Shown here piece after piece: positions 1 through 64,000 of a stretch of 64,000 bases of DNA. The DNA is taken from assembly GCF_006094275.1 (NCBI RefSeq), contig NZ_CP034412.1:2666001-2730000 (forward strand), given 5' to 3'. Below the pieces are notes generated by a model that saw only the letters and a list, made by a program, of their open reading frames with translations, did no database searches and was not told the DNA's origin. This stretch comes from Glutamicibacter creatinolyticus (lineage in GTDB: Bacteria; Actinomycetota; Actinomycetes; Actinomycetales; Micrococcaceae). Position numbers and translations under genes: made by a program. Position 1 is the stretch's first letter. Each line of letters begins with the position of its first letter.

Positions 1-2412
1 CGCGGCCGCGACCACGTCCAGGTGGTGTTCGACCACCACCACAGTGTTGCCCTGCTCCACCAGCCGGTGCAGCTGCGCCACCAGCAGCTGCACGTCGGCC
101 GGGTGCAGACCCGTGGTCGGCTCATCAAGCAGATACAGGGTGTGCCCGCGCCGGGCGCGTTGTAGCTCGGTGGCCAGTTTGATGCGCTGGGCTTCCCCGC
201 CGGAGAGTTCGGTGGCCGGCTGCCCCAGGCTGAGGTACCCCAGCCCCACTTCCTGCAGGGTTGCCAGCGCCCGGGCGGCGGCCGGGATTGGGTGCAGGAA
301 TTCTGCGGCCTCGTCCACGCTCATCGCCAGCACTTCGGCAATGTTCTTAGGCTGCGCGCCGTCCGTCGGCTGGTAGGTCACCTCCAGGGTCTGCGGGTTG
401 TACCGGGCCCCGTGGCAGGTGGGACACGGTCCGTAGGTGCCGGGCAGGAAGAGAAGCTCGATTTCCAGGTAGCCCTCCCCCTGGCAGGTTTCGCAGCGCC
501 CGCCGGCCACGTTGAAGGAGAACCGGCCAGCCCCGTAGCCGCGTTCCCGCGCCAGCTGGGTGTCGGCGAACGTCTTGCGCACCGCATCGAACAGGCCGGT
601 GTAGGTGGCCAGGTTGGAGCGCGGGGTGCGCCCAATAGGTTTTTGATCCATGACCACGCAGCGGTTCAGGGCCTCGGCGCCCAGCACCCGACCGACCTGT
701 GCGGTGACTTCCTCGGAAGGCTCGGCGTTCCTTGGGCTGGCGGGGGCGGTGCGCAGCTTGCCCTGCACGGATTGGGCCAGGGCGTGAGAGACCAGGGAGG
801 ACTTGCCCGAACCGGACACCCCGGTCACCGCGGTGAAGACCCCCAACGGGAAACGGGCCTGCAGATCCATCAGGTTGTGCAGGTTCACCCCCTGCAGTTC
901 CAGCCAGCCGCTGGCCTGCCGTATCTGGTGGTCGGGGGCCGGGGGCGGGGTCAGGAAGCGGCGGGTCACCGAGGACTGAACTTCCTTCAGCCCGGGCACC
1001 GGGCCACTGTAGAGGACTTGTCCCCCGTTGCGTCCGGCCCGCGGGCCGACATCCACGATCCAGTCGGCGGCGGCGACCACATCCATGTTGTGCTCCACCA
1101 CGAACACCGAGTTTCCGGCCTCCTTCAGCGAACCGAGCACCTGGATCAGCGGCTGCGCGTCGGCCGGGTGCAGTCCCGCGGAGGGTTCATCCAGCACGTA
1201 GATCACTCCGAACAGGCCCGAGCGCAACTGGGTGGCGATGCGCAGGCGCTGCATCTCCCCCGGGGAAAGGGTGGGGGTGGCCCTGTTCAGGCTCAGGTAG
1301 CCCAGCCCCAGGTCCAGCAGCACCTGGATGCGGGCGCGCAGGTCCGTGCCGATGGTCTGGGCGACCTGCTGCTCGGCGGCGGTGGCCTGCTGCTGGGGTT
1401 GATAGGTATCAAGCAGTTCGGCCAGCTCGGTGAGCGAGGCCGCGTTGAACTCGGCAATGGTGCGCTCTGCGAAGCGCACCGCGAGGGACTCCTGGCGGAA
1501 TCCGCTGCCCCCGCACAGCGGGCAGGGCCCGGTCTTCAGGAAGCGCAGGGCCTTGGCCCGCATGGTTTCACTCTTGGACTCGGCCACCGTATGCAGCACA
1601 TAGCGTTTGGCGCTCCAGAACCGGCCCTTGTACGGCTTTTCGATGCGGTCCCGTTCCGGGGTCACCTCCACCACCGGCTGCTCGTCCGTGAACAGCAGCC
1701 AGTCCCGGTCCTTGCGGGCCAGCTGCCCGAAGGGCTTGTCCACGTCATAACCCAGGTGGCTGGCCACGTCGCGCAGGTTCTTGCCCTGCCAGGCCCCGGG
1801 CCAGGCGGCGATCGCGCCCTGTCGGATGCTCAGGGACGGGTCGGGCACCAGCAGCTCCTCGCTGACCGTGTGGGCCTGGCCCAGCCCGTGGCATTGCGGG
1901 CAGGCACCGACCGCGGTGTTCGGGGAGAACGCGTCCGAATCCAGGCGCGCCGCACCCGGCGGGTAGCTGCCGGCCCGGGAGAAGAGCATGCGCACCGAAT
2001 TGGACAGGGTGGTCAGGGTGCCCACGCTGGAGCGGGAGCTGGAACCGGCGCGGCGCTGCTGCAGCGCCACCGCCGGGGGCAGACCTGAAATGTACTCGAC
2101 CTTCGGGGTGTGGCCCTGGGAAATCAGCCGGCGCGCGTAGGGAGCCACGGATTCCAGGAAGCGGCGCTGGGCCTCGGCGAAGATGGTGCCAAACGCGAGC
2201 GAGGACTTGCCCGAACCGGAGACCCCGGTGAACGCCACGATCGCATCCCGCGGGATGCGCACCTCCACGTTCTGCAGGTTGTTCTCACTCGCCCCGCGCA
2301 CGTGCAAGAACCCGTCCTGCCCGGCCGTGGCGCCGGGCGCCGGCAGTGCGGGAGCGGGGTCGGCGCCCGGGGTGGGGTGAATGCTGTCGTGCTGCTGGTC
2401 CAAGGTCTTCAC
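1..2412 (-). CDS. UvrA-like excinuclease ABC ATPase, short paralogue (partial, C-terminus off the left edge)
   Basis: 804 codons are visible from a GTG at 2412. Two ABC ATPase halves are clear: Walker A GVSGSGKSS near residues 63-71 and again near 500, each followed by a signature (SPGEMQRLRIA, then SGGEAQRIKLA) and a Walker B region (VIYVLDEPSAGLHP, then LYLLDEPTTGLHP). Zinc-binding pairs CPQCHG, CPLCGG and CETCQG...CPTCHG are present. The spacing between the first Walker A and first signature is short, which fits the class II UvrA paralogues that lack the UvrB-binding insertion and are linked to DNA-damage or drug tolerance rather than core excision repair. A roughly 35-residue Pro/Ala-rich N-terminal extension precedes the first domain. 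The family is certain; the paralogue class is an inference from size and spacing. Confidence 0.9.
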   Translation of the reverse strand, partial: MKTLDQQHDSIHPTPGADPAPALPAPGATAGQDGFLHVRGASENNLQNVEVRIPRDAIVAFTGVSGSGKSSLAFGTIFAEAQRRFLESVAPYARRLISQGHTPKVEYISGLPPAVALQQRRAGSSSRSSVGTLTTLSNSVRMLFSRAGSYPPGAARLDSDAFSPNTAVGACPQCHGLGQAHTVSEELLVPDPSLSIRQGAIAAWPGAWQGKNLRDVASHLGYDVDKPFGQLARKDRDWLLFTDEQPVVEVTPERDRIEKPYKGRFWSAKRYVLHTVAESKSETMRAKALRFLKTGPCPLCGGSGFRQESLAVRFAERTIAEFNAASLTELAELLDTYQPQQQATAAEQQVAQTIGTDLRARIQVLLDLGLGYLSLNRATPTLSPGEMQRLRIATQLRSGLFGVIYVLDEPSAGLHPADAQPLIQVLGSLKEAGNSVFVVEHNMDVVAAADWIVDVGPRAGRNGGQVLYSGPVPGLKEVQSSVTRRFLTPPPAPDHQIRQASGWLELQGVNLHNLMDLQARFPLGVFTAVTGVSGSGKSSLVSHALAQSVQGKLRTAPASPRNAEPSEEVTAQVGRVLGAEALNRCVVMDQKPIGRTPRSNLATYTGLFDAVRKTFADTQLARERGYGAGRFSFNVAGGRCETCQGEGYLEIELLFLPGTYGPCPTCHGARYNPQTLEVTYQPTDGAQPKNIAEVLAMSVDEAAEFLHPIPAAARALATLQEVGLGYLSLGQPATELSGGEAQRIKLATELQRARRGHTLYLLDEPTTGLHPADVQLLVAQLHRLVEQGNTVVVVEHHLDVVAAA

Positions 2413-2570
2413 GTTCCCCACCCTAGGCGCAAGCGCCCGGGCCGCTCAATGAACTGGCTTACCCTTGTCCGTTGGCAGGAAACACTCTGGACGCCGCTCC
2501 GCCGGGCGGTGCGGTTGCGGTAGGCTTTCGACACTTGCACGCTGTGTTGTTGTCACGAGGAGTCCGGAAT

Positions 2571-3059
2571 ATGGGGAAACGGCGAAGCATGCCCGATGAC
2601 AGTCCCGAGGCGCCGCACCGCCAGTGGAATGAGCTGTTGCAGGAGATGCGCGTCATGCAGACGGGCATCCAGATCCTGGCGGCGTTCCTGGTGGTGCTGC
2701 CCTTCCAGTCGCGGTTCGAGATCGTTGAGCCGCGCGAACAGGTGATCTATGCGGTGCTGCTGCTGGTCTCGGTGCTGCTGATCCTGCTGATGATCTTCCC
2801 GGTGGCGGTCCACCGCTACCTGTTCGGGCAGCGGGTGAAGGCCACCACCGTGCACCTGGGGCATATCGTGGTCAAGGTCGTCGGGATCGGGGTGGGCCTG
2901 CTGATCTGCGGTTGTGTCTGGTTCGTGGTGCAGGTGCTGTTCGGCTGGCAGATCGGCTCGCTGGTCGGCGGTTCACTGATGCTGGTGACCATCTTCCTGC
3001 TGGTGATCCTGCCGCGGCTGGTCACCCCGCTGGACACCCTGCCGCAGCAGGACCGCTAG
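2571..3059 (+). CDS. DUF6328-type four-helix membrane protein
   Basis: 162 aa. The ATG at 2571 was chosen because GAGGAG lies about 8 nt upstream; the frame is open further upstream but without a ribosome site. After a charged cytoplasmic start there are about four membrane helices (roughly residues 30-45, 60-80, 105-125 and 130-150). The layout and the motif near ELLQEMRVMQTGIQILAAF match actinobacterial DUF6328 proteins, whose function is unknown. It overlaps the convergent MpaB-like gene by 4 nt, leaving no room for a separate terminator. Confidence 0.72.
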   Translation: MGKRRSMPDDSPEAPHRQWNELLQEMRVMQTGIQILAAFLVVLPFQSRFEIVEPREQVIYAVLLLVSVLLILLMIFPVAVHRYLFGQRVKATTVHLGHIVVKVVGIGVGLLICGCVWFVVQVLFGWQIGSLVGGSLMLVTIFLLVILPRLVTPLDTLPQQDR

Positions 3060-3862
3060 CCCAGCCGCCCCTTGTCAATGCGGCGCAGACTGTAGCGCAT
3101 CGGGGCATGGCGCACCGCCCGGGGCAGTACCCGGTTCGCGGTACGCAGCACCCGAACCACCGCGCCGTAGCGCCGACGCACCGTGGGGGTGAGCCGGTAC
3201 CCGTAGAGTTCGCGCACCCGCGGCGGCAGCTGGGCAATGGTCACATCCCGCACCAGCGGCAGCACCGCCCGAATCCACCAGGGGGCGTGGCGCCCGGTGA
3301 ACAGCTCATCTGCTGCCTGGCGCACCTCCTCGGTGACCTGCAGCTGTCCCAGCATCTGCTGGAAGTAGCGTTCAAATTCCGCGAGGTCCGCCGGCCAGAA
3401 ACCCTCGGGCATCTGCAGCGCGCTTCCCAGCACGGCGTACTCGCGGTACAACGCCTCCTCATCGTTCGCTTCCAGGGCCGGCAGCGTCAGCCGGGCGGCG
3501 AGGGTCGCCGAATCGTAGAGGGTTGCCGCCACCCACACCTGTAGCCGGGGGTCACGGGCGGAGTAGGCCGGGGCCCCGTGCAGCGGATCACGCGGAGCAT
3601 GCACCGGCCGGTGGGCGGCGTCCACGAAGTTCACCACGCGCTCGCGCTGCCGTTCGTTGCCGGCACCCAGTGCGTAGACGTAGGCAAGGGTATTGTGCAG
3701 CCGGGAGAGCGGGTCGGCGACAAAGTTCGAGTGGCGCACCACTGCGGTGCCGATGCGCGGTTCGGCCAGCTGCAGCAAGATGGCCCTCCCCGCCCCCAGC
3801 AGCAGGCTCGCCTCCGGGGCGATGCGACGCAGAAGGCCTTCTTGGGGCTGGCGTGAATCCAT
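3056..3862 (-). CDS. MpaB-like / DUF2236 oxygenase-family protein
   Basis: 268 aa from ATG 3862. An in-frame start further up would overlap the divergent mntR start, so it was not used. The sequence follows the DUF2236 (MpaB/rubber-oxygenase-like) pattern: RHSNFVADPLSRLHNTLAYV near residues 43-62, the His-rich DAAHRPVHAP at 81-90, then ARDPRLQVWVAATLYDS and an AEFERYFQQML segment. Characterised relatives bind haem b through conserved His and Arg residues; whether this one is catalytic cannot be judged here. There are no clear neighbours in a shared pathway. Family assignment is good, substrate unknown. Confidence 0.78.
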   Translation of the reverse strand: MDSRQPQEGLLRRIAPEASLLLGAGRAILLQLAEPRIGTAVVRHSNFVADPLSRLHNTLAYVYALGAGNERQRERVVNFVDAAHRPVHAPRDPLHGAPAYSARDPRLQVWVAATLYDSATLAARLTLPALEANDEEALYREYAVLGSALQMPEGFWPADLAEFERYFQQMLGQLQVTEEVRQAADELFTGRHAPWWIRAVLPLVRDVTIAQLPPRVRELYGYRLTPTVRRRYGAVVRVLRTANRVLPRAVRHAPMRYSLRRIDKGRLG

Positions 3863-3974
3863 GGTGTCCAGAATAGGGCAGCGCCCTGCATAGCCGATGG
3901 GAAGGCGTCGGTGCGGCCACGCCTGGACCTGTCCACCAAGCTGGCACCAATCAGCATTGACTATGATGTAAGAC

Positions 3975-4649
3975 GTGTCAGTCACCCAGCTTTCGGATAG
4001 CGCGCAGAACTACCTGAAGATCATTTTCAGTCTCAAGGAGTGGTCTGATGAGCCGGTCACGCCCACGGTGATTGCCGAACGGGCCGGAGTGAAGCTTTCC
4101 ACGGTCTCCGGGGCTTTGGGCAAGCTGCGTCAGCAGGACCTGCTGGATCACGCCCCCTACGGAGAAGTCAGTCTCACCGAGACCGGGCGCGCCTACGCGG
4201 TGGCCATGGTCCGCCGCCACCGGCTGATTGAAACGTTCCTGGTGCAAATGCTCGGGTACCGCTGGGACCAGGTCCACGCGGAGGCCGAACACCTGGAGCA
4301 TGCGGTCTCGGATTTCATGATCAGCCGGATCGACGAGCTGTTGGGCCACCCGACCCGGGACCCGCACGGAGACCCGATTCCCAGCGCCGACGGACTAATC
4401 GACATGCCCAACGCCCACCCCTTGGGGGAAACCGCCCCGGGCAGCGACGTGGTGGTTGAACGGATCTCGGATGCGGATTCGCAGCTGCTGCAGTACTTCT
4501 CCGACCACGGCATTGTGGTTGGCGCCCGGCTGCACGTCACCGGTGGGGATCCGTTCTCGGACACCATCGAGGTCAGCGCCGGGCCCGAGGCCAAGACCGT
4601 GGTCCTGGGCAGCCGGGCCTCCGGCGCCGTGTGGGTCTCCGCGGCTTAG
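3975..4649 (+). CDS. mntR: MntR/SirR-type metal-dependent transcriptional regulator (DtxR family)
   Basis: 224 aa from GTG 3975. It has an N-terminal winged helix (about residues 10-60, with ITVIAERAG-like and STVSGALGKL segments), the DtxR dimerisation/metal segment with RRHRLIETFLVQMLGY and EAEHLEHAVSD (His and Glu ligands typical of the family), the DPHGDPIP motif and a C-terminal SH3-like (FeoA) domain from about 150. The sequence resembles mycobacterial SirR/MntR more than IdeR. Its convergent neighbour is a manganese-type ABC transporter, so a role as manganese-sensing repressor of that operon is the natural reading. Two palindromes upstream of the transporter are candidate binding sites. 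Confidence 0.87.
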   Translation: MSVTQLSDSAQNYLKIIFSLKEWSDEPVTPTVIAERAGVKLSTVSGALGKLRQQDLLDHAPYGEVSLTETGRAYAVAMVRRHRLIETFLVQMLGYRWDQVHAEAEHLEHAVSDFMISRIDELLGHPTRDPHGDPIPSADGLIDMPNAHPLGETAPGSDVVVERISDADSQLLQYFSDHGIVVGARLHVTGGDPFSDTIEVSAGPEAKTVVLGSRASGAVWVSAA

Positions 4650-5521
4650 GCGCGGGCCGTCAGTGCCTTGCGTCGCCGGGCCGCGCGCACGGATTTGGCG
4701 ACCATCCCCTGCCTCGGGCTGAAGAGGTAGACCCCCAGGAAGATCAGGCCCTGGGCCAGTACCACCATGCCGCCGGTCGAGGCGTCCAGGTAGTAGCTGG
4801 CGTACACGCCCACCACCCCGGCTGAGGCGGCCAGCACCGGTGCGATCACCAGCATTCGTCCAAAGCGATCGGTCAGCAGGTACGCGGTGGCACCGGGAAT
4901 GATCAGCATGGCCACCACCAGGATCACCCCCACCGCCTGCAGCGCGACCACCGAGGTCATGGCCAGCAGGCCAAGCAGAACCGCTCCCAGGATCCTGGGG
5001 TTCATGCCCAGCGCGTGGGCGTGGATGGGGTCAAAGGCATAGAGCGTGAAGTCTTTGCGCTTGGTGATCAGCACCGCGAAGGTGACCGCCCCCAGGGCCA
5101 GCACTTGCCACAGGTCTGCCCGGGATACACCCAGCAGGTTGCCGAACAGGATGTGGTTCAAATCCAGGTGGCTGGGAGTCACGGAGATCAGCACCAGCCC
5201 GAACGCAAACAGGGTGGTGAACACGATCCCGATTGCCGCGTCCTCCTTCACCCGGCTGGTGTCGCGCAGTCCCCCGATCAGCGCCACCGCCAGCAGCCCG
5301 AACACCACCGCCCCCAGCGCGAACGGCGCCCCAAGGATGTAGGCGATCACCACCCCGGGCAGCACCGCATGGGAGACCGCATCCCCCATCAGTGACCAGC
5401 CGATCAGCACCAGCCAGCAGGAGAGCACCGCACACAGCACCGCGGCGATCACGGTCACGGCCAGGGCGCGCAGCATGAAGGTGTAGCCCAGCGGCTCGGA
5501 GAGCAGTTCGATCAGATTCAT
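4646..5521 (-). CDS. mntC: Manganese/zinc ABC transporter, membrane permease
   Basis: 291 aa, about eight or nine membrane helices, of the ABC-3 permease family (ZnuB/MntB/SitC). Diagnostic segments include WSLMGDAVSHAVLPGVVIAY near residues 48-66 and the GLLAMTSVVALQAVGVILVVAM stretch (split here only for length) that forms the coupling region. It is the last gene of a three-gene operon; its ATG overlaps the stop of the ATPase gene by 4 nt (ATGA), and its 3' end overlaps mntR by 4 nt. Together with the ATPase and the lipoprotein it would import Mn(II) (or Zn(II)). Confidence 0.9.
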   Translation of the reverse strand: MNLIELLSEPLGYTFMLRALAVTVIAAVLCAVLSCWLVLIGWSLMGDAVSHAVLPGVVIAYILGAPFALGAVVFGLLAVALIGGLRDTSRVKEDAAIGIVFTTLFAFGLVLISVTPSHLDLNHILFGNLLGVSRADLWQVLALGAVTFAVLITKRKDFTLYAFDPIHAHALGMNPRILGAVLLGLLAMTSVVALQAVGVILVVAMLIIPGATAYLLTDRFGRMLVIAPVLAASAGVVGVYASYYLDASTGGMVVLAQGLIFLGVYLFSPRQGMVAKSVRAARRRKALTARA

Positions 5522-6255
5522 TTTCCGCCTCGGTTCATCGGGTCCAGGCCAAAGGCCAGCGCCAGGTTCTCGGGTTGCAGCACGCTCTGCGGGCTGCCGT
5601 GCATCAAAACCCGGGTCATCAGCAACACGGCTTCATCGGCCAGGTTCGGCAGGGCATGCAGGTCATGGGTGGAGATCAGCACACTGCCGCCCTCCGCGGC
5701 GATCTCACGCAGCAGTTCGGTGATGGTCCCCTCACTGCGCTTGTCCACCCCGGCGAACGGCTCGTCCAGCAGCATGATGGTCGCCTCCTGGGCGATGCAG
5801 CGGGCCACGAAGGTGCGTTTCTTTTGACCCCCGGAGAGCTGGCCGATTTGCCGGTCCGCGTGCTTGGCCAGGCCCACGCGTTCCAGGGCAGTGTCAACGG
5901 CCCGGTGATCGGCCTTGCTGGGTCGGCGCAGGAAACCCATCCGCCCATAGCGTCCGGTCATCACCACTTCACGCACGGAGATTGGAAAGTCCCAGTCCAC
6001 TGCCTCGTTCTGCGGCACGTAACCGATGGCGGCCCGCTTGCGCGCCAATTGCGGGTCCATTCCGTTGATCCGCACGGTGCCGGTGTCCGGGCGAATCAGG
6101 CCCATGATCGTCTTGAACAAGGTGGACTTGCCCGAGCCGTTCATGCCGATCAGCGCACACACGCTGCCGGGGTGAACCTGCAGGCTGGCCGAGTCCAGGG
6201 CCAGCACCGGCCCGTAGTGCACGGTGGCGTCACGCACGTCGATTGCTGGTGTCAT
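5518..6255 (-). CDS. mntB: Manganese/zinc ABC transporter, ATPase
   Basis: 245 aa. Walker A GMNGSGKST near residues 37-45, Q-loop in GYVPQNEAVDWDFP, signature QLSGGQKKRTFVARC, Walker B IMLLDEPFAGVD and a switch His in STHDLHALP are all intact, so it should hydrolyse ATP. The VPQNEAVDWDFP motif is characteristic of the Mn/Zn (SitB/MntB) branch. The gene overlaps the binding-protein gene upstream and the permease downstream by 4 nt each, indicating translational coupling. Confidence 0.92.
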   Translation of the reverse strand: MTPAIDVRDATVHYGPVLALDSASLQVHPGSVCALIGMNGSGKSTLFKTIMGLIRPDTGTVRINGMDPQLARKRAAIGYVPQNEAVDWDFPISVREVVMTGRYGRMGFLRRPSKADHRAVDTALERVGLAKHADRQIGQLSGGQKKRTFVARCIAQEATIMLLDEPFAGVDKRSEGTITELLREIAAEGGSVLISTHDLHALPNLADEAVLLMTRVLMHGSPQSVLQPENLALAFGLDPMNRGGK

Positions 6256-7211
6256 TTTCCGTTTCCATTCAGGGCCCGGGCGATCGCCCGGGTGTCGTGG
6301 GTGATCAGGTCCAGGTAAGTGGGTACCGGACCGTCGGGTTCGGAGAGCGAATCCACATAGAGCGCTCCCCCGTAGACGGCGTCGGTGGACTCAACGACCC
6401 GCTGCATCGCGGCATCGGAGACCGTGGATTCGCAAAAGACCGCAGGCACCTGGTGCTCACGCACATAGTCGATGGTGGAGGCCACCTTGCGGGGGGTGGC
6501 CTGGGATTCGGAGTTCACCGCCCACAGGTACTGTTCATGCAGCCCGGCATCGCGGGCCAGGTAGGAGAACGCGCCTTCGCAGCTGACCAGCGCCCGCTTG
6601 GTCTTGGGCAGGTGGGCCACGTCGGCCAGCAGCTGATCGTGCACCTGCTGCAGTTCCCGCTGGTAGTCGGCCGCGTTCTGCCGGTAGTCGGCGGCGTGCG
6701 GCGGATCCAATGCCGCAAACGCCTCTGCCATGTTCTGCACATAGGTTTGCACGTTGACCGGGCTCATCCAGGCATGGGGATTGGGTAGGCCGCTGGCATC
6801 CCCGTGCGCGATGGCAATCGGTTCGATGCCCTGGCTGACGTTCACGTGCGGCGCATCGACGTCCGCAACGAACTGCTCAAACCAGGCTTCGAGCCCCAGC
6901 CCGTTGTCCAGGATCAGATCCGCCCCGGCTGCGCGGCGCAGGTCATCGGGGGTAGGTTCATAGCCGTGGATCTCCGCCCCGAACTTAGTGATCGATTCGA
7001 CGCGCAGATGCTCACCGGCAACGTTGTGTGCGATATCGGCCAGCACGGTAAACGTCGTGAGCACGGTGGGGCGTGAATCGGCGGCGGGTTCGGCGCTGGC
7101 ATCCGTGCTGGCTGGCGCCGCGCAGCCTGCCAGCAGCAAGGCCAGGACCAGCGCGAGCGCTGCTGGGCAGGTCACGGCGTGCCGCCGTTTCCAGCTTTCG
7201 GGTAGGTGCAT
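6252..7211 (-). CDS. mntA: Manganese-type metal-binding lipoprotein of ABC transporter
   Basis: 319 aa. A signal peptide ends in the lipobox LLAGC (Cys30), so the protein is a membrane-anchored lipoprotein. The cluster 9 (ZnuA/PsaA) fold is clear. The four predicted metal ligands are His82 (EIHGYEP), His146 (NPHAW), Glu212 (SCEGAF) and Asp287 (YVDSL). The His-His-Glu-Asp set is that of manganese/iron-type receptors such as PsaA, and there is no His-rich loop of the kind common in zinc receptors. It is first in the operon; paired palindromes lie about 70-100 nt upstream of the start. Confidence 0.9.
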   Translation of the reverse strand: MHLPESWKRRHAVTCPAALALVLALLLAGCAAPASTDASAEPAADSRPTVLTTFTVLADIAHNVAGEHLRVESITKFGAEIHGYEPTPDDLRRAAGADLILDNGLGLEAWFEQFVADVDAPHVNVSQGIEPIAIAHGDASGLPNPHAWMSPVNVQTYVQNMAEAFAALDPPHAADYRQNAADYQRELQQVHDQLLADVAHLPKTKRALVSCEGAFSYLARDAGLHEQYLWAVNSESQATPRKVASTIDYVREHQVPAVFCESTVSDAAMQRVVESTDAVYGGALYVDSLSEPDGPVPTYLDLITHDTRAIARALNGNGK

Positions 7212-7277
7212 CAGCGGACCCCGACTCCATTCTCATTGTGCAGAATGCGGCACCTCTGTGTGCCACACCCCCAGAGT

Positions 7278-7308
7278 AATGTTTGAGGGGTCAAACATTC
7301 AAATTTGA
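7278..7308. promoter_or_regulatory. Paired palindromes upstream of the manganese transporter, candidate MntR operator
   Basis: AATGTTTGA (7278-7286) and TCAAACATT (7291-7299) form a perfect 9-bp inverted repeat around GGGG. Directly adjoining it, TCAAATTTGA (7299-7308) is a perfect 10-bp palindrome. All arms share TTTGA/TCAAA. The position, in the upstream region of the metal-receptor gene, and the presence of a DtxR-family regulator nearby make this the best candidate for the regulator's site. The assignment to MntR is an inference. Confidence 0.6.
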
Positions 7309-7379
7309 TACACCTGACCTGAAGTTCGTGACCAAGGATTCCCTTCGGCGAACCGTGAAGGTTCCGGTGTGCCCCGCAG

Positions 7380-7730
7380 CTAGTGGTACAGGAAGATCAA
7401 CAACAGCCGCGCCTGCTCCAGGGCGGTGACCGAATGCTCCAGGGACGCCTCCAAATGCATCATCGCCCCGGCGGCCAACCGATGCACCGTTCCACCGATC
7501 TCCAGCTCAACGCTCCCGGAGGCTACCTGGATGATCACCGGGTGCGGCGAGGAATGCTCACTGAGGACCACCTGGTCGTCAAAGGCCAGCTCGGTCACCC
7601 GGAAGTTATCGGCCTTGTAATGGGTGTGGGGGGAAATTCTTCCCGGCTTAAAAGGATTGGTCTCGGCCAGCTGACCGACCCCGGTCGTAATTACGCCTCG
7701 GGGCAAGTCGCTGTTGACTGGGTGCTCCAT
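7380..7730 (-). CDS. Small cupin-domain protein (copy A)
   Basis: 116 aa, a single cupin barrel with HTHYKADNFRVTELAFDDQVVL, SSPHPVIIQVASGSVEL and GGTVHRLAAGAMMHLEASLEHSV segments (each longer stretch is a run through one barrel strand pair). His residues lie at the usual cupin positions, so metal binding is possible. It has exactly the length and layout of the cupin at 8560-8910: both start with a variable segment, then NPxKxGxxS/A, F and an EIxFD strand. The two genes lie on the same strand on either side of a PTH2-like gene. No enzymatic role can be named; relatives are often redox- or stress-linked. Confidence 0.75.
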   Translation of the reverse strand: MEHPVNSDLPRGVITTGVGQLAETNPFKPGRISPHTHYKADNFRVTELAFDDQVVLSEHSSPHPVIIQVASGSVELEIGGTVHRLAAGAMMHLEASLEHSVTALEQARLLLIFLYH

Positions 7731-7832
7731 CTGCTGCGTCCCTTCGCTCGCTGCCGCTTAGTGCAACCTTGGCACAACTGACGGCAAGGAACCAGAGCCA
7801 ACGTTGCCCCGTGGGGCTCTACCGCCCCAACG

Positions 7833-8483
7833 CTATCCGGCCAGCAGCACGTAGGCCGTGGCCGAGCCCGGTTCGATTTCGGTGCGTCCGGCGTCATGAA
7901 TCACCGGGCCGTGGGCAAGCTCCATGCTGGCGGTGAAGTCATCACGGCTCAGCTGCCGCACCCCAAGGGTGGCGCCGTCGGCGATCCATTGCTGCACGAT
8001 ATCCTCGTCGGCTTCCAGCAACCAGGCAAACAGGGCGTGGGCGGCCTGGGCGCTGGCCTTGCCGGTGGACATCTCCAGGGAGGCGTCCAGGACGATCACC
8101 ACTTGCCCGCCCAGCACCCCGCCGGATTGCGGCAGCTGTGTGCCGGAGACCTGCAGCTTAGCCAGGATCTTGGGCATGTCATCGGCCGGAACCGGGGCAA
8201 GCCCGGCGGCCTGTGCACCGCCAATTTCAATGAGGGCGTGCTCGGGGAACTCCTGCCGCACCTTGGCGAACGCCTTGGGGTTCGCCCGTCGCACCGACTT
8301 GCCGAAAGCCCCATGCGCCCAGGGCTGCCAGGCTGGGTTCACCGGATCCTGCAGGAAAGCGGCGATCGAAGCCAGTGCGACGGCGGCAATGGCTTCGTCC
8401 TCGCCGGCCGGGTCTTCCTTGTCGACCAGCAGGATGATGGGTTGAATCAGCTCCGAGGCGACACGTTCGGTATATTCGCTCAT
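7833..8483 (-). CDS. PTH2-like peptidyl-tRNA hydrolase family protein
   Basis: 216 aa. The segment VVIVLDASLEMSTGKASAQAA near residues 128-148 (runs TGKASAQAAHALFAWL at its end) is the PTH2 signature, where canonical enzymes have MGKGKxAAQCSHA. The rest, including LLEADEDIVQQWIADG and a C-terminal GPVIHDAGRTEI.PGSATAYVLLAG, fits the actinobacterial proteins annotated as aminoacyl-tRNA hydrolase. The N-terminal 110 residues form a second, less conserved part (LIQPIILLVDKEDP, AIAAVALASIAAFL) that is typical of these long forms. Predicted role: recycling of peptidyl-tRNA. This is family-based; activity is not shown. Confidence 0.72.
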   Translation of the reverse strand: MSEYTERVASELIQPIILLVDKEDPAGEDEAIAAVALASIAAFLQDPVNPAWQPWAHGAFGKSVRRANPKAFAKVRQEFPEHALIEIGGAQAAGLAPVPADDMPKILAKLQVSGTQLPQSGGVLGGQVVIVLDASLEMSTGKASAQAAHALFAWLLEADEDIVQQWIADGATLGVRQLSRDDFTASMELAHGPVIHDAGRTEIEPGSATAYVLLAG

Positions 8484-8559
8484 TGCTTCATCTTCGCATT
8501 CCCGGGCGGATTACGGCACTCGTTGACTTCGGCGGCGTCCTTCGTCCGGGTGAGGACGT

Positions 8560-8910
8560 TTAGCGGTTGAGGAAGGTGACCGTGATGCGTGCCGGTTCGG
8601 GAGCGAAGACGGCGTGGGGAACCATCTCCTCCAGGTGGATCACGCCGCCGACCCCCAGGCGGTGGACTTCTCCACCCACTGTGAAGTCGACTTCCCCGTC
8701 AATGACCTGCACCAGGATTGGGGTCCGGGCCTTGTGATCGGGCAGCTCCACCCCGGCGTCGAATGCGATCTCGGTAATCTGCACCGTCTGACCGGCGAAG
8801 ATCCTTTTTGCCGAATACTTGCCCGACTTAACAGGGTTGCGCTCGACATAGTCCTGCACGCTCTGTGCAATCAGCGTCGATTCCTGCGGCGTGCCGCTTT
8901 CCTTCGCCAC
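8560..8910 (-). CDS. Small cupin-domain protein (copy B)
   Basis: 116 aa from GTG 8910, chosen because AAGGAGG sits about 9 nt upstream; the frame extends further but without a ribosome site. It is a paralogue of the 116-aa cupin at 7380-7730 with the same length and order of elements: NPVKSGKYSAKRIFAG, EIAFDAGVELPDH, PILVQVIDGEVDFTVGG, VHRLGVGGVIHLEEMVPHAV. Conserved His residues are kept. A short gap separates it from the PTH2-like gene downstream, so the three genes may be co-transcribed. Function unknown. Confidence 0.75.
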   Translation of the reverse strand: MAKESGTPQESTLIAQSVQDYVERNPVKSGKYSAKRIFAGQTVQITEIAFDAGVELPDHKARTPILVQVIDGEVDFTVGGEVHRLGVGGVIHLEEMVPHAVFAPEPARITVTFLNR

Positions 8911-9010
8911 TACGGTGTCCTCCTTGGATGCTGGACGTTGAGCTGCCTTGCCACCATCATCTCCCCAAGGGCACGGCCTTGTCTGCCGGGGCGACACGCA
9001 CGGCAGCGGG

Positions 9011-10828
9011 TCAGCGCACCGCGCTGTCGTCCAGCTTGCCGCCGGTTGCGGCGTTGCCATAGGTTTCCACGTGCACGTGGTCATTGTGCAAGGTGGTGTC
9101 ATTCCAATTGCCGGTGAACTGGGTCCCGTATTTTCCGGACTTGGAGTACTCGGTCCACCCGGTGGTCGGCAGCCAGATCTTGTCCCGCCAGATCAGGTAC
9201 TCCACGCCCAGCTCCATGCGGTTGTCCAGCAAGAACTGCGCGATTCGGTTACCGGCGGCGATGGACTGCGGGTCCTTGTAGTTGCGGATCATGATGTCCA
9301 CCGCGCGGCCACTGCTGTGCCCCACGGATCCGGAGCGCAGGGTTCCCATGGAGGTGTAGTAGCCAGCGAACCGCTGTTGGACGGCTTTCATGACGGCACG
9401 GGTGTCGGGCTGCACCGTCGCCGGGCCGGAGGTGCTCAGGTAGCGTTCACTGACCCAGCCGGTGCCCTTGGTGCTGGAGATGTACGCCCACCCGGTGTCC
9501 GCCTTCAGGTAGGTGACCTTTTCGGCCTGGGGAACGACTGCCTTGCTCGGGTAGCTGGTTCCAGCCCCGGTGCGCAGGTTCAGGTTGGCGGTGGTCCATC
9601 GATACTGGATGGCTTCGGGGCGGGGTGCTTGCGGCTTGGGCGGGGCCGGCTGCTGCGTGGGCGCAGTGGCCGCCGGGGCCTTGGAGGAGAGATAGCTGCT
9701 GCTGACCCAGCCGATTCCCTTGCTGGTTTGGACCCGGCTCCACCCGGCGGAGGTCCCCTTGACCGTCAGGCGTTCCCCGGTTGGCAGCACACCGACCGAC
9801 TTGTACATCGTGCCGGCCCCCGACCGCAGGTTCAGGTTCGTGGTGGTCCACCGGTATTGTCCACTGACCGGGGTGTAGGCGGTGGTGATGAGTGATGAGG
9901 TGGGCACCCAGCCGGTTCCCTTTGAGGTTTTCACCTGGCTCCAGCTGCCCTTGCTCTGCAGCAGGTCCACCTTCTGGCCAGCAGGAATTGTTCCCAGCGA
10001 GCCGGCCGTCGTGGAAGCACTCTTGCGAACGGCGGTGGGGTCAACGAACCAGCGCTGTCCAATGACCTTGGGAGCCTGCGGAGTTGGCTTGGCAGGAGGC
10101 TTCGGAGCGCTGGTGGACAGCTGCTTCGAGGCAACCCACACGGGGCCCTTCGCCGTGGAAACCTGCGACCACGAACCCGAGGACCGCAACCACTCGACCT
10201 TCGTCCCGGCCGCCAAACTCACGACCTTACTCGACTTGGTACTGGCGCTCTTATACCCGGTCTGCTTCGAAGTCAGCCACCGGTACGAAGCCGCAGGAGC
10301 CTTCACCCCCAACTGATTCGAAGGCACGAAACCGGTCTTGCCAGAGACCTTGACCTTGCTCCACGAACCAGACGCGCCCAGGTACTGGACCTTGGTCTTA
10401 CGCGTGACCGCGCCCAGCGACTTCGACTTCGCCGACGCCGAAGCCCGCAACTCCTGATACGACTGCGCATACCGATACACCGCAGCCTTCGGAGCGCTGG
10501 TGGAAGTCAGGTACTTGCCGGAGACCCAACCCGTTTTTGACGCATATTTCACCTGCTCCCAGGTGCCGCTCTTCTTTAGGACGGTCAGCGTGACGCCTGT
10601 AGGAATCACCAGAAGCGACTTGGATGAGGCCGTTGGTTTTTGGCGCAGGTTGAGGTTGGTAGTGGTCTTCTTCTTGATCGTTGCCTTGGCTGTGGCAACG
10701 CTGGCAGATGCGACAGGAGAAGCCAGCGCTGCCGCTGCGACGGGACCTGCCGTAGCGGCGGGCAGGGCTCCACCGACGACAACGGACAGGGCAAGCAGCA
10801 GCGCTGTGCCGCGTAGTGTGCGAGCCAT
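9011..10828 (-). CDS. Secreted protein with six SH3b repeats and a C-terminal ARB_07466-like domain
   Basis: 605 aa. A signal peptide (about residues 1-42) precedes six bacterial SH3 repeats of about 60-65 residues, recognisable by a YRW/TTxNLNLR start and a GTGWV.S.YLS end, joined by Pro/Ala linkers. The last 130 residues (from about 475: AVMKAVQQRFAGYYTSMGT, SSGRAVDIMI, WNDTTLHNDHVHVETYG) match the ARB_07466-like C-terminal domain, related to LAS/M15-type peptidases, with conserved His and Asp residues. The protein is predicted to act outside the membrane and bind cell-wall material through the SH3 domains. Repeats 5 and 6 are nearly identical, pointing to recent duplication. Role as a hydrolase is an inference. 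Confidence 0.85.
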   Translation of the reverse strand: MARTLRGTALLLALSVVVGGALPAATAGPVAAAALASPVASASVATAKATIKKKTTTNLNLRQKPTASSKSLLVIPTGVTLTVLKKSGTWEQVKYASKTGWVSGKYLTSTSAPKAAVYRYAQSYQELRASASAKSKSLGAVTRKTKVQYLGASGSWSKVKVSGKTGFVPSNQLGVKAPAASYRWLTSKQTGYKSASTKSSKVVSLAAGTKVEWLRSSGSWSQVSTAKGPVWVASKQLSTSAPKPPAKPTPQAPKVIGQRWFVDPTAVRKSASTTAGSLGTIPAGQKVDLLQSKGSWSQVKTSKGTGWVPTSSLITTAYTPVSGQYRWTTTNLNLRSGAGTMYKSVGVLPTGERLTVKGTSAGWSRVQTSKGIGWVSSSYLSSKAPAATAPTQQPAPPKPQAPRPEAIQYRWTTANLNLRTGAGTSYPSKAVVPQAEKVTYLKADTGWAYISSTKGTGWVSERYLSTSGPATVQPDTRAVMKAVQQRFAGYYTSMGTLRSGSVGHSSGRAVDIMIRNYKDPQSIAAGNRIAQFLLDNRMELGVEYLIWRDKIWLPTTGWTEYSKSGKYGTQFTGNWNDTTLHNDHVHVETYGNAATGGKLDDSAVR

Positions 10829-10920
10829 CTATTCAACTTTCACCCGGGGCTGCTCTGCGTCCCGGGTGCCTCAGTACAGCCGGTCGCCAGTCTTGCCTAG
10901 CATTCCAAAAGATTGCGCAT

Positions 10921-10948
10921 GCCCTTCGAGCACGGCGCGGGGAAGGGC
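10921..10948. repeat. Inverted repeat in the upstream region of the SH3-repeat gene
   Basis: GCCCTTC and GAAGGGC form a perfect 7-bp stem with a 14-nt loop about 95-120 nt upstream of the ATG. It could be a leader hairpin. I compared the 250-nt upstream region with what I know of the ydaO (c-di-AMP) riboswitch, common before actinobacterial wall hydrolases, and did not find its conserved core. Confidence 0.35.
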
Positions 10949-11077
10949 GACGAGCAGATTCGAAATGTCACGGCTGCTTAATTTTATGTCAGGTTCGTCA
11001 TAAGAAAGTACACATTTTCTGTTTAGTGCAGCTCGCCCAGTAAGTCCCCAAGTGGTGCGGCAAGAATTGTCGCTTGC

Positions 11078-11701
11078 TTAGTCGGCGGCGGCTCGCTGTT
11101 CGTCCCATTTCTCCACCGGAATTCGGCGAATGCTCATGATGTCGCCGATGGAACACCACTGGGCGCCACCCAATCGCGCCACCGGATTCAGCAGCTGGGC
11201 ATCCGGGCGCTGCTGGTCATTACAGACGTTGTCATCCACCGCAACGTGCACGACCTCGCCGAGCACCAGGAAGGAATCGCCCACCTCAATAATTTGCTCC
11301 AGTTCGCACTCAAGTGCGGCAGGGGAACCAGCCACGCGTGGGGACTTCACACGGAAGCCAGGCTCGGATTCGAGAGCTATTTCCGCGAATTCGCTGCGGC
11401 CGGGCCCGAACGCGGTGGCGCTGGCGTTGATTTCCTCGACATGGTGACGAGAGGCGAAGCAAATGGTGAATTGGCCTGTCTCTTCAATATTCCGTAGCGT
11501 GTCTTTTCGCCCCACTGAGGTGAACTGAACAATGGGTGGATTCGCGCTGGCAACCGTGAAGAAGGAATGCGGCGCAAGATTCGGCGTCCCGCGCTGATCC
11601 ACGGTTGACACCCAGGCAATCGGGCGGGGAATGATGAGATTCTTCAACAGGTGGTAGACATCCGCAGCAGCAACTTGCTGCGGATCCGTTTCGATGCGCA
11701 T
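11078..11701 (-). CDS. Flavin reductase-like (FMN-binding) family protein
   Basis: 207 aa. The flavin-reductase-like fold is indicated by LIIPRPIAWVSTVDQRGTPN near residues 23-42, APHSFFTVASANPP, DTLRNIEETGQFTIC and the late GDSFLVLGEVVHVAVDD. Relatives are FMN-binding split-barrel proteins that reduce flavin or act as small flavoprotein oxidoreductases. It is divergent from the acetyltransferase gene with about 80 nt between starts. No partner oxygenase is adjacent, so the substrate is unknown. Confidence 0.82.
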   Translation of the reverse strand: MRIETDPQQVAAADVYHLLKNLIIPRPIAWVSTVDQRGTPNLAPHSFFTVASANPPIVQFTSVGRKDTLRNIEETGQFTICFASRHHVEEINASATAFGPGRSEFAEIALESEPGFRVKSPRVAGSPAALECELEQIIEVGDSFLVLGEVVHVAVDDNVCNDQQRPDAQLLNPVARLGGAQWCSIGDIMSIRRIPVEKWDEQRAAAD

Positions 11702-11783
11702 GCCAACCAGCTCACCAGATTTCCCTGCGCATTTCCATCAGCGCCTTTGGCCTGGATGCGAAACCATTTTCTATGCTGATGCC

Positions 11784-12362
11784 ATGACTGAGCTATTTGC
11801 CGATGACTCCCGCTCCAATCGGGAACGAATGCTTGCCGGTGACCCATACATCGCGGACGCCGAATTGGCGCAACTATCGCAGCAAGCGTTGTCCCGAACC
11901 TACGAATATGAGCGGGCCTACCTTGAGGATCCGGCGAGCGCACGTCGCATCCTGGAAAATCTGATCGGCGAGCTGGGAACCGGGGTCGACATTCGCCCAC
12001 CCTTGCGAGTCGATTACGGAAGCAATATCAGCATCGGTGAAGGCACGTTCATCAACTTCAATTTCACGGCCCTTGACGTCGCACCCATCAAGATCGGCGC
12101 CGATTGCCAGATCGGCCCGAACGTCCAACTGCTTACCCCCACTCATCCACTGGATCCGGAAGAGCGTCGCAGCAAGATCGAGTCCGCGCAGCCCATCACA
12201 CTCGGGGATAATGTTTGGCTCGGCGGGGGCGTCGTCATCGTCCCCGGAATCAGCATCGGACACAACTCGGTCATCGGTGCCGGCGCGGTGGTTACCCGTG
12301 ATATTCCCGCAGGGGTTGTGGCCGCAGGCAATCCTGCTCGGGTCATCAAACAGCTTGCATGA
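11784..12362 (+). CDS. Maltose/galactoside O-acetyltransferase family (left-handed beta-helix)
   Basis: 192 aa from ATG 11784; an upstream in-frame start lacks support. The N-terminal Mac domain (MLAGDPYIADAELAQL) is followed by hexapeptide repeats (ISIGEGTFINFNFT, IKIGADCQIGPNV, ITLGDNVWLGGGVVIVPG, IGHNSVIGAGAVVTRDIP) and the closing GNPARVI. The catalytic His is in LLTPTHPLDP. Such enzymes transfer acetyl from acetyl-CoA to sugars or thiogalactosides. It ends 7 nt before a convergent gene. The sugar acceptor is not evident. Confidence 0.88.
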   Translation: MTELFADDSRSNRERMLAGDPYIADAELAQLSQQALSRTYEYERAYLEDPASARRILENLIGELGTGVDIRPPLRVDYGSNISIGEGTFINFNFTALDVAPIKIGADCQIGPNVQLLTPTHPLDPEERRSKIESAQPITLGDNVWLGGGVVIVPGISIGHNSVIGAGAVVTRDIPAGVVAAGNPARVIKQLA

Positions 12363-12369
12363 GCGGCAA

Positions 12370-13218
12370 TCATCGGTGTCGCGCCCGGCGCACGAAGAGG
12401 AGGATGACGCTAAGCAGCATGGCCGTGGCCAGCGTGCCCAACCCTAGATAGACGTGGTGAAGCTGGAGCAGCTGCTCGCGGCCGACGGCCCAAAGGTGGT
12501 TCGGGGACCGCAGGTCCTCGGCGGACGAGGAGAAGCTGGCAGCCACCGACAACACTGCGGGCATGATCCATTGCACCAGTAGCGCGGCGCACCACAGCAA
12601 TAGGGCACTACCCCGGGCAAATCCCAGGTAGCCCAAGGCGATGCCCAGCATTATGGGTCCGAGGAAGTCCAAGTGTGTTTGCACCGCGTCCACTGCCAGA
12701 ACTTCGCCGAGCCAGTACCCCGGCATCAGGCTCAACACCGCCAGGGCTATCGAGAACCCGCCCAAGGGCGCCAAGGACAGTCCGGCATGGAGGACTAATA
12801 CGCACACCACCATCGACAGTGTCAGTCCGAGATGCACGCCCAGCTGCTCCACGTCGAGCGCCGCGGTGCGAAGCACCGTCCAGGATTGGTAGATGGCCGC
12901 CGTCCATCCCGTCAGCAGTCCAAGGCCACAGAGTACCGCGCACCGTCCACGCCGGTAGGCAAGCAGCCGGGTGCCCAGGCCGGTCAGCAGCGCCGAGGCG
13001 CCGCCCATGAGGAAAAGAAGGTGGGACTTCTTGCTCGCAAGGGGAAGCAGGCTCGTGGCCGCCTCTTGCCCCGCTGTGGCTTGGATTCCAGGTTCGGCCA
13101 TCAGCCAGGGAAGCAAGGCCAGCACAACGGCGGCTAATCCCAGCAACCACTGCACCCACCAAACGGTCAGGGCCGAGCGGACGGCGGAGACGAAACGTGA
13201 AGTAGTTCGAGGGCTCAC
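12370..13218 (-). CDS. Multi-pass membrane protein of unknown function
   Basis: 282 aa from GTG 13218, preceded by GGGAGA at good distance. The frame stays open to 13599 but that stretch has no membrane or domain character and no ribosome site. About eight hydrophobic segments are visible, with a basic end (LFVRRARHR). One loop carries LWAVGREQLLQLHHVYLGLG with paired His. I do not recognise a family. It might be a haem or electron-transfer membrane protein given the His pair, but this is speculative. Confidence 0.62.
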   Translation of the reverse strand: MSPRTTSRFVSAVRSALTVWWVQWLLGLAAVVLALLPWLMAEPGIQATAGQEAATSLLPLASKKSHLLFLMGGASALLTGLGTRLLAYRRGRCAVLCGLGLLTGWTAAIYQSWTVLRTAALDVEQLGVHLGLTLSMVVCVLVLHAGLSLAPLGGFSIALAVLSLMPGYWLGEVLAVDAVQTHLDFLGPIMLGIALGYLGFARGSALLLWCAALLVQWIMPAVLSVAASFSSSAEDLRSPNHLWAVGREQLLQLHHVYLGLGTLATAMLLSVILLFVRRARHR

Positions 13219-13376
13219 ACTGCAATTCTCCCAAAAGCGGCCAGCGAATCGATGAGTCCCGCGCGGGTCAAGGATTTGCGGGGCCGACAGATGGGCTGGG
13301 GAAGGACCGGGGAGACATGGGCCAAGAGCATCAATATTGCCGCGTCCGGAATAGCTACGGGCGACCGCTGAACATG

Positions 13377-13426
13377 CAGATGGTCCGAAACGCTTCGCTC
13401 TGCCACGAAGCCTTTCGGACCATCTG
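13377..13426. repeat. 50-bp near-perfect stem-loop in a 527-bp intergenic region
   Basis: The left arm is CAGATGGTCCGAAA + C + GCTTCG (13377-13397) and the right arm CGAAGC + C + TTTCGGACCATCTG (13406-13426). They pair over 21 positions with a single C/C mismatch around an 8-nt loop. No T-run follows on either strand. The region 13219-13707 holds no gene I can support; this stem-loop is its only strong structure. Confidence 0.7.
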
Positions 13427-13707
13427 TAGTGTTTCTGCTGACCCGGTTCGGCTGGTAAGCGTCCTCTGCACCCTGAACATGAATATGCTTGGTTCACGTT
13501 CCGGTGGGTCATCGGCCCCGCTGGCGGTAGCCCTCGGTTGCCTGTTCTGGTTCTAGTAAATACGCATTCGACAGACTGAGCAATAGGCACATTAATCATT
13601 GATCAATCTGATCAAGCGACGACGAATCGCCTACCGATTCCTGGTCATTCTGCCGAAAAAGCTAGTGGATGTGACTTGCGACATATCTTATTGGACGCGA
13701 AACCCCC

Positions 13708-13745
13708 TTGACCCTGACGTTGCGTCAACCTTTAGCGTTGTGGGC
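13708..13745 (+). promoter_or_regulatory. MerR-type promoter with overlapping dyad, probably giving a leaderless mRNA
   Basis: TTGACC (13708-13713) and TAGCGT (13733-13738) are separated by 19 bp, the long spacer that MerR-family activators correct. The dyad TGACG-N3-CGTCA (13715-13727) sits in the spacer, as in TipA-type promoters. The expected transcription start falls at about 13745, against the ATG at 13746, so the transcript would have no leader. The dyad is read directly; self-activation is family knowledge. Confidence 0.75.
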
Positions 13746-14525
13746 ATGCAAGCCAATTCCTCCCGCCCAGTCGAGCGCTACTCGATCCAACAGGTCGCCA
13801 AGGCCGCGTCGGTCACCAGCCGCACCCTGCGGCACTATGACCACATCGGGCTGCTTGAGCCGGTTGAGGTTTCCACCGCCGGATACCGCCTCTACGACCA
13901 GGCGTCGATCGTGCGGCTGCAACGGATTCTGCTGCTGCGCAACATGGGCATGGAGCTCAAAGCCATTGGCGCCATCCTGGATCAGGAGCAGGACCAGATT
14001 GCGGCACTCACCGAACACATTGAGGTATTGAAAGGACAGCGCGCGGCCTTGGATCGGCAATTGGAAACCCTGCAGAAAACCATTGAAAGGCTCAACCGAG
14101 GAGAGAGCATGGACTTAAATGAATCCTTCGAAGGAATCAACGAACAATACCGGAAGGAGGTCATCGAGCGCTGGGGTGAAGAGAGCTACACCGCTTCTGA
14201 CCGCTGGTGGAAAGCCTTGTCCGCAGACGAGCGGGGAGATTTCATGGCGCAGTCCAAGGCCCTGATCGCGGCGTGGACCAATGCCGGGACACGGGGCCTG
14301 AGCCCCGATTCGGCCGAGGCCAAGCAGCTGGCGGCAGAACACGTGCGGTGGCTGCGTGGCATTCCCGGCACCCCGGGCCACGGGAGTGACGACCCCAGCG
14401 TCCTGCACCGGTACGTGCGCAACCTCGCGGAAATGTACGTGGCGGATCAGCGCTTTGGCGATACCTACGGGGGCCAGGCACAGTTTGTGCACGATGCCCT
14501 GATCCACCATCTCGACCAGCAGTAG
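13746..14525 (+). CDS. MerR-family regulator with C-terminal TipAS antibiotic-recognition domain
   Basis: 259 aa from ATG 13746; the open frame extends 49 codons upstream, but that segment contains the promoter. The MerR winged helix (YSIQQVAKAASVTSRTLRHY, residues about 13-32; LLEPVEVSTAGYRLYD) is followed by a coiled coil (about 75-120) and a TipAS domain (about 135-259) with WGEESY, RWLRGIPGTPGHGS, LHRYVRNLAEMYVADQRF and YGGQAQFVHDAL. TipA-like proteins bind thiopeptides or other amphipathic compounds and activate their own promoter. The upstream dyad fits autoregulation. No export gene is adjacent. Confidence 0.88.
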   Translation: MQANSSRPVERYSIQQVAKAASVTSRTLRHYDHIGLLEPVEVSTAGYRLYDQASIVRLQRILLLRNMGMELKAIGAILDQEQDQIAALTEHIEVLKGQRAALDRQLETLQKTIERLNRGESMDLNESFEGINEQYRKEVIERWGEESYTASDRWWKALSADERGDFMAQSKALIAAWTNAGTRGLSPDSAEAKQLAAEHVRWLRGIPGTPGHGSDDPSVLHRYVRNLAEMYVADQRFGDTYGGQAQFVHDALIHHLDQQ

Positions 14526-14531
14526 CCCCGA

Positions 14532-14560
14532 CCGGGCACCGGTCAATCCCCGGTGCCCGG
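14532..14560. terminator. Bidirectional hairpin terminator
   Basis: CCGGGCACCGG and CCGGTGCCCGG pair perfectly (11 bp) around a 7-nt loop between the convergent MerR and helix-turn-helix genes. There is no strong T-run, so it may be Rho-assisted or a stem-only terminator. Confidence 0.65.
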
Positions 14561-14568
14561 AAGGGTTC

Positions 14569-14772
14569 TCACTTGGTTTCGCGGGCGACGTCCTCCCGCG
14601 CCTCCGCGTAACGCCGTTGAATGTAGTTCTCCAGCTCCACACGCTCCACCCGCCACATCCCGCGTCCACCGATCTGGATCGCCGGCAGCTCTCCGCTTTT
14701 GACCAGGGCACGCACCTGGGGCAGCTTCACATTCAACTCTTCGGCAACATCTTCGAGGCGTAGGAATCTCAT
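14569..14772 (-). CDS. Small BldC/excisionase-like helix-turn-helix DNA-binding protein
   Basis: 67 aa from ATG 14772. The sequence LRLEDVAEELNVKLPQVRAL, then SGELPAIQIGGRGMWRVER and a charged tail ELENYIQRRYAEAREDVA, is a MerR-like single-domain helix-turn-helix of the excisionase/BldC type that is widely conserved in Micrococcales. There is no integrase nearby, so a chromosomal regulatory role is more likely than a phage excisionase. No good ribosome site is seen; the frame is open upstream (to 14994) but that part overlaps the divergent regulator's leader. Confidence 0.75.
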   Translation of the reverse strand: MRFLRLEDVAEELNVKLPQVRALVKSGELPAIQIGGRGMWRVERVELENYIQRRYAEAREDVARETK

Positions 14773-14824
14773 AACCAACACGTTACGTCCATTAGCTGTC
14801 TTTGGGTTCGATTTATTGCGGTTT

Positions 14825-14833
14825 TGTGGATAA
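14825..14833 (-). promoter_or_regulatory. TTATCCACA DnaA-box-like site upstream of the small HTH gene
   Basis: The minus strand reads TTATCCACA, the classical DnaA box, followed by AA, about 53 nt upstream of the ATG at 14772. The same 9-mer occurs before both DUF4262 genes near 62.6 and 63.3 kb. A single site can occur by chance, so its role is unproven. Confidence 0.4.
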
Positions 14834-14992
14834 CCGTGCGTTTCGGTTAGCCGAGAGGACCTTCCGGGCAGCCGACACATTACCGGGCATACCGTGCAAC
14901 ACGCTTGGGGATGGCTGATCATTTTGACTAGTATTTCACGAAGGCAACCCGCCTGATTGTTCGATTTGACGCTACCGCGCAGGAGAGACCCC

Positions 14993-15478
14993 ATGATCCC
15001 GGAGACGTATCAGCTCGATGAAACCGACCGGCGGATCCTGCTGGCGCTGGACAATGATCCCCGGGTGCCGATCATGATGTTGGCCCAGCAGTTGGGCCTG
15101 GCCCGCGGAACCGTGCAGACCCGACTGGAGCGCCTGGCGCACTCCGGCGCCCTGCGCCCTAACACTGCACGCATTCGTCCGGCCGCACTGGGGCGTGGGG
15201 TCTCCGCTGTGGTCAGCGCCGAGCTGGATCAGGCGCGGCTGGATGAATCGATTGAGGCCCTGCGCCAGATTCCCGAGGTATTGGAGTGTGTGGCTCCGGC
15301 CGGGGACACCGACCTGCTGATCCGGGTGGCCGCCAAGGACCCGGATGACCTTTACCGCGTCAGCGAGGTCATCCGGCTGTGCCCGGGCATCACCCGCACC
15401 TCGACCTCGATGATCCTGCGCGACGTGATCCCCTACCGCACCACCGCCATGCTCAAGCACGACACCGCCACCAAGTAG
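14993..15478 (+). CDS. Lrp/AsnC-family transcriptional regulator
   Basis: 161 aa from ATG 14993 with AGGAGAG 6-12 nt upstream. The N-terminal helix-turn-helix (LDETDRRILLALDNDP, MLAQQLGLARGTVQTRLERL, residues about 6-50) is joined to a RAM ligand-binding domain (VSAVVSAELDQARLDE, VLECVAPAGDTDLLIRVAAKD). Such proteins sense amino acids or related metabolites. Its target is not clear from context: the neighbours are a divergent HTH gene and a convergent TetR gene. Confidence 0.9.
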   Translation: MIPETYQLDETDRRILLALDNDPRVPIMMLAQQLGLARGTVQTRLERLAHSGALRPNTARIRPAALGRGVSAVVSAELDQARLDESIEALRQIPEVLECVAPAGDTDLLIRVAAKDPDDLYRVSEVIRLCPGITRTSTSMILRDVIPYRTTAMLKHDTATK

Positions 15479-15507
15479 CCGTGAGCCTTCCGGCTGCCCT
15501 GCCGGGC

Positions 15508-16125
15508 CTAGTTCACCGCAGCTTCTTCAGGCACATCCGCCCGCAATTCGCTGATGCGCCGGCGCAGGTGCCCGGCATGCTGTTGAATTGTTTCTTCCCG
15601 GTCATCAAGCTGAACCATCACGTGTGCCCCCACCGTCAGCGTCAGCAGCTCATCGGCCACCGTTGACGGGTCCCACCGGCTGTGCAGCTGCCCAAGGCTC
15701 ACTGCCTGATGCAGGTACATCACGGCCAGGTTGCGCCAGGGACTGAGGTTGCGCAAGAATGCCTTGCTCAGTTCCAGGTTGCCAATGGACTGCTCCCAAA
15801 AGGTCAGCAGCACCCGGGCCAGTTCCTTGTTGTCCTGCCGGTCGGGCAGGGTCTGCTCGAAGATCGCCGAGACCGCGTCCATCCCCTGCAGCCCGGAGAC
15901 GGTGCGCTGCAGACGCTCAACCAGGACCGCGGTGGCGTACTGGCTGGTGGCCATCAGGATCTCGTCCTTGCCCTCGAAGTATCGTTTGAGGGCACCATTG
16001 GCGTACCCGGCGGCCGCCGCGATCTCGCGCATGGTCGCCGCCCGGAAGCCGCCGTCGATGATCAGCTTTTTGGTGGCCAGCACGATTTCCAGGCGCCGCT
16101 GATCATGGTCGATAATTTTCGGCAC
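15508..16125 (-). CDS. TetR-family regulator (BetI-like)
   Basis: 205 aa from GTG 16125; GGAGG lies 6 nt upstream of this codon, while the TTG just before it would be too close. The helix-turn-helix (DGGFRAATMREIAAAAGYANGAL, then KRYFEGKDEIL) occupies residues about 24-58 and the C-terminal domain (TFWEQSIGNLELSKAF, DELLTLTVGAHVMVQLD) resembles the BetI/TetR_C_6 type. It follows the MFS exporter gene on the same strand by about 120 nt and could control it. Confidence 0.85.
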   Translation of the reverse strand: MPKIIDHDQRRLEIVLATKKLIIDGGFRAATMREIAAAAGYANGALKRYFEGKDEILMATSQYATAVLVERLQRTVSGLQGMDAVSAIFEQTLPDRQDNKELARVLLTFWEQSIGNLELSKAFLRNLSPWRNLAVMYLHQAVSLGQLHSRWDPSTVADELLTLTVGAHVMVQLDDREETIQQHAGHLRRRISELRADVPEEAAVN

Positions 16126-16245
16126 CAAGTACCTCCTCGGGCTGAAGTTCAGCGTCGGGGTTTCCAGCTGGGAATTTCATGAGTGCAGTCCTCGTTCCCA
16201 GGGAACCTGTGATAGCGGGCCACACCAGCTTACTGAGCGTTGGGG

Positions 16246-17445
16246 TTAACTACCAGATTTTACCGGCTGCATCTTGGGTCCGGCCAACAGTGTCCGATTG
16301 CTGAGCACGCAAACCAAGCTGAGCACGCACAGCACCCCCAGCAGGAGGATGAAATATAGCGGGTCGGCGAACAGCCGCCACAGTGAGAGCAGCGTGGGAA
16401 TCAGGAAGCCGATGTAGCACACCGAGTAAAACCGTCCAGTCAGCTTGCCCACCTCGCCGGGACCGGCCAACGCCAGCACCTGGCCCAGCCCACCCAGCAG
16501 CAGGATCCCGTTCGCGCAGCCGGCCAGCACCGAGGCCACCAGGCCCAGGGCGGTGGAACCGGTCAACGCCACGGGGATCATCACCAGGTAGGTGGTGATC
16601 GCGGTCAGCAGTCCAATGACCAGCAGCCTTGCCGTTCCCGGCCGGTCCCAGCGCCGGGCAAAGGGCTGGATCAGGGCCCCCAGGCCCATGGTGACCGCCA
16701 CGGTGATGGTGGAGAACAACAGGCTCGCCCCGGCACCCCTACCGGTCAGCGCCGGGACCACCGCGAAGCCGCTGGTGGCCAGGCCAAAGACCCAGGGGGC
16801 CATGGGCAGTACCAGGCGGTTGAAGATCTTCAGGCCCTGCGCGCTGGTGCCCTGCACCGCCTGCTGCACCGGTTCCCGCCGGGGAGTGCCGGGTTGGAAG
16901 GCAATGAGCACCAGCCAGGCTGCGGCCGTGATCGCGTGCACCAGGTAGGCCAGTTCCGGGTTCCAGGTCGCCCCCACCAGGGCACCGGAGATCACCGGTC
17001 CGACCGCGAAGCCCAGCGACGTGCACAGTCCGGCGCGCACCGCACCGCTGGCCCCGGGGCTGACCTCCTTGATCCAGCTGGTCGCCGCAACCATGGCCAG
17101 GCCCATGCCCACCCCGGTCAGCACCCGGCCGGCATGCAGCCACACCTCGGCCTGGGCGCCGAGCATCAGCAGCACCGATCCCCCAATCGAGGCGATCAGC
17201 GCCAGCAGGGTGAAGGGCTTGCGTCCCAGCCGGTCCGCCCAGGAACCGGCGAACACCAGCATCGGCAGCAGACCCACCACGTAGCTGGCCAGCACCAGGA
17301 ACGCGGCCACCTCGCTCAGCTCGCGGTGCTGCTGGTACCAGCCGATCAGGGAGACGTACTGGTTGGCGCACCAGCCGGTGAGCACCAGACAAATTCCGGG
17401 GAACCACCAGGAGCCGGCGCGCTGCGTCCGGATGGCCGCGGTCAC
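16246..17445 (-). CDS. MFS transporter
   Basis: 399 aa from GTG 17445 with twelve predicted helices. MFS motif A is present between helices 2 and 3 (GSWADRLGRKP, about residues 67-77), and the helix 4-5 region reads GRVLTGVGMGLAMVAATSW. The class resembles drug or metabolite exporters. The start is 10 nt downstream of the ArsC-like gene's stop, so the two are probably co-transcribed, with the TetR gene following. Substrate unknown. Confidence 0.85.
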   Translation of the reverse strand: MTAAIRTQRAGSWWFPGICLVLTGWCANQYVSLIGWYQQHRELSEVAAFLVLASYVVGLLPMLVFAGSWADRLGRKPFTLLALIASIGGSVLLMLGAQAEVWLHAGRVLTGVGMGLAMVAATSWIKEVSPGASGAVRAGLCTSLGFAVGPVISGALVGATWNPELAYLVHAITAAAWLVLIAFQPGTPRREPVQQAVQGTSAQGLKIFNRLVLPMAPWVFGLATSGFAVVPALTGRGAGASLLFSTITVAVTMGLGALIQPFARRWDRPGTARLLVIGLLTAITTYLVMIPVALTGSTALGLVASVLAGCANGILLLGGLGQVLALAGPGEVGKLTGRFYSVCYIGFLIPTLLSLWRLFADPLYFILLLGVLCVLSLVCVLSNRTLLAGPKMQPVKSGS

Positions 17446-17455
17446 CGCCGTGATG

Positions 17456-17860
17456 CTACTGCCCCAGGTCGTAGCTCAGCGAGCGGACACGCTCGGCGAT
17501 CTCGTCACGGATCCGGCGCATCCGCTCGGCCCCGGTGTAGCCCTCGTCGCTGGGTTCGGAAAGGATCCAGCGTTCGGTGCGCACCGAGGAGTCGAACGTC
17601 GGCTGCGCCTCGCTGCCCAGGATCACCACCCGGTCCACGGTGGCCACCACCTGCGGGTCGATGGCCTTGGGTGTTCCGGCGGACATGTCCGCCCCGGTTT
17701 CGGCGATCACCTGCACCGATTCGGGGTTGATGCCCCCGCCCGGGTTGGTCCCTGCGGAGTAGGCGGTGATCTTCCCGTCGGAGAAGTGCTCCATCAGCGC
17801 GGCGGCCATCTGGGATTTGCCGGCGTTGCGCGAGCAGATGAACAGTACTGAGTTACCCAT
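17456..17860 (-). CDS. Low-molecular-weight phosphatase / ArsC-like protein with Lys in the P-loop
   Basis: 134 aa from ATG 17860. The N-terminal VLFICSRNAGKSQMAAALM carries the P-loop at Cys9-Lys15-Ser16, i.e. C-X5-K-S where classical LMW protein tyrosine phosphatases have C-X5-R-S. The rest (AYSAGTNP, VDRVVILGSEAQ, W.L.EP) fits the family, and GKSQMAAALM recalls the mycothiol-dependent arsenate reductases of actinobacteria. It could reduce arsenate or act as a phosphatase. No arsR or arsB/acr3 gene is adjacent; an MFS gene follows at 10 nt. Confidence 0.78.
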   Translation of the reverse strand: MGNSVLFICSRNAGKSQMAAALMEHFSDGKITAYSAGTNPGGGINPESVQVIAETGADMSAGTPKAIDPQVVATVDRVVILGSEAQPTFDSSVRTERWILSEPSDEGYTGAERMRRIRDEIAERVRSLSYDLGQ

Positions 17861-17980
17861 GCAGTCATTCAACCACCCCAACGAACAATAGCGGCAACCC
17901 GCCGTCCAATTGTTATGCCGTGGCCATGGTGGCCGTCCGGCGCAACAACCTGGCCGGTGCCGTTATTGCGTGGGGGGGTG

Positions 17981-19492
17981 CTAGCGCTTGGTCTTGATCG
18001 TCTCCCCGCGGAAGAACGCCGGGTGCTTGACGCGCATGACCAGCATGATCACCACGCCCAGGGCCAGCACGCCGACCCCGAGAATGAACACCATGCCCAC
18101 CCCGCCAATCGAGGAGCCCGAACCGTAGGCGGGGTCCATGGAGTCGATGCAGGTGCGCACGAACATCACCAGCAGCACCACGCCGCCGATCAGCGGAGCC
18201 AGGAACTTGAACAGGATGTTGCGCACCGAGTCGAACAGTTCGGTGCGGAAGTACCACACGCAGGCCAGCGCGGTCAGCCCGTAGTAGAAGCAGATCATCA
18301 TGCCCAGTGCGGTAATGGTGTCCCACAGCGCGTTCTCGGACAGGATGCGGGTCACCACGTAGAACCCGGCCGCGGCCACGGCCGCGGTGACGGTGGCCAC
18401 CGACGGGGACATGAAGCGCGGGGAGATCCGCGCGTACTTCTCCGGCAGCGCCTTGTAGTAGCCCATGGACAGGATGGTGCGCGCCGGGGAGACCAGGGTG
18501 GACTGCAGCGAGGCGGCGGAGGAGGAGAGGATCGCCAGGCTCATCAGGATGGCCAGCGGACCCATCACCGGCCCGGAGAGCACCGCGAAGATCGATTCCT
18601 GGTTCTCCGGGTTGCCGGCGCCCAGGCCCTCGGTGCCGATGCCGGCGTAGTAGATCACGCCCAGGGACACGGCCATGTACAGGGCGATGATGATCAGCAC
18701 CGTCAAGGTGGCCGCGCGCCCCGGAACCTTCTCCGGATCGGTGGTCTCCTCGTTCATGGTCAAGGTGACGTCCCAGCCCCAGAAGATGAAGATGGACAGG
18801 CTCACCCCCGCGGCAAAGGCGGTGAAGGACTCCACCGCGGCCGGGTTGAACATCTCCAGGGTGATCGGCGTGCGGTCAAAGGGCTCGGGGTTGGTGAAGC
18901 ACATGATCGCGAACAACAGCAGCACCGCCACCTGGAAGCCCACCAGCACGTACTGGAACGCCTTGGTGGCGTTCAGCCCGCGGTAGGAGATCCAGGTCGC
19001 GGCCGCCACGAACACCAAGGTGGTGGGAATGTTGATCCACAGGTTGCGGGTCAGCTCCGCGATCCATTCCTGCCCGGTCAGCTGCGCGATGAGCAGGTAG
19101 AAGAAGTCCACCGCCACGGCCGCCAGGTTGGAGAGCACAATCACCGTCGCGGCGATCAGCCCCCAGCCGCCCATCCAGCCGATCAGCGGACCAAACGCGC
19201 GGGTGGCCCAGGTGAAGCTGGTGCCCGAATCGGGCATCACATTGTTCAGCTCCCGGTAGCCCAGCGCCACCAGCAGCATGGGCAGGAACCCGGCCAGGAA
19301 GATGGCCGGCAGGTTCGTGCCCACCTCGGCCACCGTCGGGCCCAGGGCGGCGGTGAGCGTGTAGGCGGGGGCGATACAGGAAATGCCGATCACCACGGTG
19401 CCCAGCACGCCCACGGTGCCCTTACTCAGGCCCTTTTCATGCAGGCCGCTATCGGACCCCGGCGGGTGCTCCCGCTGCACATCGTTAGACAT
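17981..19492 (-). CDS. APC-family amino acid/polyamine permease, likely putrescine importer
   Basis: 503 aa, twelve predicted helices of the amino acid-polyamine-organocation family. The first helix carries GTVVIGISCIAPAYTLTAAL and the third SGTSFTWATRAFGPLIGWMG. It lies 70 nt downstream of the universal-stress-protein gene and is third in the putrescine oxidase unit, so import of putrescine (or a related amine) is the most economical role. Specificity is an inference from context alone. Confidence 0.83.
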   Translation of the reverse strand: MSNDVQREHPPGSDSGLHEKGLSKGTVGVLGTVVIGISCIAPAYTLTAALGPTVAEVGTNLPAIFLAGFLPMLLVALGYRELNNVMPDSGTSFTWATRAFGPLIGWMGGWGLIAATVIVLSNLAAVAVDFFYLLIAQLTGQEWIAELTRNLWINIPTTLVFVAAATWISYRGLNATKAFQYVLVGFQVAVLLLFAIMCFTNPEPFDRTPITLEMFNPAAVESFTAFAAGVSLSIFIFWGWDVTLTMNEETTDPEKVPGRAATLTVLIIIALYMAVSLGVIYYAGIGTEGLGAGNPENQESIFAVLSGPVMGPLAILMSLAILSSSAASLQSTLVSPARTILSMGYYKALPEKYARISPRFMSPSVATVTAAVAAAGFYVVTRILSENALWDTITALGMMICFYYGLTALACVWYFRTELFDSVRNILFKFLAPLIGGVVLLVMFVRTCIDSMDPAYGSGSSIGGVGMVFILGVGVLALGVVIMLVMRVKHPAFFRGETIKTKR

Positions 19493-19562
19493 CTACGGTT
19501 CCTTGCTCGTCGTTGAGGTGTACATCCCGGGCAGCTGGGTGCGCGGGCAGGAATGGAAGGCG

Positions 19563-20432
19563 CTACCGGCCCGACCCGCCGCTGCGGTGTGGAACCACCG
19601 CCATCGGCACGGGCAGGTGGCGCAGCATGCGCTGGGCCTTGGAGCCCAGGAACAACCGGCGCGGCGGGGCCAGGCGGGAGGAGCCGAAGACGGCCAGTTC
19701 CCCGTCCAGCCAGCCGATGGAGGCGATCGCCTCATCGATGCTGGCCCCGGTGACCACTTCCGGCTCCACGTGCTCGCCCAGCCCGCTGGTCAACTCGTCG
19801 AGCTGTTGGCGGGTGGCGCGCAGCACCGGGCTGTCTTCCCCGGCCTGCTCCTGGCTGGTCACCAGCGTGGCCACGCGCAGCCCAATGCCCAGGCGTTCGG
19901 CGCTGCGCACCGCCTGGTCGATGACCTCCCCGGCCCCGGGCAGGTCCCCGACGAAGGCGGTGATCCGCGAGATCCTGCCCTTGGCCTGGCGCAGCGCGGC
20001 CACCCCGCGCGGGTTGGACATCAGCACCGGCACCGGTGAGGCGTGCAGCAGGCTGGTGGCCACCGCGCCGGGGGCGAAGAACCCGGCCTTGTGGCGGCTG
20101 CGCCCGCCGAGCACGATCGCCTCGGCCCCGGTCTCGGCGGCCAGCTCGATCAGCCCGTGCGCCACCGAGGAGACGGTGCGGGCGGTGACCCGGGCGCTGA
20201 TGCCCTCTGGCACCAGCGCCAGCGCCTGCTCGGCCCAGCGGTCCGCCTGGGCGGAGAGCACGGTGTGGTACCCGTGGTCCCCTCCCGGGTAGGTGGCCTG
20301 GAAGGGGGTGTCCTCCGGCAGCACCATGGCCAGTTCCAGCGAATCGACCGCGCGGTCGCTGATCAGCGCGCAGGCCAGCTCGATGGCCTCGGCCCCGCGC
20401 TCGTCTGCGGTGTAGCCGATCAGCAGTTTCAT
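19563..20432 (-). CDS. Tandem universal stress protein (UspA family)
   Basis: 289 aa made of two Usp domains (about residues 1-140 and 150-285). Nucleotide-binding motifs are seen in both: GGRSRHKAGFFAPGAVATSL near the end of the first and GSSRLAPPRRLFLGSKAQRM near the end of the second. Its ATG overlaps the putrescine oxidase stop (ATGA), so it is made together with that enzyme. Coupling to an amine oxidase, which makes H2O2 and aminoaldehyde, suggests protection or regulation; this is inference. Confidence 0.87.
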   Translation of the reverse strand: MKLLIGYTADERGAEAIELACALISDRAVDSLELAMVLPEDTPFQATYPGGDHGYHTVLSAQADRWAEQALALVPEGISARVTARTVSSVAHGLIELAAETGAEAIVLGGRSRHKAGFFAPGAVATSLLHASPVPVLMSNPRGVAALRQAKGRISRITAFVGDLPGAGEVIDQAVRSAERLGIGLRVATLVTSQEQAGEDSPVLRATRQQLDELTSGLGEHVEPEVVTGASIDEAIASIGWLDGELAVFGSSRLAPPRRLFLGSKAQRMLRHLPVPMAVVPHRSGGSGR

Positions 20433-21853
20433 GCGCCGACCTTGTTGCCGGCCACGAAGGAGTCCACCCCGTCGTAGTTCTGGTCGTACTCGGTGCCCTC
20501 CAGGGCGGCCACGATGCGCGCGGCGGTGCGACGGCCCATGCGCACGGCCCCGTCCACGTGCTGGTAGCCCTCTCCGGCCAGGTCGGAGGAGGAGAAGTAG
20601 ATCGGGCCGACGTTATCGTTCTGTGCCGGGCCGAAGCGGTACAGCCCGCCCAGGTCGTAGCTGGTGGCGTAGGCCCCGCGGGTCCATTCCTCGCTGCCGA
20701 AGTCGGAGAGGTAGAAGACCTTGGGCTCCAGGGCCTTGGGGCCCAGGTACTCCGCCATGGCCTTGAGGATGTGCTGCTTGCGTTCGGCCTCGTTGAGGGC
20801 GAAGACCTCATCGGCCTTCACGTCGGAGACGAAGCCGACCAGGGTGCCGGTGCTCTCCCCGTGGTAGGTGTTGTCGTAGATTTCCTGGACCAGGCTGGTC
20901 GGGCCGAAGCAGGTGCCCGACAGTCCCTCTTCACGCCAGAACGGGGTGTCGTAGACGGCGTGCACCTTGATGACCAGGCCCATGGACTGGTGCTGGTGGG
21001 TGATGTGCTGCTTGCGCGGCAGCGGCGGCTCGTAGCTGATGCGCGAGTACAGGTTCGGCGGGATGGCCAGGATCACCTTGCGGGCCTTGACGCTCAGGTC
21101 CTTGCCGTGGGCGGTGACCCCGTCCTCGGACCATTCCAGGCGCAGCACCGGGTTGTCCAGGAACAGCACGCCCTCCTCCAGGCGGGCGGCCAGGGCTTTG
21201 GAGACTCCCTGCATGGTACCCACGATGCGGCGGTCCAGGATGAAGTCCTCATCGACCAGGTTGTCGAAGGAGCCGGCGGAGGCGGCCATCAGCACGGCCT
21301 GCAGCGCGGAGAAGGTGTGGGCCGGCTTGGTGAGCATGCCCCCGGCGATGAACAGCCCCACGTTCTGGCAGGCGACCTCGTCATCGCTGTGCTGGGCCAG
21401 GAAGTGGTGGAAGGAGATCTTGTCCAGCTCCTGGGCCTGCGGGTGGTTCCACGGGTGGTCCGGATCCATCTGGGCGGAAAGGTCGTTGAGCAGCCCGATC
21501 AGCTTGTTCATCTCGGACACGGTGGATTCGGCGACCGGGAAGTCCTCGCCCTCATAGCGGATGGACTCGCCCTCGGCGGTGCGGTAGACGCTCTTGCCCT
21601 GCTTGTGGCGCTCGAAGGTTTCCAGGCCCAGCTCACCGATCAGCGAGTACAGGGCGGTCTGGTCCGGGCTGATCCACTGCCCGCCGATCTCGATGGTCGC
21701 CCCGTCCATGGTCTCGGTCCAGGTGCGCCCGCCCACGCGGTCGCGGGCCTCGAGCACGGCCACGGACTTGCCGGCCTTCTGCAGTTCGTAGGCCGCGGTC
21801 AGCCCGGAAGGTCCCGCTCCAACGATGACAACGTCGCGTTCCAGCTGTTTCAT
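20429..21853 (-). CDS. puo: Putrescine oxidase (flavin-containing amine oxidase)
   Basis: 474 aa. The FAD-binding motif VVIVGAGPSGLTAAYELQKA starts at residue 8, followed by LEARDRVGGRTW and the late SSSDLAGEGYQHVDGAVRMG that contacts the flavin. The whole sequence resembles the putrescine oxidases of Kocuria rosea (Micrococcus rubens) and Rhodococcus, which convert putrescine, oxygen and water to 4-aminobutanal, ammonia and H2O2. Length is as expected. It heads an operon with a stress protein and a permease, and the divergent TetR regulator with the palindrome at 21878-21896 is the likely control. Confidence 0.9.
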   Translation of the reverse strand: MKQLERDVVIVGAGPSGLTAAYELQKAGKSVAVLEARDRVGGRTWTETMDGATIEIGGQWISPDQTALYSLIGELGLETFERHKQGKSVYRTAEGESIRYEGEDFPVAESTVSEMNKLIGLLNDLSAQMDPDHPWNHPQAQELDKISFHHFLAQHSDDEVACQNVGLFIAGGMLTKPAHTFSALQAVLMAASAGSFDNLVDEDFILDRRIVGTMQGVSKALAARLEEGVLFLDNPVLRLEWSEDGVTAHGKDLSVKARKVILAIPPNLYSRISYEPPLPRKQHITHQHQSMGLVIKVHAVYDTPFWREEGLSGTCFGPTSLVQEIYDNTYHGESTGTLVGFVSDVKADEVFALNEAERKQHILKAMAEYLGPKALEPKVFYLSDFGSEEWTRGAYATSYDLGGLYRFGPAQNDNVGPIYFSSSDLAGEGYQHVDGAVRMGRRTAARIVAALEGTEYDQNYDGVDSFVAGNKVGA

Positions 21854-21877
21854 GATCGATCTCTCCTGAAGACTATA

Positions 21878-21896
21878 AAATGAACATGATTCATTT
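21878..21896. promoter_or_regulatory. Palindromic operator between puo and the TetR gene
   Basis: AAATGAA-CATGA-TTCATTT is a perfect 7-bp inverted repeat with a 5-bp centre, 25 nt upstream of the puo ATG and 65 nt upstream of the TetR ATG. Its placement in a divergent intergenic region next to a TetR gene is typical of TetR operators. Confidence 0.7.
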
Positions 21897-21960
21897 ACGC
21901 ATTAAAGCATAGAATGTTTTCAGGCAAATGTGAAGCAGACCACGTCAGGGGAGACATTTC

Positions 21961-22605
21961 ATGGGCACGACGGCACCGCGGCGCGCCGGCCGACCACGCA
22001 CGGCCATCCTGGACCGGGCACGGATTACCCAGCACGCCATGGGCGTGGTTCTTGAGTCAGGCTACGAGTCTCTGACCATGCAGCGCCTGGCCCGATCCCT
22101 GGGGGTCTCCCCCTCGGCGCTGTACAACCACGTCTCCTCCAAGAACGACCTGTTGCAATGGATCCAGGAAACGGTGATGGATGAGGTGGACCGGGACTGC
22201 TTTGACACGATGGAGCTGGGTGCGGCCCTGGAAACCTGGGCGGTGAGCTACCGGTCGGTGTTTGCCCGGCATGTTCCGCTCATCCCGGTGATCGCGGTGC
22301 TGCCGGTGGCTGACTCCCCGAACACCCTGACCATGTATGAACGGGTGGCGCGGGCGCTGCATGAGCACGGGGTGTCCCAGGAGCAGATCGTGCCGATCAT
22401 CGTGGCACTGGAGTCCTTCATTTTCGGCTCGGCCATCGACACCTCGGCGCCTGCGGACATCTTCGACCCCGGAGAGCATCAGGCCAGCGCGCAGTTCTTT
22501 AGTCGCTCGCTGGATGCCCAGCAGGCCACGGGACGGCGCAACTCGGATGACGCCTTTGTGATCGGCCTGCGCGCGATGATCACCGGTCTGCTGAAGGGAA
22601 GGTAG
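21961..22605 (+). CDS. TetR-family regulator, probable controller of the putrescine unit
   Basis: 214 aa with GGGGAGA 8-14 nt upstream of the ATG. The DNA-binding part (RAGRPRTAILDRARI, GYESLTMQRLARSLGVSPSA, LYNHVSSKNDLL) covers residues about 8-65 and the C-terminal domain resembles TetR_C_1 (MYERVARALHEHGVSQEQI, LESFIFGSAID). Divergent orientation from puo and a palindrome between them suggest it represses the putrescine oxidase operon and itself, released by putrescine or an aldehyde product. Ligand is an inference. Confidence 0.86.
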   Translation: MGTTAPRRAGRPRTAILDRARITQHAMGVVLESGYESLTMQRLARSLGVSPSALYNHVSSKNDLLQWIQETVMDEVDRDCFDTMELGAALETWAVSYRSVFARHVPLIPVIAVLPVADSPNTLTMYERVARALHEHGVSQEQIVPIIVALESFIFGSAIDTSAPADIFDPGEHQASAQFFSRSLDAQQATGRRNSDDAFVIGLRAMITGLLKGR

Positions 22606-22607
22606 GC

Positions 22608-22823
22608 ATGCAGGAACAGAAGCCGCACTGGATTCAGCGCATCACCATCAAGCAGTGGAGCGCGGCGGCATTGACCGTGATCGCGCTGGTCTTCATCCTG
22701 CAGAACCTCTACCGGGTCCGCGTGCAGCTGTTGTTCTTCCACACCAGCGCACCGCTGTGGGCGGTCATGCTTGGCACGCTGGTGGTCGGCTACTTGATCG
22801 GGCGCTTCTCCACCCGGCGGTGA
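22608..22823 (+). CDS. LapA-domain (DUF1049) small membrane protein
   Basis: 71 aa starting 2 nt after the TetR stop. The pattern is that of LapA/DUF1049: a helix ALTVIALVFILQNLY, the charged-aromatic RVRVQLLFFHTSAPLW, and a second helix VMLGTLVVGYLIGRFS ending in basic residues. It is probably translated from the regulator's transcript. In Gram-negatives LapA/YciS works with lipopolysaccharide assembly; the actinobacterial role is unknown. Confidence 0.8.
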   Translation: MQEQKPHWIQRITIKQWSAAALTVIALVFILQNLYRVRVQLLFFHTSAPLWAVMLGTLVVGYLIGRFSTRR

Positions 22824-22864
22824 CCCGGGTAAGGCGGATGGGCTAGAACCTCCCGGACTCGACG

Positions 22865-23053
22865 CTATTCGTCGAGGATGGCCCACTCCCCCACGGCTTC
22901 GTTGTTCGAATCGAACACGTCCTCCTGGGCGCCGGCCTCCATGGGATACAGCTCCAGGCTCTTCGCCCAGTGCCGCAAGATCTCCTGCAGCTCCTCACGG
23001 GGCTTGAGCTGCATGGTTTCCGTGTCGAAATTTACCTCTAGGACGAAACGCAT
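22865..23053 (-). CDS. Small conserved-looking acidic protein
   Basis: 62 aa (MRFVLEVNFDTETMQLKP...), acidic, no signal peptide or membrane helix. Codon use looks coding. The segment EELQEILRHWAKSLELYP is predicted helical, and the end (EAVGEWAILDE) suggests a beta strand. I do not recognise a family. It is convergent with the LapA-like gene. Confidence 0.5.
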   Translation of the reverse strand: MRFVLEVNFDTETMQLKPREELQEILRHWAKSLELYPMEAGAQEDVFDSNNEAVGEWAILDE

Positions 23054-23163
23054 CAGGAACTTCCAATCTCTCGGATTGTGGTCATCCTATGCCTTCGTGC
23101 GCCGAAAAAGCGAGAAACGCACACGTGAGTCGCGCAATGGCCTTCAGGGGCAGCGGCGGGCAT

Positions 23164-23222
23164 GAAAAAAGCGGGACCATTGGTCCCGCGATTTTTCTCC
23201 CCGCCCACGGCGATCGCCGTGG
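23164..23222 (-). terminator. Tandem hairpins with T-run downstream of the 23226-23597 gene
   Basis: Reading on the minus strand, the perfect 18-bp palindrome CCACGGCGATCGCCGTGG (23205-23222) comes right after the stop codon. A GCGGGACC/GGTCCCGC hairpin (23171-23189) follows, ending in six Ts. The second hairpin also has T-residues on its other side, so it could act in both directions. Confidence 0.78.
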
Positions 23223-23225
23223 CCT

Positions 23226-23597
23226 TTACATTGGGTAGTAGCTGTAGGCCGCCGACAAATTGTCCAGCAGCTCACTGCCTCCGACCTTGTAGGCCAGCAA
23301 CAGCAGCCCGCCAAAGACTGCGCCGGTGAAGGCGCTGAATCCCAGCGACAGCTTCGCCAGCGAGCGAACTTCCTTGCGGCTCACGGCGGCTTCGTCGTTC
23401 AGGTAGGTCTGCACGCTCTGCCCGAAGGTGGCTGCCGGAGTCAACGCCGGCACGCCCAGCACGTTGGCGGCGGTGTCAGTGGCCCCGTCCCGCAGGTAAG
23501 CCACGGTCTGGCGGTTCTTGCGGTCCTGGCGCAGCTTTACGATGTTCGATCCGTGACGAGCCAAGAGGATGTCTTCACCGAGTGGGATCGTACTCAT
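23226..23597 (-). CDS. Small protein with one C-terminal membrane helix, unknown function
   Basis: 123 aa with AAGGAG 8 nt before the ATG. Residues 1-75 look soluble and basic (LARHGSNIVKLRQDRKNRQT). A single hydrophobic helix (about residues 88-106: FSAFTGAVFGGLLLLAYKV) is followed by a short Tyr-rich tail (AAYSYYPM). I do not recognise the family. It is well expressed by the look of its ribosome site and a strong tandem-hairpin terminator. Confidence 0.62.
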   Translation of the reverse strand: MSTIPLGEDILLARHGSNIVKLRQDRKNRQTVAYLRDGATDTAANVLGVPALTPAATFGQSVQTYLNDEAAVSRKEVRSLAKLSLGFSAFTGAVFGGLLLLAYKVGGSELLDNLSAAYSYYPM

Positions 23598-23956
23598 AAT
23601 CGCTGCTCCTTAGAAAATTGTCGGGGTGTTATTTACAAGTTAACAGCCTTTTTTGACCCCTTAATACAAAACCCCGCTATTCGTTCACAACCTCACATGC
23701 CAATGTGAGCGGAACCGCATGATTCCGGGGCAAAACCGGTGACCTGGGGCACCTCACGCACCGCCGCGAAAGGATCTGGAGGCGGCCAAAACAAATGTTG
23801 TTGAACTTTTAACCAAACGTTTTTACCACGTTCGTTTAGTTCAGCGGAGGCAATGCTGTGGCAGGCGTCGGCCGCGGGTCGCTGCGCGGAAGGTCTTGCC
23901 GCCGCGCGACTACCGGTCGCCAAGGGGTGCGCCGGATGCCGGGCAGCGCATGGCAA

Positions 23957-23984
23957 AGGGTCCACAGCCTTCGCTGCGGACCCT
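23957..23984 (-). terminator. Hairpin terminator after the 24016-24258 gene
   Basis: On the minus strand AGGGTCCGCAGC pairs with GCTGTGGACCCT (12 bp with one G-U) around GAAG, followed by TTTG. The rest of 23598-24015 shows no supportable gene; an open frame at 23693-23965 has poor coding character. Confidence 0.6.
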
Positions 23985-24015
23985 ATGCGGTCTCTTGCTG
24001 TATTTCTGAGCGTCG

Positions 24016-24258
24016 CTACGCTGCCTTGGGCTTGCCGCTGCGTGCCTCATGGCGCGCATGCTTCACCTGCGCGCGCAGCTCGTCGTTGCTCACTGCCGGA
24101 TCCACGCGCAACCCCAGCTGCTGGGCCTTGGCCAGCAGGTCCTCGCGGATCTCAGTGGCGTGCGTACGCCGGTAGCCCACGACCAGGACAGCACTGATGA
24201 TTCCCAGCGCCACAATGGTCAATAATGCGGTCAGTACCAACACGTCAAATTGCTGCAT
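24016..24258 (-). CDS. Small single-helix membrane protein
   Basis: 80 aa from ATG 24258, with AAGGAGG 8 nt upstream; the frame is open a little further but unsupported. A hydrophobic helix (about residues 5-27: VLVLTALLTIVALGIISAVL) is followed by a basic cytoplasmic tail containing EDLLAKAQQLGLRVDPAVSN, which resembles short SHOCT- or LEM-like helical pairs. Function unknown. A terminator hairpin lies just downstream, supporting a real transcription unit. Confidence 0.62.
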   Translation of the reverse strand: MQQFDVLVLTALLTIVALGIISAVLVVGYRRTHATEIREDLLAKAQQLGLRVDPAVSNDELRAQVKHARHEARSGKPKAA

Positions 24259-24729
24259 CTGCCATCCTCCTTCCAATCTCCCACTAGCTTCAACAACCGC
24301 AACCATCGATACATTCCCAAAACATGCCTAGTCACAACGGCAAGAGGGAAAACCCTGGAGCGGCAGAATCCAAAGAGGGGATTAACTATCCTAGCAAGAA
24401 TATTCGAATAAAGCATACTTTGTGTTCAATTACGCTTTGGAGACGGAGCTAGCCAGTACTGCACGGGAGCCGCCCAGGGAGGCGCCCCCGGCTTTTATCG
24501 GTAAACCACCGGCGAAGGAACGGTCAGGCTTCGACAGCTTGATGCCGGTTCACGGACGGGCTTCCTAACCCCTGGCGTCATGCCATCTTGTGAACGTCCT
24601 GGCCAGGCGGTAGCGTCCACAGTAGGTCCTGAAAGCCGGGACAACGAAGACCAACCACGTCGGAGGGCCGGCGGGCCCAGGGCCTGCCGCGAAGACAGAA
24701 ACTGTCGCCGATCACGAAGGAGTCGGATC
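24259..24729. other. Intergenic region without a supportable gene
   Basis: 471 nt between the divergent small membrane protein and the SDR gene. It includes an AT-rich stretch near 24380-24440 that may hold promoters, and a weak AGCCG/CGGCT stem with a following T-run near 24470-24497. No gene, tRNA or strong repeat was seen. Confidence 0.5.
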
Positions 24730-25416
24730 ATGGCTGAAAAGCGTCGTGTCGTAATTGTCGGGGGTCACGGAAAGGTGGCCCTGCTCGCTGCCCCGCGGCT
24801 CGTCCGGGAGGGGTTCGAGGTCCATTCGCTGATCCGCAATCCGGAACACATCACCGATATCCGTGCGGTGGGTGCCACCCCGGTGGAAGTTGATATTGAA
24901 ACCGCCAGTGCCGAAGAACTGGCCAAGACCTTTACCGGAGCCGATGCCGTCGTGTTCTCGGCCGGTGCTGGCGGCGGAGATCCCGAGCGCACCAACGCCG
25001 TGGACTATGAGGCGGCGGTGCGCACCATGCAAGCCGCCAAGCAGGCCGGAGTCAACCGCTATGTCATGGTCTCCTACGCGCGCGCCCTGGTGGACGTCGA
25101 CAACCTGGACCCGAAGGATTCGTTCTACCCGTATGCCAAGGCCAAGCACGACGCGGATGAGTACCTGCGCGGCACGAGCCTGGAGTACACCATCCTGGGG
25201 CCCGGCGCCCTGACCCTGGAGCCGGCTACAAAGAAGCTGCGCCTGGCCGACAGCCGCGGCCGCATTTCCGGGCACGAACCGGCGGGCACCGAGGGGCGCA
25301 CCGCCCGGGAAAACGTTGCGGAAATGATCGCGTACGTGCTGGCCCACAATGCCGGAATCCGCCAGACCGTGAATTTCTTTGACGGAGACACCCCGATGAG
25401 CAAGATCGTCTCATAA
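24730..25416 (+). CDS. NAD(P)-binding atypical SDR protein (YwnB/NmrA-like)
   Basis: 228 aa from ATG 24730, with AAGGAG 8 nt upstream. The nucleotide-binding start VVIVGGHGKVALLAAPRLVR (residues about 7-26) is followed by SLIRNPEH, the GADAVVFSAGAG strand, and SYARALV and YAKAKHDADEYL, where a YxxxK-like pair occurs. The C-terminus (LGPGALTLEP, GRTARENVAEMIAYVL) is typical of the NAD(P)H-binding/YwnB group. Such proteins act in redox or detoxification, or as sensors. Substrate unknown. Confidence 0.83.
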   Translation: MAEKRRVVIVGGHGKVALLAAPRLVREGFEVHSLIRNPEHITDIRAVGATPVEVDIETASAEELAKTFTGADAVVFSAGAGGGDPERTNAVDYEAAVRTMQAAKQAGVNRYVMVSYARALVDVDNLDPKDSFYPYAKAKHDADEYLRGTSLEYTILGPGALTLEPATKKLRLADSRGRISGHEPAGTEGRTARENVAEMIAYVLAHNAGIRQTVNFFDGDTPMSKIVS

Positions 25417-25460
25417 CGCTCAACGGACTTCAGTGGCCGGTTCCCAAGGCCTGAGCAACG

Positions 25461-25501
25461 AAACGTCCAGGGATGCACCGTGGTGCGGCCCTGGACGTTT
25501 T
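25461..25501. terminator. Bidirectional terminator with branched stem
   Basis: AAACGTCCAGGG (25461-25472) pairs perfectly with CCCTGGACGTTT (25489-25500), and the loop contains a second small stem GCACC/GGTGC. T-rich ends lie on both sides. It separates the convergent SDR and Lrp genes. Confidence 0.8.
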
Positions 25502-25512
25502 GCTGCGGGACT

Positions 25513-26001
25513 TCAGTATTCGGCGCTGCCGTGGCTGTGCTCAAAGACCAGTGAGGTCTGGGTGGTCGCCACGGCCGGGTTCGAGGACAAGTAGTCGAGC
25601 ACGAACTGGCGCACGTCCGCGGAGTTGCGCACCGCCACGTGCAGCACGAAATCGTCGGCACCGCCCAGGAAGAACAGCTGACGCACCCCGGGCTTGGCCT
25701 GCATGTCCTGGGCGAAGGTCGACATCAGGTGCCGGGCTCCGGGACGGATGCGAACGAAGATCAGCGCCTCCAGCTCTCGTCCGAGCACCTGCGGATCCAC
25801 CTCGATGGTGAACCTGGAAATCACGCCGGTGTCACGCAGCTGATTCAGCCGGGCCAGGCAGGTCGAGGGGGCGATGCCCAGCTCCTCGGCCAGGGAGTTG
25901 TTCGTGCGGCGGGAGTTCTCCGACAGCAGCCTGAGCAGTTTACGGTCCAGCTCATCGAGCTGCGCACGCTTGATCTCGGCCGAGACCGGATTATTCACCA
26001 C
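25513..26001 (-). CDS. Lrp/AsnC-family transcriptional regulator
   Basis: 162 aa from GTG 26001, preferred because GCAGG lies 7 nt upstream; a GTG at 26064 in the same frame would add 21 residues of low complexity. The helix-turn-helix (LDELDRKLLRLLSENSRR, LAEELGIAPSTCLARLNQL) and RAM domain (EALIFVRIRPGARH, VRQLFFLGGADDFVLHVAVR) are complete. It resembles actinobacterial Lrp proteins that act on amino acid genes. Target unknown. Confidence 0.86.
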   Translation of the reverse strand: MVNNPVSAEIKRAQLDELDRKLLRLLSENSRRTNNSLAEELGIAPSTCLARLNQLRDTGVISRFTIEVDPQVLGRELEALIFVRIRPGARHLMSTFAQDMQAKPGVRQLFFLGGADDFVLHVAVRNSADVRQFVLDYLSSNPAVATTQTSLVFEHSHGSAEY

Positions 26002-26098
26002 TGTCGCACCTGCTTTCCCCTGGTTCGGCACTTGGGCGCCGGCCTGCAGTGCCGATACCTGCACCTTTGACTGACGTTGTGATTCACCATCATAGGTC

Positions 26099-26581
26099 TC
26101 ACTTGATTTCTTCCGGGCCTATTACCCGGCGGGCGCGCTTCCTGCGACGCAGGATCAGCCACAGCACCAGCGCCACCAGCAGCACGATACCCACCAGCCA
26201 CGGCCAGTCCAGCGCGATCCACGCATAGATGAACGCCAAGCCCACGGTGGTGTACACCAACGCCCAGATCAGACAGCCGACAATCACCGCCGGCAGGTAG
26301 CGCCGCAGCGGCATCCGGGTGATTCCGGCGGTCGCGTTCACCGCCGTCTGCACCCCCACGGTCAAGAAGCTCAGCGGCACGGCGAAGACGCCCCACCGGG
26401 CCAGCAGGGCCTGGGACTTGAGGTAGATCGGGCCGCGCAGCACCCGCTGGAAACGCGTCTGCTTCACCCCCGCGGCGATGCTGCGCCCGATCCAGTAGGT
26501 GGTGTTCGCGCGGATCATCGCCCCAAGGAAGAAGAACAGGTACGTCACCAGGTAGGGCGCGTCCTCGATCCACTGCATCAT
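26099..26581 (-). CDS. DedA-like (VTT/SNARE-associated) membrane protein
   Basis: 160 aa, three or four helices, ending in a basic cluster LRRRKRARRVIGPEEIK. Segments such as ANTTYWIGRSIAAGVKQTRF, ALLARWGVFAVPLSFL and VNATAGITRMPLRRYLPAVI match the VTT domain (the Arg and Pro of the re-entrant loop are kept), though it is shorter than classic DedA proteins of about 200 aa. Its start lies 10 nt after the MFS stop, so it is last in the Rieske-ferredoxin unit. Lipid or undecaprenyl-phosphate flipping is the known family role. Confidence 0.75.
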   Translation of the reverse strand: MMQWIEDAPYLVTYLFFFLGAMIRANTTYWIGRSIAAGVKQTRFQRVLRGPIYLKSQALLARWGVFAVPLSFLTVGVQTAVNATAGITRMPLRRYLPAVIVGCLIWALVYTTVGLAFIYAWIALDWPWLVGIVLLVALVLWLILRRRKRARRVIGPEEIK

Positions 26582-26591
26582 GGCAACGCGC

Positions 26592-27839
26592 CTACGGGAC
26601 CATCTTGATGCGGCGCACCAGCAGCCCGCCGGCCACGCTGACCACTGCGGCGCAGATAAACAGGGTGGGGTACCCGCCCAGCCAGCTCACCGCGATCCAG
26701 GCGATCAGGGGCGCGAAGACCTGCGGCAGGGAGTTGGCGATGTTGATGACGCCCAGGTCCTTGGCCCGGGAATCGGCATGCGGCAGCACCTGGGTCAGCA
26801 GCGCGTAGTCCACCGCCAGGAAGGAGCCGAACCCCAGTCCGAGCAGCACCGCTCCGCCGATCGCCACCGGGAAGGAGGGGGCCACGGCCATGACCAGCGC
26901 CGCGGCGGCCACAATCAGGGAGGAGATCACCACGTAGCGCTTGCGCTTGCCGTCCCGGTCGGAGAGCTTGCCGGCCACCACCGAGGAGAGGATCACAAAA
27001 CCGGCGTAGATGCTGCTGAGCACCAGCACCCCGGCGGCCGGTTCGGGATGATTCAACCCATCCTGCAGGAAGTACAGCAGGTAGACCAGGATCAGCTGGC
27101 TGGAAAGGTATAGCAGGAAGCGGGTCAGCCAGGCCCAGCCGAAGTCCGGGTAGCGGACCGGGTTGATCCAGAAGCTGCGCAGGAAGCTGCCCCAGGCGAA
27201 CTCCTCGCGGGCGCTGGCCGGCAGCACCACGTCCTGGCGCAGCAGCACGAAGGGCACCGAGCACAGGGCAATCACCACCGCGACGATCGCGTAGCCGAAC
27301 ACCAGGTCGCTGGCGGCGACCATGCCGATGCCGGCGCCCACAAGGATACCCAGGGTCTGGGCCAGGGCGATCAGCCCACCCACGGTGCCGCGCTGGGCGA
27401 CCGGGACCTTGTCCGGTACGACGGCGAGCACCGCGGCCAGCGCGGCGTTGCCCGCGGCCTGCATCAGTGCCCAGCCCAGCACCAGCACCGTGACGGTCTG
27501 TGCGGTGGACATCAGCAGCAGGGCCAGCGCACCGCCCAGGGTACCGGCCACGATCCAGGGGATGCGGCGGCCAAAGCGGGAGGTGGTTCGGTCGCTGAGG
27601 GCGCCGAACAACGGGTTCGCGATCATCGAGACGACCGCGCCCACACCGGTCACCAGCGACAGGGTGGCGTTTTTCTGCTGCGGGGAGATCGCCTCGGAGT
27701 GCAGTCCCAGCAACACCTGGATGGGTGCGAAGAAGCCCACGTTGATGCCGATGTGCACAATCAGTACTGCGGCGATCCAGCCGACGCCCACGCGAGCGGT
27801 GGGGGTCCGGAGTGCTTCGACTGCCTTGTTAGATTCCAT
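26592..27839 (-). CDS. MFS transporter (GPH/SLC45-like)
   Basis: 415 aa from ATG 27839 (the frame extends upstream over the reductase gene's end). Twelve helices. The loop 2-3 motif PLFGALSDRTTSRFGRRIPW (residues about 65-84) and its counterpart KLSDRDGKRKR in the second half are typical of glycoside-pentoside-hexuronide type MFS carriers. It follows the ferredoxin reductase by 16 nt, so it may import the substrate of an oxygenase fed by that electron chain. Substrate unknown. Confidence 0.84.
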   Translation of the reverse strand: MESNKAVEALRTPTARVGVGWIAAVLIVHIGINVGFFAPIQVLLGLHSEAISPQQKNATLSLVTGVGAVVSMIANPLFGALSDRTTSRFGRRIPWIVAGTLGGALALLLMSTAQTVTVLVLGWALMQAAGNAALAAVLAVVPDKVPVAQRGTVGGLIALAQTLGILVGAGIGMVAASDLVFGYAIVAVVIALCSVPFVLLRQDVVLPASAREEFAWGSFLRSFWINPVRYPDFGWAWLTRFLLYLSSQLILVYLLYFLQDGLNHPEPAAGVLVLSSIYAGFVILSSVVAGKLSDRDGKRKRYVVISSLIVAAAALVMAVAPSFPVAIGGAVLLGLGFGSFLAVDYALLTQVLPHADSRAKDLGVINIANSLPQVFAPLIAWIAVSWLGGYPTLFICAAVVSVAGGLLVRRIKMVP

Positions 27840-27855
27840 GCTGCTGCGTACCCGC

Positions 27856-28992
27856 CTACCGTTTGCGACCCAGATTGCGCGGAGTGATCCCCGGGTCTTC
27901 CAGGTCGATGATGGGAGGGGTGATCTCCTGTTCAATCAATTTTCGCACGGCCCGGCCCATCAGCCCGCCATCGACCATGGAGGCGGCCACCAGGCGGTCC
28001 TGCCCATCCAGACCGAAGAGCACCTGAATCTTGCCCTGCCGGGTGTGGCGGGCCACGGTGCGCGCCACCGCGGTGAAGTCCCCGACGACTTCCACGTGGG
28101 ATTCGTGGCGGTCGGACCAGAACCAGGGCACCTTGCGCCGTGGGGCGCCGGTGCCCATGATCGTTGCGGCGGCGAGCGCAGCATCCTCATTGGCCCGGTC
28201 CCAGTGACGCAGGGGGCGGGCACCGGCCTCGCGGGCCACATCCCCGATCGCCAGCACCTGGGGGACGCTGGTGCGCATGCCCGCGTCCACGATGATGCCG
28301 TTGTGCGTTTCCAGGCCCAGGGTGTCGGCCAGGGTGAGGTTCGGCTCCACCCCGATCGCGGCCACCACGATGTCGGCCTCGATGCTCTCCTGATTGACCT
28401 CGACGCTGTTTTCGGTGATCCGTTCGGCCATCCCGGTCACCACCCGGATCCCGTTCAGCCGATGGTCCTCGTGCAGCTGGCGGGCCATGGGTTCGCCAAA
28501 GGCGGTGACCAGCGGCACCTGCTGGTTGCTGATCAAGGTGACCATGGCGCCGAACTGTCGGGCCGCGGCGGCGAATTCGGCCCCAATGAGCCCGGCACCG
28601 ATGACCACCACCTGGGTTCCGAAGGCGCCGAACGACAACTTCTGTGACAGGTCCTCGGCGTCCTTGGCCGTATGGATCACCCGGGCATGTTCGGCCCCGG
28701 GCACCTGCGGTCTCCTTGGTGTGGTTCCGGTGGCCAGCACCAGCCAGTCCTGTTCGGATTCCGGTGTCTGGACCTGGTCAATGCGCTGCGGCTGCAGCTG
28801 CACCGAATGCTCAATAAACCATGCAGGGGGTGCGAGGTTGACCCGTTCCAGCGTCTTGCTCAGGGGCGGGCGGTCGTAGGGCAGCCCCTCCGGATCGCTG
28901 AGCGTGATGTTTCCGGCATAGCCCGCCTGAACCAGCGTGTGGGCCAGGGAGAAACCGGCGACCCCGGCCCCGACGATATGCACTGAACCCAT
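27856..28992 (-). CDS. FAD-dependent ferredoxin reductase
   Basis: 378 aa. FAD-binding VHIVGAGVAGFSLAHTLVQA begins at residue 4, the NAD-binding VVVIGAGLIGAEFAAAARQF near 145-165, and AIGDVAREAG is the FAD-contact motif. RPPLSKT is the family signature of class III (ONFR-like) ferredoxin reductases of oxygenase systems. It directly adjoins the Rieske ferredoxin gene (stop and start are adjacent), making an NAD(P)H to FAD to 2Fe-2S chain. No terminal oxygenase gene is in the operon. Confidence 0.9.
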   Translation of the reverse strand: MGSVHIVGAGVAGFSLAHTLVQAGYAGNITLSDPEGLPYDRPPLSKTLERVNLAPPAWFIEHSVQLQPQRIDQVQTPESEQDWLVLATGTTPRRPQVPGAEHARVIHTAKDAEDLSQKLSFGAFGTQVVVIGAGLIGAEFAAAARQFGAMVTLISNQQVPLVTAFGEPMARQLHEDHRLNGIRVVTGMAERITENSVEVNQESIEADIVVAAIGVEPNLTLADTLGLETHNGIIVDAGMRTSVPQVLAIGDVAREAGARPLRHWDRANEDAALAAATIMGTGAPRRKVPWFWSDRHESHVEVVGDFTAVARTVARHTRQGKIQVLFGLDGQDRLVAASMVDGGLMGRAVRKLIEQEITPPIIDLEDPGITPRNLGRKR

Positions 28993-29310
28993 TTAGAAGT
29001 GCAGCTCCAGCATCCCGTCGATGACCTCCACCTTGTAGGTGCGCGCATCAACATAGGCTGGCAGGCACAGGACCTTGCCGGTCTTGAGGTTAAACCGGGA
29101 AGCGTGCAGCGGGCATTCGACTTCGCAGTCTTCAATCCATCCTTCGGACAGGGAGGCGACTTCGTGGGTGCACTCATCCTGCAGGGCGTAGAAGTTGCCG
29201 TCCTCGGCATGGAAGATGGCGATGTCCTCCTTGGCTCCGCTGTCATCGGATTCGACCTTCAGCGCCTCACCGACCGGAATCATGTCGACTGGACCCACCG
29301 TGTAGCTCAC
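28993..29310 (-). CDS. Rieske-type 2Fe-2S ferredoxin
   Basis: 105 aa from GTG 29310, preceded by GAAGGAG at 5 nt; the upstream in-frame extension lacks a ribosome site. The Rieske ligands are Cys47-X-His49 (CTHE) and Cys66-X2-His69 (CPLH), complete and with the usual spacing. Length matches soluble BphF-like ferredoxins. First gene of the operon with ferredoxin reductase, MFS transporter and VTT protein. Its electron acceptor must be encoded elsewhere. Confidence 0.92.
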   Translation of the reverse strand: MSYTVGPVDMIPVGEALKVESDDSGAKEDIAIFHAEDGNFYALQDECTHEVASLSEGWIEDCEVECPLHASRFNLKTGKVLCLPAYVDARTYKVEVIDGMLELHF

Positions 29311-29493
29311 TGCTTCTCCTTCGGTTCTAAAATTAGTCTTTCTCATCTTGTCACCTTCTGCGGACGCTCACGTAGTATCTCGGTCACGTCCTGCTGGCCG
29401 TAGCCCTGGGCCAGCGATTCCGGCTTTGGCGTAGGAAGCCCGAACTGAGCGGGTAAATCATGGATGGGGTGTGCGCCCGCCTAGAATGATTCC

Positions 29494-29943
29494 ATGCATG
29501 ACGAAGAACTTTTCATCACGGTGGAAAGAGAGTTCACCACGACCTTGTTGCGCGCCCGCCAGACCCTGATGCGGCGCGCCAAAGCGATCCACCCGGAGCT
29601 GCAGGCCCCTGGTTACCGAATCCTGTCGATCCTGGTGCATCACGATTCCCAGCAGCAGGGGTTCCTTGCCGAATCGCTGCAGCTGGACAAGGCCACGATT
29701 TCCCGGCTGGTCAAGCAGTTGGAGACCCAGGGACTGATCACCCGGACCGCGGATCCCAAGGATGGCCGGGCCCAGCTGGTGTCCATCACCGATCGGGCAC
29801 GTGACGCCTGGTATGTCAGCGGCCAGGCGCAGCGCCAGCGCCTGCGGGACAAGCTGGAGGACTGGTCCACTGAAGACGTGCAACGTTTCGCCGACCTGCT
29901 GCACCGTTTGAACGACAACTCCGACGCCGCCGACGCCGGTTAA
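29494..29943 (+). CDS. MarR-family regulator
   Basis: 149 aa. The winged helix (GYRILSILVHHDSQQQGFL, AESLQLDKATISRLVKQLET, GLITRTADPKDGRAQLVSIT) covers residues about 40-105, flanked by the dimerisation helices. It is divergent from the Rieske ferredoxin operon across 183 nt and is its likely regulator. MarR proteins often respond to phenolic compounds, which would suit an oxygenase electron chain; the ligand is not known. Confidence 0.86.
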   Translation: MHDEELFITVEREFTTTLLRARQTLMRRAKAIHPELQAPGYRILSILVHHDSQQQGFLAESLQLDKATISRLVKQLETQGLITRTADPKDGRAQLVSITDRARDAWYVSGQAQRQRLRDKLEDWSTEDVQRFADLLHRLNDNSDAADAG

Positions 29944-30146
29944 CCGCAGCCGCAGTCAAAGGGTGCGCAGCGTGATGCCGCTTGCCATGAGGGCCGGGGT
30001 GCAGCTGGAGGCAATACCTCATTGGTCCACCGCCGTGCTCCCCTATCGTCGGTAACCGTGGACAAGGCTAAGCCTTGATCTACCGATGGGGCGTGGGATG
30101 CAGCTCGCTGGTGGAAACGTAGGAACGTGATTTCGGGCAGGGGTAG

Positions 30147-30578
30147 GTGGCCGACCTTGAGCAGCAGCTGAACGAGCTGGTCAAAGCCAGCGAAGCGGCA
30201 CCCTTATTGACTGAGACCGGCTTCAAGGCAATCACGGCAGCGAAGTGCTTCGTCGCGTGGTCCCATGAAGGGCGAGTGCGCAATGAAGCGGCATTTGCCT
30301 GCCTGGCTGGCGTGAATCCAATTCCTGCGTCGTCGGGGAACACGACCCGGCACCGGCTTAATCGTGGCGGTGATCGGTCGTTGAATGCTGCCCTGCACTT
30401 AGCAGCGGTCACGCGTATGACACATGACAAAGAGACGCGAGTCTACGTTGAGAAGCGTCGAGCTGAGGGGAAAACTGATCGCGAGATCCGCCGATGCATC
30501 AAACGCTATCTGGTCCGTCGCATCTTCAAGATTTTCAGTGCTTCAGCAATGGTTGAAGAGGTTCCAGCTGCGGCTTGA
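30147..30578 (+). pseudogene. IS110-family transposase, C-terminal remnant
   Basis: 143 codons readable from GTG 30147. The C-terminal transposase_20 (IS116/IS110/IS902) domain is plain: VRNEAAFACLAGVNPIPASS, GNTTRHRLNRGGDRSLNAAL, and YVEKRRAEGKTDREIRRCIK. IS110 transposases are about 400 aa with an N-terminal DEDD RuvC-like catalytic domain; that half is missing, so the copy is dead. Upstream sequence back to 29944 has no transposase similarity, so the break is near 30.1 kb. Element ends cannot be placed. Confidence 0.87.
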
Positions 30579-30665
30579 CAGACATAGAAGAGTCAGCAGA
30601 CCCCTACCTGGTGGCAACAAAAAGTGGTCATGAACTTTTGCTCATGACCACTCGGTTGCTGTTGG

Positions 30666-31025
30666 TTAGATCGCTGCCTGGTACGGGATGCCCATGCCGA
30701 AGAGGACCTCGACCAGCTCTCGTGCGACTCCTTCACTGATGATCCAACCGCTCTCGACAGGCTTTGGCTCATCAACCTCAATAGGGTAGCCCGGTGTAGT
30801 CTCGATCATGCGATCGGCAACACGGCACGACGCCACATCGGCCAGAGCTTCAACAACACCGTTTAAGTCACCGGTGCCATTACTCGTTGCGGTAACCAGA
30901 CAGCCCTCATCCTGAACTGCCGGCGCGATAGTGATGCTCAGACCGCAGATGGGGTTGGGGCAGCCATCTCCGTTCGGGGTAGTGATGCCGAAGGTGCAGA
31001 ACGTGCAATCTGGGGAAGCGATCAT
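30666..31025 (-). CDS. Orphan protein with Cys-rich N-terminus
   Basis: 119 aa. The first 45 residues carry five Cys (DCTFCTFG, GCPNPICG, EGCLVT), and there is one more at SCRVAD. The rest is acidic and predicted alpha/beta, without signal peptide or membrane helix. I do not recognise the family. It lies between the transposase remnant and the palindrome-flanked secreted-protein gene, so it is probably accessory. The Cys pattern could bind a metal. Codon use is less GC-rich than in neighbouring core genes. Confidence 0.55.
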   Translation of the reverse strand: MIASPDCTFCTFGITTPNGDGCPNPICGLSITIAPAVQDEGCLVTATSNGTGDLNGVVEALADVASCRVADRMIETTPGYPIEVDEPKPVESGWIISEGVARELVEVLFGMGIPYQAAI

Positions 31026-31146
31026 GGGAATTGTCCTTTGGTTTTAGAGAGGCCGGTTTGCTTCTCACCTATCTCTATGCGCCGAGTCCGCCGATGGCTG
31101 GCACCGGGACGAGGCAGTCCCCACTTGACGTTGATTGGTCTCCAAG

Positions 31147-31167
31147 TTTTACGTTCTAAACGTAAAA
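31147..31167. repeat. 21-bp palindrome copy 1, upstream of the secreted-protein gene
   Basis: TTTTACGTT-CTA-AACGTAAAA, perfect 9-bp arms around 3 bp, 62 nt before the ATG at 31229. It is the same element as the seven copies at 31550-31917, so one copy precedes the gene and seven follow it. Confidence 0.85.
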
Positions 31168-31228
31168 GGTTGAGCGTTCTGGTAGCCTCGACAAGGACAT
31201 CGCAACCACGCACGAGAGAGGTATCCCG

Positions 31229-31537
31229 ATGACTGAAGTAGTCCAGAAGCACGAAAAGCCCAAGAAGATCCACAAGATCGGCTCAGTGGTTGCAGCAGCC
31301 TGCCTGGTGGTGGGAGCCAGCTTTGGCACCGCAGCGCCGGCTCAAGCGGCAACGAAGGTGCTGTCTGGTTCTTCCAAACATTATCTGTCTTGCTATCGTG
31401 CGTATTCCGACGCGTCCAGGCATCTCGTCAAAGCTGGATACACCTCGCAGGTGCACAACGCGACGTGCGGCAAAAAATGGACCTGGAGCAAGGGTTACAT
31501 TTATACATGGAAGATTACTGCCCGGACGCCACGCTGA
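31229..31537 (+). CDS. Small secreted protein of unknown function
   Basis: 102 aa. A basic start (KHEKPKKIHKIG), a hydrophobic core (SVVAAACLVVGASFGTAAPA) and an AQA-A cleavage site near residue 40 give a mature peptide of about 61 aa. It is basic and rich in Tyr, Trp and Ser, with two Cys (SCYRAY and ATCGKKW) that could form one disulphide. The pattern recalls small exported actinobacterial peptides, but I do not recognise a family and have no evidence of toxicity. GAGAGG precedes the ATG. It is framed by the palindromic repeats and lies in the accessory scar. Confidence 0.65.
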   Translation: MTEVVQKHEKPKKIHKIGSVVAAACLVVGASFGTAAPAQAATKVLSGSSKHYLSCYRAYSDASRHLVKAGYTSQVHNATCGKKWTWSKGYIYTWKITARTPR

Positions 31538-31549
31538 TCCACCTGAATC

Positions 31550-31917
31550 TTTTACGTTCATCACGTAAAAGCTAGCTCTGCGCAGTGCCGCGTCCTAAGC
31601 GTCGCTCTTCTTGCCGTCGAAGAGCGCTAGAGGGGTAGTCCTCAGGTTTTGCGTTAAGAACGTAAAAGCCTGCCCCGTAGTAGTGCCCCGAGTGGGCGCT
31701 GTTGCAGCGGAGATTTACGTTAACAACGTAAAAGCTATGGTCAGGCAGTCAATCCGCCTTTTACGTTAAGAACGTAAAACAGAGCTCTTCACCGGTGTCA
31801 TTTTTAGGTTAAAAACGTAAAATTCCAGCCAAGATCGGCCAATCCAACTCTTACGTTAAGAACGTAAAAGTTCAGACAGGCAGCAGTAGAGCCAGCTTTT
31901 GCGTTAAGAACGTAAAA
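31550..31917. repeat. Array of seven 21-bp palindromes with 22-76-nt spacers
   Basis: Copies start at 31550, 31647, 31713, 31759, 31802, 31849 and 31897, each TTTTACGTT-N3-AACGTAAAA or a near match. The right arm is invariant in six of seven (CACGTAAAA in the first), while the left arm varies (TTTTGCGTT twice, ATTTACGTT, TTTTAGGTT, TCTTACGTT). The 3-bp centre is AAG in four copies. The last five copies repeat every 43-48 bp. Some spacers share short words (CAGGCAG, CAATCC), so this looks like a degenerate directional tandem array. No protein-coding gene is supported over it. Function unknown; see findings. Confidence 0.9.
31603..31626. repeat. Hairpin in the longest spacer of the palindrome array
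   Basis: CGCTCTTC and GAAGAGCG pair perfectly over 8 bp around TTGCCGTC. It lies 66 nt downstream of the secreted-protein stop and may end that transcript, but no T-run follows. Confidence 0.45.
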
Positions 31918-32017
31918 ACTATCTCCTTGCGCGTTTTGGCGTCCCTGTATCTTGGCCGCGCCAACGATCAGCATGCCGACCACCATACAGATGATCGACA
32001 TGCCAATCAAAAAACTC

Positions 32018-32233
32018 CTAGGCTGCTTCTGCCATGGCGGGTCCAGCGCAAGCTTTAGCAAAGCCAGCAGCCACACCAGCTTCCCAACCAACCGATGCAG
32101 CATCGCGATAGAGCAGATTCGCAAAGGCCATACGCAGGGAAGGGATGCTCCTATCCAGCATTGGGGCAGCCCGCTCCAACCAAGCACGGAGCTCAGCAAC
32201 ACCTGCAACCGGTTGAGGCAACTCGCCAGCCAT
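32018..32233 (-). CDS. Possible small protein or gene fragment of foreign character
   Basis: 71 aa from ATG 32233 (a further in-frame ATG at 32260 exists). The peptide (MAGELPQPVAGVAELRAWLE..., then NLLYRDAASVGWEAGVAAGF) reads like a soluble helical protein, but codons are rich in GCT, GTT and GGT, unlike the GCC/CTG-rich neighbours. No ribosome site is seen before either start, so it may be the tail of a gene whose front is lost. No family recognised. It ends close to the OsmC-like remnant on the other strand. Confidence 0.35.
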   Translation of the reverse strand: MAGELPQPVAGVAELRAWLERAAPMLDRSIPSLRMAFANLLYRDAASVGWEAGVAAGFAKACAGPAMAEAA

Positions 32234-32262
32234 GGAATAAAGCGGGGCACAGCATCTCATCT

Positions 32263-32382
32263 GAAATCGTGACCGAACGCTATCTTGAGCTGCAGCGGGT
32301 GGTCGATGAGCACTGCCCGGTGCTGGACGTTTTCAAGAACCCGGTGCCGATGAGCGTCAACGTCCTCGTGTCCGGACGCTAG
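32263..32382 (+). pseudogene. OsmC/Ohr-family protein, C-terminal remnant
   Basis: Only the last 39 codons survive: TERYLELQRVVDEHCPVLDV then FKNPVPMSVNVLV. The HCPV-(x4)-NPVP pattern is the C-terminal part of OsmC-type peroxidase/hydroperoxide-resistance proteins, including the second catalytic Cys. The upstream frame is unrelated and of accessory character, and no N-terminal half was found at the other end of the accessory segment. The breakpoint near 32260 marks the right edge of the insertion or deletion. Confidence 0.72.
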
Positions 32383-32450
32383 CCAGGGCCTTGTCCGGTC
32401 CGCCTGCCAGCGCGTAGCCTGAGGCCAGGCGAGCATTGGAGGAATGCAGC

Positions 32451-33608
32451 ATGTCAGCATCAGCCGCGCCGGACTGGGACCCACGGTCCCCGGAGGTGCT
32501 AGAGGACCAGATTGCCGCCTACGACCGCCTCCGGGCCCAGTGCCCCGTCGCCCACAGCGAGTTCCTCGGCTACTCGGTGCTGGGGCACGAAGATGCGCTG
32601 CGGGTGCTGCATGATCCGGAAACGTTCAGCAACGCCGTCTCCCAGCGGCTGACCGTGCCCAATGGCATGGATCCACCGGAGCACACCGTCTACCGGGCGG
32701 TCAATGACCGCTACTTCACCCCGGAGCTGATGCGCCGCTTCGAGCCGGTGTGCCGGGAAGTGGCGCTCAGCCTGCTCCGGGAGCTGCCGCTGCACGAACC
32801 GATCGACGTGATTGAGCAGCTGGCCGAGGTCTATGCACTGCGCGCCCAGAGCGCGTTCCTGGGGTGGCCGCGGGAGCTGGAGGAACCGCTGCGCGCCTGG
32901 ACCGCGAAGAACCGCACGGCCACCTTGGCCCAGGACCGACCGGCGATGAAGGCCATCGCCGTGGAGTTTGACGGATACATTCGCCAGCTGCTCCAGCAGC
33001 GGCGCGAGGCCGGCCACCGCGCGCCGAAGGACCTGACGACCCAACTGCTGCATGAGCAGGTGTACGGCCGGCCGTTGAACGACGAGGAGCTGGTCAGCCT
33101 GTTGCGCAACTGGACGGTCGGTGAGCTGAGCACCATTGCCGCCAGTGTCGGGATCCTGGCCAATTTCCTGGCCACCCACCCGGAAATCCAGACCCGTCTG
33201 CGCGAGGATCCCTCGCTGATCGGGGCGGCCAACGACGAGATCCTGCGGGCGCACGCCCCGCTGATTGCCAACCGCCGGGTGGCCACCCGGGATGTGGAGG
33301 TCAACGGGCGGCTGATCCCGGCCGGTGAGCGGGTGACCGTGGTGTGGGCTTCGGCCAACCGCGATGAGAGCGTCTTCGGGGACCCGGATGAGTTCCGCCT
33401 GGACCGGGATCCGGGGCTGAACCTGCTGTACGGGGCGGGCATCCACATCTGCCCGGGGGCGCCGCTGGCACGGCTGGAGTTGCGGGTGCTGGTCGAAGAA
33501 CTGCTCAAGCGCACCAGCAGCATTACCCCGGCCCCCGGCGCCCAGGCACCGGCCCGGGCCCACTACCCCGGCAGCGGGTACTCCACGCTGCCGCTGCAGC
33601 TGGACTGA
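32451..33608 (+). CDS. Cytochrome P450 (bacterial class I type)
   Basis: 385 aa from ATG 32451 with GGAGGAA 6-12 nt upstream. The haem loop LLYGAGIHICPGAPLAR places the axial ligand at Cys334. The K-helix ExxR is Glu263-Arg266 (NDEILRAHAP), and the meander is intact (ANRDESVFGDPDEFRLDRDP). The I-helix reads RNWTVGELSTIAASVG (about 219-234) in place of the usual AGxDTT, a variant I recall from one subgroup of soluble actinobacterial P450s. DPPEHTVYR is the C-helix heme-propionate motif. No ferredoxin is adjacent; the Rieske chain at 28-29 kb is not the usual partner. Substrate unknown. Confidence 0.9.
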   Translation: MSASAAPDWDPRSPEVLEDQIAAYDRLRAQCPVAHSEFLGYSVLGHEDALRVLHDPETFSNAVSQRLTVPNGMDPPEHTVYRAVNDRYFTPELMRRFEPVCREVALSLLRELPLHEPIDVIEQLAEVYALRAQSAFLGWPRELEEPLRAWTAKNRTATLAQDRPAMKAIAVEFDGYIRQLLQQRREAGHRAPKDLTTQLLHEQVYGRPLNDEELVSLLRNWTVGELSTIAASVGILANFLATHPEIQTRLREDPSLIGAANDEILRAHAPLIANRRVATRDVEVNGRLIPAGERVTVVWASANRDESVFGDPDEFRLDRDPGLNLLYGAGIHICPGAPLARLELRVLVEELLKRTSSITPAPGAQAPARAHYPGSGYSTLPLQLD

Positions 33609-33627
33609 ACCGGCCGCGAGCCACAAA

Positions 33628-33676
33628 CCGCCAGCAGGCGCCGTCCCCCTTGGTGGGGGACGGCGCCTGCTGGCGG
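33628..33676. terminator. Very long perfect hairpin between convergent genes
   Basis: Two 22-nt arms (33628-33649 and 33655-33676) are perfectly complementary around a 5-nt loop TTGGT. It separates the P450 from the convergent FadR-type regulator. There is no T-run, but ACAAA on the left gives a short TTTGT on the minus strand. Confidence 0.75.
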
Positions 33677-33705
33677 TAAGGAAGCTGCCGGGTCCGGAAC
33701 CCGGC

Positions 33706-34416
33706 CTAGAAGCGGGTCTGCTGGTAGAACCAGTTGATGTGTTCCTCCAGCATGTGCGCGGCCCGTTCCCGGTTGTTGTTGGCAAACGCGCGGTGGATTG
33801 CCTTGTGCTGGCGGCGCAGCACCTTCACGATCGGCTGCCAGGTCGCATCGTCCGGGATGGCCGAGGCCACGTAGTCGCTGATCGAGTGGCGCAGGGATTC
33901 CATCATCGCCTCCACCACCGAGTTGCCGGCCATCGAGGAGAGCAGCACATGGAACTCGGCGTCAATGCGGTGGAACTCGTCGCGGGAAAGCTGCGGGTCA
34001 TCCATGCGCATGATCAACACCGCGGTGCGCTCGATCACCTGTTGGGCGTGGATCGGGTCGCGCGGGGTCATCTGCGCCGCCCAGGTCTCCAGCAGGATCC
34101 GGGACTCCACGATCTCCCGAACCTGGATGCCCTTGGCCGCCACGTGCAGGCGCAGCGCCTGGGACAGCCCGGCCGAGGGGTTGGAGATGATCACCGCCCC
34201 GGAGTTCGGGCCCGAACCGGTGGAGGTGCGCACCACGCCCATCACGTCCAGAATGCGGATTGCGTCGCGCACCGAGGCCCGGGAGATCCCATGGGCTTCG
34301 GCCAGCGCCCGCTCCCCGGGCAGCTGATCGCCCAGATTCAGCTTCCCGGTTCGCAGGTCACGCTCAATGGCCTCCAGGACCACCTGATAGGCACGCGGAG
34401 TTGGCTTTGTAGACAT
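33706..34416 (-). CDS. FadR/GntR-family regulator of the lactate genes (LldR-like)
   Basis: 236 aa. The GntR winged helix (LNLGDQLPGERALAEAHGIS, RASVRDAIRILDVMGVVRTS) is followed by an FCD domain (about residues 85-230) with metal/ligand residues in FHRIDAEFHVLLSSMAGNS and RRQHKAIHRAFANN. It lies 45 nt downstream of lldP on the same strand. Three copies of TGGTCAGACCA in the lldP-lutA intergenic region agree with the TNGTNNNACNA operator known for LldR/PdhR-type regulators, so it very likely represses both units, relieved by lactate. Confidence 0.88.
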   Translation of the reverse strand: MSTKPTPRAYQVVLEAIERDLRTGKLNLGDQLPGERALAEAHGISRASVRDAIRILDVMGVVRTSTGSGPNSGAVIISNPSAGLSQALRLHVAAKGIQVREIVESRILLETWAAQMTPRDPIHAQQVIERTAVLIMRMDDPQLSRDEFHRIDAEFHVLLSSMAGNSVVEAMMESLRHSISDYVASAIPDDATWQPIVKVLRRQHKAIHRAFANNNRERAAHMLEEHINWFYQQTRF

Positions 34417-34461
34417 CAGAACCCATTTTAGTGTGTTGCGCCGTTGGCCAGGGCCACGGGC

Positions 34462-36141
34462 CTAGTGCGGCAGCATCCAGCTGAGCACCGGGGTGGACTG
34501 CAGGTAGACCAGCACGCACAGCACCAGCAGCATGCCCACCGACCAGCCGGCCACCTTCTTCAGGATCACCGACTCTTGGCCTTCCATCTTCACCGCGGTC
34601 GCCGCGATGGCCAGGTTCTGCGGGGAGATCAGCTTGCCGACCACGCCGCCGGAGGTGTTGGCGGCCACCAGCAGGGTCGGGTCGATGCCCGCGTTGACCC
34701 CGGCGGTCTGCTGCAGCTTGGCGAACAGGGCGTTCGCGCTGGTGTCCGAGCCGGTCACCGCGGTGCCGATCCAGCCCAGGATGGGCGAGAGGAAGGCGAA
34801 CGCGCCACCGGCCCCGGCCATCCAGGTGCCGATGGTGATGGTCTGCCCGGACAGGTTCATCACGTAGGCCAGGCCCAGCACCGAGAGGATGGTCAGCGCC
34901 GCAAAGCGCATGTTGTACACGGTGCGCCCGATCTCGGCGATCGCGTTGCCCACGGCGATCGGGTACTTGCCCCCGTCATCGAACTTGGAGTACACGATGG
35001 CCACGATCAGCCCGGTGATCAGCAGCAGGGTGCCGGGGGTGGAGAGCCAGTTGAAATTGTAGATCGTCGAGGAGACCGCCTCGCCGTTGCCGTCCACGAT
35101 GTTCCCGTGCAGCCCCGGCCAGCCGAACTTCACGTCGGTGGCGGCCAGCGCCGCCGGGATGTCCACGCCCAGGCGCCACAGCTTGGCCACACCGAAGATC
35201 AGGATCACCAGCACATAGGGGAACAACGCCATCCAGGTCGCCCCCGGGCGCAGGTTGCGGTTCGCGTCCACCGGCTTGGCCAGCGCCTCGGGGGTGAGGA
35301 TGCGCTCGCGGGCCTCGTCGGCGCCCTTGGGCTTCCACACCTGCAAGAAGAGCACCGCAACGCCCAGGCCCACCAGCGAGGCGACGATGTCGGTCAGTTC
35401 ATAGGAGAAGTAGGTCGCGCACAGCCACTGGGCGATGGCGAAGGAAATGCCGATCACCAGGGTCACCGGAAGGGTCTGGCGCATGCTGCGCCACCCGGCG
35501 ATGACCAGCACCAGCACGGTGGGGACGAACAGGGCCAGCACCGGGGACTGGTGTCCGACGGTGGCGCCGATCTCCGCGGCCGGGATCCCGGTCAGCGCAC
35601 CGGCGGTGGTGATCGGGATGGCCACGGCGCCAAAGGCCACCGGGGCGGTGTTGGCGATCAGCACGGCACTGGCCGCTCGCAGCGGGGAGAGTCCCAGGGC
35701 CAGCAGCATGGTGGCGGTGATCGCCACCGGGGCACCGAACCCGGCCAGCGCCTCCAGCAGGCCGCCGAAGCAGAACGCGATCAGCACCGTCTGGATGCGC
35801 ACATCCCCGCCGCCGATCACGTCAAAGACCCGGCGCAGGTCCTCGAAGCGCCCGGAGACCACGGTGACCTGGTAGAGCCAGATCGCCATGACCACGATCC
35901 ACACGATGGGGAAGGCGCCGAACACCACGCCCATCACCCCGGAGTTGATGGCCAGCCCCACCGGCATCTGCCAGCCAAAGATCGCCACGATGATTGCGAC
36001 CAAAAGGGAGCTGAGTCCGGCATAGTGGGCCTTGACCTTAACTACGGCCAGCATGACAAAGAAGGTGAGCAGCGGGATCAGGGCGACCAGCGCGGAGATG
36101 GCCACGCTGCCGGCGATCGGCTCGGTTGATGGTGTAAACAC
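34462..36141 (-). CDS. lldP: L-lactate permease
   Basis: 559 aa, about 12-14 membrane helices, full length for LldP/LctP. Typical segments are FGGLLEALAGFGAPVAITAT, GHQSPVLALFVPTVLV, GWIGTAVTGSDTSANALF and NTSGGVVGKLISPQNLAIAA. It imports L-lactate (also glycolate) with protons. The gene is divergent from lutABC, with the three operators between them, and is followed by the regulator gene. Confidence 0.94.
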   Translation of the reverse strand: MFTPSTEPIAGSVAISALVALIPLLTFFVMLAVVKVKAHYAGLSSLLVAIIVAIFGWQMPVGLAINSGVMGVVFGAFPIVWIVVMAIWLYQVTVVSGRFEDLRRVFDVIGGGDVRIQTVLIAFCFGGLLEALAGFGAPVAITATMLLALGLSPLRAASAVLIANTAPVAFGAVAIPITTAGALTGIPAAEIGATVGHQSPVLALFVPTVLVLVIAGWRSMRQTLPVTLVIGISFAIAQWLCATYFSYELTDIVASLVGLGVAVLFLQVWKPKGADEARERILTPEALAKPVDANRNLRPGATWMALFPYVLVILIFGVAKLWRLGVDIPAALAATDVKFGWPGLHGNIVDGNGEAVSSTIYNFNWLSTPGTLLLITGLIVAIVYSKFDDGGKYPIAVGNAIAEIGRTVYNMRFAALTILSVLGLAYVMNLSGQTITIGTWMAGAGGAFAFLSPILGWIGTAVTGSDTSANALFAKLQQTAGVNAGIDPTLLVAANTSGGVVGKLISPQNLAIAATAVKMEGQESVILKKVAGWSVGMLLVLCVLVYLQSTPVLSWMLPH

Positions 36142-36164
36142 GGTGTGGGCGTCCTTACTAGTGA

Positions 36165-36265
36165 TGGTCAGACCACATATGGTCAGACCACCGATAATAC
36201 AAGGTGAGTGCTATCACAACAAGTCTTGACGGGATTCGAAAGATGCGCCTAGTATGGTCAGACCA
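36165..36265. promoter_or_regulatory. Three perfect TGGTCAGACCA operators of the lactate genes
   Basis: TGGTCAGACCA occurs at 36165-36175, 36180-36190 and 36255-36265 in the 145-bp region between lldP and lutA. The first two are 15 bp apart, close to lldP; the third is 22 nt before the lutA ATG. Each is a palindrome (TGGTC-A-GACCA), matching the LldR/FadR operator consensus TNGTNNNACNA. One site per unit plus an extra at lldP suggests joint control. Confidence 0.9.
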
Positions 36266-36286
36266 CACAGCGAGAGAGTTATTCTT

Positions 36287-37051
36287 ATGCGTATTGCACT
36301 CTTTGCCACCTGCATCGTCGACGCGATGTACCCGGAAACGGCCAAGTCCACGGTGAAAATCCTGGAACGCCTTGGCCATGAGGTGATCTTCCCGGCCGGC
36401 CAGGCCTGCTGCGGGCAGATGCACATGAATTCCGGCTACATGCCCGAGGCGCTGCCGGTGGTTGAAAACCATGTCCAGGCCTTCGAGCGCGCCGACTACG
36501 ACGTGGCCGTGGCACCCTCCGGATCCTGCGTCTCCTCCCTGAAGCACCAGCACGGCATGCTGGCCGAGCGGCTGGGCAAGCCGGACCTGAAGTCCCGCGC
36601 CGCGGAGGTCGCCGGACGCACCTACGAGCTCTCGCAGCTGCTCACCGACGTCTTGGGCATCACCAACGCCGCCGAACAGCTGGGCAGCTACTTCCCGCAC
36701 AGCGTCACCTACCACCCTTCCTGCCACGGCATGCGCCTGCTGAAGCTGGGCGACCGGCAGCTGGACCTGCTCAAGTCGGTGGGTGGGATCACCGTGGAGG
36801 AGCTGCCCGAGGCAGACCAGTGCTGCGGCTTTGGCGGCACCTTCTCCATCAAGAACTCCGATGTCTCCTCGGCGATGCTGCAGGACAAGGCCCGCAACAT
36901 CGCCTCCACCGGCGCCTCGCTGTGCGTCGGCGGGGACGTCTCCTGCCTGATGCACATCGGTGGCGGGCTCTCACGCAATGGCCAGAAGCCGGGCACCATG
37001 CACCTGGCCAACATCCTGGCCAGCACGAAGGAAGAGATGGTGGCACTGTGA
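36287..37051 (+). CDS. lutA: Lactate utilisation protein A (CCG-domain iron-sulphur subunit)
   Basis: 254 aa from ATG 36287; the frame is open 11 codons upstream but that overlaps the operator. The two cysteine-rich CCG domains are visible: ATCIVDAMYP with ACCGQM (Cys41-42), and HPSCHGMRLL with DQCCGFGGTFS. LutABC oxidises L-lactate to pyruvate. The stop overlaps the lutB start by 4 nt (GTGA). Confidence 0.92.
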   Translation: MRIALFATCIVDAMYPETAKSTVKILERLGHEVIFPAGQACCGQMHMNSGYMPEALPVVENHVQAFERADYDVAVAPSGSCVSSLKHQHGMLAERLGKPDLKSRAAEVAGRTYELSQLLTDVLGITNAAEQLGSYFPHSVTYHPSCHGMRLLKLGDRQLDLLKSVGGITVEELPEADQCCGFGGTFSIKNSDVSSAMLQDKARNIASTGASLCVGGDVSCLMHIGGGLSRNGQKPGTMHLANILASTKEEMVAL

Positions 37052-38520
37052 GTCAGGTATTTTTGGGCATGCCGGCGGCCGGGGAAGGCAACCTGTTTGC
37101 CGATGAGTCCTTCCCGAAGGCCGCCCACCACGAGCTGCAGAACACCCAGCTGCGCGCGAACCTGCGCCACGCCACCCACTCCATCCGCGACAAGCGGCTG
37201 CGCGTGGTCGGCGAGCTGCCGGACTGGGAGTCGCTGCGCAACGCCGGGGAGGCGATCAAGAACCAGGCGATGGCACGGCTGGATGAGCGCCTGGAGGAGT
37301 TCGAGAAGAACTTCACCGCCCGCGGCGGCATCATCCACTGGGCCCGCGACGCGGCCGAGGCGAACCAGATCGTCACCGACCTGATCAAGCAGACCGGCTC
37401 CACCGAGGTGGTCAAGGTCAAGTCCATGGCCACCCAGGAAATCGGCTTGAACGAGCACCTGGAAACCCAGGGCATCGCCGCCTTCGAAACCGACCTGGCC
37501 GAACTGATCGTGCAGCTGGACCACGACAAGCCCAGCCACATCCTGGTCCCGGCGATCCACAAGAACCGCACCGAGGTGCGCGACATCTTCCTGCGCGAGA
37601 TGCCGGATGTGGATCCGAACCTAACCAATGAGCCGGCCAAGCTGGCCGAGGCCTCGCGCAAGCACCTGCGCAAGAAGTTCCTCTCCACCAAGGTGGCGAT
37701 CTCCGGGGCCAACTTCGCCCTGGCGGACACCGGCACCCTGGGCGTGGTGGAGTCCGAGGGCAACGGGCGCATGTGCCTGACCCTGCCCGAAACCCTGATC
37801 ACCGTGATGGGGATCGAGAAGGTGCTGCCCTCCTGGCAGGACATCGAGGTCTTCATGCAGCTGCTGCCGCGCTCCTCCACCGGGGAGCGGATGAACCCGT
37901 ACACCTCGCTGTGGACCGGGGTCACCGAGAACGACGGGCCGCAGAACGTGCACCTGGTGCTGATGGACAACGGGCGCACCCGGGCGCTGTCGGACCGCTT
38001 CGGGCGCAGCGCGCTGAACTGCATCCGCTGCTCGGCGTGCATGAACGTCTGCCCGGTGTACGAACGCACCGGCGGGCACGCCTACGGCTCGACCTACCCG
38101 GGCCCGATCGGCGCGATCCTCTCCCCGCTGCTGACCGGCATCGAGGCCGAGGAGAACAACTCCCTGCCCTACGCCTCCTCACTGTGCGGCGCCTGCTTTG
38201 ACGCCTGCCCGGTGAAGATCAACATCCCCGAAATCCTGGTGCACCTGCGCGGGGAGGACGTGGATTCCCAGCGCGGCAAGAAGCTGCTGCCCACCCAGAT
38301 GGACCTGCTGATGAAGGGCGGCTCCTGGGCGCTGGGCAAGGGCCGGAACCTGGACCTGCTGGAAAAGGGGCTGCCGCTGGGCAAGCTGGCCGCCGGCCGG
38401 GACAAGAAGATCAAGCGCCTGCCGGGCATCGCGGCGGGCTGGACCGCCAGCCGCGACATCCCGGCACCGCCAAGCAAGTCCTTCCGCGACTGGTGGAAGA
38501 GCGAGAAGGAGGGCAAATGA
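37048..38520 (+). CDS. lutB: Lactate utilisation protein B (ferredoxin-like iron-sulphur subunit)
   Basis: 490 aa from GTG 37048, which overlaps the lutA stop; an open frame further upstream is inside lutA and was not used. The LUD domain (about residues 70-300) carries VKVKSMATQEIGLNEHLE. Two 4Fe-4S motifs follow: Cys325-X2-Cys328-X2-Cys331-X3-Cys335 and Cys380-X2-Cys383-X3-Cys387. C-terminal LutB-type domain complete. ATGA overlap with lutC. Confidence 0.93.
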   Translation: MSQVFLGMPAAGEGNLFADESFPKAAHHELQNTQLRANLRHATHSIRDKRLRVVGELPDWESLRNAGEAIKNQAMARLDERLEEFEKNFTARGGIIHWARDAAEANQIVTDLIKQTGSTEVVKVKSMATQEIGLNEHLETQGIAAFETDLAELIVQLDHDKPSHILVPAIHKNRTEVRDIFLREMPDVDPNLTNEPAKLAEASRKHLRKKFLSTKVAISGANFALADTGTLGVVESEGNGRMCLTLPETLITVMGIEKVLPSWQDIEVFMQLLPRSSTGERMNPYTSLWTGVTENDGPQNVHLVLMDNGRTRALSDRFGRSALNCIRCSACMNVCPVYERTGGHAYGSTYPGPIGAILSPLLTGIEAEENNSLPYASSLCGACFDACPVKINIPEILVHLRGEDVDSQRGKKLLPTQMDLLMKGGSWALGKGRNLDLLEKGLPLGKLAAGRDKKIKRLPGIAAGWTASRDIPAPPSKSFRDWWKSEKEGK

Positions 38521-39149
38521 GCGCCAAGGAAGAGATCCTGGGCCGGATCCGCACCGCACTGGCCGATAACCCGCACGTGGAACCGGTGGTGCGCGACTAC
38601 CGCACCACCTCGCAGCTCAGCGAAACCGAGGTCATCGAACTGCTGGTGGACCGCCTGGTGGACTACAAGGCCGGGGTGGATGTCATCGAGGCCGAGCAGA
38701 TCGCCACCCACGTCGCCGCGAAGCTGGCCACCGCCCGCTCGGTGGTCTACCCGCACGGGCTGGACACCGGTTGGCTTCAGCAGCTGCCCGAGTCCATTGA
38801 GCGGCGCATCGACGCCCCGGGCCACGCCCTGGACATCCCGGTGCTCGATGAGACCAGCGCCGTGGTGACCTCCTCGGCGGTGTCCATCGCCGAGTCCGGC
38901 ACCATCATCCTGGACGGCGAACCCGACCAGGGCCGGCGCGCGATCTCCCTGGTGCCCGATCACCACGTGTGCATCGTGCCGGTCTCCACGATCGTGCAGC
39001 TGCTGCCCGAGGCCATGCCGCGCATGGACGTGACCCGCCCGCAAACCTGGATTTCCGGGCCGAGCGCCACCAGCGACATCGAGCTGGAGCGCGTCGAGGG
39101 CGTGCATGGGCCGCGCACCCTGGATGTGCTGATCGTGCGCGGGCTATAG
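38517..39149 (+). CDS. lutC: Lactate utilisation protein C (LUD domain)
   Basis: 210 aa from ATG 38517. A single LUD domain: EEILGRIRTALADN at the start, DETSAVVTSSAVSIAESGTI and the signature near PQTWISGPSATSDIELERVE-GVHGP at the end. It completes the LutABC lactate oxidation complex. The operon ends at a strong hairpin 20 nt downstream. Confidence 0.92.
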   Translation: MSAKEEILGRIRTALADNPHVEPVVRDYRTTSQLSETEVIELLVDRLVDYKAGVDVIEAEQIATHVAAKLATARSVVYPHGLDTGWLQQLPESIERRIDAPGHALDIPVLDETSAVVTSSAVSIAESGTIILDGEPDQGRRAISLVPDHHVCIVPVSTIVQLLPEAMPRMDVTRPQTWISGPSATSDIELERVEGVHGPRTLDVLIVRGL

Positions 39150-39168
39150 ACCCCTGCGCCCCCATTCG

Positions 39169-39213
39169 ATGGCCGGTTTCCCCGTTCCAAAATCTCCAAG
39201 GGAAGCCGGCCAT
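39169..39213 (+). terminator. Hairpin terminator of lutABC
   Basis: ATGGCCGGTTTCCC (39169-39182) pairs with GGGAAGCCGGCCAT (39200-39213) over 14 positions with one G-U, loop 17 nt, followed by TGCTTGT. Confidence 0.7.
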
Positions 39214-39323
39214 TGCTTGTACGACCGCCCAATAGGCTGCGCATCGCGCGCAGAAGATTCGGCTGCTCGGGAATGCTGGATGCTCCCCCTACCCCTGGTC
39301 GCGACATGCTCCACTATGAGGGA

Positions 39324-39446
39324 TTATTGTGTCCTTTTGCCTCGGTAAATTGACGAATGCACGGTTTCTTCGGTGCCGAACTGGGCGAACTTCCGGTTGT
39401 TGTCCTCAGCCTGCTTAAAGCCCCGCAGGAGTGCGATGGCTCCAAC
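39324..39446 (-). pseudogene. Possible C-terminal gene remnant downstream of the SdhA-like gene
   Basis: Forty codons on the minus strand read VGAIALLRGFKQAEDNNRKF then AQFGTEETVHSSIYRGKRTQ and a TAA, with codon choice that looks coding. There is no start codon at its head; the frame runs back out of phase into the end of the SdhA-like gene. This suggests the last part of a lost gene. I do not recognise the family. The remaining sequence 39214-39323 shows nothing. Confidence 0.35.
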
Positions 39447-39465
39447 GGTCTCTAAACTCGCGGGA

Positions 39466-41301
39466 CTACTCCACCAGCTTCCCGGCCGTGTCCACCTCAC
39501 CGATCAGCTCACTGATCTCGGCGGGCACCGGCGGGATCGACTCGCGCACCACCCCGCCGTGCGGGGACCAGACCAGGTTCACCTGCAGCTGCGGATCCTG
39601 CTCGGGGTAGTCGCTGCGGTTGTGGCAGCCGCGGGTTTCGCGCCGTTCCAGCGCCGCCTCCAGGGTGGCCCGGGCGGAGAGCGCCGCGGATTTCAGGTCA
39701 TAGGCGTGCGCCAGGTCCTGGAAGCCGGCAATGTCCGGGTGGATTCCCACGTTGGCCATCCGCGCTTCGATCTCATCCAGCCGGCGCAGCCCTTCGAGCA
39801 GGCCCGCCTCGTCACGCACCACCCCGGCGCACTCGGTCATCATGTCCCGGATCGCCCGTTGCAGGGAGCGCACGTTTTCCTGTCCGTCGGCGGCCAGCAG
39901 CCGCTCCAGCTCGCTGCGGGCCCGCGTCACCGCGGCGGCCGAACGGGTGTGGGACTCAAGCCCGGCCGAATACTCGGCGGCCGCCCGGCCCACGATCCGC
40001 CCAAACACCAGCAGCTCAATCAGCGAGTTGCCGCCCAGGCGGTTCGCCCCGTGCAGGCCACTGGAGGCCTCACCGATCGCGTACAGCCCCTCCACGTGCG
40101 TGGAGTGGTCTTCGGGACGCACCCACACCCCACCCATGGAGTAGTGCGCGGTCGGCGCGATCTCGATGGGTTCGCGGGTGATGTCCAGCATCTGCACCTC
40201 CAGCATGGTCTGGTACACCCGCGGCAGCCGCTCCATGATCAGCTGGCGCGGCAGGTGGGAGATGTCCAGCCAGACCCCGCCCTTCTTGGTGCCGCGTCCT
40301 TCCTTGATTTCCGTGTAGGCCGCCAGCGCCACCCGGTCGCGGGTGGACAGTTCCATGCGCTGCGGGTCGTAGCGTTCCATGAACCGCTCCCCCAGCCCGT
40401 TGCGCAGGATGCCGCCCTCGCCGCGGGCTGCCTCGGAGATCAGGGTGCCGGCCGCGTTTTCCGGTTCAATGATCCCCGAGGGGTGGAACTGCACCAGCTC
40501 CGGGTCGCGCAGCCGGGCCCCGGCCTCCACCGCCAGGCGGAAGGAGTCCCCGGTGTTCTCATCGCGCCGGGAGGAGGTCCGCCGCCAGATGCGGTTGTGT
40601 CCGCCGGCGGCCAGAATCACCGCATCGGCGTGGATCAGGTAGCGGGTGCCGTTGTTCACGTCGAAGCCGTACGCGCCGAACACGCGGTTGTCATGAGTGA
40701 GGATGTCGGTGATGTACACGGTATCCAGGATGGGGACCTGCAGCTGTTCACTGCGGCGGACCAGGCTGCGCTGGATTTCCAGGCCCGTGTAGTCCCCGGC
40801 GAACGCGGTGCGGCGGAAGGTGTGGGCACCAAAGAAGCGCTGGGAGATCCGTCCGTCCTCTTCACGGGCAAAACCCATCCCGTAGCGTTCCAGGTCCGCG
40901 ATGCCCTCGGCCGCTCCCTGCGCCACAATCTGCACGGTGTGCGGGTTGGCCAGGTAATAGCTTTCCTTGATGGTGTCCGCCGCATGCTGCTGCCAGCTGT
41001 CCTCGGCGTCCATGGTTCCCAGCGCGGCGTTGATGCCCCCGGCGGCCAGGGAGGTGTGGGCGTCGTGGCGGGGGCGCTTGCCCACGGCCAGCACGTCCAC
41101 CCCCAGTTCGGCCAGTTCAATGGCTGCGCGCAGCCCGGATCCGCCGGTGCCGATCACCAGCACGGCGGTGGAGATCTTGCGTTCCCGGATCTTGCCGGTG
41201 CCGCCGTCGAACCGGTGGCCGGTGGCGTTGTCGTTGGATTCGTTGTTCGTGGTGTCGCCGTTGTTGCCCGCGACGGAGCTGTTCATACCCATGGCTTCCA
41301 C
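39466..41301 (-). CDS. SdhA/FrdA-like FAD-binding fumarate reductase-type flavoprotein
   Basis: 611 aa. After a 40-residue Asn/Gly-rich N-terminus, the FAD site VLVIGTGGSGLRAAIELAEL, then DAHTSLAAGGINAALG (with the His that can hold FAD covalently), VQFHPSGI and ARGEGGILRNGLGERF (active-site Arg), HYSMGGVWV and ANRLGGNSLIELLVFGRIVG are all present. The C-terminal ETRGCHNRSDYPEQDP is the SdhA pattern. There are no FeS or membrane-anchor subunit genes beside it, so it may work alone or with subunits encoded elsewhere; L-aspartate oxidase is an alternative. The GTG at 41301 is taken as start, with ATGs at 41292 and 41286 possible. Confidence 0.82.
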   Translation of the reverse strand: MEAMGMNSSVAGNNGDTTNNESNDNATGHRFDGGTGKIRERKISTAVLVIGTGGSGLRAAIELAELGVDVLAVGKRPRHDAHTSLAAGGINAALGTMDAEDSWQQHAADTIKESYYLANPHTVQIVAQGAAEGIADLERYGMGFAREEDGRISQRFFGAHTFRRTAFAGDYTGLEIQRSLVRRSEQLQVPILDTVYITDILTHDNRVFGAYGFDVNNGTRYLIHADAVILAAGGHNRIWRRTSSRRDENTGDSFRLAVEAGARLRDPELVQFHPSGIIEPENAAGTLISEAARGEGGILRNGLGERFMERYDPQRMELSTRDRVALAAYTEIKEGRGTKKGGVWLDISHLPRQLIMERLPRVYQTMLEVQMLDITREPIEIAPTAHYSMGGVWVRPEDHSTHVEGLYAIGEASSGLHGANRLGGNSLIELLVFGRIVGRAAAEYSAGLESHTRSAAAVTRARSELERLLAADGQENVRSLQRAIRDMMTECAGVVRDEAGLLEGLRRLDEIEARMANVGIHPDIAGFQDLAHAYDLKSAALSARATLEAALERRETRGCHNRSDYPEQDPQLQVNLVWSPHGGVVRESIPPVPAEISELIGEVDTAGKLVE

Positions 41302-41384
41302 GCTAGAAACCCGACAACTATTAGTCCAATGAATTATTTTTCTGGTTTCGATGCGTTTTGACTATCGTCCTTTAGGCTGGAGCC

Positions 41385-42332
41385 ATGAACCTCGACCAGC
41401 TCAAGAGTTTCCTGACCGTCGCGGACCTGGGTCACTTCACCCGGGCCGCCGAGCAGCTGCACCTGGCCCAGCCCTCGCTGAGCCGGCAGATCGCCACTCT
41501 GGAATCCGAGCTGGGATCCCAGCTTTTCCACCGCGCCCGCGGCAACATCACCCTCACCCCGGCCGGGGAAGCGCTGGTGCCGCTGGCTTCCCGGATGCTG
41601 GCCGATGCCGACCGGATCCGCCACCAGATGCAGGAGCTGGCCGGGCTGCGTGCCGGCCGGGTGCGGCTGGGTGCCCCGCCCTCGATGTGCATTTCCCTGG
41701 TCGCCATGGTGCTGGGTGAGTTCCACCGGCGCTATCCGGGAATCGAGCTGCACTTGAGCGAGGCCGGTTCGCGTCTGCTGCTGGAGCAGCTCTCGGCCGG
41801 TCAACTGGATTTGGCCCTGGTGGTGGCCTCCGAGCACGAACCGGCCGCCTTCGAGTCCCTGGATGACATTCCGCTGCTCTCGGAGGAGCTCATGGTCATT
41901 GCCGCCAAGGCCGGCCAGCTGCCGGCGGGGCAGGGCCCGCTGAGCCTGGCCCAGTTGGCCCCGGTGCCGCAGATCGTCTTCTCCCCCAGCTATGACCTGC
42001 GGGCAGCCACCATGCAGGCCTATCGCAGCTGCAATCTGGAACCGAACGTGGTCCTGGAGGGCGGGGAGATGGATGCGGTGCTGCGTTTCGTGCAGCTCGG
42101 CCTGGGGGTGGCGGTCGTACCGGCCACGGTGCTGCTGGACCGCAGCGAGTTCCATACCCGCCGGCTGGAGCAGCCCTCCCTGACCCGCACCATTTCCCTG
42201 GCCCACCGCAAGGATGTGGGGTTGACCCGGGCGGCGGCGGCCATGCAGCAGATGATCACCGCCACCGCCGCGCAGCTGGCCGGGCGCAGCCCCGCGATCA
42301 ACGCCCTGGCCGCACCCGGTGCGCAGCGCTGA
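41385..42332 (+). CDS. LysR-family regulator
   Basis: 315 aa. The N-terminal helix-turn-helix (LDQLKSFLTVADLGHFTRAA, EQLHLAQPSLSRQIATLESE) is typical, and the type 2 periplasmic-binding-like effector domain runs from about residue 90 (GRVRLGAPPSMCISLVAMVL, LDLALVVASEHEPAAFESLD). It is divergent from the SdhA-like flavoprotein across 83 nt, the usual LysR arrangement, so that gene is its likely target. Its 3' end overlaps the convergent bioD gene by 35 nt. Confidence 0.88.
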   Translation: MNLDQLKSFLTVADLGHFTRAAEQLHLAQPSLSRQIATLESELGSQLFHRARGNITLTPAGEALVPLASRMLADADRIRHQMQELAGLRAGRVRLGAPPSMCISLVAMVLGEFHRRYPGIELHLSEAGSRLLLEQLSAGQLDLALVVASEHEPAAFESLDDIPLLSEELMVIAAKAGQLPAGQGPLSLAQLAPVPQIVFSPSYDLRAATMQAYRSCNLEPNVVLEGGEMDAVLRFVQLGLGVAVVPATVLLDRSEFHTRRLEQPSLTRTISLAHRKDVGLTRAAAAMQQMITATAAQLAGRSPAINALAAPGAQR

Positions 42333-43086
42333 CCCGCGCTTCCCACAGCTCCCCGGTCTGGGCAATCTTCTGCCCGGCGGCGTGCAGTCGTGCGGTGAGC
42401 GTTCCCGCGCCCTGCCGAACCACGCCAGCCAGCGGGCCGGGCGCCCACGTCCAGCCGAAGTTTGCGGCCAGCCCGCGCAGGTTCGCGCGGTTCACTTCGT
42501 GCAGCGCCTGCGGTTGCCCCGGCCAGCTGCCCATCACGAGCAGGCCCTCACGCAGCCCACGCTGGCTGGCCGCTTCCAGCGTCAGTTCGGTGTGGTTCAG
42601 GGTTCCCAGATCCGGTCGCGTCACCAGGACCGGCCGGGCGTGCAGTTCCCTGGCCAGGTCCGCCAAGGTCTGCTGCTGCTGCGTGAGCTTCACCAGCAGG
42701 CCGCCGGCCCCCTCCACAAGCACCACCTGATGGGTGCGGGCCAGTTCCCCCACCCGACGCACATGCTCCTGCAGACTCGGCAGTGAACCGGCGCCGCCGC
42801 TGGGACGACGCCGCGCTTCCTGGCCCAGCGCATCCAGTGGCGCCATCGCCGGGGCCAGACGCACCCCTTCGGCCACGGTGAGCTGGGCGGGGTGCGACAG
42901 CCAGCGCGCGACCGCCTGCACGTCCCCTTCCTCGCCCGGCCCCACCCCCGTCTGGGTGGGCTTGTAGACCGCCACGCGGTGGCCGCGCTGCAGGGCGGCT
43001 GCGGCCAGGACCGCGGTGACTACGGTCTTGCCGACCTCGGTATCGGTCCCGGTGACCGCCAGGATCCTGGCGGCATCCCCGCTCAT
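42298..43086 (-). CDS. bioD: Dethiobiotin synthetase
   Basis: 262 aa from ATG 43086. The P-loop is GTDTEVGKT (about residues 13-21); KPTQTG carries the catalytic Lys (KPVQTG in most BioD), and VEGAGGLLVKL is the second nucleotide motif. It converts 7,8-diaminononanoate, CO2 and ATP to dethiobiotin. The ATG overlaps the P450 stop by 4 nt and it is last in the biotin operon. Confidence 0.92.
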   Translation of the reverse strand: MSGDAARILAVTGTDTEVGKTVVTAVLAAAALQRGHRVAVYKPTQTGVGPGEEGDVQAVARWLSHPAQLTVAEGVRLAPAMAPLDALGQEARRRPSGGAGSLPSLQEHVRRVGELARTHQVVLVEGAGGLLVKLTQQQQTLADLARELHARPVLVTRPDLGTLNHTELTLEAASQRGLREGLLVMGSWPGQPQALHEVNRANLRGLAANFGWTWAPGPLAGVVRQGAGTLTARLHAAGQKIAQTGELWEARVSAAHRVRPGR

Positions 43087-44270
43087 GCCCGCACCCCGGC
43101 CGCAGCCAGCCGTGCCGGTACCGTGAGCGGGGCCTGGAAGGAGAGCAGATGCAGCCAAGGCGTTTCCGGCTCGGTCAGGGTCAGTCCCGGGAGCTGTTGC
43201 GCTGCGGTGCGCAGCACTTCCTCGGCCTGCATCCGGGCCAGCCCGGCCCCCAGGCACCGGTGCACTCCCAGTCCAAAGGCCAGCGAATCATCCTGCTCCC
43301 GGCCCAGTTGGCCTCCGGACAGCTGCAACACCAGCTGCTGGCCAGCCAAGAATTGCTCACCGCCACATACCGTGTCCCGGGCCACGACGCGCCGCCAGGT
43401 CGGCACCGAGGACTGGGCGGCCAGAACCGCACCGACCAGCTGCGCGGCGGTGTGTGGGTTGTGGGCGCACTGCTCCCAGCGGCCCCGGTCCAGCGCGGTG
43501 TGCAGGACGGTGTGGATGAGCAATGCCGTGGTCTCCTGGCCGGCGATGGTCAAAAAGTAGCCCAGCGAGCGGATCCGGTCCGCGTCCACCCCTTCCCGGT
43601 GCAGTTCGGCGTAGAGGTTTCCGTCCCCGGCGGCGATGGCCTGCAGGACGCTATGGCGCAGCCAGGCGTGGAATTGCGCGGCGGTGCGTGCCAGCTCCAG
43701 CTGGCGCTGGTGATCCGGCCACCCCCAGAACAATTCCAGTGAGTGGCGGCTGAAGCGCTTGAGCAGGTCCGCCGGCGGCACCGGCACCCCGCTCAGGCGC
43801 TGCATCACCTCTGCCGGAATCGGCGCGGCCAGCCGTGCGCTCAGGTCCACCGGTTCCCTCTCGGTCCCGGCGGCCAGATCCTCGCAGATCTCCCGCGCCC
43901 GACGCTGCACGAACCCGCGTTGGGCGGCCACCTTGGCGGGGCTGAAGAACCCGGCAACGATGCGCCGCACCCGGCGGTGCTCCTGCCCGCTGGCGCTGGC
44001 CAGCACCGGTGGCAGGAAGAACTTTTCGGCCGCGAGGATCCGCAATGCGCTCGGGGCCAGGTCGATCGCGGTGAGCAGCGCATTATCCGGGGTGAACAGT
44101 TCCGGGCGCAGCAGGATCCGGCGCACCTGCTGCGGATCCTCGATGATGCGGTAGCGTTCGGTGATTTGTGGCGGGTAGGCCCGGTGCAGGTTTCCGCCCA
44201 ACGGCGCCCGTCGTGTTGTCGTTGCCGGTGGGCCGGGCATGCTGGGTTCGGTGGCGAACGGGCAGCTCAT
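43083..44270 (-). CDS. Cytochrome P450 inside the biotin operon, lacking ExxR and the meander
   Basis: 395 aa. The oxygen-activation motif AGQETT (residues 243-248) and haem loop FGLGVHRCLGAG (axial Cys339) are intact. The K-helix position aligned with EALR of relatives reads AVLA (281-284) just before SSVPTWRRVVARDT, so Glu and Arg of ExxR are both Ala. Between FLAGQQLVLQL and LAFG only about ten residues remain where typical P450s have about 30, so the meander with its Arg is also gone. The reading frame is clean and overlaps bioF and bioD by 4 nt each. By position it should act like BioI, which makes pimeloyl units by C-C cleavage, but its catalytic state is uncertain. Confidence 0.88.
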   Translation of the reverse strand: MSCPFATEPSMPGPPATTTRRAPLGGNLHRAYPPQITERYRIIEDPQQVRRILLRPELFTPDNALLTAIDLAPSALRILAAEKFFLPPVLASASGQEHRRVRRIVAGFFSPAKVAAQRGFVQRRAREICEDLAAGTEREPVDLSARLAAPIPAEVMQRLSGVPVPPADLLKRFSRHSLELFWGWPDHQRQLELARTAAQFHAWLRHSVLQAIAAGDGNLYAELHREGVDADRIRSLGYFLTIAGQETTALLIHTVLHTALDRGRWEQCAHNPHTAAQLVGAVLAAQSSVPTWRRVVARDTVCGGEQFLAGQQLVLQLSGGQLGREQDDSLAFGLGVHRCLGAGLARMQAEEVLRTAAQQLPGLTLTEPETPWLHLLSFQAPLTVPARLAAAGVRA

Positions 44271-45496
44271 GAATGCTCCTCCTGGGTGACGGTGCTGATG
44301 ATGGCGTGCAGTGCCTCCTGCAGCACAGTGGTTTCATGGTGGGCGTGCCCGGTGATGCGCAACCGGGAGATGCCATCCGGAACACTGGGCGGGCGAAAGC
44401 AGGCCACGGAAATCCCCTGCACCGCCAGGCATCCGGTGGCGCGGACCGCGGTGGCGGGACTGCCCATCCGCACCGAAAGGATCGGCCCGGTCCCACGCTC
44501 CACCCGCGCGTCCCAGCCGGGAGCCGCGACCAGGGTGTTCCCGATCAGCTCAACGTTGCGCATCAGCCGGGCGCGCCGCGGGGCGTCGGCCAGCTGCAGG
44601 GCTGCGCGGGCGGCCCCGGCGGCGGCGGGGTTCAATGCGGTGTCAAAGATAAAGGTCCGTGCGGTGTTCAGCAGGTGCTCGCGCAGCAGGCCCGCCTGCT
44701 GACCACCGAGCAGCACTGCCCCGCCTTGGGCGGCCAGTGCCTTGGACAGGGTTGCGGTGACCAGCACGTGGGCGCTGTGCTGCAGCCCGGCAGCACGCAC
44801 TGCGCTGCCGCCGGGGGTGGCCGCCAGGGAGTGCGCCTCGTCAACCACCAGCAACGCACCGTACTCTTGGCATAAGCGGGCCGCAGCGCCCAGGTCGGCA
44901 CTGTCCCCCAGCACCGAGTACAGGGACTCAACCACCACCGCCACCCGTGAGGGCGCACGGCTTGCCCGGGCCTGCTGCCGGTGTTCCTCCAGGATCCGTC
45001 TCATCCCAGCCAGGTCATTGTGCCCGGCGGTGCGCACCGCGGCCCCGGAAAGCCGGGCGCCGTCCACCAGGCTCGCATGGGCGTGGGCGTCGAGGATGAA
45101 CAGACTGCCGGGACCGCCCAGTGCCTGCAACAGGCCCAGGTTGGCGGTGTACCCGCTGGAGAACACCAAAGCGGCATCCCGTCCGGTGTAGCGGCACAAG
45201 GCGTCTTCCAGCTCCCGGTGCACCGGCAGCGTGCCGGTGGCGATGCGGCTGGCTCCGGCGCCGGCGCCCTGCTCCTGCAGCGCCTGGGTCGCGGCCTGCC
45301 GCACCGCCGGGTGCCCGCACAGCCCCAGGTAGTCGTTGGACGCCAGATCCAGCAGCCCGGTCCGACTGGTGTCGCGGCGTTGGAAGTGACGGACCTGGCG
45401 CACCCGTTGCCGCCCGGCGAGCCACCCGTGCCAGTGCTCCGGCAGTTCCCCGCCTCGTGCCGATTCCTGCGCTGGGCTGTGGAGGCTAGCGTCCAT
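44267..45496 (-). CDS. bioF: 8-amino-7-oxononanoate synthase
   Basis: 409 aa, PLP-dependent alpha-oxoamine synthase. Motifs: DLASNDYLGLCGHPAV near residues 50-65, the DEAHSLAATPG turn, and TLSKALAAQGGAVLLG with the Schiff-base Lys. It condenses pimeloyl-CoA/ACP with L-alanine. The 5' end overlaps bioA by 11 nt and the 3' end overlaps the P450 by 4 nt. Confidence 0.93.
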   Translation of the reverse strand: MDASLHSPAQESARGGELPEHWHGWLAGRQRVRQVRHFQRRDTSRTGLLDLASNDYLGLCGHPAVRQAATQALQEQGAGAGASRIATGTLPVHRELEDALCRYTGRDAALVFSSGYTANLGLLQALGGPGSLFILDAHAHASLVDGARLSGAAVRTAGHNDLAGMRRILEEHRQQARASRAPSRVAVVVESLYSVLGDSADLGAAARLCQEYGALLVVDEAHSLAATPGGSAVRAAGLQHSAHVLVTATLSKALAAQGGAVLLGGQQAGLLREHLLNTARTFIFDTALNPAAAGAARAALQLADAPRRARLMRNVELIGNTLVAAPGWDARVERGTGPILSVRMGSPATAVRATGCLAVQGISVACFRPPSVPDGISRLRITGHAHHETTVLQEALHAIISTVTQEEHS

Positions 45497-46883
45497 GGAC
45501 TTGGCCTACCGCCGCCACGACCGCCTGCCCCAGCTGCTCCAGTTCCCGGCTGCCGGTGACATAGGGCGGCATCACGTAGAGGAGGTCGCGGAAGGGGCGC
45601 ACCCACGCACCCCGGCGAACCGCGGCGGCGGTCACTTCGGCCATCCGCACCGGCTCACGCAGCTGGATGACCCCGACCCCGCCCAGTACCCGCACCTGGC
45701 GGACACTACTGAAGCCGCTCGCTTCGCCCAGTGTCCGGCGCAGCCCGTCCTGCAGGGCGTTGACCTGCCCCTGCCAGCGGGCGGCGCCCTTGTCCTGCGG
45801 ATCCGGTTCGCTCAGCAGCCGGAGCGACGCGTTGGCCACTGCGCAGGCCAGCGGATTGCCCATGAAGGTGGGCCCGTGCAGCAGCGGTGAACCGCTGCGC
45901 TCCAGCGTCTGGGCCACCGCGGTGGTGCACAGCGTCGCAGCCAGGCTCAGGTAGCCGCCGGTCAGGGCCTTGCCCACGCACATGATGTCCGGGATGACCC
46001 CGGCCCATTGGCTGGCGAAGAGGCGCCCGGTGCGGCCAAATCCGGTGGCGATTTCGTCAAAGATCAACAGCAGGCCGTGCTCGTCGGCCAGTTGGCGCAG
46101 CACCCCCAGCACCTGCGGCGCGTAGACGTGCATGCCTCCGGCGCCCTGCAGCACCGGTTCGCAGATGATGGCGGCCAGCTCCCCGGAGTGCGCAGCGATC
46201 CCGGCCCGCGCCTGGGTCTCCCACTCCGAAAGCTCGGTCTCATCAACCTGCCAGCCGCCCCCTGGTTCGGGCACGGCGGAGGGCGGGCGGGGCAGAAATA
46301 CGTGCTCGGGTCCCTGGCCGCTGAATTGCGCGTGCATCCCGTCCACCGGGTCGCAGATTCCCATGGTGGCGAAGGTGTCCCCATGATAGCCCCCGCGCAG
46401 GGCCGCGACGCGTTGACGTTCTCCTTGCCCCCGGGCGTGCTGGTACTGCAGCGCCAATTTGAGTGCCACTTCCACGCAGATGGATCCCGAGTCGGCCAGG
46501 AACACGTGGTTCAGGCTGCCCGGTGTCAGGGCCGTCAGGCGTTCGGCCAGTTCCACGGCCGGTGCGTGGGTCAGTCCCCCGAACATTACGTGGCTGAATT
46601 GCTCCAGCTGTTTCCGCGCGGCCGTATCCAGCCGCGGGTGGCGGTACCCGTGGACGGCGGACCACCAGGAGGACATGCCATCGATCACCCGGTAGCGCCC
46701 GGAGGCATCGGCGAGATTCAGCCAGACGCCCTCGGCCTCCTGCACCTCATAGCGGGCCCCGGCCCCCAGGGTACTGTACGGATGCCAGAGCAGCCCGGCA
46801 TCCCTGTCCAGGACGCTGCCGGCCAAGGGCGGGGGCGGTGCCGCGGGTCCAGGGTGGAGCGCAGATTTCCCGGCGGGTTTCAT
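45486..46883 (-). CDS. bioA: Adenosylmethionine-8-amino-7-oxononanoate aminotransferase
   Basis: 465 aa from ATG 46883, overlapping the bioB stop (ATGA); the open frame further up lies in bioB. Class III aminotransferase motifs: [56 protein letters not shown] and [15 protein letters not shown] with the PLP Lys. It makes 7,8-diaminononanoate using SAM as amino donor. Confidence 0.94.
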
Positions 46884-48148
46884 GCGTTCGGGCTTTCGCT
46901 GGTGCCTGCACCGCGACGGCGCAGCACCGGTTCGACGCCCGCAGCCGGTCCCGCGGCGCCGATCGGGCATCCGGTCCCGGCGGTGCCGCAGGTGCTGGCG
47001 CATCCGCCGCCGCAGCCTGTGGCCGGTTGGCGGGCATCGCGGTTCTTCGAGGCGTGCACGCGGCGGGCCAGCTCGTTGGGATCCACGTCTTCCTGGCCCA
47101 ACACCATGAATCCGGCGTCGGCGATCATCGCCAGGTCAGCGGCGGCCGCCTGCCCCTCGCTGGTCAGGTAGTCCCCCAGGAAGATCGAGTTGGCCACCTG
47201 CAGGGCGGCCGGTTGCTGCGTGCGCAGGTGCATTTCACGACCACCGGCCATGCGCAGTTCGGCCTGGGGGCAGGCCAGGCGCACCAGCGCCAGGATCCGC
47301 AGGCAGCCCAGGGGCGTCAGCAGCCACGTGCCTTCCAGCGGGGTCCCGTCGAAGGGCATTAGGAAGTTCACCGGGATGGAGTCGGCTTCCAGGTCACGCA
47401 GTGCGAACACGGCCTCGACCAGCTGTTCCGGGTTCTCTCCCAGGCCCACGATGAGTCCCGAGCAGGGTGAGAGCCCGGCGTGGCGGGCCTGGCCGACCGT
47501 GTCCACCCTGTCCTGGTAGGTGTGCGTGGAGCAGATTTCCGGATAAAGGGATTCGGCGGTATTCAGGTTGTGGTTGTACGCATCGGCCCCGGCGGCGTGC
47601 AGCTTCGCGGCCTGCCCCTCCTTCAGGATGCCCAGGCAGGCGCACACCTCCACCTCGGGGTGCTCGTCCTTCAACTGTCCAATCATGGTGGCCACCCGGT
47701 CCACGTCGCGGTCGGTGGGTCCCTTGCCGGAGGCGACCATGCAGACCCGCGAGGCTCCACCGGCCACGCCCAGTCCGGCCTGGTGCACCGCCTCCTGGGG
47801 TTTGAGCCAGGTGTATTTCAGGATTTCGGCCTTGGACCCCAGGCGCTGTGAACAGTAGGTGCAGTCTTCTGGGCAGAGCCCCGATTTCAGGTTGACCAGG
47901 TAGTTGACCTTGACGGTGTTGCCGAAAAATTTCTGGCGCAGCCTGCCGGCGGCCGCCACCAGGGTGTGGGTTGCCGCATCGGGAACTCGCAACACGGCCA
48001 GGGCCTCCTCCCGTGTCAGCCGGTGCCCTGCCTCAATGCGTGCAGCCAGCTCATACACGTCCAGCTGCCCGTCCAGGGTCGGCGAGGCGGCGGCCTGCTG
48101 AGATAGCGGTGGCGCTGCGGCGTGCGTCCTGCTGTTGATGGTGGTCAT
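46880..48148 (-). CDS. bioB: Biotin synthase (radical SAM) with Cys-rich C-terminal tail
   Basis: 422 aa from ATG 48148. The radical SAM cluster ligands are Cys92, Cys96 and Cys99 (CPEDCTYC). YNHNLNT and the GGRE motif of the barrel are present, and Cys and Arg ligands of the 2Fe-2S cluster are expected in CACLG and RMAGGRE regions. The last 50 residues form a tail absent from E. coli BioB, with Cys379, Cys383, Cys387 and Cys394 in Gly-rich sequence. It is the first gene of the operon; two BioQ-like operators lie upstream. Confidence 0.93.
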
Positions 48149-48203
48149 AATGTGGCCGGCCTTTCGCGCGGTACATGTGCCCGGCACACCAAGAGCGGAA
48201 TGC

Positions 48204-48262
48204 TGAACACTGTTCAATAAAAGGTATGTCAACTGTATACCGTTTTATTGAACAGCGTTCAA
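48204..48262. promoter_or_regulatory. Two BioQ-like operators framing the bioB promoter
   Basis: TGAAC-ACT-GTTCA (48204-48216) and TTGAAC-AGC-GTTCAA (48248-48262) are perfect inverted repeats with the 5-3-5 geometry known for the TetR-family biotin regulator BioQ of actinobacteria. On the minus strand a TTGACA (-35-like) element lies between them at about 48226-48231 and the first palindrome falls over the -10 region. No bioQ gene is adjacent. Confidence 0.78.
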
Positions 48263-48664
48263 GTCTTTGCCGCGAGATGCCGTCTCCACGAGCTGCCACC
48301 GACGCACCGCAGGCATCGCGGACCGGTACGCGTGGTCTCTCAGCATGATGGCACGCCGAGTGAACTTTTCTGCCAAACCAGATTGCTCAAGTGGTCGGTT
48401 ATGCTCCGCCACCTCGGAGCGCCCCGGAGAATTCATTGCCGTTCTCCATCTCGACCAGCTGCGTTCCACAGCAGAATCGAAGTCCCACCGCAAAAGACGC
48501 TCTGTGCGATGTGCGAGACCAACGGCCAACGGCCAACGGCCGAAAATACGACGCGTTGCGCCTGGGCATGGCCCCATGCTTCGCCGGGAACTGATGGAAT
48601 CTCGCAGGCATGGGAGCGGCCCTGATTGCGGCACATTCGTCGGATGAGCGTGCACCGCCTCGGC
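48263..48664. other. Intergenic region with no supportable gene; contains a 7-bp triplicate
   Basis: About 400 nt between the biotin promoter and arfB. Long open frames cross it on both strands, but none has a ribosome site or a recognisable product. It contains three exact copies of CCAACGG in a row (48519-48539). A promoter for a rightward transcript could lie here, as one operator also faces this side, but nothing downstream on that strand is a clear target. Confidence 0.5.
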
Positions 48665-49084
48665 TTACAGGGTTGGCCGCCGCCGCTGCGCCTTGGTCTG
48701 CGAGCGCTGGGCCTTGGCCTCCAAACGGCGGCGTTGGGATCCCTTCGTTGGCTTCGTTGCCCTGCGCTTGGGCGGATCCGGGGCGAGCGCAGCGGCGATG
48801 ATCTGACCCAGCTTTTCCTGGGCGCTGCGCCGATTGAGCAGCTGCGAACGCTGCTCCGCGGCCGAAACCGTGATGCTCCCGTCGGTCAGCCGGGAGGACA
48901 GCCGTTCCAGCAGGCGTTCGCGCTGCCCCGGTGAGAGGGCATGGGAGGCGGCGATGTTCCAGGACAGTTCGACCCGGGTGGACGAGGTGTTCACATGTTG
49001 GCCGCCGGGTCCCGAGGCCCGCGAGAATCGCCATTCCAGCTCGACGGCCGGAATGCTCAACGTGCGAGAAACCCTCAGATCCAT
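48665..49084 (-). CDS. arfB: Peptidyl-tRNA hydrolase ArfB (ribosome rescue)
   Basis: 139 aa from ATG 49084, although an in-frame GTG at 49102 is possible since GGAAGG directly abuts the ATG. The release-factor GGQ motif is in RASGPGGQHVNTSSTRVELS, and the Lys/Arg-rich C-terminal tail (RRRLEAKAQRSQTKAQRRRP) is the part that enters the empty mRNA channel. ArfB/YaeJ frees stalled ribosomes lacking a stop codon. Length and layout are standard. Confidence 0.92.
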   Translation of the reverse strand: MDLRVSRTLSIPAVELEWRFSRASGPGGQHVNTSSTRVELSWNIAASHALSPGQRERLLERLSSRLTDGSITVSAAEQRSQLLNRRSAQEKLGQIIAAALAPDPPKRRATKPTKGSQRRRLEAKAQRSQTKAQRRRPTL

Positions 49085-49212
49085 CCTTCCAGCATGGCAC
49101 ACCCACGCACCCAGGCCACCCTGGGAGCCTAGAACTCACCGCAGTGGCTGGTCGCCCGGTGGCGAACCTGCTTGAATTGAAATCAGCCGCCACCAGTGGA
49201 ATGAGAATCGAC

Positions 49213-49605
49213 ATGTCAACGCCGAGCAACGAACCGACCAACCCGTACTCACAGGGCGCACCGTCCTACGACTCGGGTTCCTTCAATCAGCCGCCCCAGT
49301 TCCATGGCCAGACCCCCGGCGGCACGCAGCAGCCGCAGCAGTACAATTCCCGCGAACAGTTCACCGGCGGCCAGCTGGCCCAGACCTCGATGATCCTGGG
49401 CATCCTGGCCTTGGTGTTCAGCGCCCTGGGCATCATCCTGGGGCCGATTGCCATCTCCAAGGCCAACAAGGCCGAACGCGATTACAATACGGCGGCAACG
49501 GTCGGAAAGGTCACCGGCTGGTTGGGCACCTTCCTTGGCGCACTGTGGGTGCTGGCCGGGCTGCTCGTGCTCTTTGGCATGGCCAGCTTCTACTCCAATA
49601 GCTAG
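49213..49605 (+). CDS. DUF4190-type membrane protein with disordered N-terminus
   Basis: 130 aa from ATG 49213. The first 55 residues are Pro/Gln/Ser-rich and disordered, then two helices frame the DUF4190 pattern: TSMILGILALVFSALGIILG, PIAISKANKAERDYN, and VTGWLGTFLGALWVLAGLLV. Function unknown; such proteins are common in Actinobacteria and often stand alone. Confidence 0.72.
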   Translation: MSTPSNEPTNPYSQGAPSYDSGSFNQPPQFHGQTPGGTQQPQQYNSREQFTGGQLAQTSMILGILALVFSALGIILGPIAISKANKAERDYNTAATVGKVTGWLGTFLGALWVLAGLLVLFGMASFYSNS

Positions 49606-49729
49606 CTTCACCCAGTTCCAGGCCGGCGCCTTCCCACGCGCCGGTAATATCCGTTCCTGCGTTTAACCCCCGCCGTGGCCAACGGCTAGCGTAAGGGAAG
49701 GAATTATTGCGCCAAGGAATAGGAAGCAC

Positions 49730-50713
49730 GTGCCTGAGAAGATTCGAATTGGAATTGCCGGTTACGGGAACCTGGGCCGCGGGGTCCAGGCGGCCGTGGC
49801 GAAGAATGCCGACATGGAACTGGTGGGGGTCTTCACCCGCCGCGACCCGCAGAGCCTTGAGCTGGCTTCCCCGGCCCCGCGCTACGCGATGGCCGAGCTG
49901 GATGCCCACACCGACGCCATTGACGTGCTGATTCTCTGTGGCGGTTCCAAATCCGATCTCCCCGAGCAGGGACCGGCGCTGGCCGCGAAGTTCAACACCG
50001 TGGACAGCTTTGACACCCACGCCAGGATCCCGGAGTATCACGCGGCCGTGGACGCCCCGGCCCGGGCCGGCGGCAAGACCGCACTGATCTCCGCCGGGTG
50101 GGATCCGGGAATGTTCTCCATCAACCGCGTCTACGGCGAGGCGCTGTTGCCCGACGGGGAAACCTACACGTTCTGGGGCCGCGGGCTGAGCCAGGGCCAC
50201 TCCGACGCGGTGCGCCGCGTGCCGGGGGTGGCCGCCGGGGTGCAGTACACGATCCCCAGCCAGGAAGCGATCGACCTGGTGCGCGCCGGCCAGCGCCCCA
50301 CGCTGAGCACCCGGCAGAAGCACCAGCGCGAATGCTATGTCGTGCTGGAGGATGCAGCGGATCCCGAGGTGGTGCGCGAGGCGATTGTGAGCATGGAGCA
50401 CTACTTCGATCAGTACGACACCACGGTGCACTTCATTGACGCCCAGACCCTGGCCGCCGAGCATTCGGACATGCCCCACGGCGGATTCGTGATCCGCTCG
50501 GGCAACACCAGTGCCGAACAGAACCAGGTCATCGAATACTCCCTGGCGCTGGGTTCGAACCCCGAATTCACCTCCAGCGTGCTGGTGGCCTACGCGCGGG
50601 CGGTGCACCGGATGAACCGCGCCGGGATCACCGGCGCGCAAACCGTGTTCGATGTGGCCCCGGGGCTGCTGTCGCCCAAGTCCCCGGACCAGCTGCGCGC
50701 CGAGATGCTCTAG
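49730..50713 (+). CDS. ddh: meso-Diaminopimelate D-dehydrogenase
   Basis: 327 aa from GTG 49730, with GGAAG 4 nt upstream. The dinucleotide site is IRIGIAGYGNLGRGVQAAVA (residues about 5-24), followed by GVFTRRDP, CGGSKSDLPEQGP, SAGWDPGMFSINR and HGGFVIRSGNTS, all characteristic of Ddh as in Corynebacterium glutamicum. The enzyme makes meso-DAP directly from tetrahydrodipicolinate with NADPH and ammonia, a one-step lysine/peptidoglycan route. No other lysine gene is nearby. Confidence 0.93.
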   Translation: MPEKIRIGIAGYGNLGRGVQAAVAKNADMELVGVFTRRDPQSLELASPAPRYAMAELDAHTDAIDVLILCGGSKSDLPEQGPALAAKFNTVDSFDTHARIPEYHAAVDAPARAGGKTALISAGWDPGMFSINRVYGEALLPDGETYTFWGRGLSQGHSDAVRRVPGVAAGVQYTIPSQEAIDLVRAGQRPTLSTRQKHQRECYVVLEDAADPEVVREAIVSMEHYFDQYDTTVHFIDAQTLAAEHSDMPHGGFVIRSGNTSAEQNQVIEYSLALGSNPEFTSSVLVAYARAVHRMNRAGITGAQTVFDVAPGLLSPKSPDQLRAEML

Positions 50714-50748
50714 CAGCGCGCCTGGCCCGCAACGGCCCTTAAAACAGC

Positions 50749-50790
50749 GCAACGCCAGCGACCTTTTTCATGGAAGGTCGCTGGCGTTGC
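50749..50790. terminator. Bidirectional terminator hairpin
   Basis: Two 17-nt arms (50749-50765, 50774-50790) pair perfectly around TTTCATGG. It separates ddh from the convergent YceI gene. Confidence 0.75.
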
Positions 50791-50823
50791 TCATTCTTGC
50801 GGTGTGTGCCCCCAGGCGGTGTA

Positions 50824-51378
50824 TTACTCGGCAGCCGGCAGGACGAAGGCCGCGTCGATCTCGATCTTGACCTTGTCGCTGACCAGCATTCCGCCGGCCT
50901 CCAGGGCGGCGTTCCAGGTGATGCCGAATTCCTTGCGGGAAATGGTTGTGGTGGCGCTGAAGCCGGCCCGGGTCATGCCGAACGGGTCAACGGTCTGGCC
51001 GCCGAACTCCGCCTCCAGCTCAACTTCCTTGGTGACGCCCTTGATGGTCATTTCACCGATCAGGGTGAATTCGTCCCCGCCCTCGGCGCGCAGCGAGCGG
51101 AAGCTCATGACCGGGAAGTTCTCCGCGTCAAAGAAGTCCTCACCCTTTAGGTGGGCGTCGCGGTTCGCATCCTTGGTGCTTACCGAGGCAACCTGGATGG
51201 TCGCCTCAACGGCGGAGTCGGCCAGGGAGTCACCGACGGTCAAGGTGGCGTCGAAGTCAGTGAAGTTGCCGCGGACGCGGGAGATGCCGGCATGGCGAAC
51301 GACGAAGCTGACTTCACTGTGGGCGGCGTCCAGGTTCCAGGTTCCGGTGGTCAGGTCGGTAGCTGCGGCAGTAGTCAA
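50824..51378 (-). CDS. YceI-family lipid-binding protein
   Basis: 184 aa from a TTG at 51378; AAGGAG lies 8 nt upstream and no ATG or GTG fits as well. The YceI barrel is shown by TGTWNLDAAHSEVSFVVRHA, RVRGNFTDFDATL, HLKGEDFFDAENFPVMSFRS and RKEFGITWNAALEAGG. There is no signal peptide, so it is cytoplasmic, as in most actinobacterial YceI proteins. The barrel binds isoprenoid or other long lipids. Role unknown. Confidence 0.9.
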   Translation of the reverse strand: MTTAAATDLTTGTWNLDAAHSEVSFVVRHAGISRVRGNFTDFDATLTVGDSLADSAVEATIQVASVSTKDANRDAHLKGEDFFDAENFPVMSFRSLRAEGGDEFTLIGEMTIKGVTKEVELEAEFGGQTVDPFGMTRAGFSATTTISRKEFGITWNAALEAGGMLVSDKVKIEIDAAFVLPAAE

Positions 51379-51747
51379 AAGGTTGCTCCTTGTGTGTCGT
51401 ATGGGCGGTAGCGCAACGCCAAAAAATGATTGACGCTTCAACTGCTTCGCTCTTAACCATTGCACACCCGATGGTGATGCGTCAACTAATTCGCCACACT
51501 TCGACATATCCCGTAGTGCGTCAGCCGCCTCCGGCTGCCCCAAAGCACCCCGCGCACCGCGGCACTCGACACGGGGCGGACCCGCCGCTATCGTGACGCC
51601 CACGACACAGCTCCCGGTGGCGCACCTCATGCGCGGGGCCGGGAATGGATCGGGAACCCAATGGGTTACAGGATCTACATGCAAACACATGGAAATCGGA
51701 TTCCGAGGGCACCCGCCCGCGGGACACCAACCGAAAGGCAGGACAAG
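51379..51747. other. Divergent intergenic region, probable promoters only
   Basis: 369 nt between the YceI and isochorismatase-like genes. A TTGACG element on the minus strand near 51480-51486 may be part of the YceI promoter. No gene, strong repeat or RNA signature was seen. Confidence 0.45.
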
Positions 51748-52401
51748 ATGACCGAGCTAGCCGGATACCCCAATGACCGCCTGACCCCCGAGAACACAGC
51801 CATCCTGCTGGTCGACCACCAGTCCGGGTTGATCCTCGGCGTACAGGACCACGATCAGCTCGAAGTACGTCGCAACGCCCAGGCCCTGGCCAAGATCGGC
51901 AAGGTCTTCGATGTACCCGTCGTCGCCACCACTTCCGCTCCCACCGGCCCCAACGGTCCGCTGATCCCGGAGCTGACCCGAGAACTGGGTGATGAAACCC
52001 CGATCATTCACCGCACCGGTGAAGTCGACGCCTGGGACGACCCGGCCTTCGAAGAAGCGGTGAAGGCCACCGGGAAGAAGAACCTGGTGATCGCCGGCGT
52101 CATCACCGATGTTTGCCTGATGTTCGCCTCCCTTTCGGCCCGGGCCCGCGGCTACAACGTGCATGCCATCGTTGACGCCTCGGGCACGACCAACAAGCTC
52201 GCCCGGGAAACCTCGCTGCTGCGCCTGCAGCAGGCCGGGGTCACCCTGAACAGCACCGTCGGTGTCATTTCCGAGCTGCTGCGCGACTGGAAGAACCCGG
52301 GCGGTGCGGGCACCGCGGAAACCTTCGCCGAACTGGCCATGCCGTTCTACGGAGCGGTCATCGAAAGCCACACCGCGGCCAGCGGCGGCGAGGAGAAGTA
52401 G
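51748..52401 (+). CDS. Isochorismatase-like cysteine hydrolase (YcaC type)
   Basis: 217 aa from ATG 51748. The catalytic Asp is in ILLVDHQSGL (residue about 25) and the nucleophilic Cys in GVITDVCLMFASLSARARGY. The C-terminal part EELAMPFYGAVIES-like FAELAMPFYG resembles YcaC octameric hydrolases. The natural substrate of YcaC enzymes is not settled. It is followed by a very strong terminator. Confidence 0.87.
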   Translation: MTELAGYPNDRLTPENTAILLVDHQSGLILGVQDHDQLEVRRNAQALAKIGKVFDVPVVATTSAPTGPNGPLIPELTRELGDETPIIHRTGEVDAWDDPAFEEAVKATGKKNLVIAGVITDVCLMFASLSARARGYNVHAIVDASGTTNKLARETSLLRLQQAGVTLNSTVGVISELLRDWKNPGGAGTAETFAELAMPFYGAVIESHTAASGGEEK

Positions 52402-52508
52402 TCTTCCCACGCCGCTCGGTGCCGGGGCGGCGGACAGACCCCGCCGTCCCTGCACCCCTCACCCGTTCCCCCGCATCACATCCTGAGCGCTATCCAGTGC
52501 GGGGGAAC

Positions 52509-52558
52509 GCAAAGAGCACAGGGCCCGCAGAGTAATCTGCGGGCCCTGTGCTCTTTGC
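52509..52558. terminator. Perfect 23-bp hairpin terminator
   Basis: Arms 52509-52531 and 52536-52558 are perfectly complementary around GTAA. It ends with TTTGC on both strands and separates the convergent isochorismatase-like and betaine-binding genes. Confidence 0.82.
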
Positions 52559-52598
52559 TGGGCGCGGATCACCGGCTCCTCGCCGATCCGCGGCCCGG

Positions 52599-53579
52599 TC
52601 AGGGTTCGGTGACCAGGCCTTCCTGGACCATCCATGCGAAGGCCACGTCGGCCGGTTCCCCGCCCTCAACGTCAACCTGGTAGTTCAGGTCCATCAGCAC
52701 CTCATCGGTGAGCAGCGGGGCGATCTGTGCCATCACGTCCGCCACCTGCGGGTACTGCTCATAGAACTCACCGTTAATGACCGGGGCCATGTTGTAGCTG
52801 GGGAAGTACTCCACGTCATCCTCCAACACCGTCAGGTTCAGCGCCTTGATGCGCCCGTCGGTGGTGAAGACCTCGCCAAAGTTGCACGCCCCGTCCGCGG
52901 TGGCCGAGTAGATGGCCCCCACGTCATAGAGCCCGACGTTGGATTCGGGCACGTCGCTGCCGCGCTTGAGCCCGATCGCCTCCAGCATCGGGGTCAGCCC
53001 GTCACGCCGGGAGTTGAACTCGGGGTCCACGCAGAACGTCAGCTCGGACTTGTCCAGGTCCTTGAGCTGGGAGAGCTTGGTGACCCCCAGCTCCTTGGCC
53101 GTCTCTTCATTCATCGCCATGGCGTAGGTGTTGTTCAGCGGCGCCGGAGCACCCCAATAGAGCCCGTTCTTGGCGTCCTCATCACGCACCGCCTTCCACT
53201 GCGCCTCGGCGCCGGGCACCGGCTCCTCGTGGCCCAGGTAGGTCAGCCAGGCGGTGCCGGTGTACTCCCAGACCATGTTGGCCGCGTTGCTCACCAGCAG
53301 TTCACGCGCCGGCTGCGAACCAGGCACGTTGGTCAGGTCGGTGACGTCGAACCCGGCGGTCTGCAGTGCGATGACCGCGATTTTGCCCACGATCAGCTGC
53401 TCGGTGAAGGACTTGGAGGTCACGGTGACCTTCGGCTTCTCCTCGGACAGGCCCGGGATGGGCTGGATCTCGCCGGGGGCGGAGGGCGGCACGGTGCCGG
53501 TGGACGGGGAGAGCCCGCAACCGGTCAGGCCGAGCAGCGCCGCAGCGCCCAGCGCGGTCAGCTTCAGCTTGTTTTTCAC
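52599..53579 (-). CDS. Glycine betaine/choline ABC transporter, substrate-binding lipoprotein
   Basis: 326 aa. Lipobox LTGC places the modified Cys at residue 21. The OpuAC-like fold is evident: VTVTSKSFTEQLIVGKIAVI, NMVWEYTGTAWLTYLG, ATADGACNFGEVFTTDGRIK and the closing VAFAWMVQEGLV. It belongs to the OpuC/ProX branch that binds betaine, choline or carnitine. Last gene of a four-gene operon; 4-nt overlap with the permease. Confidence 0.88.
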   Translation of the reverse strand: MKNKLKLTALGAAALLGLTGCGLSPSTGTVPPSAPGEIQPIPGLSEEKPKVTVTSKSFTEQLIVGKIAVIALQTAGFDVTDLTNVPGSQPARELLVSNAANMVWEYTGTAWLTYLGHEEPVPGAEAQWKAVRDEDAKNGLYWGAPAPLNNTYAMAMNEETAKELGVTKLSQLKDLDKSELTFCVDPEFNSRRDGLTPMLEAIGLKRGSDVPESNVGLYDVGAIYSATADGACNFGEVFTTDGRIKALNLTVLEDDVEYFPSYNMAPVINGEFYEQYPQVADVMAQIAPLLTDEVLMDLNYQVDVEGGEPADVAFAWMVQEGLVTEP

Positions 53580-54304
53580 GACAGTCCTTTCGGTCGAGCC
53601 GCGGTTTCCACCACGCGTCCGATCCAGTCAACGCTCACCGCCAGCAGGGCCACCAAGAGCGAGCCGGCCACCAGCACCGTGTTCAGCGACAGGTTCACCC
53701 CGGTGGTGATCAGGATGCCCAGTCCGCCGCCGTTGATGAACGTGGCCAGGGTGGCGGTACCCACCAGCAGCACCAGGGCGGTGCGGATGCCCGAAAGCAT
53801 CACCGGAACCGCCAGCGGCAGCTCCACCTTGAACAGGACCGCCATCTGGCTCATCCCGATCCCGCGGCCGGCTTCCACCAGCCGCTGGTCGACCTGCTGC
53901 AGGCCGATGATGGTGTTGGACAGGACCGGAAGGATCGCGTAGAGCACCAGCGCCACCACGGCGGTCATCGGCCCGTAGCCGAGCCAGAACGCCAGCAGCA
54001 CCACCAGGCCAATGGCTGGGGCGGCCTGCCCGACGTTGGCGATCGCGCGCACCGTGGGCGCCGCCTTGCGGATGCCGGGACGGGTGAGCAGGATCCCCAG
54101 CGGGATCGCGATGACCAGCACCACCAGGGCGGCGAGCACCGTGATCTGCAGGTGCTCCACCGTGTACCCCCAAATGGTGGACGGGTCCAGCGTCTGGCGT
54201 TCGGTGTCGCTCAGGTCTGCGGTCAGCAGCCAGGCCACCAGCAGCCCGAAGGCCACCAGGATCCCGATCAGCTGGTAGAGCAGTCCACGTCGTTCGGCGG
54301 TCAT
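53576..54304 (-). CDS. Glycine betaine/choline ABC transporter, permease
   Basis: 242 aa with six helices. The EAA-like loop is EAGRGIGMSQMAVLFKVELP (residues about 140-159), a hallmark of OpuC/ProW permeases, followed by VPVMLSGIRTALVLLVGTAT and LATFINGGGLG. It overlaps its neighbours by 4 nt on both sides. Confidence 0.88.
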   Translation of the reverse strand: MTAERRGLLYQLIGILVAFGLLVAWLLTADLSDTERQTLDPSTIWGYTVEHLQITVLAALVVLVIAIPLGILLTRPGIRKAAPTVRAIANVGQAAPAIGLVVLLAFWLGYGPMTAVVALVLYAILPVLSNTIIGLQQVDQRLVEAGRGIGMSQMAVLFKVELPLAVPVMLSGIRTALVLLVGTATLATFINGGGLGILITTGVNLSLNTVLVAGSLLVALLAVSVDWIGRVVETAARPKGLS

Positions 54305-55614
54305 TGGTCCTCACCGTCCTGCAGGGCGACCTGGCTGATCGCCCCGGAGTTCAGGCCCACCGGTGCCTCGTGGTCCGCCCCGGCGGCCGCGTTGGCCGCG
54401 GAGATCGCCTCCATCACCGTCTGCACGGTGATGATTCCGGCGTATGCATCGCGCCGTCCGGTGACGATGGCGGATTCGGTGCTGGAGACCAGCATGGTGT
54501 CCAGCGCGTCGTTTAGGGTCGCCTGCCAGCCCACCGACGGCAGGTTCGGGTCATAGGTGCCCTCGATGATCTGCGCGCGGGAGAGCTGGCGGCGGGTGAG
54601 CCGGCGCAGCGGGCGGCCGCGCGAATCGAGCACCACCGCGTACTTCGCCCCGGCGCCCTGCACCTGGGAGAGCACATCGGAGGCGCGCTGGCCGGGGGTC
54701 GCGGTGACCGCGTCCTCCAGCTCGACCTCGTTCACGCGGGTCAGGGTCAGCTGCTTCAGCCCGGCACCGGAGCCAATGAAGTTCTCCACGAACTCGCTGG
54801 CCGGGTTGGCCAGGATGCGTTCGGGCGAATCGTACTGCTCCAGCTGGGCGCCCTCGTTGAACACGGCGATCCAGTCGCCGAGCTTGACGGCCTCATCGAA
54901 GTCGTGGGTCACGCACACGATGGTCTTTTGCACCTCGGACTGGATGTTCAGCAGCTCATCCTGCAGGCGCTGGCGGGTGATCGGGTCCACGGCGCCGAAC
55001 GGCTCATCCATCAGCAGCACCGGCGGGTCGGCGGCCAGGGCGCGGGCCACGCCCACGCGCTGCTGCTGTCCGCCGGACAGCTCCTTCGGGAAGCGGTCGC
55101 GGTACAGCTCCGGATCCAGGGAAACCAGCTCGAGCAGCTCGTCCACGCGGGCTGCGATCTTCTCCTTGGACCAGCCCAGCATCTTGGGCACCATGCCGAT
55201 GTTGGTGGCCACCGTCATGTGCGGGAACAATCCACCGGCCTGGATCACGTAGCCGATGCGCCGGCGCAGCTCATCACCGTTCATCTTGGTTACGTCATCG
55301 CCGTTGATCACGATCTGCCCGCTGGTCGGCTCGATCAGCCGGTTGATCATCTTCAGGGTCGTGGTCTTGCCACAGCCCGAGGGGCCGACGAACATCACGA
55401 TGGAGCCGGCCGGAATCTCCAGGGTCAGTCCGCCCACCGCGGACTTCTTCTGCCCCGGATAGGTCTTGGTGACTTCCTGCAGCATGATCGAGGCGCCGGT
55501 GACGCCCTCAGCGGCGCCGTTCGCGGCGGTGCTGCCGGTGCGGGCACCGTCCTGGCCTGCGGTCTTGCCGTTAGCGGCCATGTTGTTGTCTTCTCTAGCG
55601 TTGTTCTCAGACAC
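54301..55614 (-). CDS. Glycine betaine/choline ABC transporter, ATPase with CBS domains
   Basis: 437 aa. After a 40-residue low-complexity start, Walker A is GPSGCGKTT (about 77-85), the signature LSGGQQQRVGVARAL and Walker B VLLMDEPFGAVDPITR. The C-terminal third contains a CBS pair (VVLDSRGRPLRRLTRRQLS; DTMLVSSTESAIVTGRRDAY), the region that senses ionic strength in OpuA. It overlaps the upstream permease by 8 nt. Confidence 0.9.
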   Translation of the reverse strand: MSENNAREDNNMAANGKTAGQDGARTGSTAANGAAEGVTGASIMLQEVTKTYPGQKKSAVGGLTLEIPAGSIVMFVGPSGCGKTTTLKMINRLIEPTSGQIVINGDDVTKMNGDELRRRIGYVIQAGGLFPHMTVATNIGMVPKMLGWSKEKIAARVDELLELVSLDPELYRDRFPKELSGGQQQRVGVARALAADPPVLLMDEPFGAVDPITRQRLQDELLNIQSEVQKTIVCVTHDFDEAVKLGDWIAVFNEGAQLEQYDSPERILANPASEFVENFIGSGAGLKQLTLTRVNEVELEDAVTATPGQRASDVLSQVQGAGAKYAVVLDSRGRPLRRLTRRQLSRAQIIEGTYDPNLPSVGWQATLNDALDTMLVSSTESAIVTGRRDAYAGIITVQTVMEAISAANAAAGADHEAPVGLNSGAISQVALQDGEDQ

Positions 55615-56248
55615 GGATACCTCGCGGGGTTGTGAGCCGGCCGATGCCGATCAGGATCAAATCAAGAATCAGGGCCAGGATGACCACTCCCACCACGCCG
55701 ACAACGACGGATTCCAGGGAGTTGGCGCCACCGAGGCGGGAAAGGCCGGAGAAGATCATTCCACCCAGACCCGGGCCGAGCGAATAGGCGGCGATCGCCG
55801 CGACGCCCATGACCATCTGGGCGGAAATCCGGATGCCGGTCAGGATCACCGGCCACGCCATGGGAATCTCAACCTTCAGCAAGGTGCCCAGGCGGGTCAT
55901 TCCGATGCCGCGGGCGGATTCGACCAGGCTGGGTTCAATATTGTTCAGGCCCACGATCGCGTTGCGCAGGATCGGCAGCGCGGCGAAGAAGGTCACCACA
56001 ATGACCGCGGGGGTAACGCCGAAACCGACCGGCACAATCAGCAGGCCGATCAGCGCGAAGGAAGGGATCGTCAAACCAATGGCGCTGATGCCGTTGGCCA
56101 CGCCCGCCAGCGCCTTGCTGCGGTACACCAGCACCGCCAGCACTACGGCAATGACGGTGGCCAGGATCAGGCATTGACCTACCAGCGAGAAGTGTTGCCA
56201 GGAGGCCAACAGTATTTGGCGATATCGCTCGCCAATGAAATCTCCCAC
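55607..56248 (-). CDS. Glycine betaine/choline ABC transporter, second permease
   Basis: 213 aa, first gene of the operon. Six helices with the EAA-like loop ESARGIGMTRLGTLLKVEIP and VILTGIRISAQMVMGVAAIA. It is a paralogue of the 242-aa permease; the two would form a heterodimer as in OpuCB/OpuCD. The complex imports compatible solutes under osmotic stress. Confidence 0.88.
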   Translation of the reverse strand: MGDFIGERYRQILLASWQHFSLVGQCLILATVIAVVLAVLVYRSKALAGVANGISAIGLTIPSFALIGLLIVPVGFGVTPAVIVVTFFAALPILRNAIVGLNNIEPSLVESARGIGMTRLGTLLKVEIPMAWPVILTGIRISAQMVMGVAAIAAYSLGPGLGGMIFSGLSRLGGANSLESVVVGVVGVVILALILDLILIGIGRLTTPRGIRV

Positions 56249-56317
56249 ATCAAAACCTGCTTCACTCTAGTTACGAAAAATGCACCAAATCCGCGGAATT
56301 TCGCGGTCCGGCATCCT

Positions 56318-56330
56318 CTAGCTTAGCTAG
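56318..56330. promoter_or_regulatory. CTAGCT-T-AGCTAG palindrome in the divergent betaine/FAH promoter region
   Basis: A perfect 6-bp inverted repeat with 1-bp centre, with a further GGCTAG 5 bp on. It lies 70 nt upstream of the first permease gene and 131 nt upstream of the FAH gene. A CCGCG/CGCGG pair lies just before it (56291-56307). No regulator gene is adjacent. Confidence 0.45.
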
Positions 56331-56460
56331 TTGGCTAGATCACTTCCAATTGATACACCGGTATTTCTCGTCTGACTTGGGCTTATTAGTTCACTCACGA
56401 ACCACAATAGAAAATGACATCGACTGGCGTGCCGCAGGCCACTTGTAGTGAGATGGGGGC

Positions 56461-57318
56461 ATGAAACTTGCCACCCTTCGCACCCCCGATTTAGCGGCGC
56501 CCACGGCCGCCGCGCTGATCAGCGACCACGGCGCCCAGCTGCTTCCCGGATTCCCGGATGTGCAGCATTTCCTGCGGGCCGAGGAGGAGCGGCGGCAGCA
56601 GGCCCTGGAGCAGGCCCGGGCCAGCCAGCCGCAGCCGCACGCCGGGCTGGTGTACGCCACACTGATCCCCAATCCCTCCAAGGTGCTGTGCATTGGGCTG
56701 AACTACCGCAACCACATCGCCGAGGTCCAGATGGAGGAACCGAAGTACCCCACCATCTTCGCCAAGTTCGCCTCCAGCCTCACCGGCGCCAACGACAGCG
56801 TGGAAATCCCCGGCGAGGACCACCGGGTGGACTACGAGGGTGAGCTGGCGGTGATCATCGGCGCCCCGGGACGGCGGATCCCCGCCGAGCACGCGCACCG
56901 GCACATCGCCGGGTACGCCATCTCCAATGACATCTCCATGCGCGGCTACCAGGGCCGCACCCGGCAGTGGCTGCAGGGCAAGGCCTGGGACGCCTCCACC
57001 CCGGTCGGCCCATGGCTGGTCACGGCCGACGAATTTTCCCCCGGGGCGCGGATCACCACGAAGGTCAACGGGCAGCTGGTTCAGGACGACTCCACCGATG
57101 ACCTGGTCTTCAATGTGGCCGAATTGGTCAGCTACATTTCGGCGATGACCGAACTGCAGCCCGGGGACCTGATCCTGACCGGCACCCCGGCCGGGGTGGC
57201 CGTCTCACGCAAGGACGAAAACGGCCGCCGCCCCTGGCTCAAGGCCGGCGACGTACTGGAAACCAGCATCGAAGGTCTGGGCACCAGCCGGCTGACCTTC
57301 CACCCACAGGAGGACTAG
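56461..57318 (+). CDS. Fumarylacetoacetate hydrolase-family protein
   Basis: 285 aa. The FAH core is complete: VLCIGLNYRNHIAEVQ, PTIFAKFASSLTGAND, DYEGELAVIIG (metal-binding Glu residues), GYAISNDISMRGYQG, WDASTPVGPWLV and GDLILTGTPAGVAVSR. Members hydrolyse or decarboxylate beta-diketo acids in aromatic or sugar-acid breakdown. It is followed at 2 nt by an RraA-like gene, so both act in one pathway, possibly ending in pyruvate. Confidence 0.9.
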   Translation: MKLATLRTPDLAAPTAAALISDHGAQLLPGFPDVQHFLRAEEERRQQALEQARASQPQPHAGLVYATLIPNPSKVLCIGLNYRNHIAEVQMEEPKYPTIFAKFASSLTGANDSVEIPGEDHRVDYEGELAVIIGAPGRRIPAEHAHRHIAGYAISNDISMRGYQGRTRQWLQGKAWDASTPVGPWLVTADEFSPGARITTKVNGQLVQDDSTDDLVFNVAELVSYISAMTELQPGDLILTGTPAGVAVSRKDENGRRPWLKAGDVLETSIEGLGTSRLTFHPQED

Positions 57319-57320
57319 GC

Positions 57321-57818
57321 ATGCACAACACCAACGCTTCGGCACCCCAGGATTTTTCCACCTGCGATCTGTTCGACGACGACGAGACCCTGCAGTCGGT
57401 CTCCACCCAGCTGCGCAACTTCGGCGGGCGGACCAAGTTCAGCGGCCCAATCCGCACCCTGCGCTGCTACCAGGACAACTCCATCCTCAAGCAGATTGTC
57501 GCCACCCCCGGCAACGGGCAGGTGCTGGTGGTTGACGGAGCCGGATCCCTGGACTGCGCACTGCTCGGTGACATGGTCGCCAAGACCGCACTGGAGAACG
57601 GCTGGGCCGGATTGGTCATCCACGGCGCCGTGCGGGACTCGGCGGAACTGGCCACCTTGGACCTGGGAATCAAGGCGCTGGGCACCAACCCGCGCAAGAG
57701 CCAGAAACTGGACTCGGGCTCCCCTGACGTGGAACTGCGCTTCGGTTCGGTGACTTTCCGTCCCGGGCTGATGCTGCACAGCGACGAAGACGGGATCCTT
57801 CTGGACCCGATCGGCTGA
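57321..57818 (+). CDS. RraA-like protein / 4-hydroxy-4-methyl-2-oxoglutarate aldolase type
   Basis: 165 aa, the length of RraA. Key segments are STCDLFDDDETLQSVSTQLR, FSGPIRTLRCYQDNSILKQI, VLVVDGAGSLDCALLGDMVA and GLVIHGAVRDSAELATLDLG. The GDxxA..A and GAVRD motifs with the catalytic Arg and Asp of HMG/CHA aldolases are kept, so an aldolase role is possible; RNase E regulation is known for the E. coli member. Co-transcription with the FAH gene favours a catabolic role. Confidence 0.88.
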   Translation: MHNTNASAPQDFSTCDLFDDDETLQSVSTQLRNFGGRTKFSGPIRTLRCYQDNSILKQIVATPGNGQVLVVDGAGSLDCALLGDMVAKTALENGWAGLVIHGAVRDSAELATLDLGIKALGTNPRKSQKLDSGSPDVELRFGSVTFRPGLMLHSDEDGILLDPIG

Positions 57819-57921
57819 GCCCGCAATAAATGGAGATCCAGGTCACCATGATGGGTTAGTGTATTACCTTGACGCCACCAGCGTCATGAACATCACACTC
57901 GCATCACTGGAGGACCAACAC

Positions 57922-59427
57922 ATGGAAGCCCTCACGACCCTGTTTGGCGACATCTCGTCCGTCATTTGGGGGCCATTTGTCCTGATCCCGCTTCTGCTGC
58001 TCACCGGGCTGTACCTGACGATCCGGCTGGGCCTGATCCAGCTGGTCAAGCTCGGTCCGGCACTGCGCCTGGGGATCATCAAGCGCAAGGACGCCGGTTC
58101 GGAGGGAGACGTCTCCCAGTTCCAGGCTTTGACCACCGCCCTGGCCGCCACCGTGGGCACCGGCAACATCGTCGGGGTGGCCACCGCCATCGGCATCGGC
58201 GGGCCCGGTGCGCTGTTCTGGATGTGGATCACCGGCATCTTCGGCATGGCCTCGAAATACTCGGAGGCCTTCCTGGGTGTGCGCTTCCGCGGCACCGACG
58301 CCGCCGGTGAAAAGTCCGGCGGCCCACAGTACTACCTGCAGCGCGGCATCAAGGGCCCGTTCGGCAAGTTCCTGGCCCTGTTCTTCGCCATCGCCGCGGC
58401 GATCGCCAGCTTCGGCATCGGCAACCTGACCCAGGCCAACTCGATCTCCGCGAACCTGGAGAACTCCTTCCAGGTGCCGCTGTGGGTCACCGGCGCGGTG
58501 CTGACCGTGCTCTCCCTGGCCGTGCTGGTCGGCGGCATCAAGTCCATCGGCCGCATCACCGCCGGGTTCGTCCCGGTGATGATCATCTTCTACGTGGGCG
58601 CCGCCATCTACATCCTGCTGGCCAACCTGGGCCAGATCCCCGCCGCGTTCGCCACCATCTTCACCGACGCGTTCACCGGCACCTCCGCCGTGGGTGGCTT
58701 CGCCGGCTCGGCCATCATCATCGCCGTGCAGTTCGGCGTGGCCCGCGGCATCTTCTCCAATGAGTCGGGCATGGGCTCGGCGGCCATCGCCGCCGCCGCT
58801 GCACAGACCAGCCACCCGGTGCGCCAGGGCCTGGTCTCGATGACCCAGACCTTCATCGACACCATCATCGTGGTCACCTGCACCGGCCTGGTCATCATCA
58901 CCACCGGCACCTGGAACATGATTGACCCGGAGACCGGGGAGCAGATCTCCGCCGCGCTGATGACCGGCCAGGCCTTCACCCACGGCCTGCCTGGCCAGTG
59001 GGGACACTGGATCGTGACCATCGGCCTGGTGATGTTCGCCTTCTCCACCATCCTGGGCTGGTGCTACTACGGTGAACGCCAGATGGAGCGCCTGTTCGGT
59101 CGCGCCCTGGTGATGCCGTTCCGCGTGGTGTTCTCCCTGGTCGTGTTCGTGGGCGCCACCACCGAGCTGGCCGTGGTGTGGAACTTCTCCGACATGATGA
59201 ACGGGCTGATGGCCCTGCCGAACCTGTTGGGTCTGCTGATCCTCTCCGGACTGGTGGCCCGCGAAACCAAGTGGTACCTGAAGAACGACCCGAAGCTGGA
59301 AGCCACCAAGGACCAGATCGAGACGTTCATGGCCGGACGTCCGGGCTGGGATGAGTGGAAGGCCGGCGACGTCATCGGCTCCGCCCATGCCCAGGCCACC
59401 GGCAAGACCGAGGTCCACGAACGCTAA
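57922..59427 (+). CDS. AGCS-family sodium:amino acid (alanine/glycine) symporter
   Basis: 501 aa from ATG 57922, with GGAGG 8 nt upstream; the open frame 21 codons further up is not supported. About eleven helices. AGCS signatures: ALTTALAATVGTGNIVGVAT, ALFWMWITGIFGMASKYSEA, GGPQYYLQRG and NESGMGSAAIAAAAAQTSHP. It takes up alanine or glycine with sodium. It stands about 100 nt downstream of the RraA-like gene and ends before a strong terminator. Confidence 0.93.
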   Translation: MEALTTLFGDISSVIWGPFVLIPLLLLTGLYLTIRLGLIQLVKLGPALRLGIIKRKDAGSEGDVSQFQALTTALAATVGTGNIVGVATAIGIGGPGALFWMWITGIFGMASKYSEAFLGVRFRGTDAAGEKSGGPQYYLQRGIKGPFGKFLALFFAIAAAIASFGIGNLTQANSISANLENSFQVPLWVTGAVLTVLSLAVLVGGIKSIGRITAGFVPVMIIFYVGAAIYILLANLGQIPAAFATIFTDAFTGTSAVGGFAGSAIIIAVQFGVARGIFSNESGMGSAAIAAAAAQTSHPVRQGLVSMTQTFIDTIIVVTCTGLVIITTGTWNMIDPETGEQISAALMTGQAFTHGLPGQWGHWIVTIGLVMFAFSTILGWCYYGERQMERLFGRALVMPFRVVFSLVVFVGATTELAVVWNFSDMMNGLMALPNLLGLLILSGLVARETKWYLKNDPKLEATKDQIETFMAGRPGWDEWKAGDVIGSAHAQATGKTEVHER

Positions 59428-59456
59428 GGGCGGGCGCTGCCAGCTGCCCCTCAGAC

Positions 59457-59491
59457 ACAAGAGCCAGTCCCGTTCAGGGACTGGCTCTTGT
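59457..59491. terminator. Bidirectional terminator hairpin
   Basis: ACAAGAGCCAGTCCC and GGGACTGGCTCTTGT pair perfectly (15 bp) around GTTCA, with T-rich sequence beyond. It separates the AGCS and CoA-ester lyase genes. Confidence 0.85.
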
Positions 59492-59556
59492 ACTTTGTTC
59501 AGGTATTCAACGGCTGTTGCGCCCAAGCCGGCCGGGCGCCGCGAGCAGCTAGGCGG

Positions 59557-60402
59557 CTAGGCGTTCCACAGGCCGTAGGAGTCGGCCAGGTCGGCGATCT
59601 TCTGCGCACGGGCCAGACGCGGCAGGTAGGACCCGTCGCCCACTGCGGCACCGGCGGCGTGCGCCTCCAGCAGCTCCATGGCCCAGGACAGCTCATCGGC
59701 ACTCGGGGCCAGGGCGGCGTTGATGCCATCCACGTGGTCCCGGGAGAGCGAGAGCTTGCCGGTCATGCCCATCGACGCGGTCACCTGGGTTTCCTCGCTG
59801 ACCACCCCGGCGTCGGCCCCGGCCGGGGGTGGGCCGTCGATCGCGCCGGGCAGCTTGCCCACGCGGGAGGCGACGACCAGCTTGCCGCGGGCGTAGGCCA
59901 ACGCCAACGGAGAATCCGAGACACCGGTGTCCTTGCGGAAGTCGTTCACGCCAAAGGCCAGACGGAAGGTGCCGGGGGCCGAGGCGATCGCGGTGGCGTT
60001 TTCGATGCCCAGCGCCGATTCGATCAGCGCCAGCACCGGGGTACCGGCACGCAGGCGCATGGCGCTGAGCGTGACCTGCTCAGGCTTCTCGGTCATGGCC
60101 AGCATGATGCCACGCAGTCCCGGCGCCTCGGAGAGGGCTGCCAGGTCATCGGCCCAGAACTCGGTGTCAATGCCGTTCACGCGCACCCAGGCGGTCATTC
60201 CCGTGGACAGGGCGTTGACCACCGCGTCACGGGCCTCGCCCTTCTTGTCGTCGGGTACGGCGGCTTCCATATCGAAGATGACCGAGTCCGCCTCGCAGGC
60301 CAGGGCCGGCCCGAATTCCTCTGGCTTCGCGGCGTTGACCAACAACCAGGAACGGGAAAGTTTTGCGGGGAGAGCTGCTGCTCGACGATTACGGAATGCC
60401 AT
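59557..60402 (-). CDS. HpcH/HpaI (CitE-like) CoA-ester lyase
   Basis: 281 aa. The TIM-barrel pattern is SRSWLLVNAAKPEEFGPALA, DSVIFDMEAAVPDDKKGEAR (metal-binding Glu/Asp), AWVRVNGIDTEFWADDL, ALIESALGIENATAIA and RLAFGVNDFRKDTG. Such enzymes cleave citramalyl-, malyl- or HMG-type CoA esters. The catalytic partner is not nearby; the gene is divergent from cycA. Substrate unknown. Confidence 0.88.
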   Translation of the reverse strand: MAFRNRRAAALPAKLSRSWLLVNAAKPEEFGPALACEADSVIFDMEAAVPDDKKGEARDAVVNALSTGMTAWVRVNGIDTEFWADDLAALSEAPGLRGIMLAMTEKPEQVTLSAMRLRAGTPVLALIESALGIENATAIASAPGTFRLAFGVNDFRKDTGVSDSPLALAYARGKLVVASRVGKLPGAIDGPPPAGADAGVVSEETQVTASMGMTGKLSLSRDHVDGINAALAPSADELSWAMELLEAHAAGAAVGDGSYLPRLARAQKIADLADSYGLWNA

Positions 60403-60621
60403 ACCACTACCCTACTCACTACGCATCACCGGCACCCAGAACTGCCTGCGGTGTTGCGGCCGCTCACTAGGGCATGTGACGCCAATTACGGTTTTCTCCA
60501 GTTAGAGAGTAACGTGTTTTCCCGGGTTCGGTGGTTTAAGGGAACGACCATCGGCTTCAGGGACGCATAATTTTGCCTTAGCACCGTGAGCACCGGGGCG
60601 GGGCCGAGGAAGGAGACGACC

Positions 60622-62082
60622 GTGGCTGGCGAAATCACGCAGCAGACACAGTCGCAGGACAATCAAAAGCTCGAACGGGCGCTGTCCAACCGGCACATCC
60701 AGCTAATCGCCATCGGCGGGGCCATCGGCACCGGCCTGTTCATGGGTTCGGGCAAGACCATCGCCGTCGCCGGCCCCTCGGTGATCTTCGTGTACATGAT
60801 TATCGGGTTCATGCTCTTCTTCGTCATGCGGGCCATGGGCGAGATCCTGCTGAGCAACCTGGAGTACAAGACCTTCTCCGAGTTCGCCGGTGACCTGCTC
60901 GGTCCGTGGGCCGGCTTCTTTACCGGGTGGACCTACTGGTTCTGCTGGGTGGTCACCGGGATCGCCGACGTGGTGGCGATCGCCCACTATGTGGCCTTCT
61001 GGTGGGGCGACCTGCCCCTGTGGATTCCGGCACTGACGTGCATCGTGCTGCTGGTTGCCCTGAACCTTCCCAGCGTGAAGAACTTCGGTGAAACCGAGTT
61101 CTGGTTTGCGCTGATCAAGATCGTGGCGATCCTGGCGCTGATCGTCACCGGGCTGGCCATGATCGTGCTCGGTTTCGAGGCCGACGGAACCCGCGCCTCG
61201 TTCTCCAACCTGTGGAACTACGGAGGACTGTTCCCCACCGGCATGATGGGCTTCATCGCCGGATTCCAGATTGCCGTGTTCGCCTTTGTGGGCATTGAAC
61301 TGGTGGGCACCACTGCAGCGGAAACCAAGGACCCGGAAAAGACCCTGCCGCGCGCGGTGAACTCGATCCCGCTGCGCATTATCCTGTTCTACGTCGGCTC
61401 GCTGGTCATCCTGATGTCGGTCACTCCCTGGGTCAAGTTCTCCCCCGAGGAATCCCCGTTCGTGGGCATGTTCGCGCTGGCCGGACTGGTCGGTGCCGCC
61501 GGCGTGGTGAATTTCGTCGTGCTCACCTCGGCAACCTCCAGCGCCAACTCCGGGATCTACTCGACCTCGCGCATGATCTACTCGCTGGCGGTGGACGGGG
61601 ATGCGCCCAAGCGCTTTGGCAAGCTGACCAAGAACCAGGTGCCGCGCAACGCCCTGCTGTTCTCCTGCATGTTCCTGCTGGCCGGCGTCGTGCTGCTCTA
61701 CACCGAGGGCTCGGTGGCCGAGGCCTTCACCCTGGTCACCACAATCTCCGCACTGTGCTTCATGTTCGTGTGGACGATGATCCTGCTCAGCTACCTGGTG
61801 TACCGCAAGCGCCGCCCGCACCTGCATGATCAGAGCAAGTTCAAGATGCCCTTTGGCATGCTGATGCCCTATGTGGTGCTGGCGTTCTTCGTGTTCATCC
61901 TGTGGACCTTGACCACCCAGCCCGACACGCTCCAGGCCCTGCTGGCCACCCCGGTCTGGTTCGCCATTCTTGGGGTGTGCTACCTGAAGCTGCGCAAGAA
62001 CCCGCAGCATCAGGCCCTGCGCCAGGCGCATGCCGCCAAGGTCGAGGAGGAGAACCAGGCCGCGGCACTGTACCGCGGCTAA
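60622..62082 (+). CDS. cycA: D-serine/D-alanine/glycine transporter
   Basis: 486 aa from GTG 60622, with AAGGAG 6 nt upstream; a GTG 36 nt earlier is less likely. The amino acid transporter (AAT) family signature SNRHIQLIAIGGAIGTGLFM begins at residue 28, followed by FVYMIIGFMLFFVMRAMGEI and GWTYWFCWVVTGIADVVAIA, nearly as in E. coli CycA. Twelve helices. It imports glycine, D-alanine, D-serine and cycloserine. Confidence 0.93.
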   Translation: MAGEITQQTQSQDNQKLERALSNRHIQLIAIGGAIGTGLFMGSGKTIAVAGPSVIFVYMIIGFMLFFVMRAMGEILLSNLEYKTFSEFAGDLLGPWAGFFTGWTYWFCWVVTGIADVVAIAHYVAFWWGDLPLWIPALTCIVLLVALNLPSVKNFGETEFWFALIKIVAILALIVTGLAMIVLGFEADGTRASFSNLWNYGGLFPTGMMGFIAGFQIAVFAFVGIELVGTTAAETKDPEKTLPRAVNSIPLRIILFYVGSLVILMSVTPWVKFSPEESPFVGMFALAGLVGAAGVVNFVVLTSATSSANSGIYSTSRMIYSLAVDGDAPKRFGKLTKNQVPRNALLFSCMFLLAGVVLLYTEGSVAEAFTLVTTISALCFMFVWTMILLSYLVYRKRRPHLHDQSKFKMPFGMLMPYVVLAFFVFILWTLTTQPDTLQALLATPVWFAILGVCYLKLRKNPQHQALRQAHAAKVEEENQAAALYRG

Positions 62083-62120
62083 TCTCCCCGCCTCCCCTGG
62101 CGGTTCAGGGCAACCGTTGC

Positions 62121-62543
62121 TCAGGCGGCCTCGTTCGGTGCTTTCCGGACGGGGCCGCCGTGCTTCATCAGGTGCACCTCCAGGACCCTTGCCACCAGCC
62201 CATAGCGCCGGTGCACTCCCAGGGTGTACTTGCCCGCACCGGTCTTCAGGGCGAAGTACATCAGCCGCCCGTCCTTCCAATCCGCGGTGTGGCCGTGGTC
62301 GTAGTATTCGCCGCGCAGCACCTGGCGTGCCAGCCCATTGAGCATGATCAATGTGTCTTCTTCGCTGATGCCCCGCACCAGGAATTCCGGCTGCCCCAGG
62401 CGGGTCAGACCCACGGTGTACCCGAACACGCGTTTGGGGTTCGGGTCCTGGATGCAGTAGACGGCGTAGCCGTTCTGGGCGATCTGCCCGTTGATGTGTG
62501 CTTCAACTTCGGCGGCGGACATGCCATCGCACATCATGCACAT
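62121..62543 (-). CDS. DUF4262 protein, copy A
   Basis: 140 aa from ATG 62543 with GTGAGGA just upstream. DUF4262 pattern: YAVYCIQDPNPKRVFGYTVG, GQPEFLVRGI, LARQVLRGEYYDHGH and FALKTGAGKYTLGVHRRYG. The N-terminus has MCMMCDGM, a C-X2-C pair shared with copy B (MCTIC). Function unknown. A TTATCCACA site lies about 87 nt upstream. Confidence 0.82.
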   Translation of the reverse strand: MCMMCDGMSAAEVEAHINGQIAQNGYAVYCIQDPNPKRVFGYTVGLTRLGQPEFLVRGISEEDTLIMLNGLARQVLRGEYYDHGHTADWKDGRLMYFALKTGAGKYTLGVHRRYGLVARVLEVHLMKHGGPVRKAPNEAA

Positions 62544-62629
62544 GGTCCTCACTCCTTGGATGGTGTTTGCTTCTCCGGCTTTCCCAGTGTTGACCCGGGC
62601 AAGGGTGTTCTTGGGCTTGATCGCGGATT

Positions 62630-62638
62630 TGTGGATAA
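62630..62638 (-). promoter_or_regulatory. TTATCCACA DnaA-box-like site upstream of DUF4262 copy A
   Basis: The minus strand reads TTATCCACA-AATCCGC. It is the classical DnaA box and recurs before copy B and before the small HTH gene at 14.7 kb. Confidence 0.45.
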
Positions 62639-62696
62639 CTTCCTTCGTGGGGACCGCTGCCTCCAGCCGGGCAACACCCCACCGGCTTGACCGGGT

Positions 62697-63146
62697 TCAC
62701 CGACCGCGCCGGTCGTAGGGTTCATCCTCGTCCTCCAGTTCGAGGTAACCCCCGTCCTGCTCCTCGGCGGGGACAACCATGAGCACCCTGGTCCCTTCGC
62801 CGTAGCGGCACATGGCGATCGGGGCGATTTCCTCAACGTTGACGATCTCCTCGAAAGTCAACGCGAACCCGAACCAGTAGGTGATGTCATCACGTTCGAA
62901 GCGTTGGCCATGGTGGACGATGCCGTGCGCCAGGTTGCGCAGCATCTTCACCACGAACGTGGTGTCTTCCTCCCAGATCATCAGCTCCGGGTGCCCCTTG
63001 GCGCTGAGACCGATGGTGTGCCCGAAACGCGTTGTCTCGTCCGGGTTTTGGTACAGCATCACGCTGCATCCGTCGTTCTTGATGTCCTGGCTGATGTCCC
63101 GGTTCAGTTGAGCCTGGGGCGAATCAGGGGCGCAAATCGTGCACAT
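62697..63146 (-). CDS. DUF4262 protein, copy B
   Basis: 149 aa. Same layout as copy A: MCTIC at the start, TRFGHTIGLSAKGHPELMIW, MLRNLAHGIVHHGQRFERDD and FALTFEEIVNVEE. It has an extra acidic tail (EEQDGGYLELEDEDEPYD). Copy A lies downstream on the same strand, 153 nt away, each with its own upstream region. Probably a duplication that has diverged greatly. Confidence 0.82.
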   Translation of the reverse strand: MCTICAPDSPQAQLNRDISQDIKNDGCSVMLYQNPDETTRFGHTIGLSAKGHPELMIWEEDTTFVVKMLRNLAHGIVHHGQRFERDDITYWFGFALTFEEIVNVEEIAPIAMCRYGEGTRVLMVVPAEEQDGGYLELEDEDEPYDRRGR

Positions 63147-63258
63147 CTGAAATCACTTCCTCAATCGGCGCGCAGCCGTTGGGCGGTTCCACGGCGGTCG
63201 TCGCGGATAGATTCCAGTGTCGTGCCGATATGCCTCGGCAAACGGTGCCCGGCAAATC

Positions 63259-63267
63259 TGTGGATAA
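63259..63267 (-). promoter_or_regulatory. TTATCCACA DnaA-box-like site upstream of DUF4262 copy B
   Basis: The minus strand reads TTATCCACA-GATTTGC, about 113 nt upstream of the copy B ATG. See the copy A site. Confidence 0.45.
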
Positions 63268-63284
63268 GAAAGCGCGCTTAAAAC

Positions 63285-63330
63285 GAAGGACGCACCCACG
63301 GTGATCCGTTGGATCGTGGGTGCGTCCTTC
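63285..63330. terminator. Hairpin terminator downstream of the malic enzyme gene
   Basis: GAAGGACGCACCCAC (63285-63299) pairs perfectly with GTGGGTGCGTCCTTC (63316-63330), and a second stem GATCC/GGATC sits in the loop. On the minus strand, downstream of the malic enzyme stop, it ends in GTTTT. Confidence 0.78.
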
Positions 63331-63363
63331 GTGCGGCCGTGGCCCGGCCCTACAGCATGCTGC

Positions 63364-64000
63364 CTACTGGGCGGATTCGGCCGCCGCGCCAACTGCCTTG
63401 GCTACCGCGGGCATGACCCGCTCGTCCAGGGCGGAGGGGATGATGTAGTCGGCTGCCAGATCCTCGCCGACCAGGTCGGCGATCGCATGTGCGGCGGCCA
63501 CCTTCATCTGTTCGGTGATCTTCGCAGCCCCGGAATCCAGTGCACCGCGGAAGATGCCCGGGAACGCCAGCACGTTGTTGATTTGGTTCGGGAAGTCGCT
63601 GCGCCCGGTAGCGACCACCGCCGCATACTTTTTGGCGTCCTGCGGCATGATCTCCGGGTTGGGGTTGGACAGTGCAAAGATGATCGCGTCCTTGTTCATT
63701 CGCGCCACGGCTTCCTCATCGAACTTCGACGAGGACAGCCCGACGACCACATCGGCGCCATCCAGTGCCTCGGCCAATCCGCCCATCACGTCCTCATGGT
63801 TGGTGATGGCCGCCAGCTCCGCCTTGGTTGCATTCAGGTCATCCCGCTCACGGTGGATGGTGCCGCGTGAATCCAGGACGATCACGTCCCCCACACCGGC
63901 CTGCAGCAGCAGCTTCGTTACCGCCACGCCGGCCGAGCCGGCACCGGAGATGACGACCTTCAGCGCGGAGAGGTCGCGCTGGGTGTAGCGGGCCGCGCCG
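63364..64000 (-). CDS. NAD(P)-dependent malic enzyme (partial, N-terminus off the right edge)
   Basis: About 212 C-terminal residues are visible. The NAD(P) site ALKVVISGAGSAGVAV is followed by DSRGTIHRERDDLN, GADVVVGLSSSKFDEEAVAR, DAIIFALSNPNPEIMPQDAK and GRSDFPNQINNVLAFPGIFR, the malic enzyme pattern. It decarboxylates malate to pyruvate. The short bacterial form without a phosphotransacetylase tail is shown by the stop at 63364. Confidence 0.93.
   Translation of the reverse strand, partial: GAARYTQRDLSALKVVISGAGSAGVAVTKLLLQAGVGDVIVLDSRGTIHRERDDLNATKAELAAITNHEDVMGGLAEALDGADVVVGLSSSKFDEEAVARMNKDAIIFALSNPNPEIMPQDAKKYAAVVATGRSDFPNQINNVLAFPGIFRGALDSGAAKITEQMKVAAAHAIADLVGEDLAADYIIPSALDERVMPAVAKAVGAAAESAQ

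Follow-up and report, generated by a model that had tools for sequence, protein, structure and literature searches.

What does an array of eight near-identical palindromes do around a single small gene in Glutamicibacter creatinolyticus? We analysed a window of 64,000 nucleotides from this genome (NZ_CP034412.1, positions 2,666,001–2,730,000; feature coordinates below count from its first letter), in which a 21-bp dyad of the form TTTTACGTT-N3-AACGTAAAA occurs eight times within 771 bp (31147–31917). Two copies are perfect and six have one mismatch to the consensus. Copy 1 (31147–31167; perfect, centre CTA) lies upstream of an ORF of 102 aa (31229–31537, + strand), and the other seven lie downstream, beginning 12 bp 3′ of the stop codon with copy 2 (31550–31570; one right-arm mismatch). 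Copies 3 (31647–31667), 4 (31713–31733), 6 (31802–31822), 7 (31849–31869) and 8 (31897–31917) each carry one left-arm mismatch, and copy 5 (31759–31779) is perfect. Successive starts are 403, 97, 66, 46, 43, 47 and 48 bp apart, irregular over the first three gaps and regular (43–48 bp) over the last five copies; these spacings do not correspond to whole helical turns. An earlier note on this DNA had given the same count, the same one-before and seven-after placement and the same pitch for the last five copies, all of which we recover. The array is a real, non-random feature, new in sequence and setting: 100 dinucleotide shuffles of the window contained zero matches to the dyad at up to three mismatches.

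The DNA within and between the copies says more about what is being kept. On one strand, the three-base centres read AAG in four copies, AAC or AAA in two and CTA or CAT in two; going by these centres, copies 3–8 may be of common origin, with flanks that are unlike. Downstream of copy 2 the spacers measure 22–76 bp, and the one ORF occupies the interval between copies 1 and 2. The spacers are unrelated to each other and host-like in GC (0.54–0.71), and near-perfect dyads with free centres, set among such spacers, indicate that the site itself is under selection. The copy 2–3 spacer contains a GC-richer inverted repeat, CGCTCTTC / GAAGAGCG (8 bp; 31602–31629). The note had pointed to an imbalance between the arms and to words that the spacers share. 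Its arm counts are correct, with departures from consensus in the left arm of 5/8 copies and the right arm of 1/8, but a 5-versus-1 split is within chance (two-sided binomial p = 0.22). The shared words do not survive comparison either, being no more than shuffled spacers give across the six spacers after copy 2 (P = 0.11, 0.19 and 0.29 for lengths 5, 6 and 7).

How far the array extends beyond this locus can be answered directly. In the whole genome (3,309,128 bases, one contig) the eight array copies are the only matches to the dyad at up to three mismatches, which bears out the claim that it occurs nowhere else and leaves no random scatter of the 21-mer. A dispersed mobile palindrome of REP type is rejected, every copy in the 3.31 Mb falling inside one 771-bp stretch. 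Scanning 169,907 bases for repeated dyads (perfect arms of 7, gap 0–8, three or more copies in 1.5 kb) likewise turned up this array as the sole cluster; the scan took in the window and loci L151–L158, among which L152 duplicates part of the window. At up to two mismatches, 17 congeneric genomes lack the palindrome altogether; across the family (394 genomes besides this one), three hold the dyad as one lone two-mismatch site each, and none holds an array. The earlier note had named a single occurrence of the array as grounds for refutation, and by that standard the array is not a recurring system in the genomes searched.

Wider searches gave the same picture. A half-site scan of one genome per species (84,980 species), which requires three consecutive right arms, each exact, with gaps of 22–50 bp, misses diverged arrays and may omit records very near the window's own genome, returned 73 stretches, and the dyad was absent from the DNA read around every one of them (73/73). 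The viral half-site scan returned four stretches, with half-sites arranged as dyads in 0/4, one of which (L195) holds an unrelated CGTT-N3-AACG core; the 19-mer was present in 44 viral stretches, as a single site in each. BLAST with the array (E up to 10) found nothing similar in 72,556 plasmid records. Against phages it gave four matches, each of 21 bases and at chance level (E about 1), and no others. Our literature search on operator arrays and actinobacterial plasmid centromeres returned nothing. Seen once in everything searched, the array is at present a lead rather than a system.

The surroundings of the array form a foreign-looking patch. A C-terminal fragment of an IS110-family transposase (30147–30578, + strand; PF02371, 5.8e-17) marks its left edge and a 3′ remnant of osmC (32272–32382, + strand) its right edge, confirming the location between an IS110 remnant and a broken osmC that had been proposed; between the two lie an ORF of 119 aa, the array and the 102-aa ORF. 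GC3 is 0.64–0.65 for the two ORFs (0.65 for that of 119 aa) and 0.61 for the IS fragment, and stands at 0.81 for the neighbouring MarR gene, 0.88 for the P450 gene and 0.82 for the osmC remnant. The low GC3 of the patch fits foreign DNA, and we infer that the patch arrived with a mobile element. In two related stretches, whose ORFs were read, MarR is followed by an SNF2-type helicase gene of 1074 aa on the opposite strand and then by an intact osmC; by BLAST, MarR is kept in 6/6 related stretches, the osmC end in 5/6 and GntR in 4/6. The helicase gene, conserved in the MarR–osmC interval of relatives, is missing here (29944–32271), and its sole match in the genome is a paralog, a 37% identical protein about 2.2 Mb distant. 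A cytochrome-P450-like gene (32436–33608, read from translation) takes the place of two dehydrogenase genes found between osmC and GntR in two relatives, and ORFs resembling ferredoxins and reductases are found to the left of MarR. The DNA of the insert is not repeated elsewhere in the genome.

No candidate for a protein acting on the palindromes emerges from these neighbours. The ORF list (at least 80 aa, positions 24000–40000) and Pfam give no recombinase ORF between the IS110 fragment and osmC, and Pfam recognises no Par, integrase, Cas or DNA-binding domain in the six ORFs of the patch. The regulators on either side are unlikely binders because MarR (6/6 related stretches) and GntR (4/6) are conserved in relatives while the palindrome is found in 0/17 congeners. 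A CRISPR array was rejected as well: 6/8 repeats vary, the spacers after copy 2 run from 22 to 76 bp and there is no Cas domain in the six patch ORFs.

The gene enclosed by the array encodes a small protein of secreted type, predicted by reading to open with a signal-peptide-like segment, leaving a mature part of 62 residues that includes two cysteines. It has no convincing family score in Pfam, NCBIfam, PHROG or PADLOC (best PHROG match, E 0.33), and the predicted model of its mature part is of low confidence (61.8). Among 390 family genomes there is one clear relative, in genome G323 (62% identical, E 1.4e-32; 59% identity over the pairwise alignment). Lying 0.9–10 kb from that relative are a resolvase at 0.9 kb, a TetR gene at 1.6 kb, a TrwC relaxase at about 5 kb and a ParB-domain gene at about 9 kb. 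Samples of the order (347 genomes) and class (374 genomes) added weak matches only. We did not count G027 (31%, within a 512-aa frame), G119 (44%, partial coverage) or three further genomes (E 3.5e-5 to 6.9e-4, in frames of 230–1101 aa) as relatives. Querying with the G323 protein gave 33 genomes besides that of the window (E 1.5e-4 to 0.01), likewise not counted; the matches listed fall mostly within longer or stop-broken frames, and a match of similar length (L165) overlaps a 387-aa ORF on the opposite strand.

The 119-aa ORF (30666–31025, − strand), a cysteine-containing orphan, points away from the 102-aa gene, and copy 1 lies in the interval that separates the two. Directly 3′ of it is a terminator-like hairpin of 14 pairs followed by a T run (30622–30653, − strand), an arrangement that speaks for a genuine gene; this hairpin is the longest of three terminator-like sites observed, against 1.8 expected from shuffles. 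Across 245 family genomes it matches just one other sequence, weakly (G227, 31%, E 5.2e-4; not counted as a relative), and plasmids, phages, viral contigs and PHROGs hold no match. The 119-aa protein was considered as the palindrome binder and set aside, neither family nor fold lending support (single-sequence model of mean pLDDT 55, no PDB match).

Copy 1 is placed where an operator would be expected to work. A possible −10 box, TAGCCT (31183–31188, + strand), begins 15 nt 3′ of this copy, and a 17-bp spacer counted back from it would put the −35 at 31160–31165, within the right arm. TANNNT boxes are common by chance, and a consensus promoter scan, which asks for a −35 hexamer, did not have the TAGCCT promoter among the sites that it listed. 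The gene in G323 has an unrelated palindrome with perfect 9-bp arms, GTTCTGCGA-N9-TCGCAGAAC, in the same place, ending 14 nt before a TAGTCT, and at both loci the −35 would fall inside the right arm. Perfect dyads of this class (9-bp arms, gap up to 9) occur in 0.4% of Markov 120-mers and in 53/2487 real 120-bp windows (2%, some from the array itself), a background against which the support for an operator is moderate. Judged by its position, copy 1 is likely the promoter operator of the 102-aa gene, as a candidate; most array copies lie away from every proposed promoter. In G323, a genome-wide search at up to three mismatches finds its palindrome a single time and in no array, indicating that the array is not a fixed or conserved companion of the gene. 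The product of the TetR gene (L151, 11739–12404) could bind the palindrome there.

The explanation that we put forward, and to which we give an even chance, is that the array serves a single DNA-binding protein, a homodimer from a mobile element, as its set of binding sites, with copy 1 providing promoter control and the seven other sites forming a cluster. A piece of that element, array included, would now be lodged in the chromosome. Each 9-N3-9 dyad would take one dimer, and a dimer on copy 1, over the −35 region, would switch the 102-aa gene, with repression the more likely outcome. The seven downstream sites would form a loading or silencing cluster on which many dimers gather and become locally concentrated, in the manner of the KorB operators and F-plasmid parS. 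The binder has no recognisable gene in the patch and may have been lost or be encoded elsewhere. In a further variant, which we regard as a long shot, the seven sites would act as a sponge that soaks up the element's binder, and the 102-aa protein, which may have an antibacterial or contact function, would be released when the binder runs low, for example through loss of the element or a change in its copy number.

Several other readings assign the same sites a different purpose. The array might be the remnant of a plasmid centromere, whose main role was segregation through a ParB-type protein and whose effect on the gene is incidental. The five copies at 43–48 bp do resemble the parS of the F plasmid as the available text of PMC6238139 describes it, and the relative of the 102-aa gene is close to ParB-domain and TrwC relaxase genes. 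Yet the patch is without ParA or ParB, the dyad alone is conserved and not a whole repeat unit, 72,556 plasmid records hold no similar array at E up to 10, and one copy stands 403 bp away, beyond a gene; a primary role in segregation thus seems doubtful to us. A prophage could instead have left dispersed dyads like those of Cluster O mycobacteriophages, their function perhaps non-regulatory. The plan is shared, with inverted arms, a three-base A/T-rich centre and most sites away from promoters (PMC4351075, in the portion available), and the sites are absent elsewhere in the host genome. We consider a phage origin improbable, given that the same portion reports 34 sites genome-wide in Corndog against eight in 771 bp here, that neither the DNA, the 102-aa and 119-aa proteins, PHROGs nor viral contigs provide a phage match, and that the 44 viral stretches with the 19-mer have one site each.

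The seven downstream copies could also act in RNA, as 3′ untranslated hairpins with a protective or regulatory effect on the transcript of the 102-aa gene. All copies are able to form a stem of 8–9 pairs (one interrupted by a mismatch) at −2.9 to −8.2 kcal/mol, and copy 2 begins 12 bp past the stop codon; such a role is nonetheless very unlikely, for copy 1 is upstream of the gene, 0/6 arm changes are compensated (by reading, G-U pairing tolerates two, and the others disrupt or weaken their pair), and no Rfam family was found, only a chance match at E 0.29. Recombination sites of attC, dif or Xer type, or a cassette array, acting without a local recombinase, would account for repeated sites in constant orientation (by the AAG centre, 4/8) with unlike DNA between them. 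Arm asymmetry at chance in an almost perfect dyad identifies no weak arm, however; spacers of 22–76 bp are far too short for genes and there is one gene only; the patch has no recombinase-like ORF or integrase match, and the genome no second locus. On arm statistics, spacer length and the absent recombinase we reject this reading, which we find scarcely credible. Of the three options in the earlier note, the segregation-type region and the multi-copy operator remain the best readings, and the recombination or cassette option falls with the asymmetry within chance, the spacers at chance and the lack of a recombinase ORF.

Should binding by a mobile-element protein prove true, the 21-mer would serve as bait for a new DNA-binding protein of actinobacterial mobile elements and as a marker of the elements themselves, and a small secreted protein from an almost unsampled family would be tied to plasmid-type control.

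New as it is in sequence, the array is probably ordinary in kind, a set of clustered mobile-element binding sites. The RK2 KorB operator (OB) is a shorter dyad of different sequence. In the available part of PMC11790492, the OB sites are likewise several sites for one ParB-family dimer that combines promoter control with a wider role; they differ in being distributed and in acting over distance by CTP-dependent sliding, and no KorB is found here. The parS (sopC) of the F plasmid comprises twelve 43-bp tandem repeats with ten 16-bp inverted repeats (PMC6238139, from an excerpt), a cluster of inverted repeats whose 43-bp steps resemble the 43–48 bp of five copies here; there, the repeated unit is the full 43 bp, with sopAB adjoining, whereas here the 21-bp dyad alone repeats and no ParA or ParB was found (PMC6238139 and PMC8465637, both as excerpted). 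The dyads of Cluster O mycobacteriophages also have inverted arms around three bases, an A/T-rich centre and many copies. These are 17-bp TGTTCGG-N3-CCGAACA sites, 34 of them across the Corndog genome, for which the authors judged a regulatory role unlikely and the binder was not known (PMC4351075, in part); their arms are the 7-bp TGTTCGG/CCGAACA, in contrast to the 9-bp TTTTACGTT/AACGTAAAA of the eight copies in 771 bp here. Cluster A mycobacteriophage stoperators similarly offer many sites to one phage protein, beyond promoters, but according to the accessible text of PMC9283540 each is an asymmetric site for a monomeric repressor, whereas the sites described here are near-perfect dyads.
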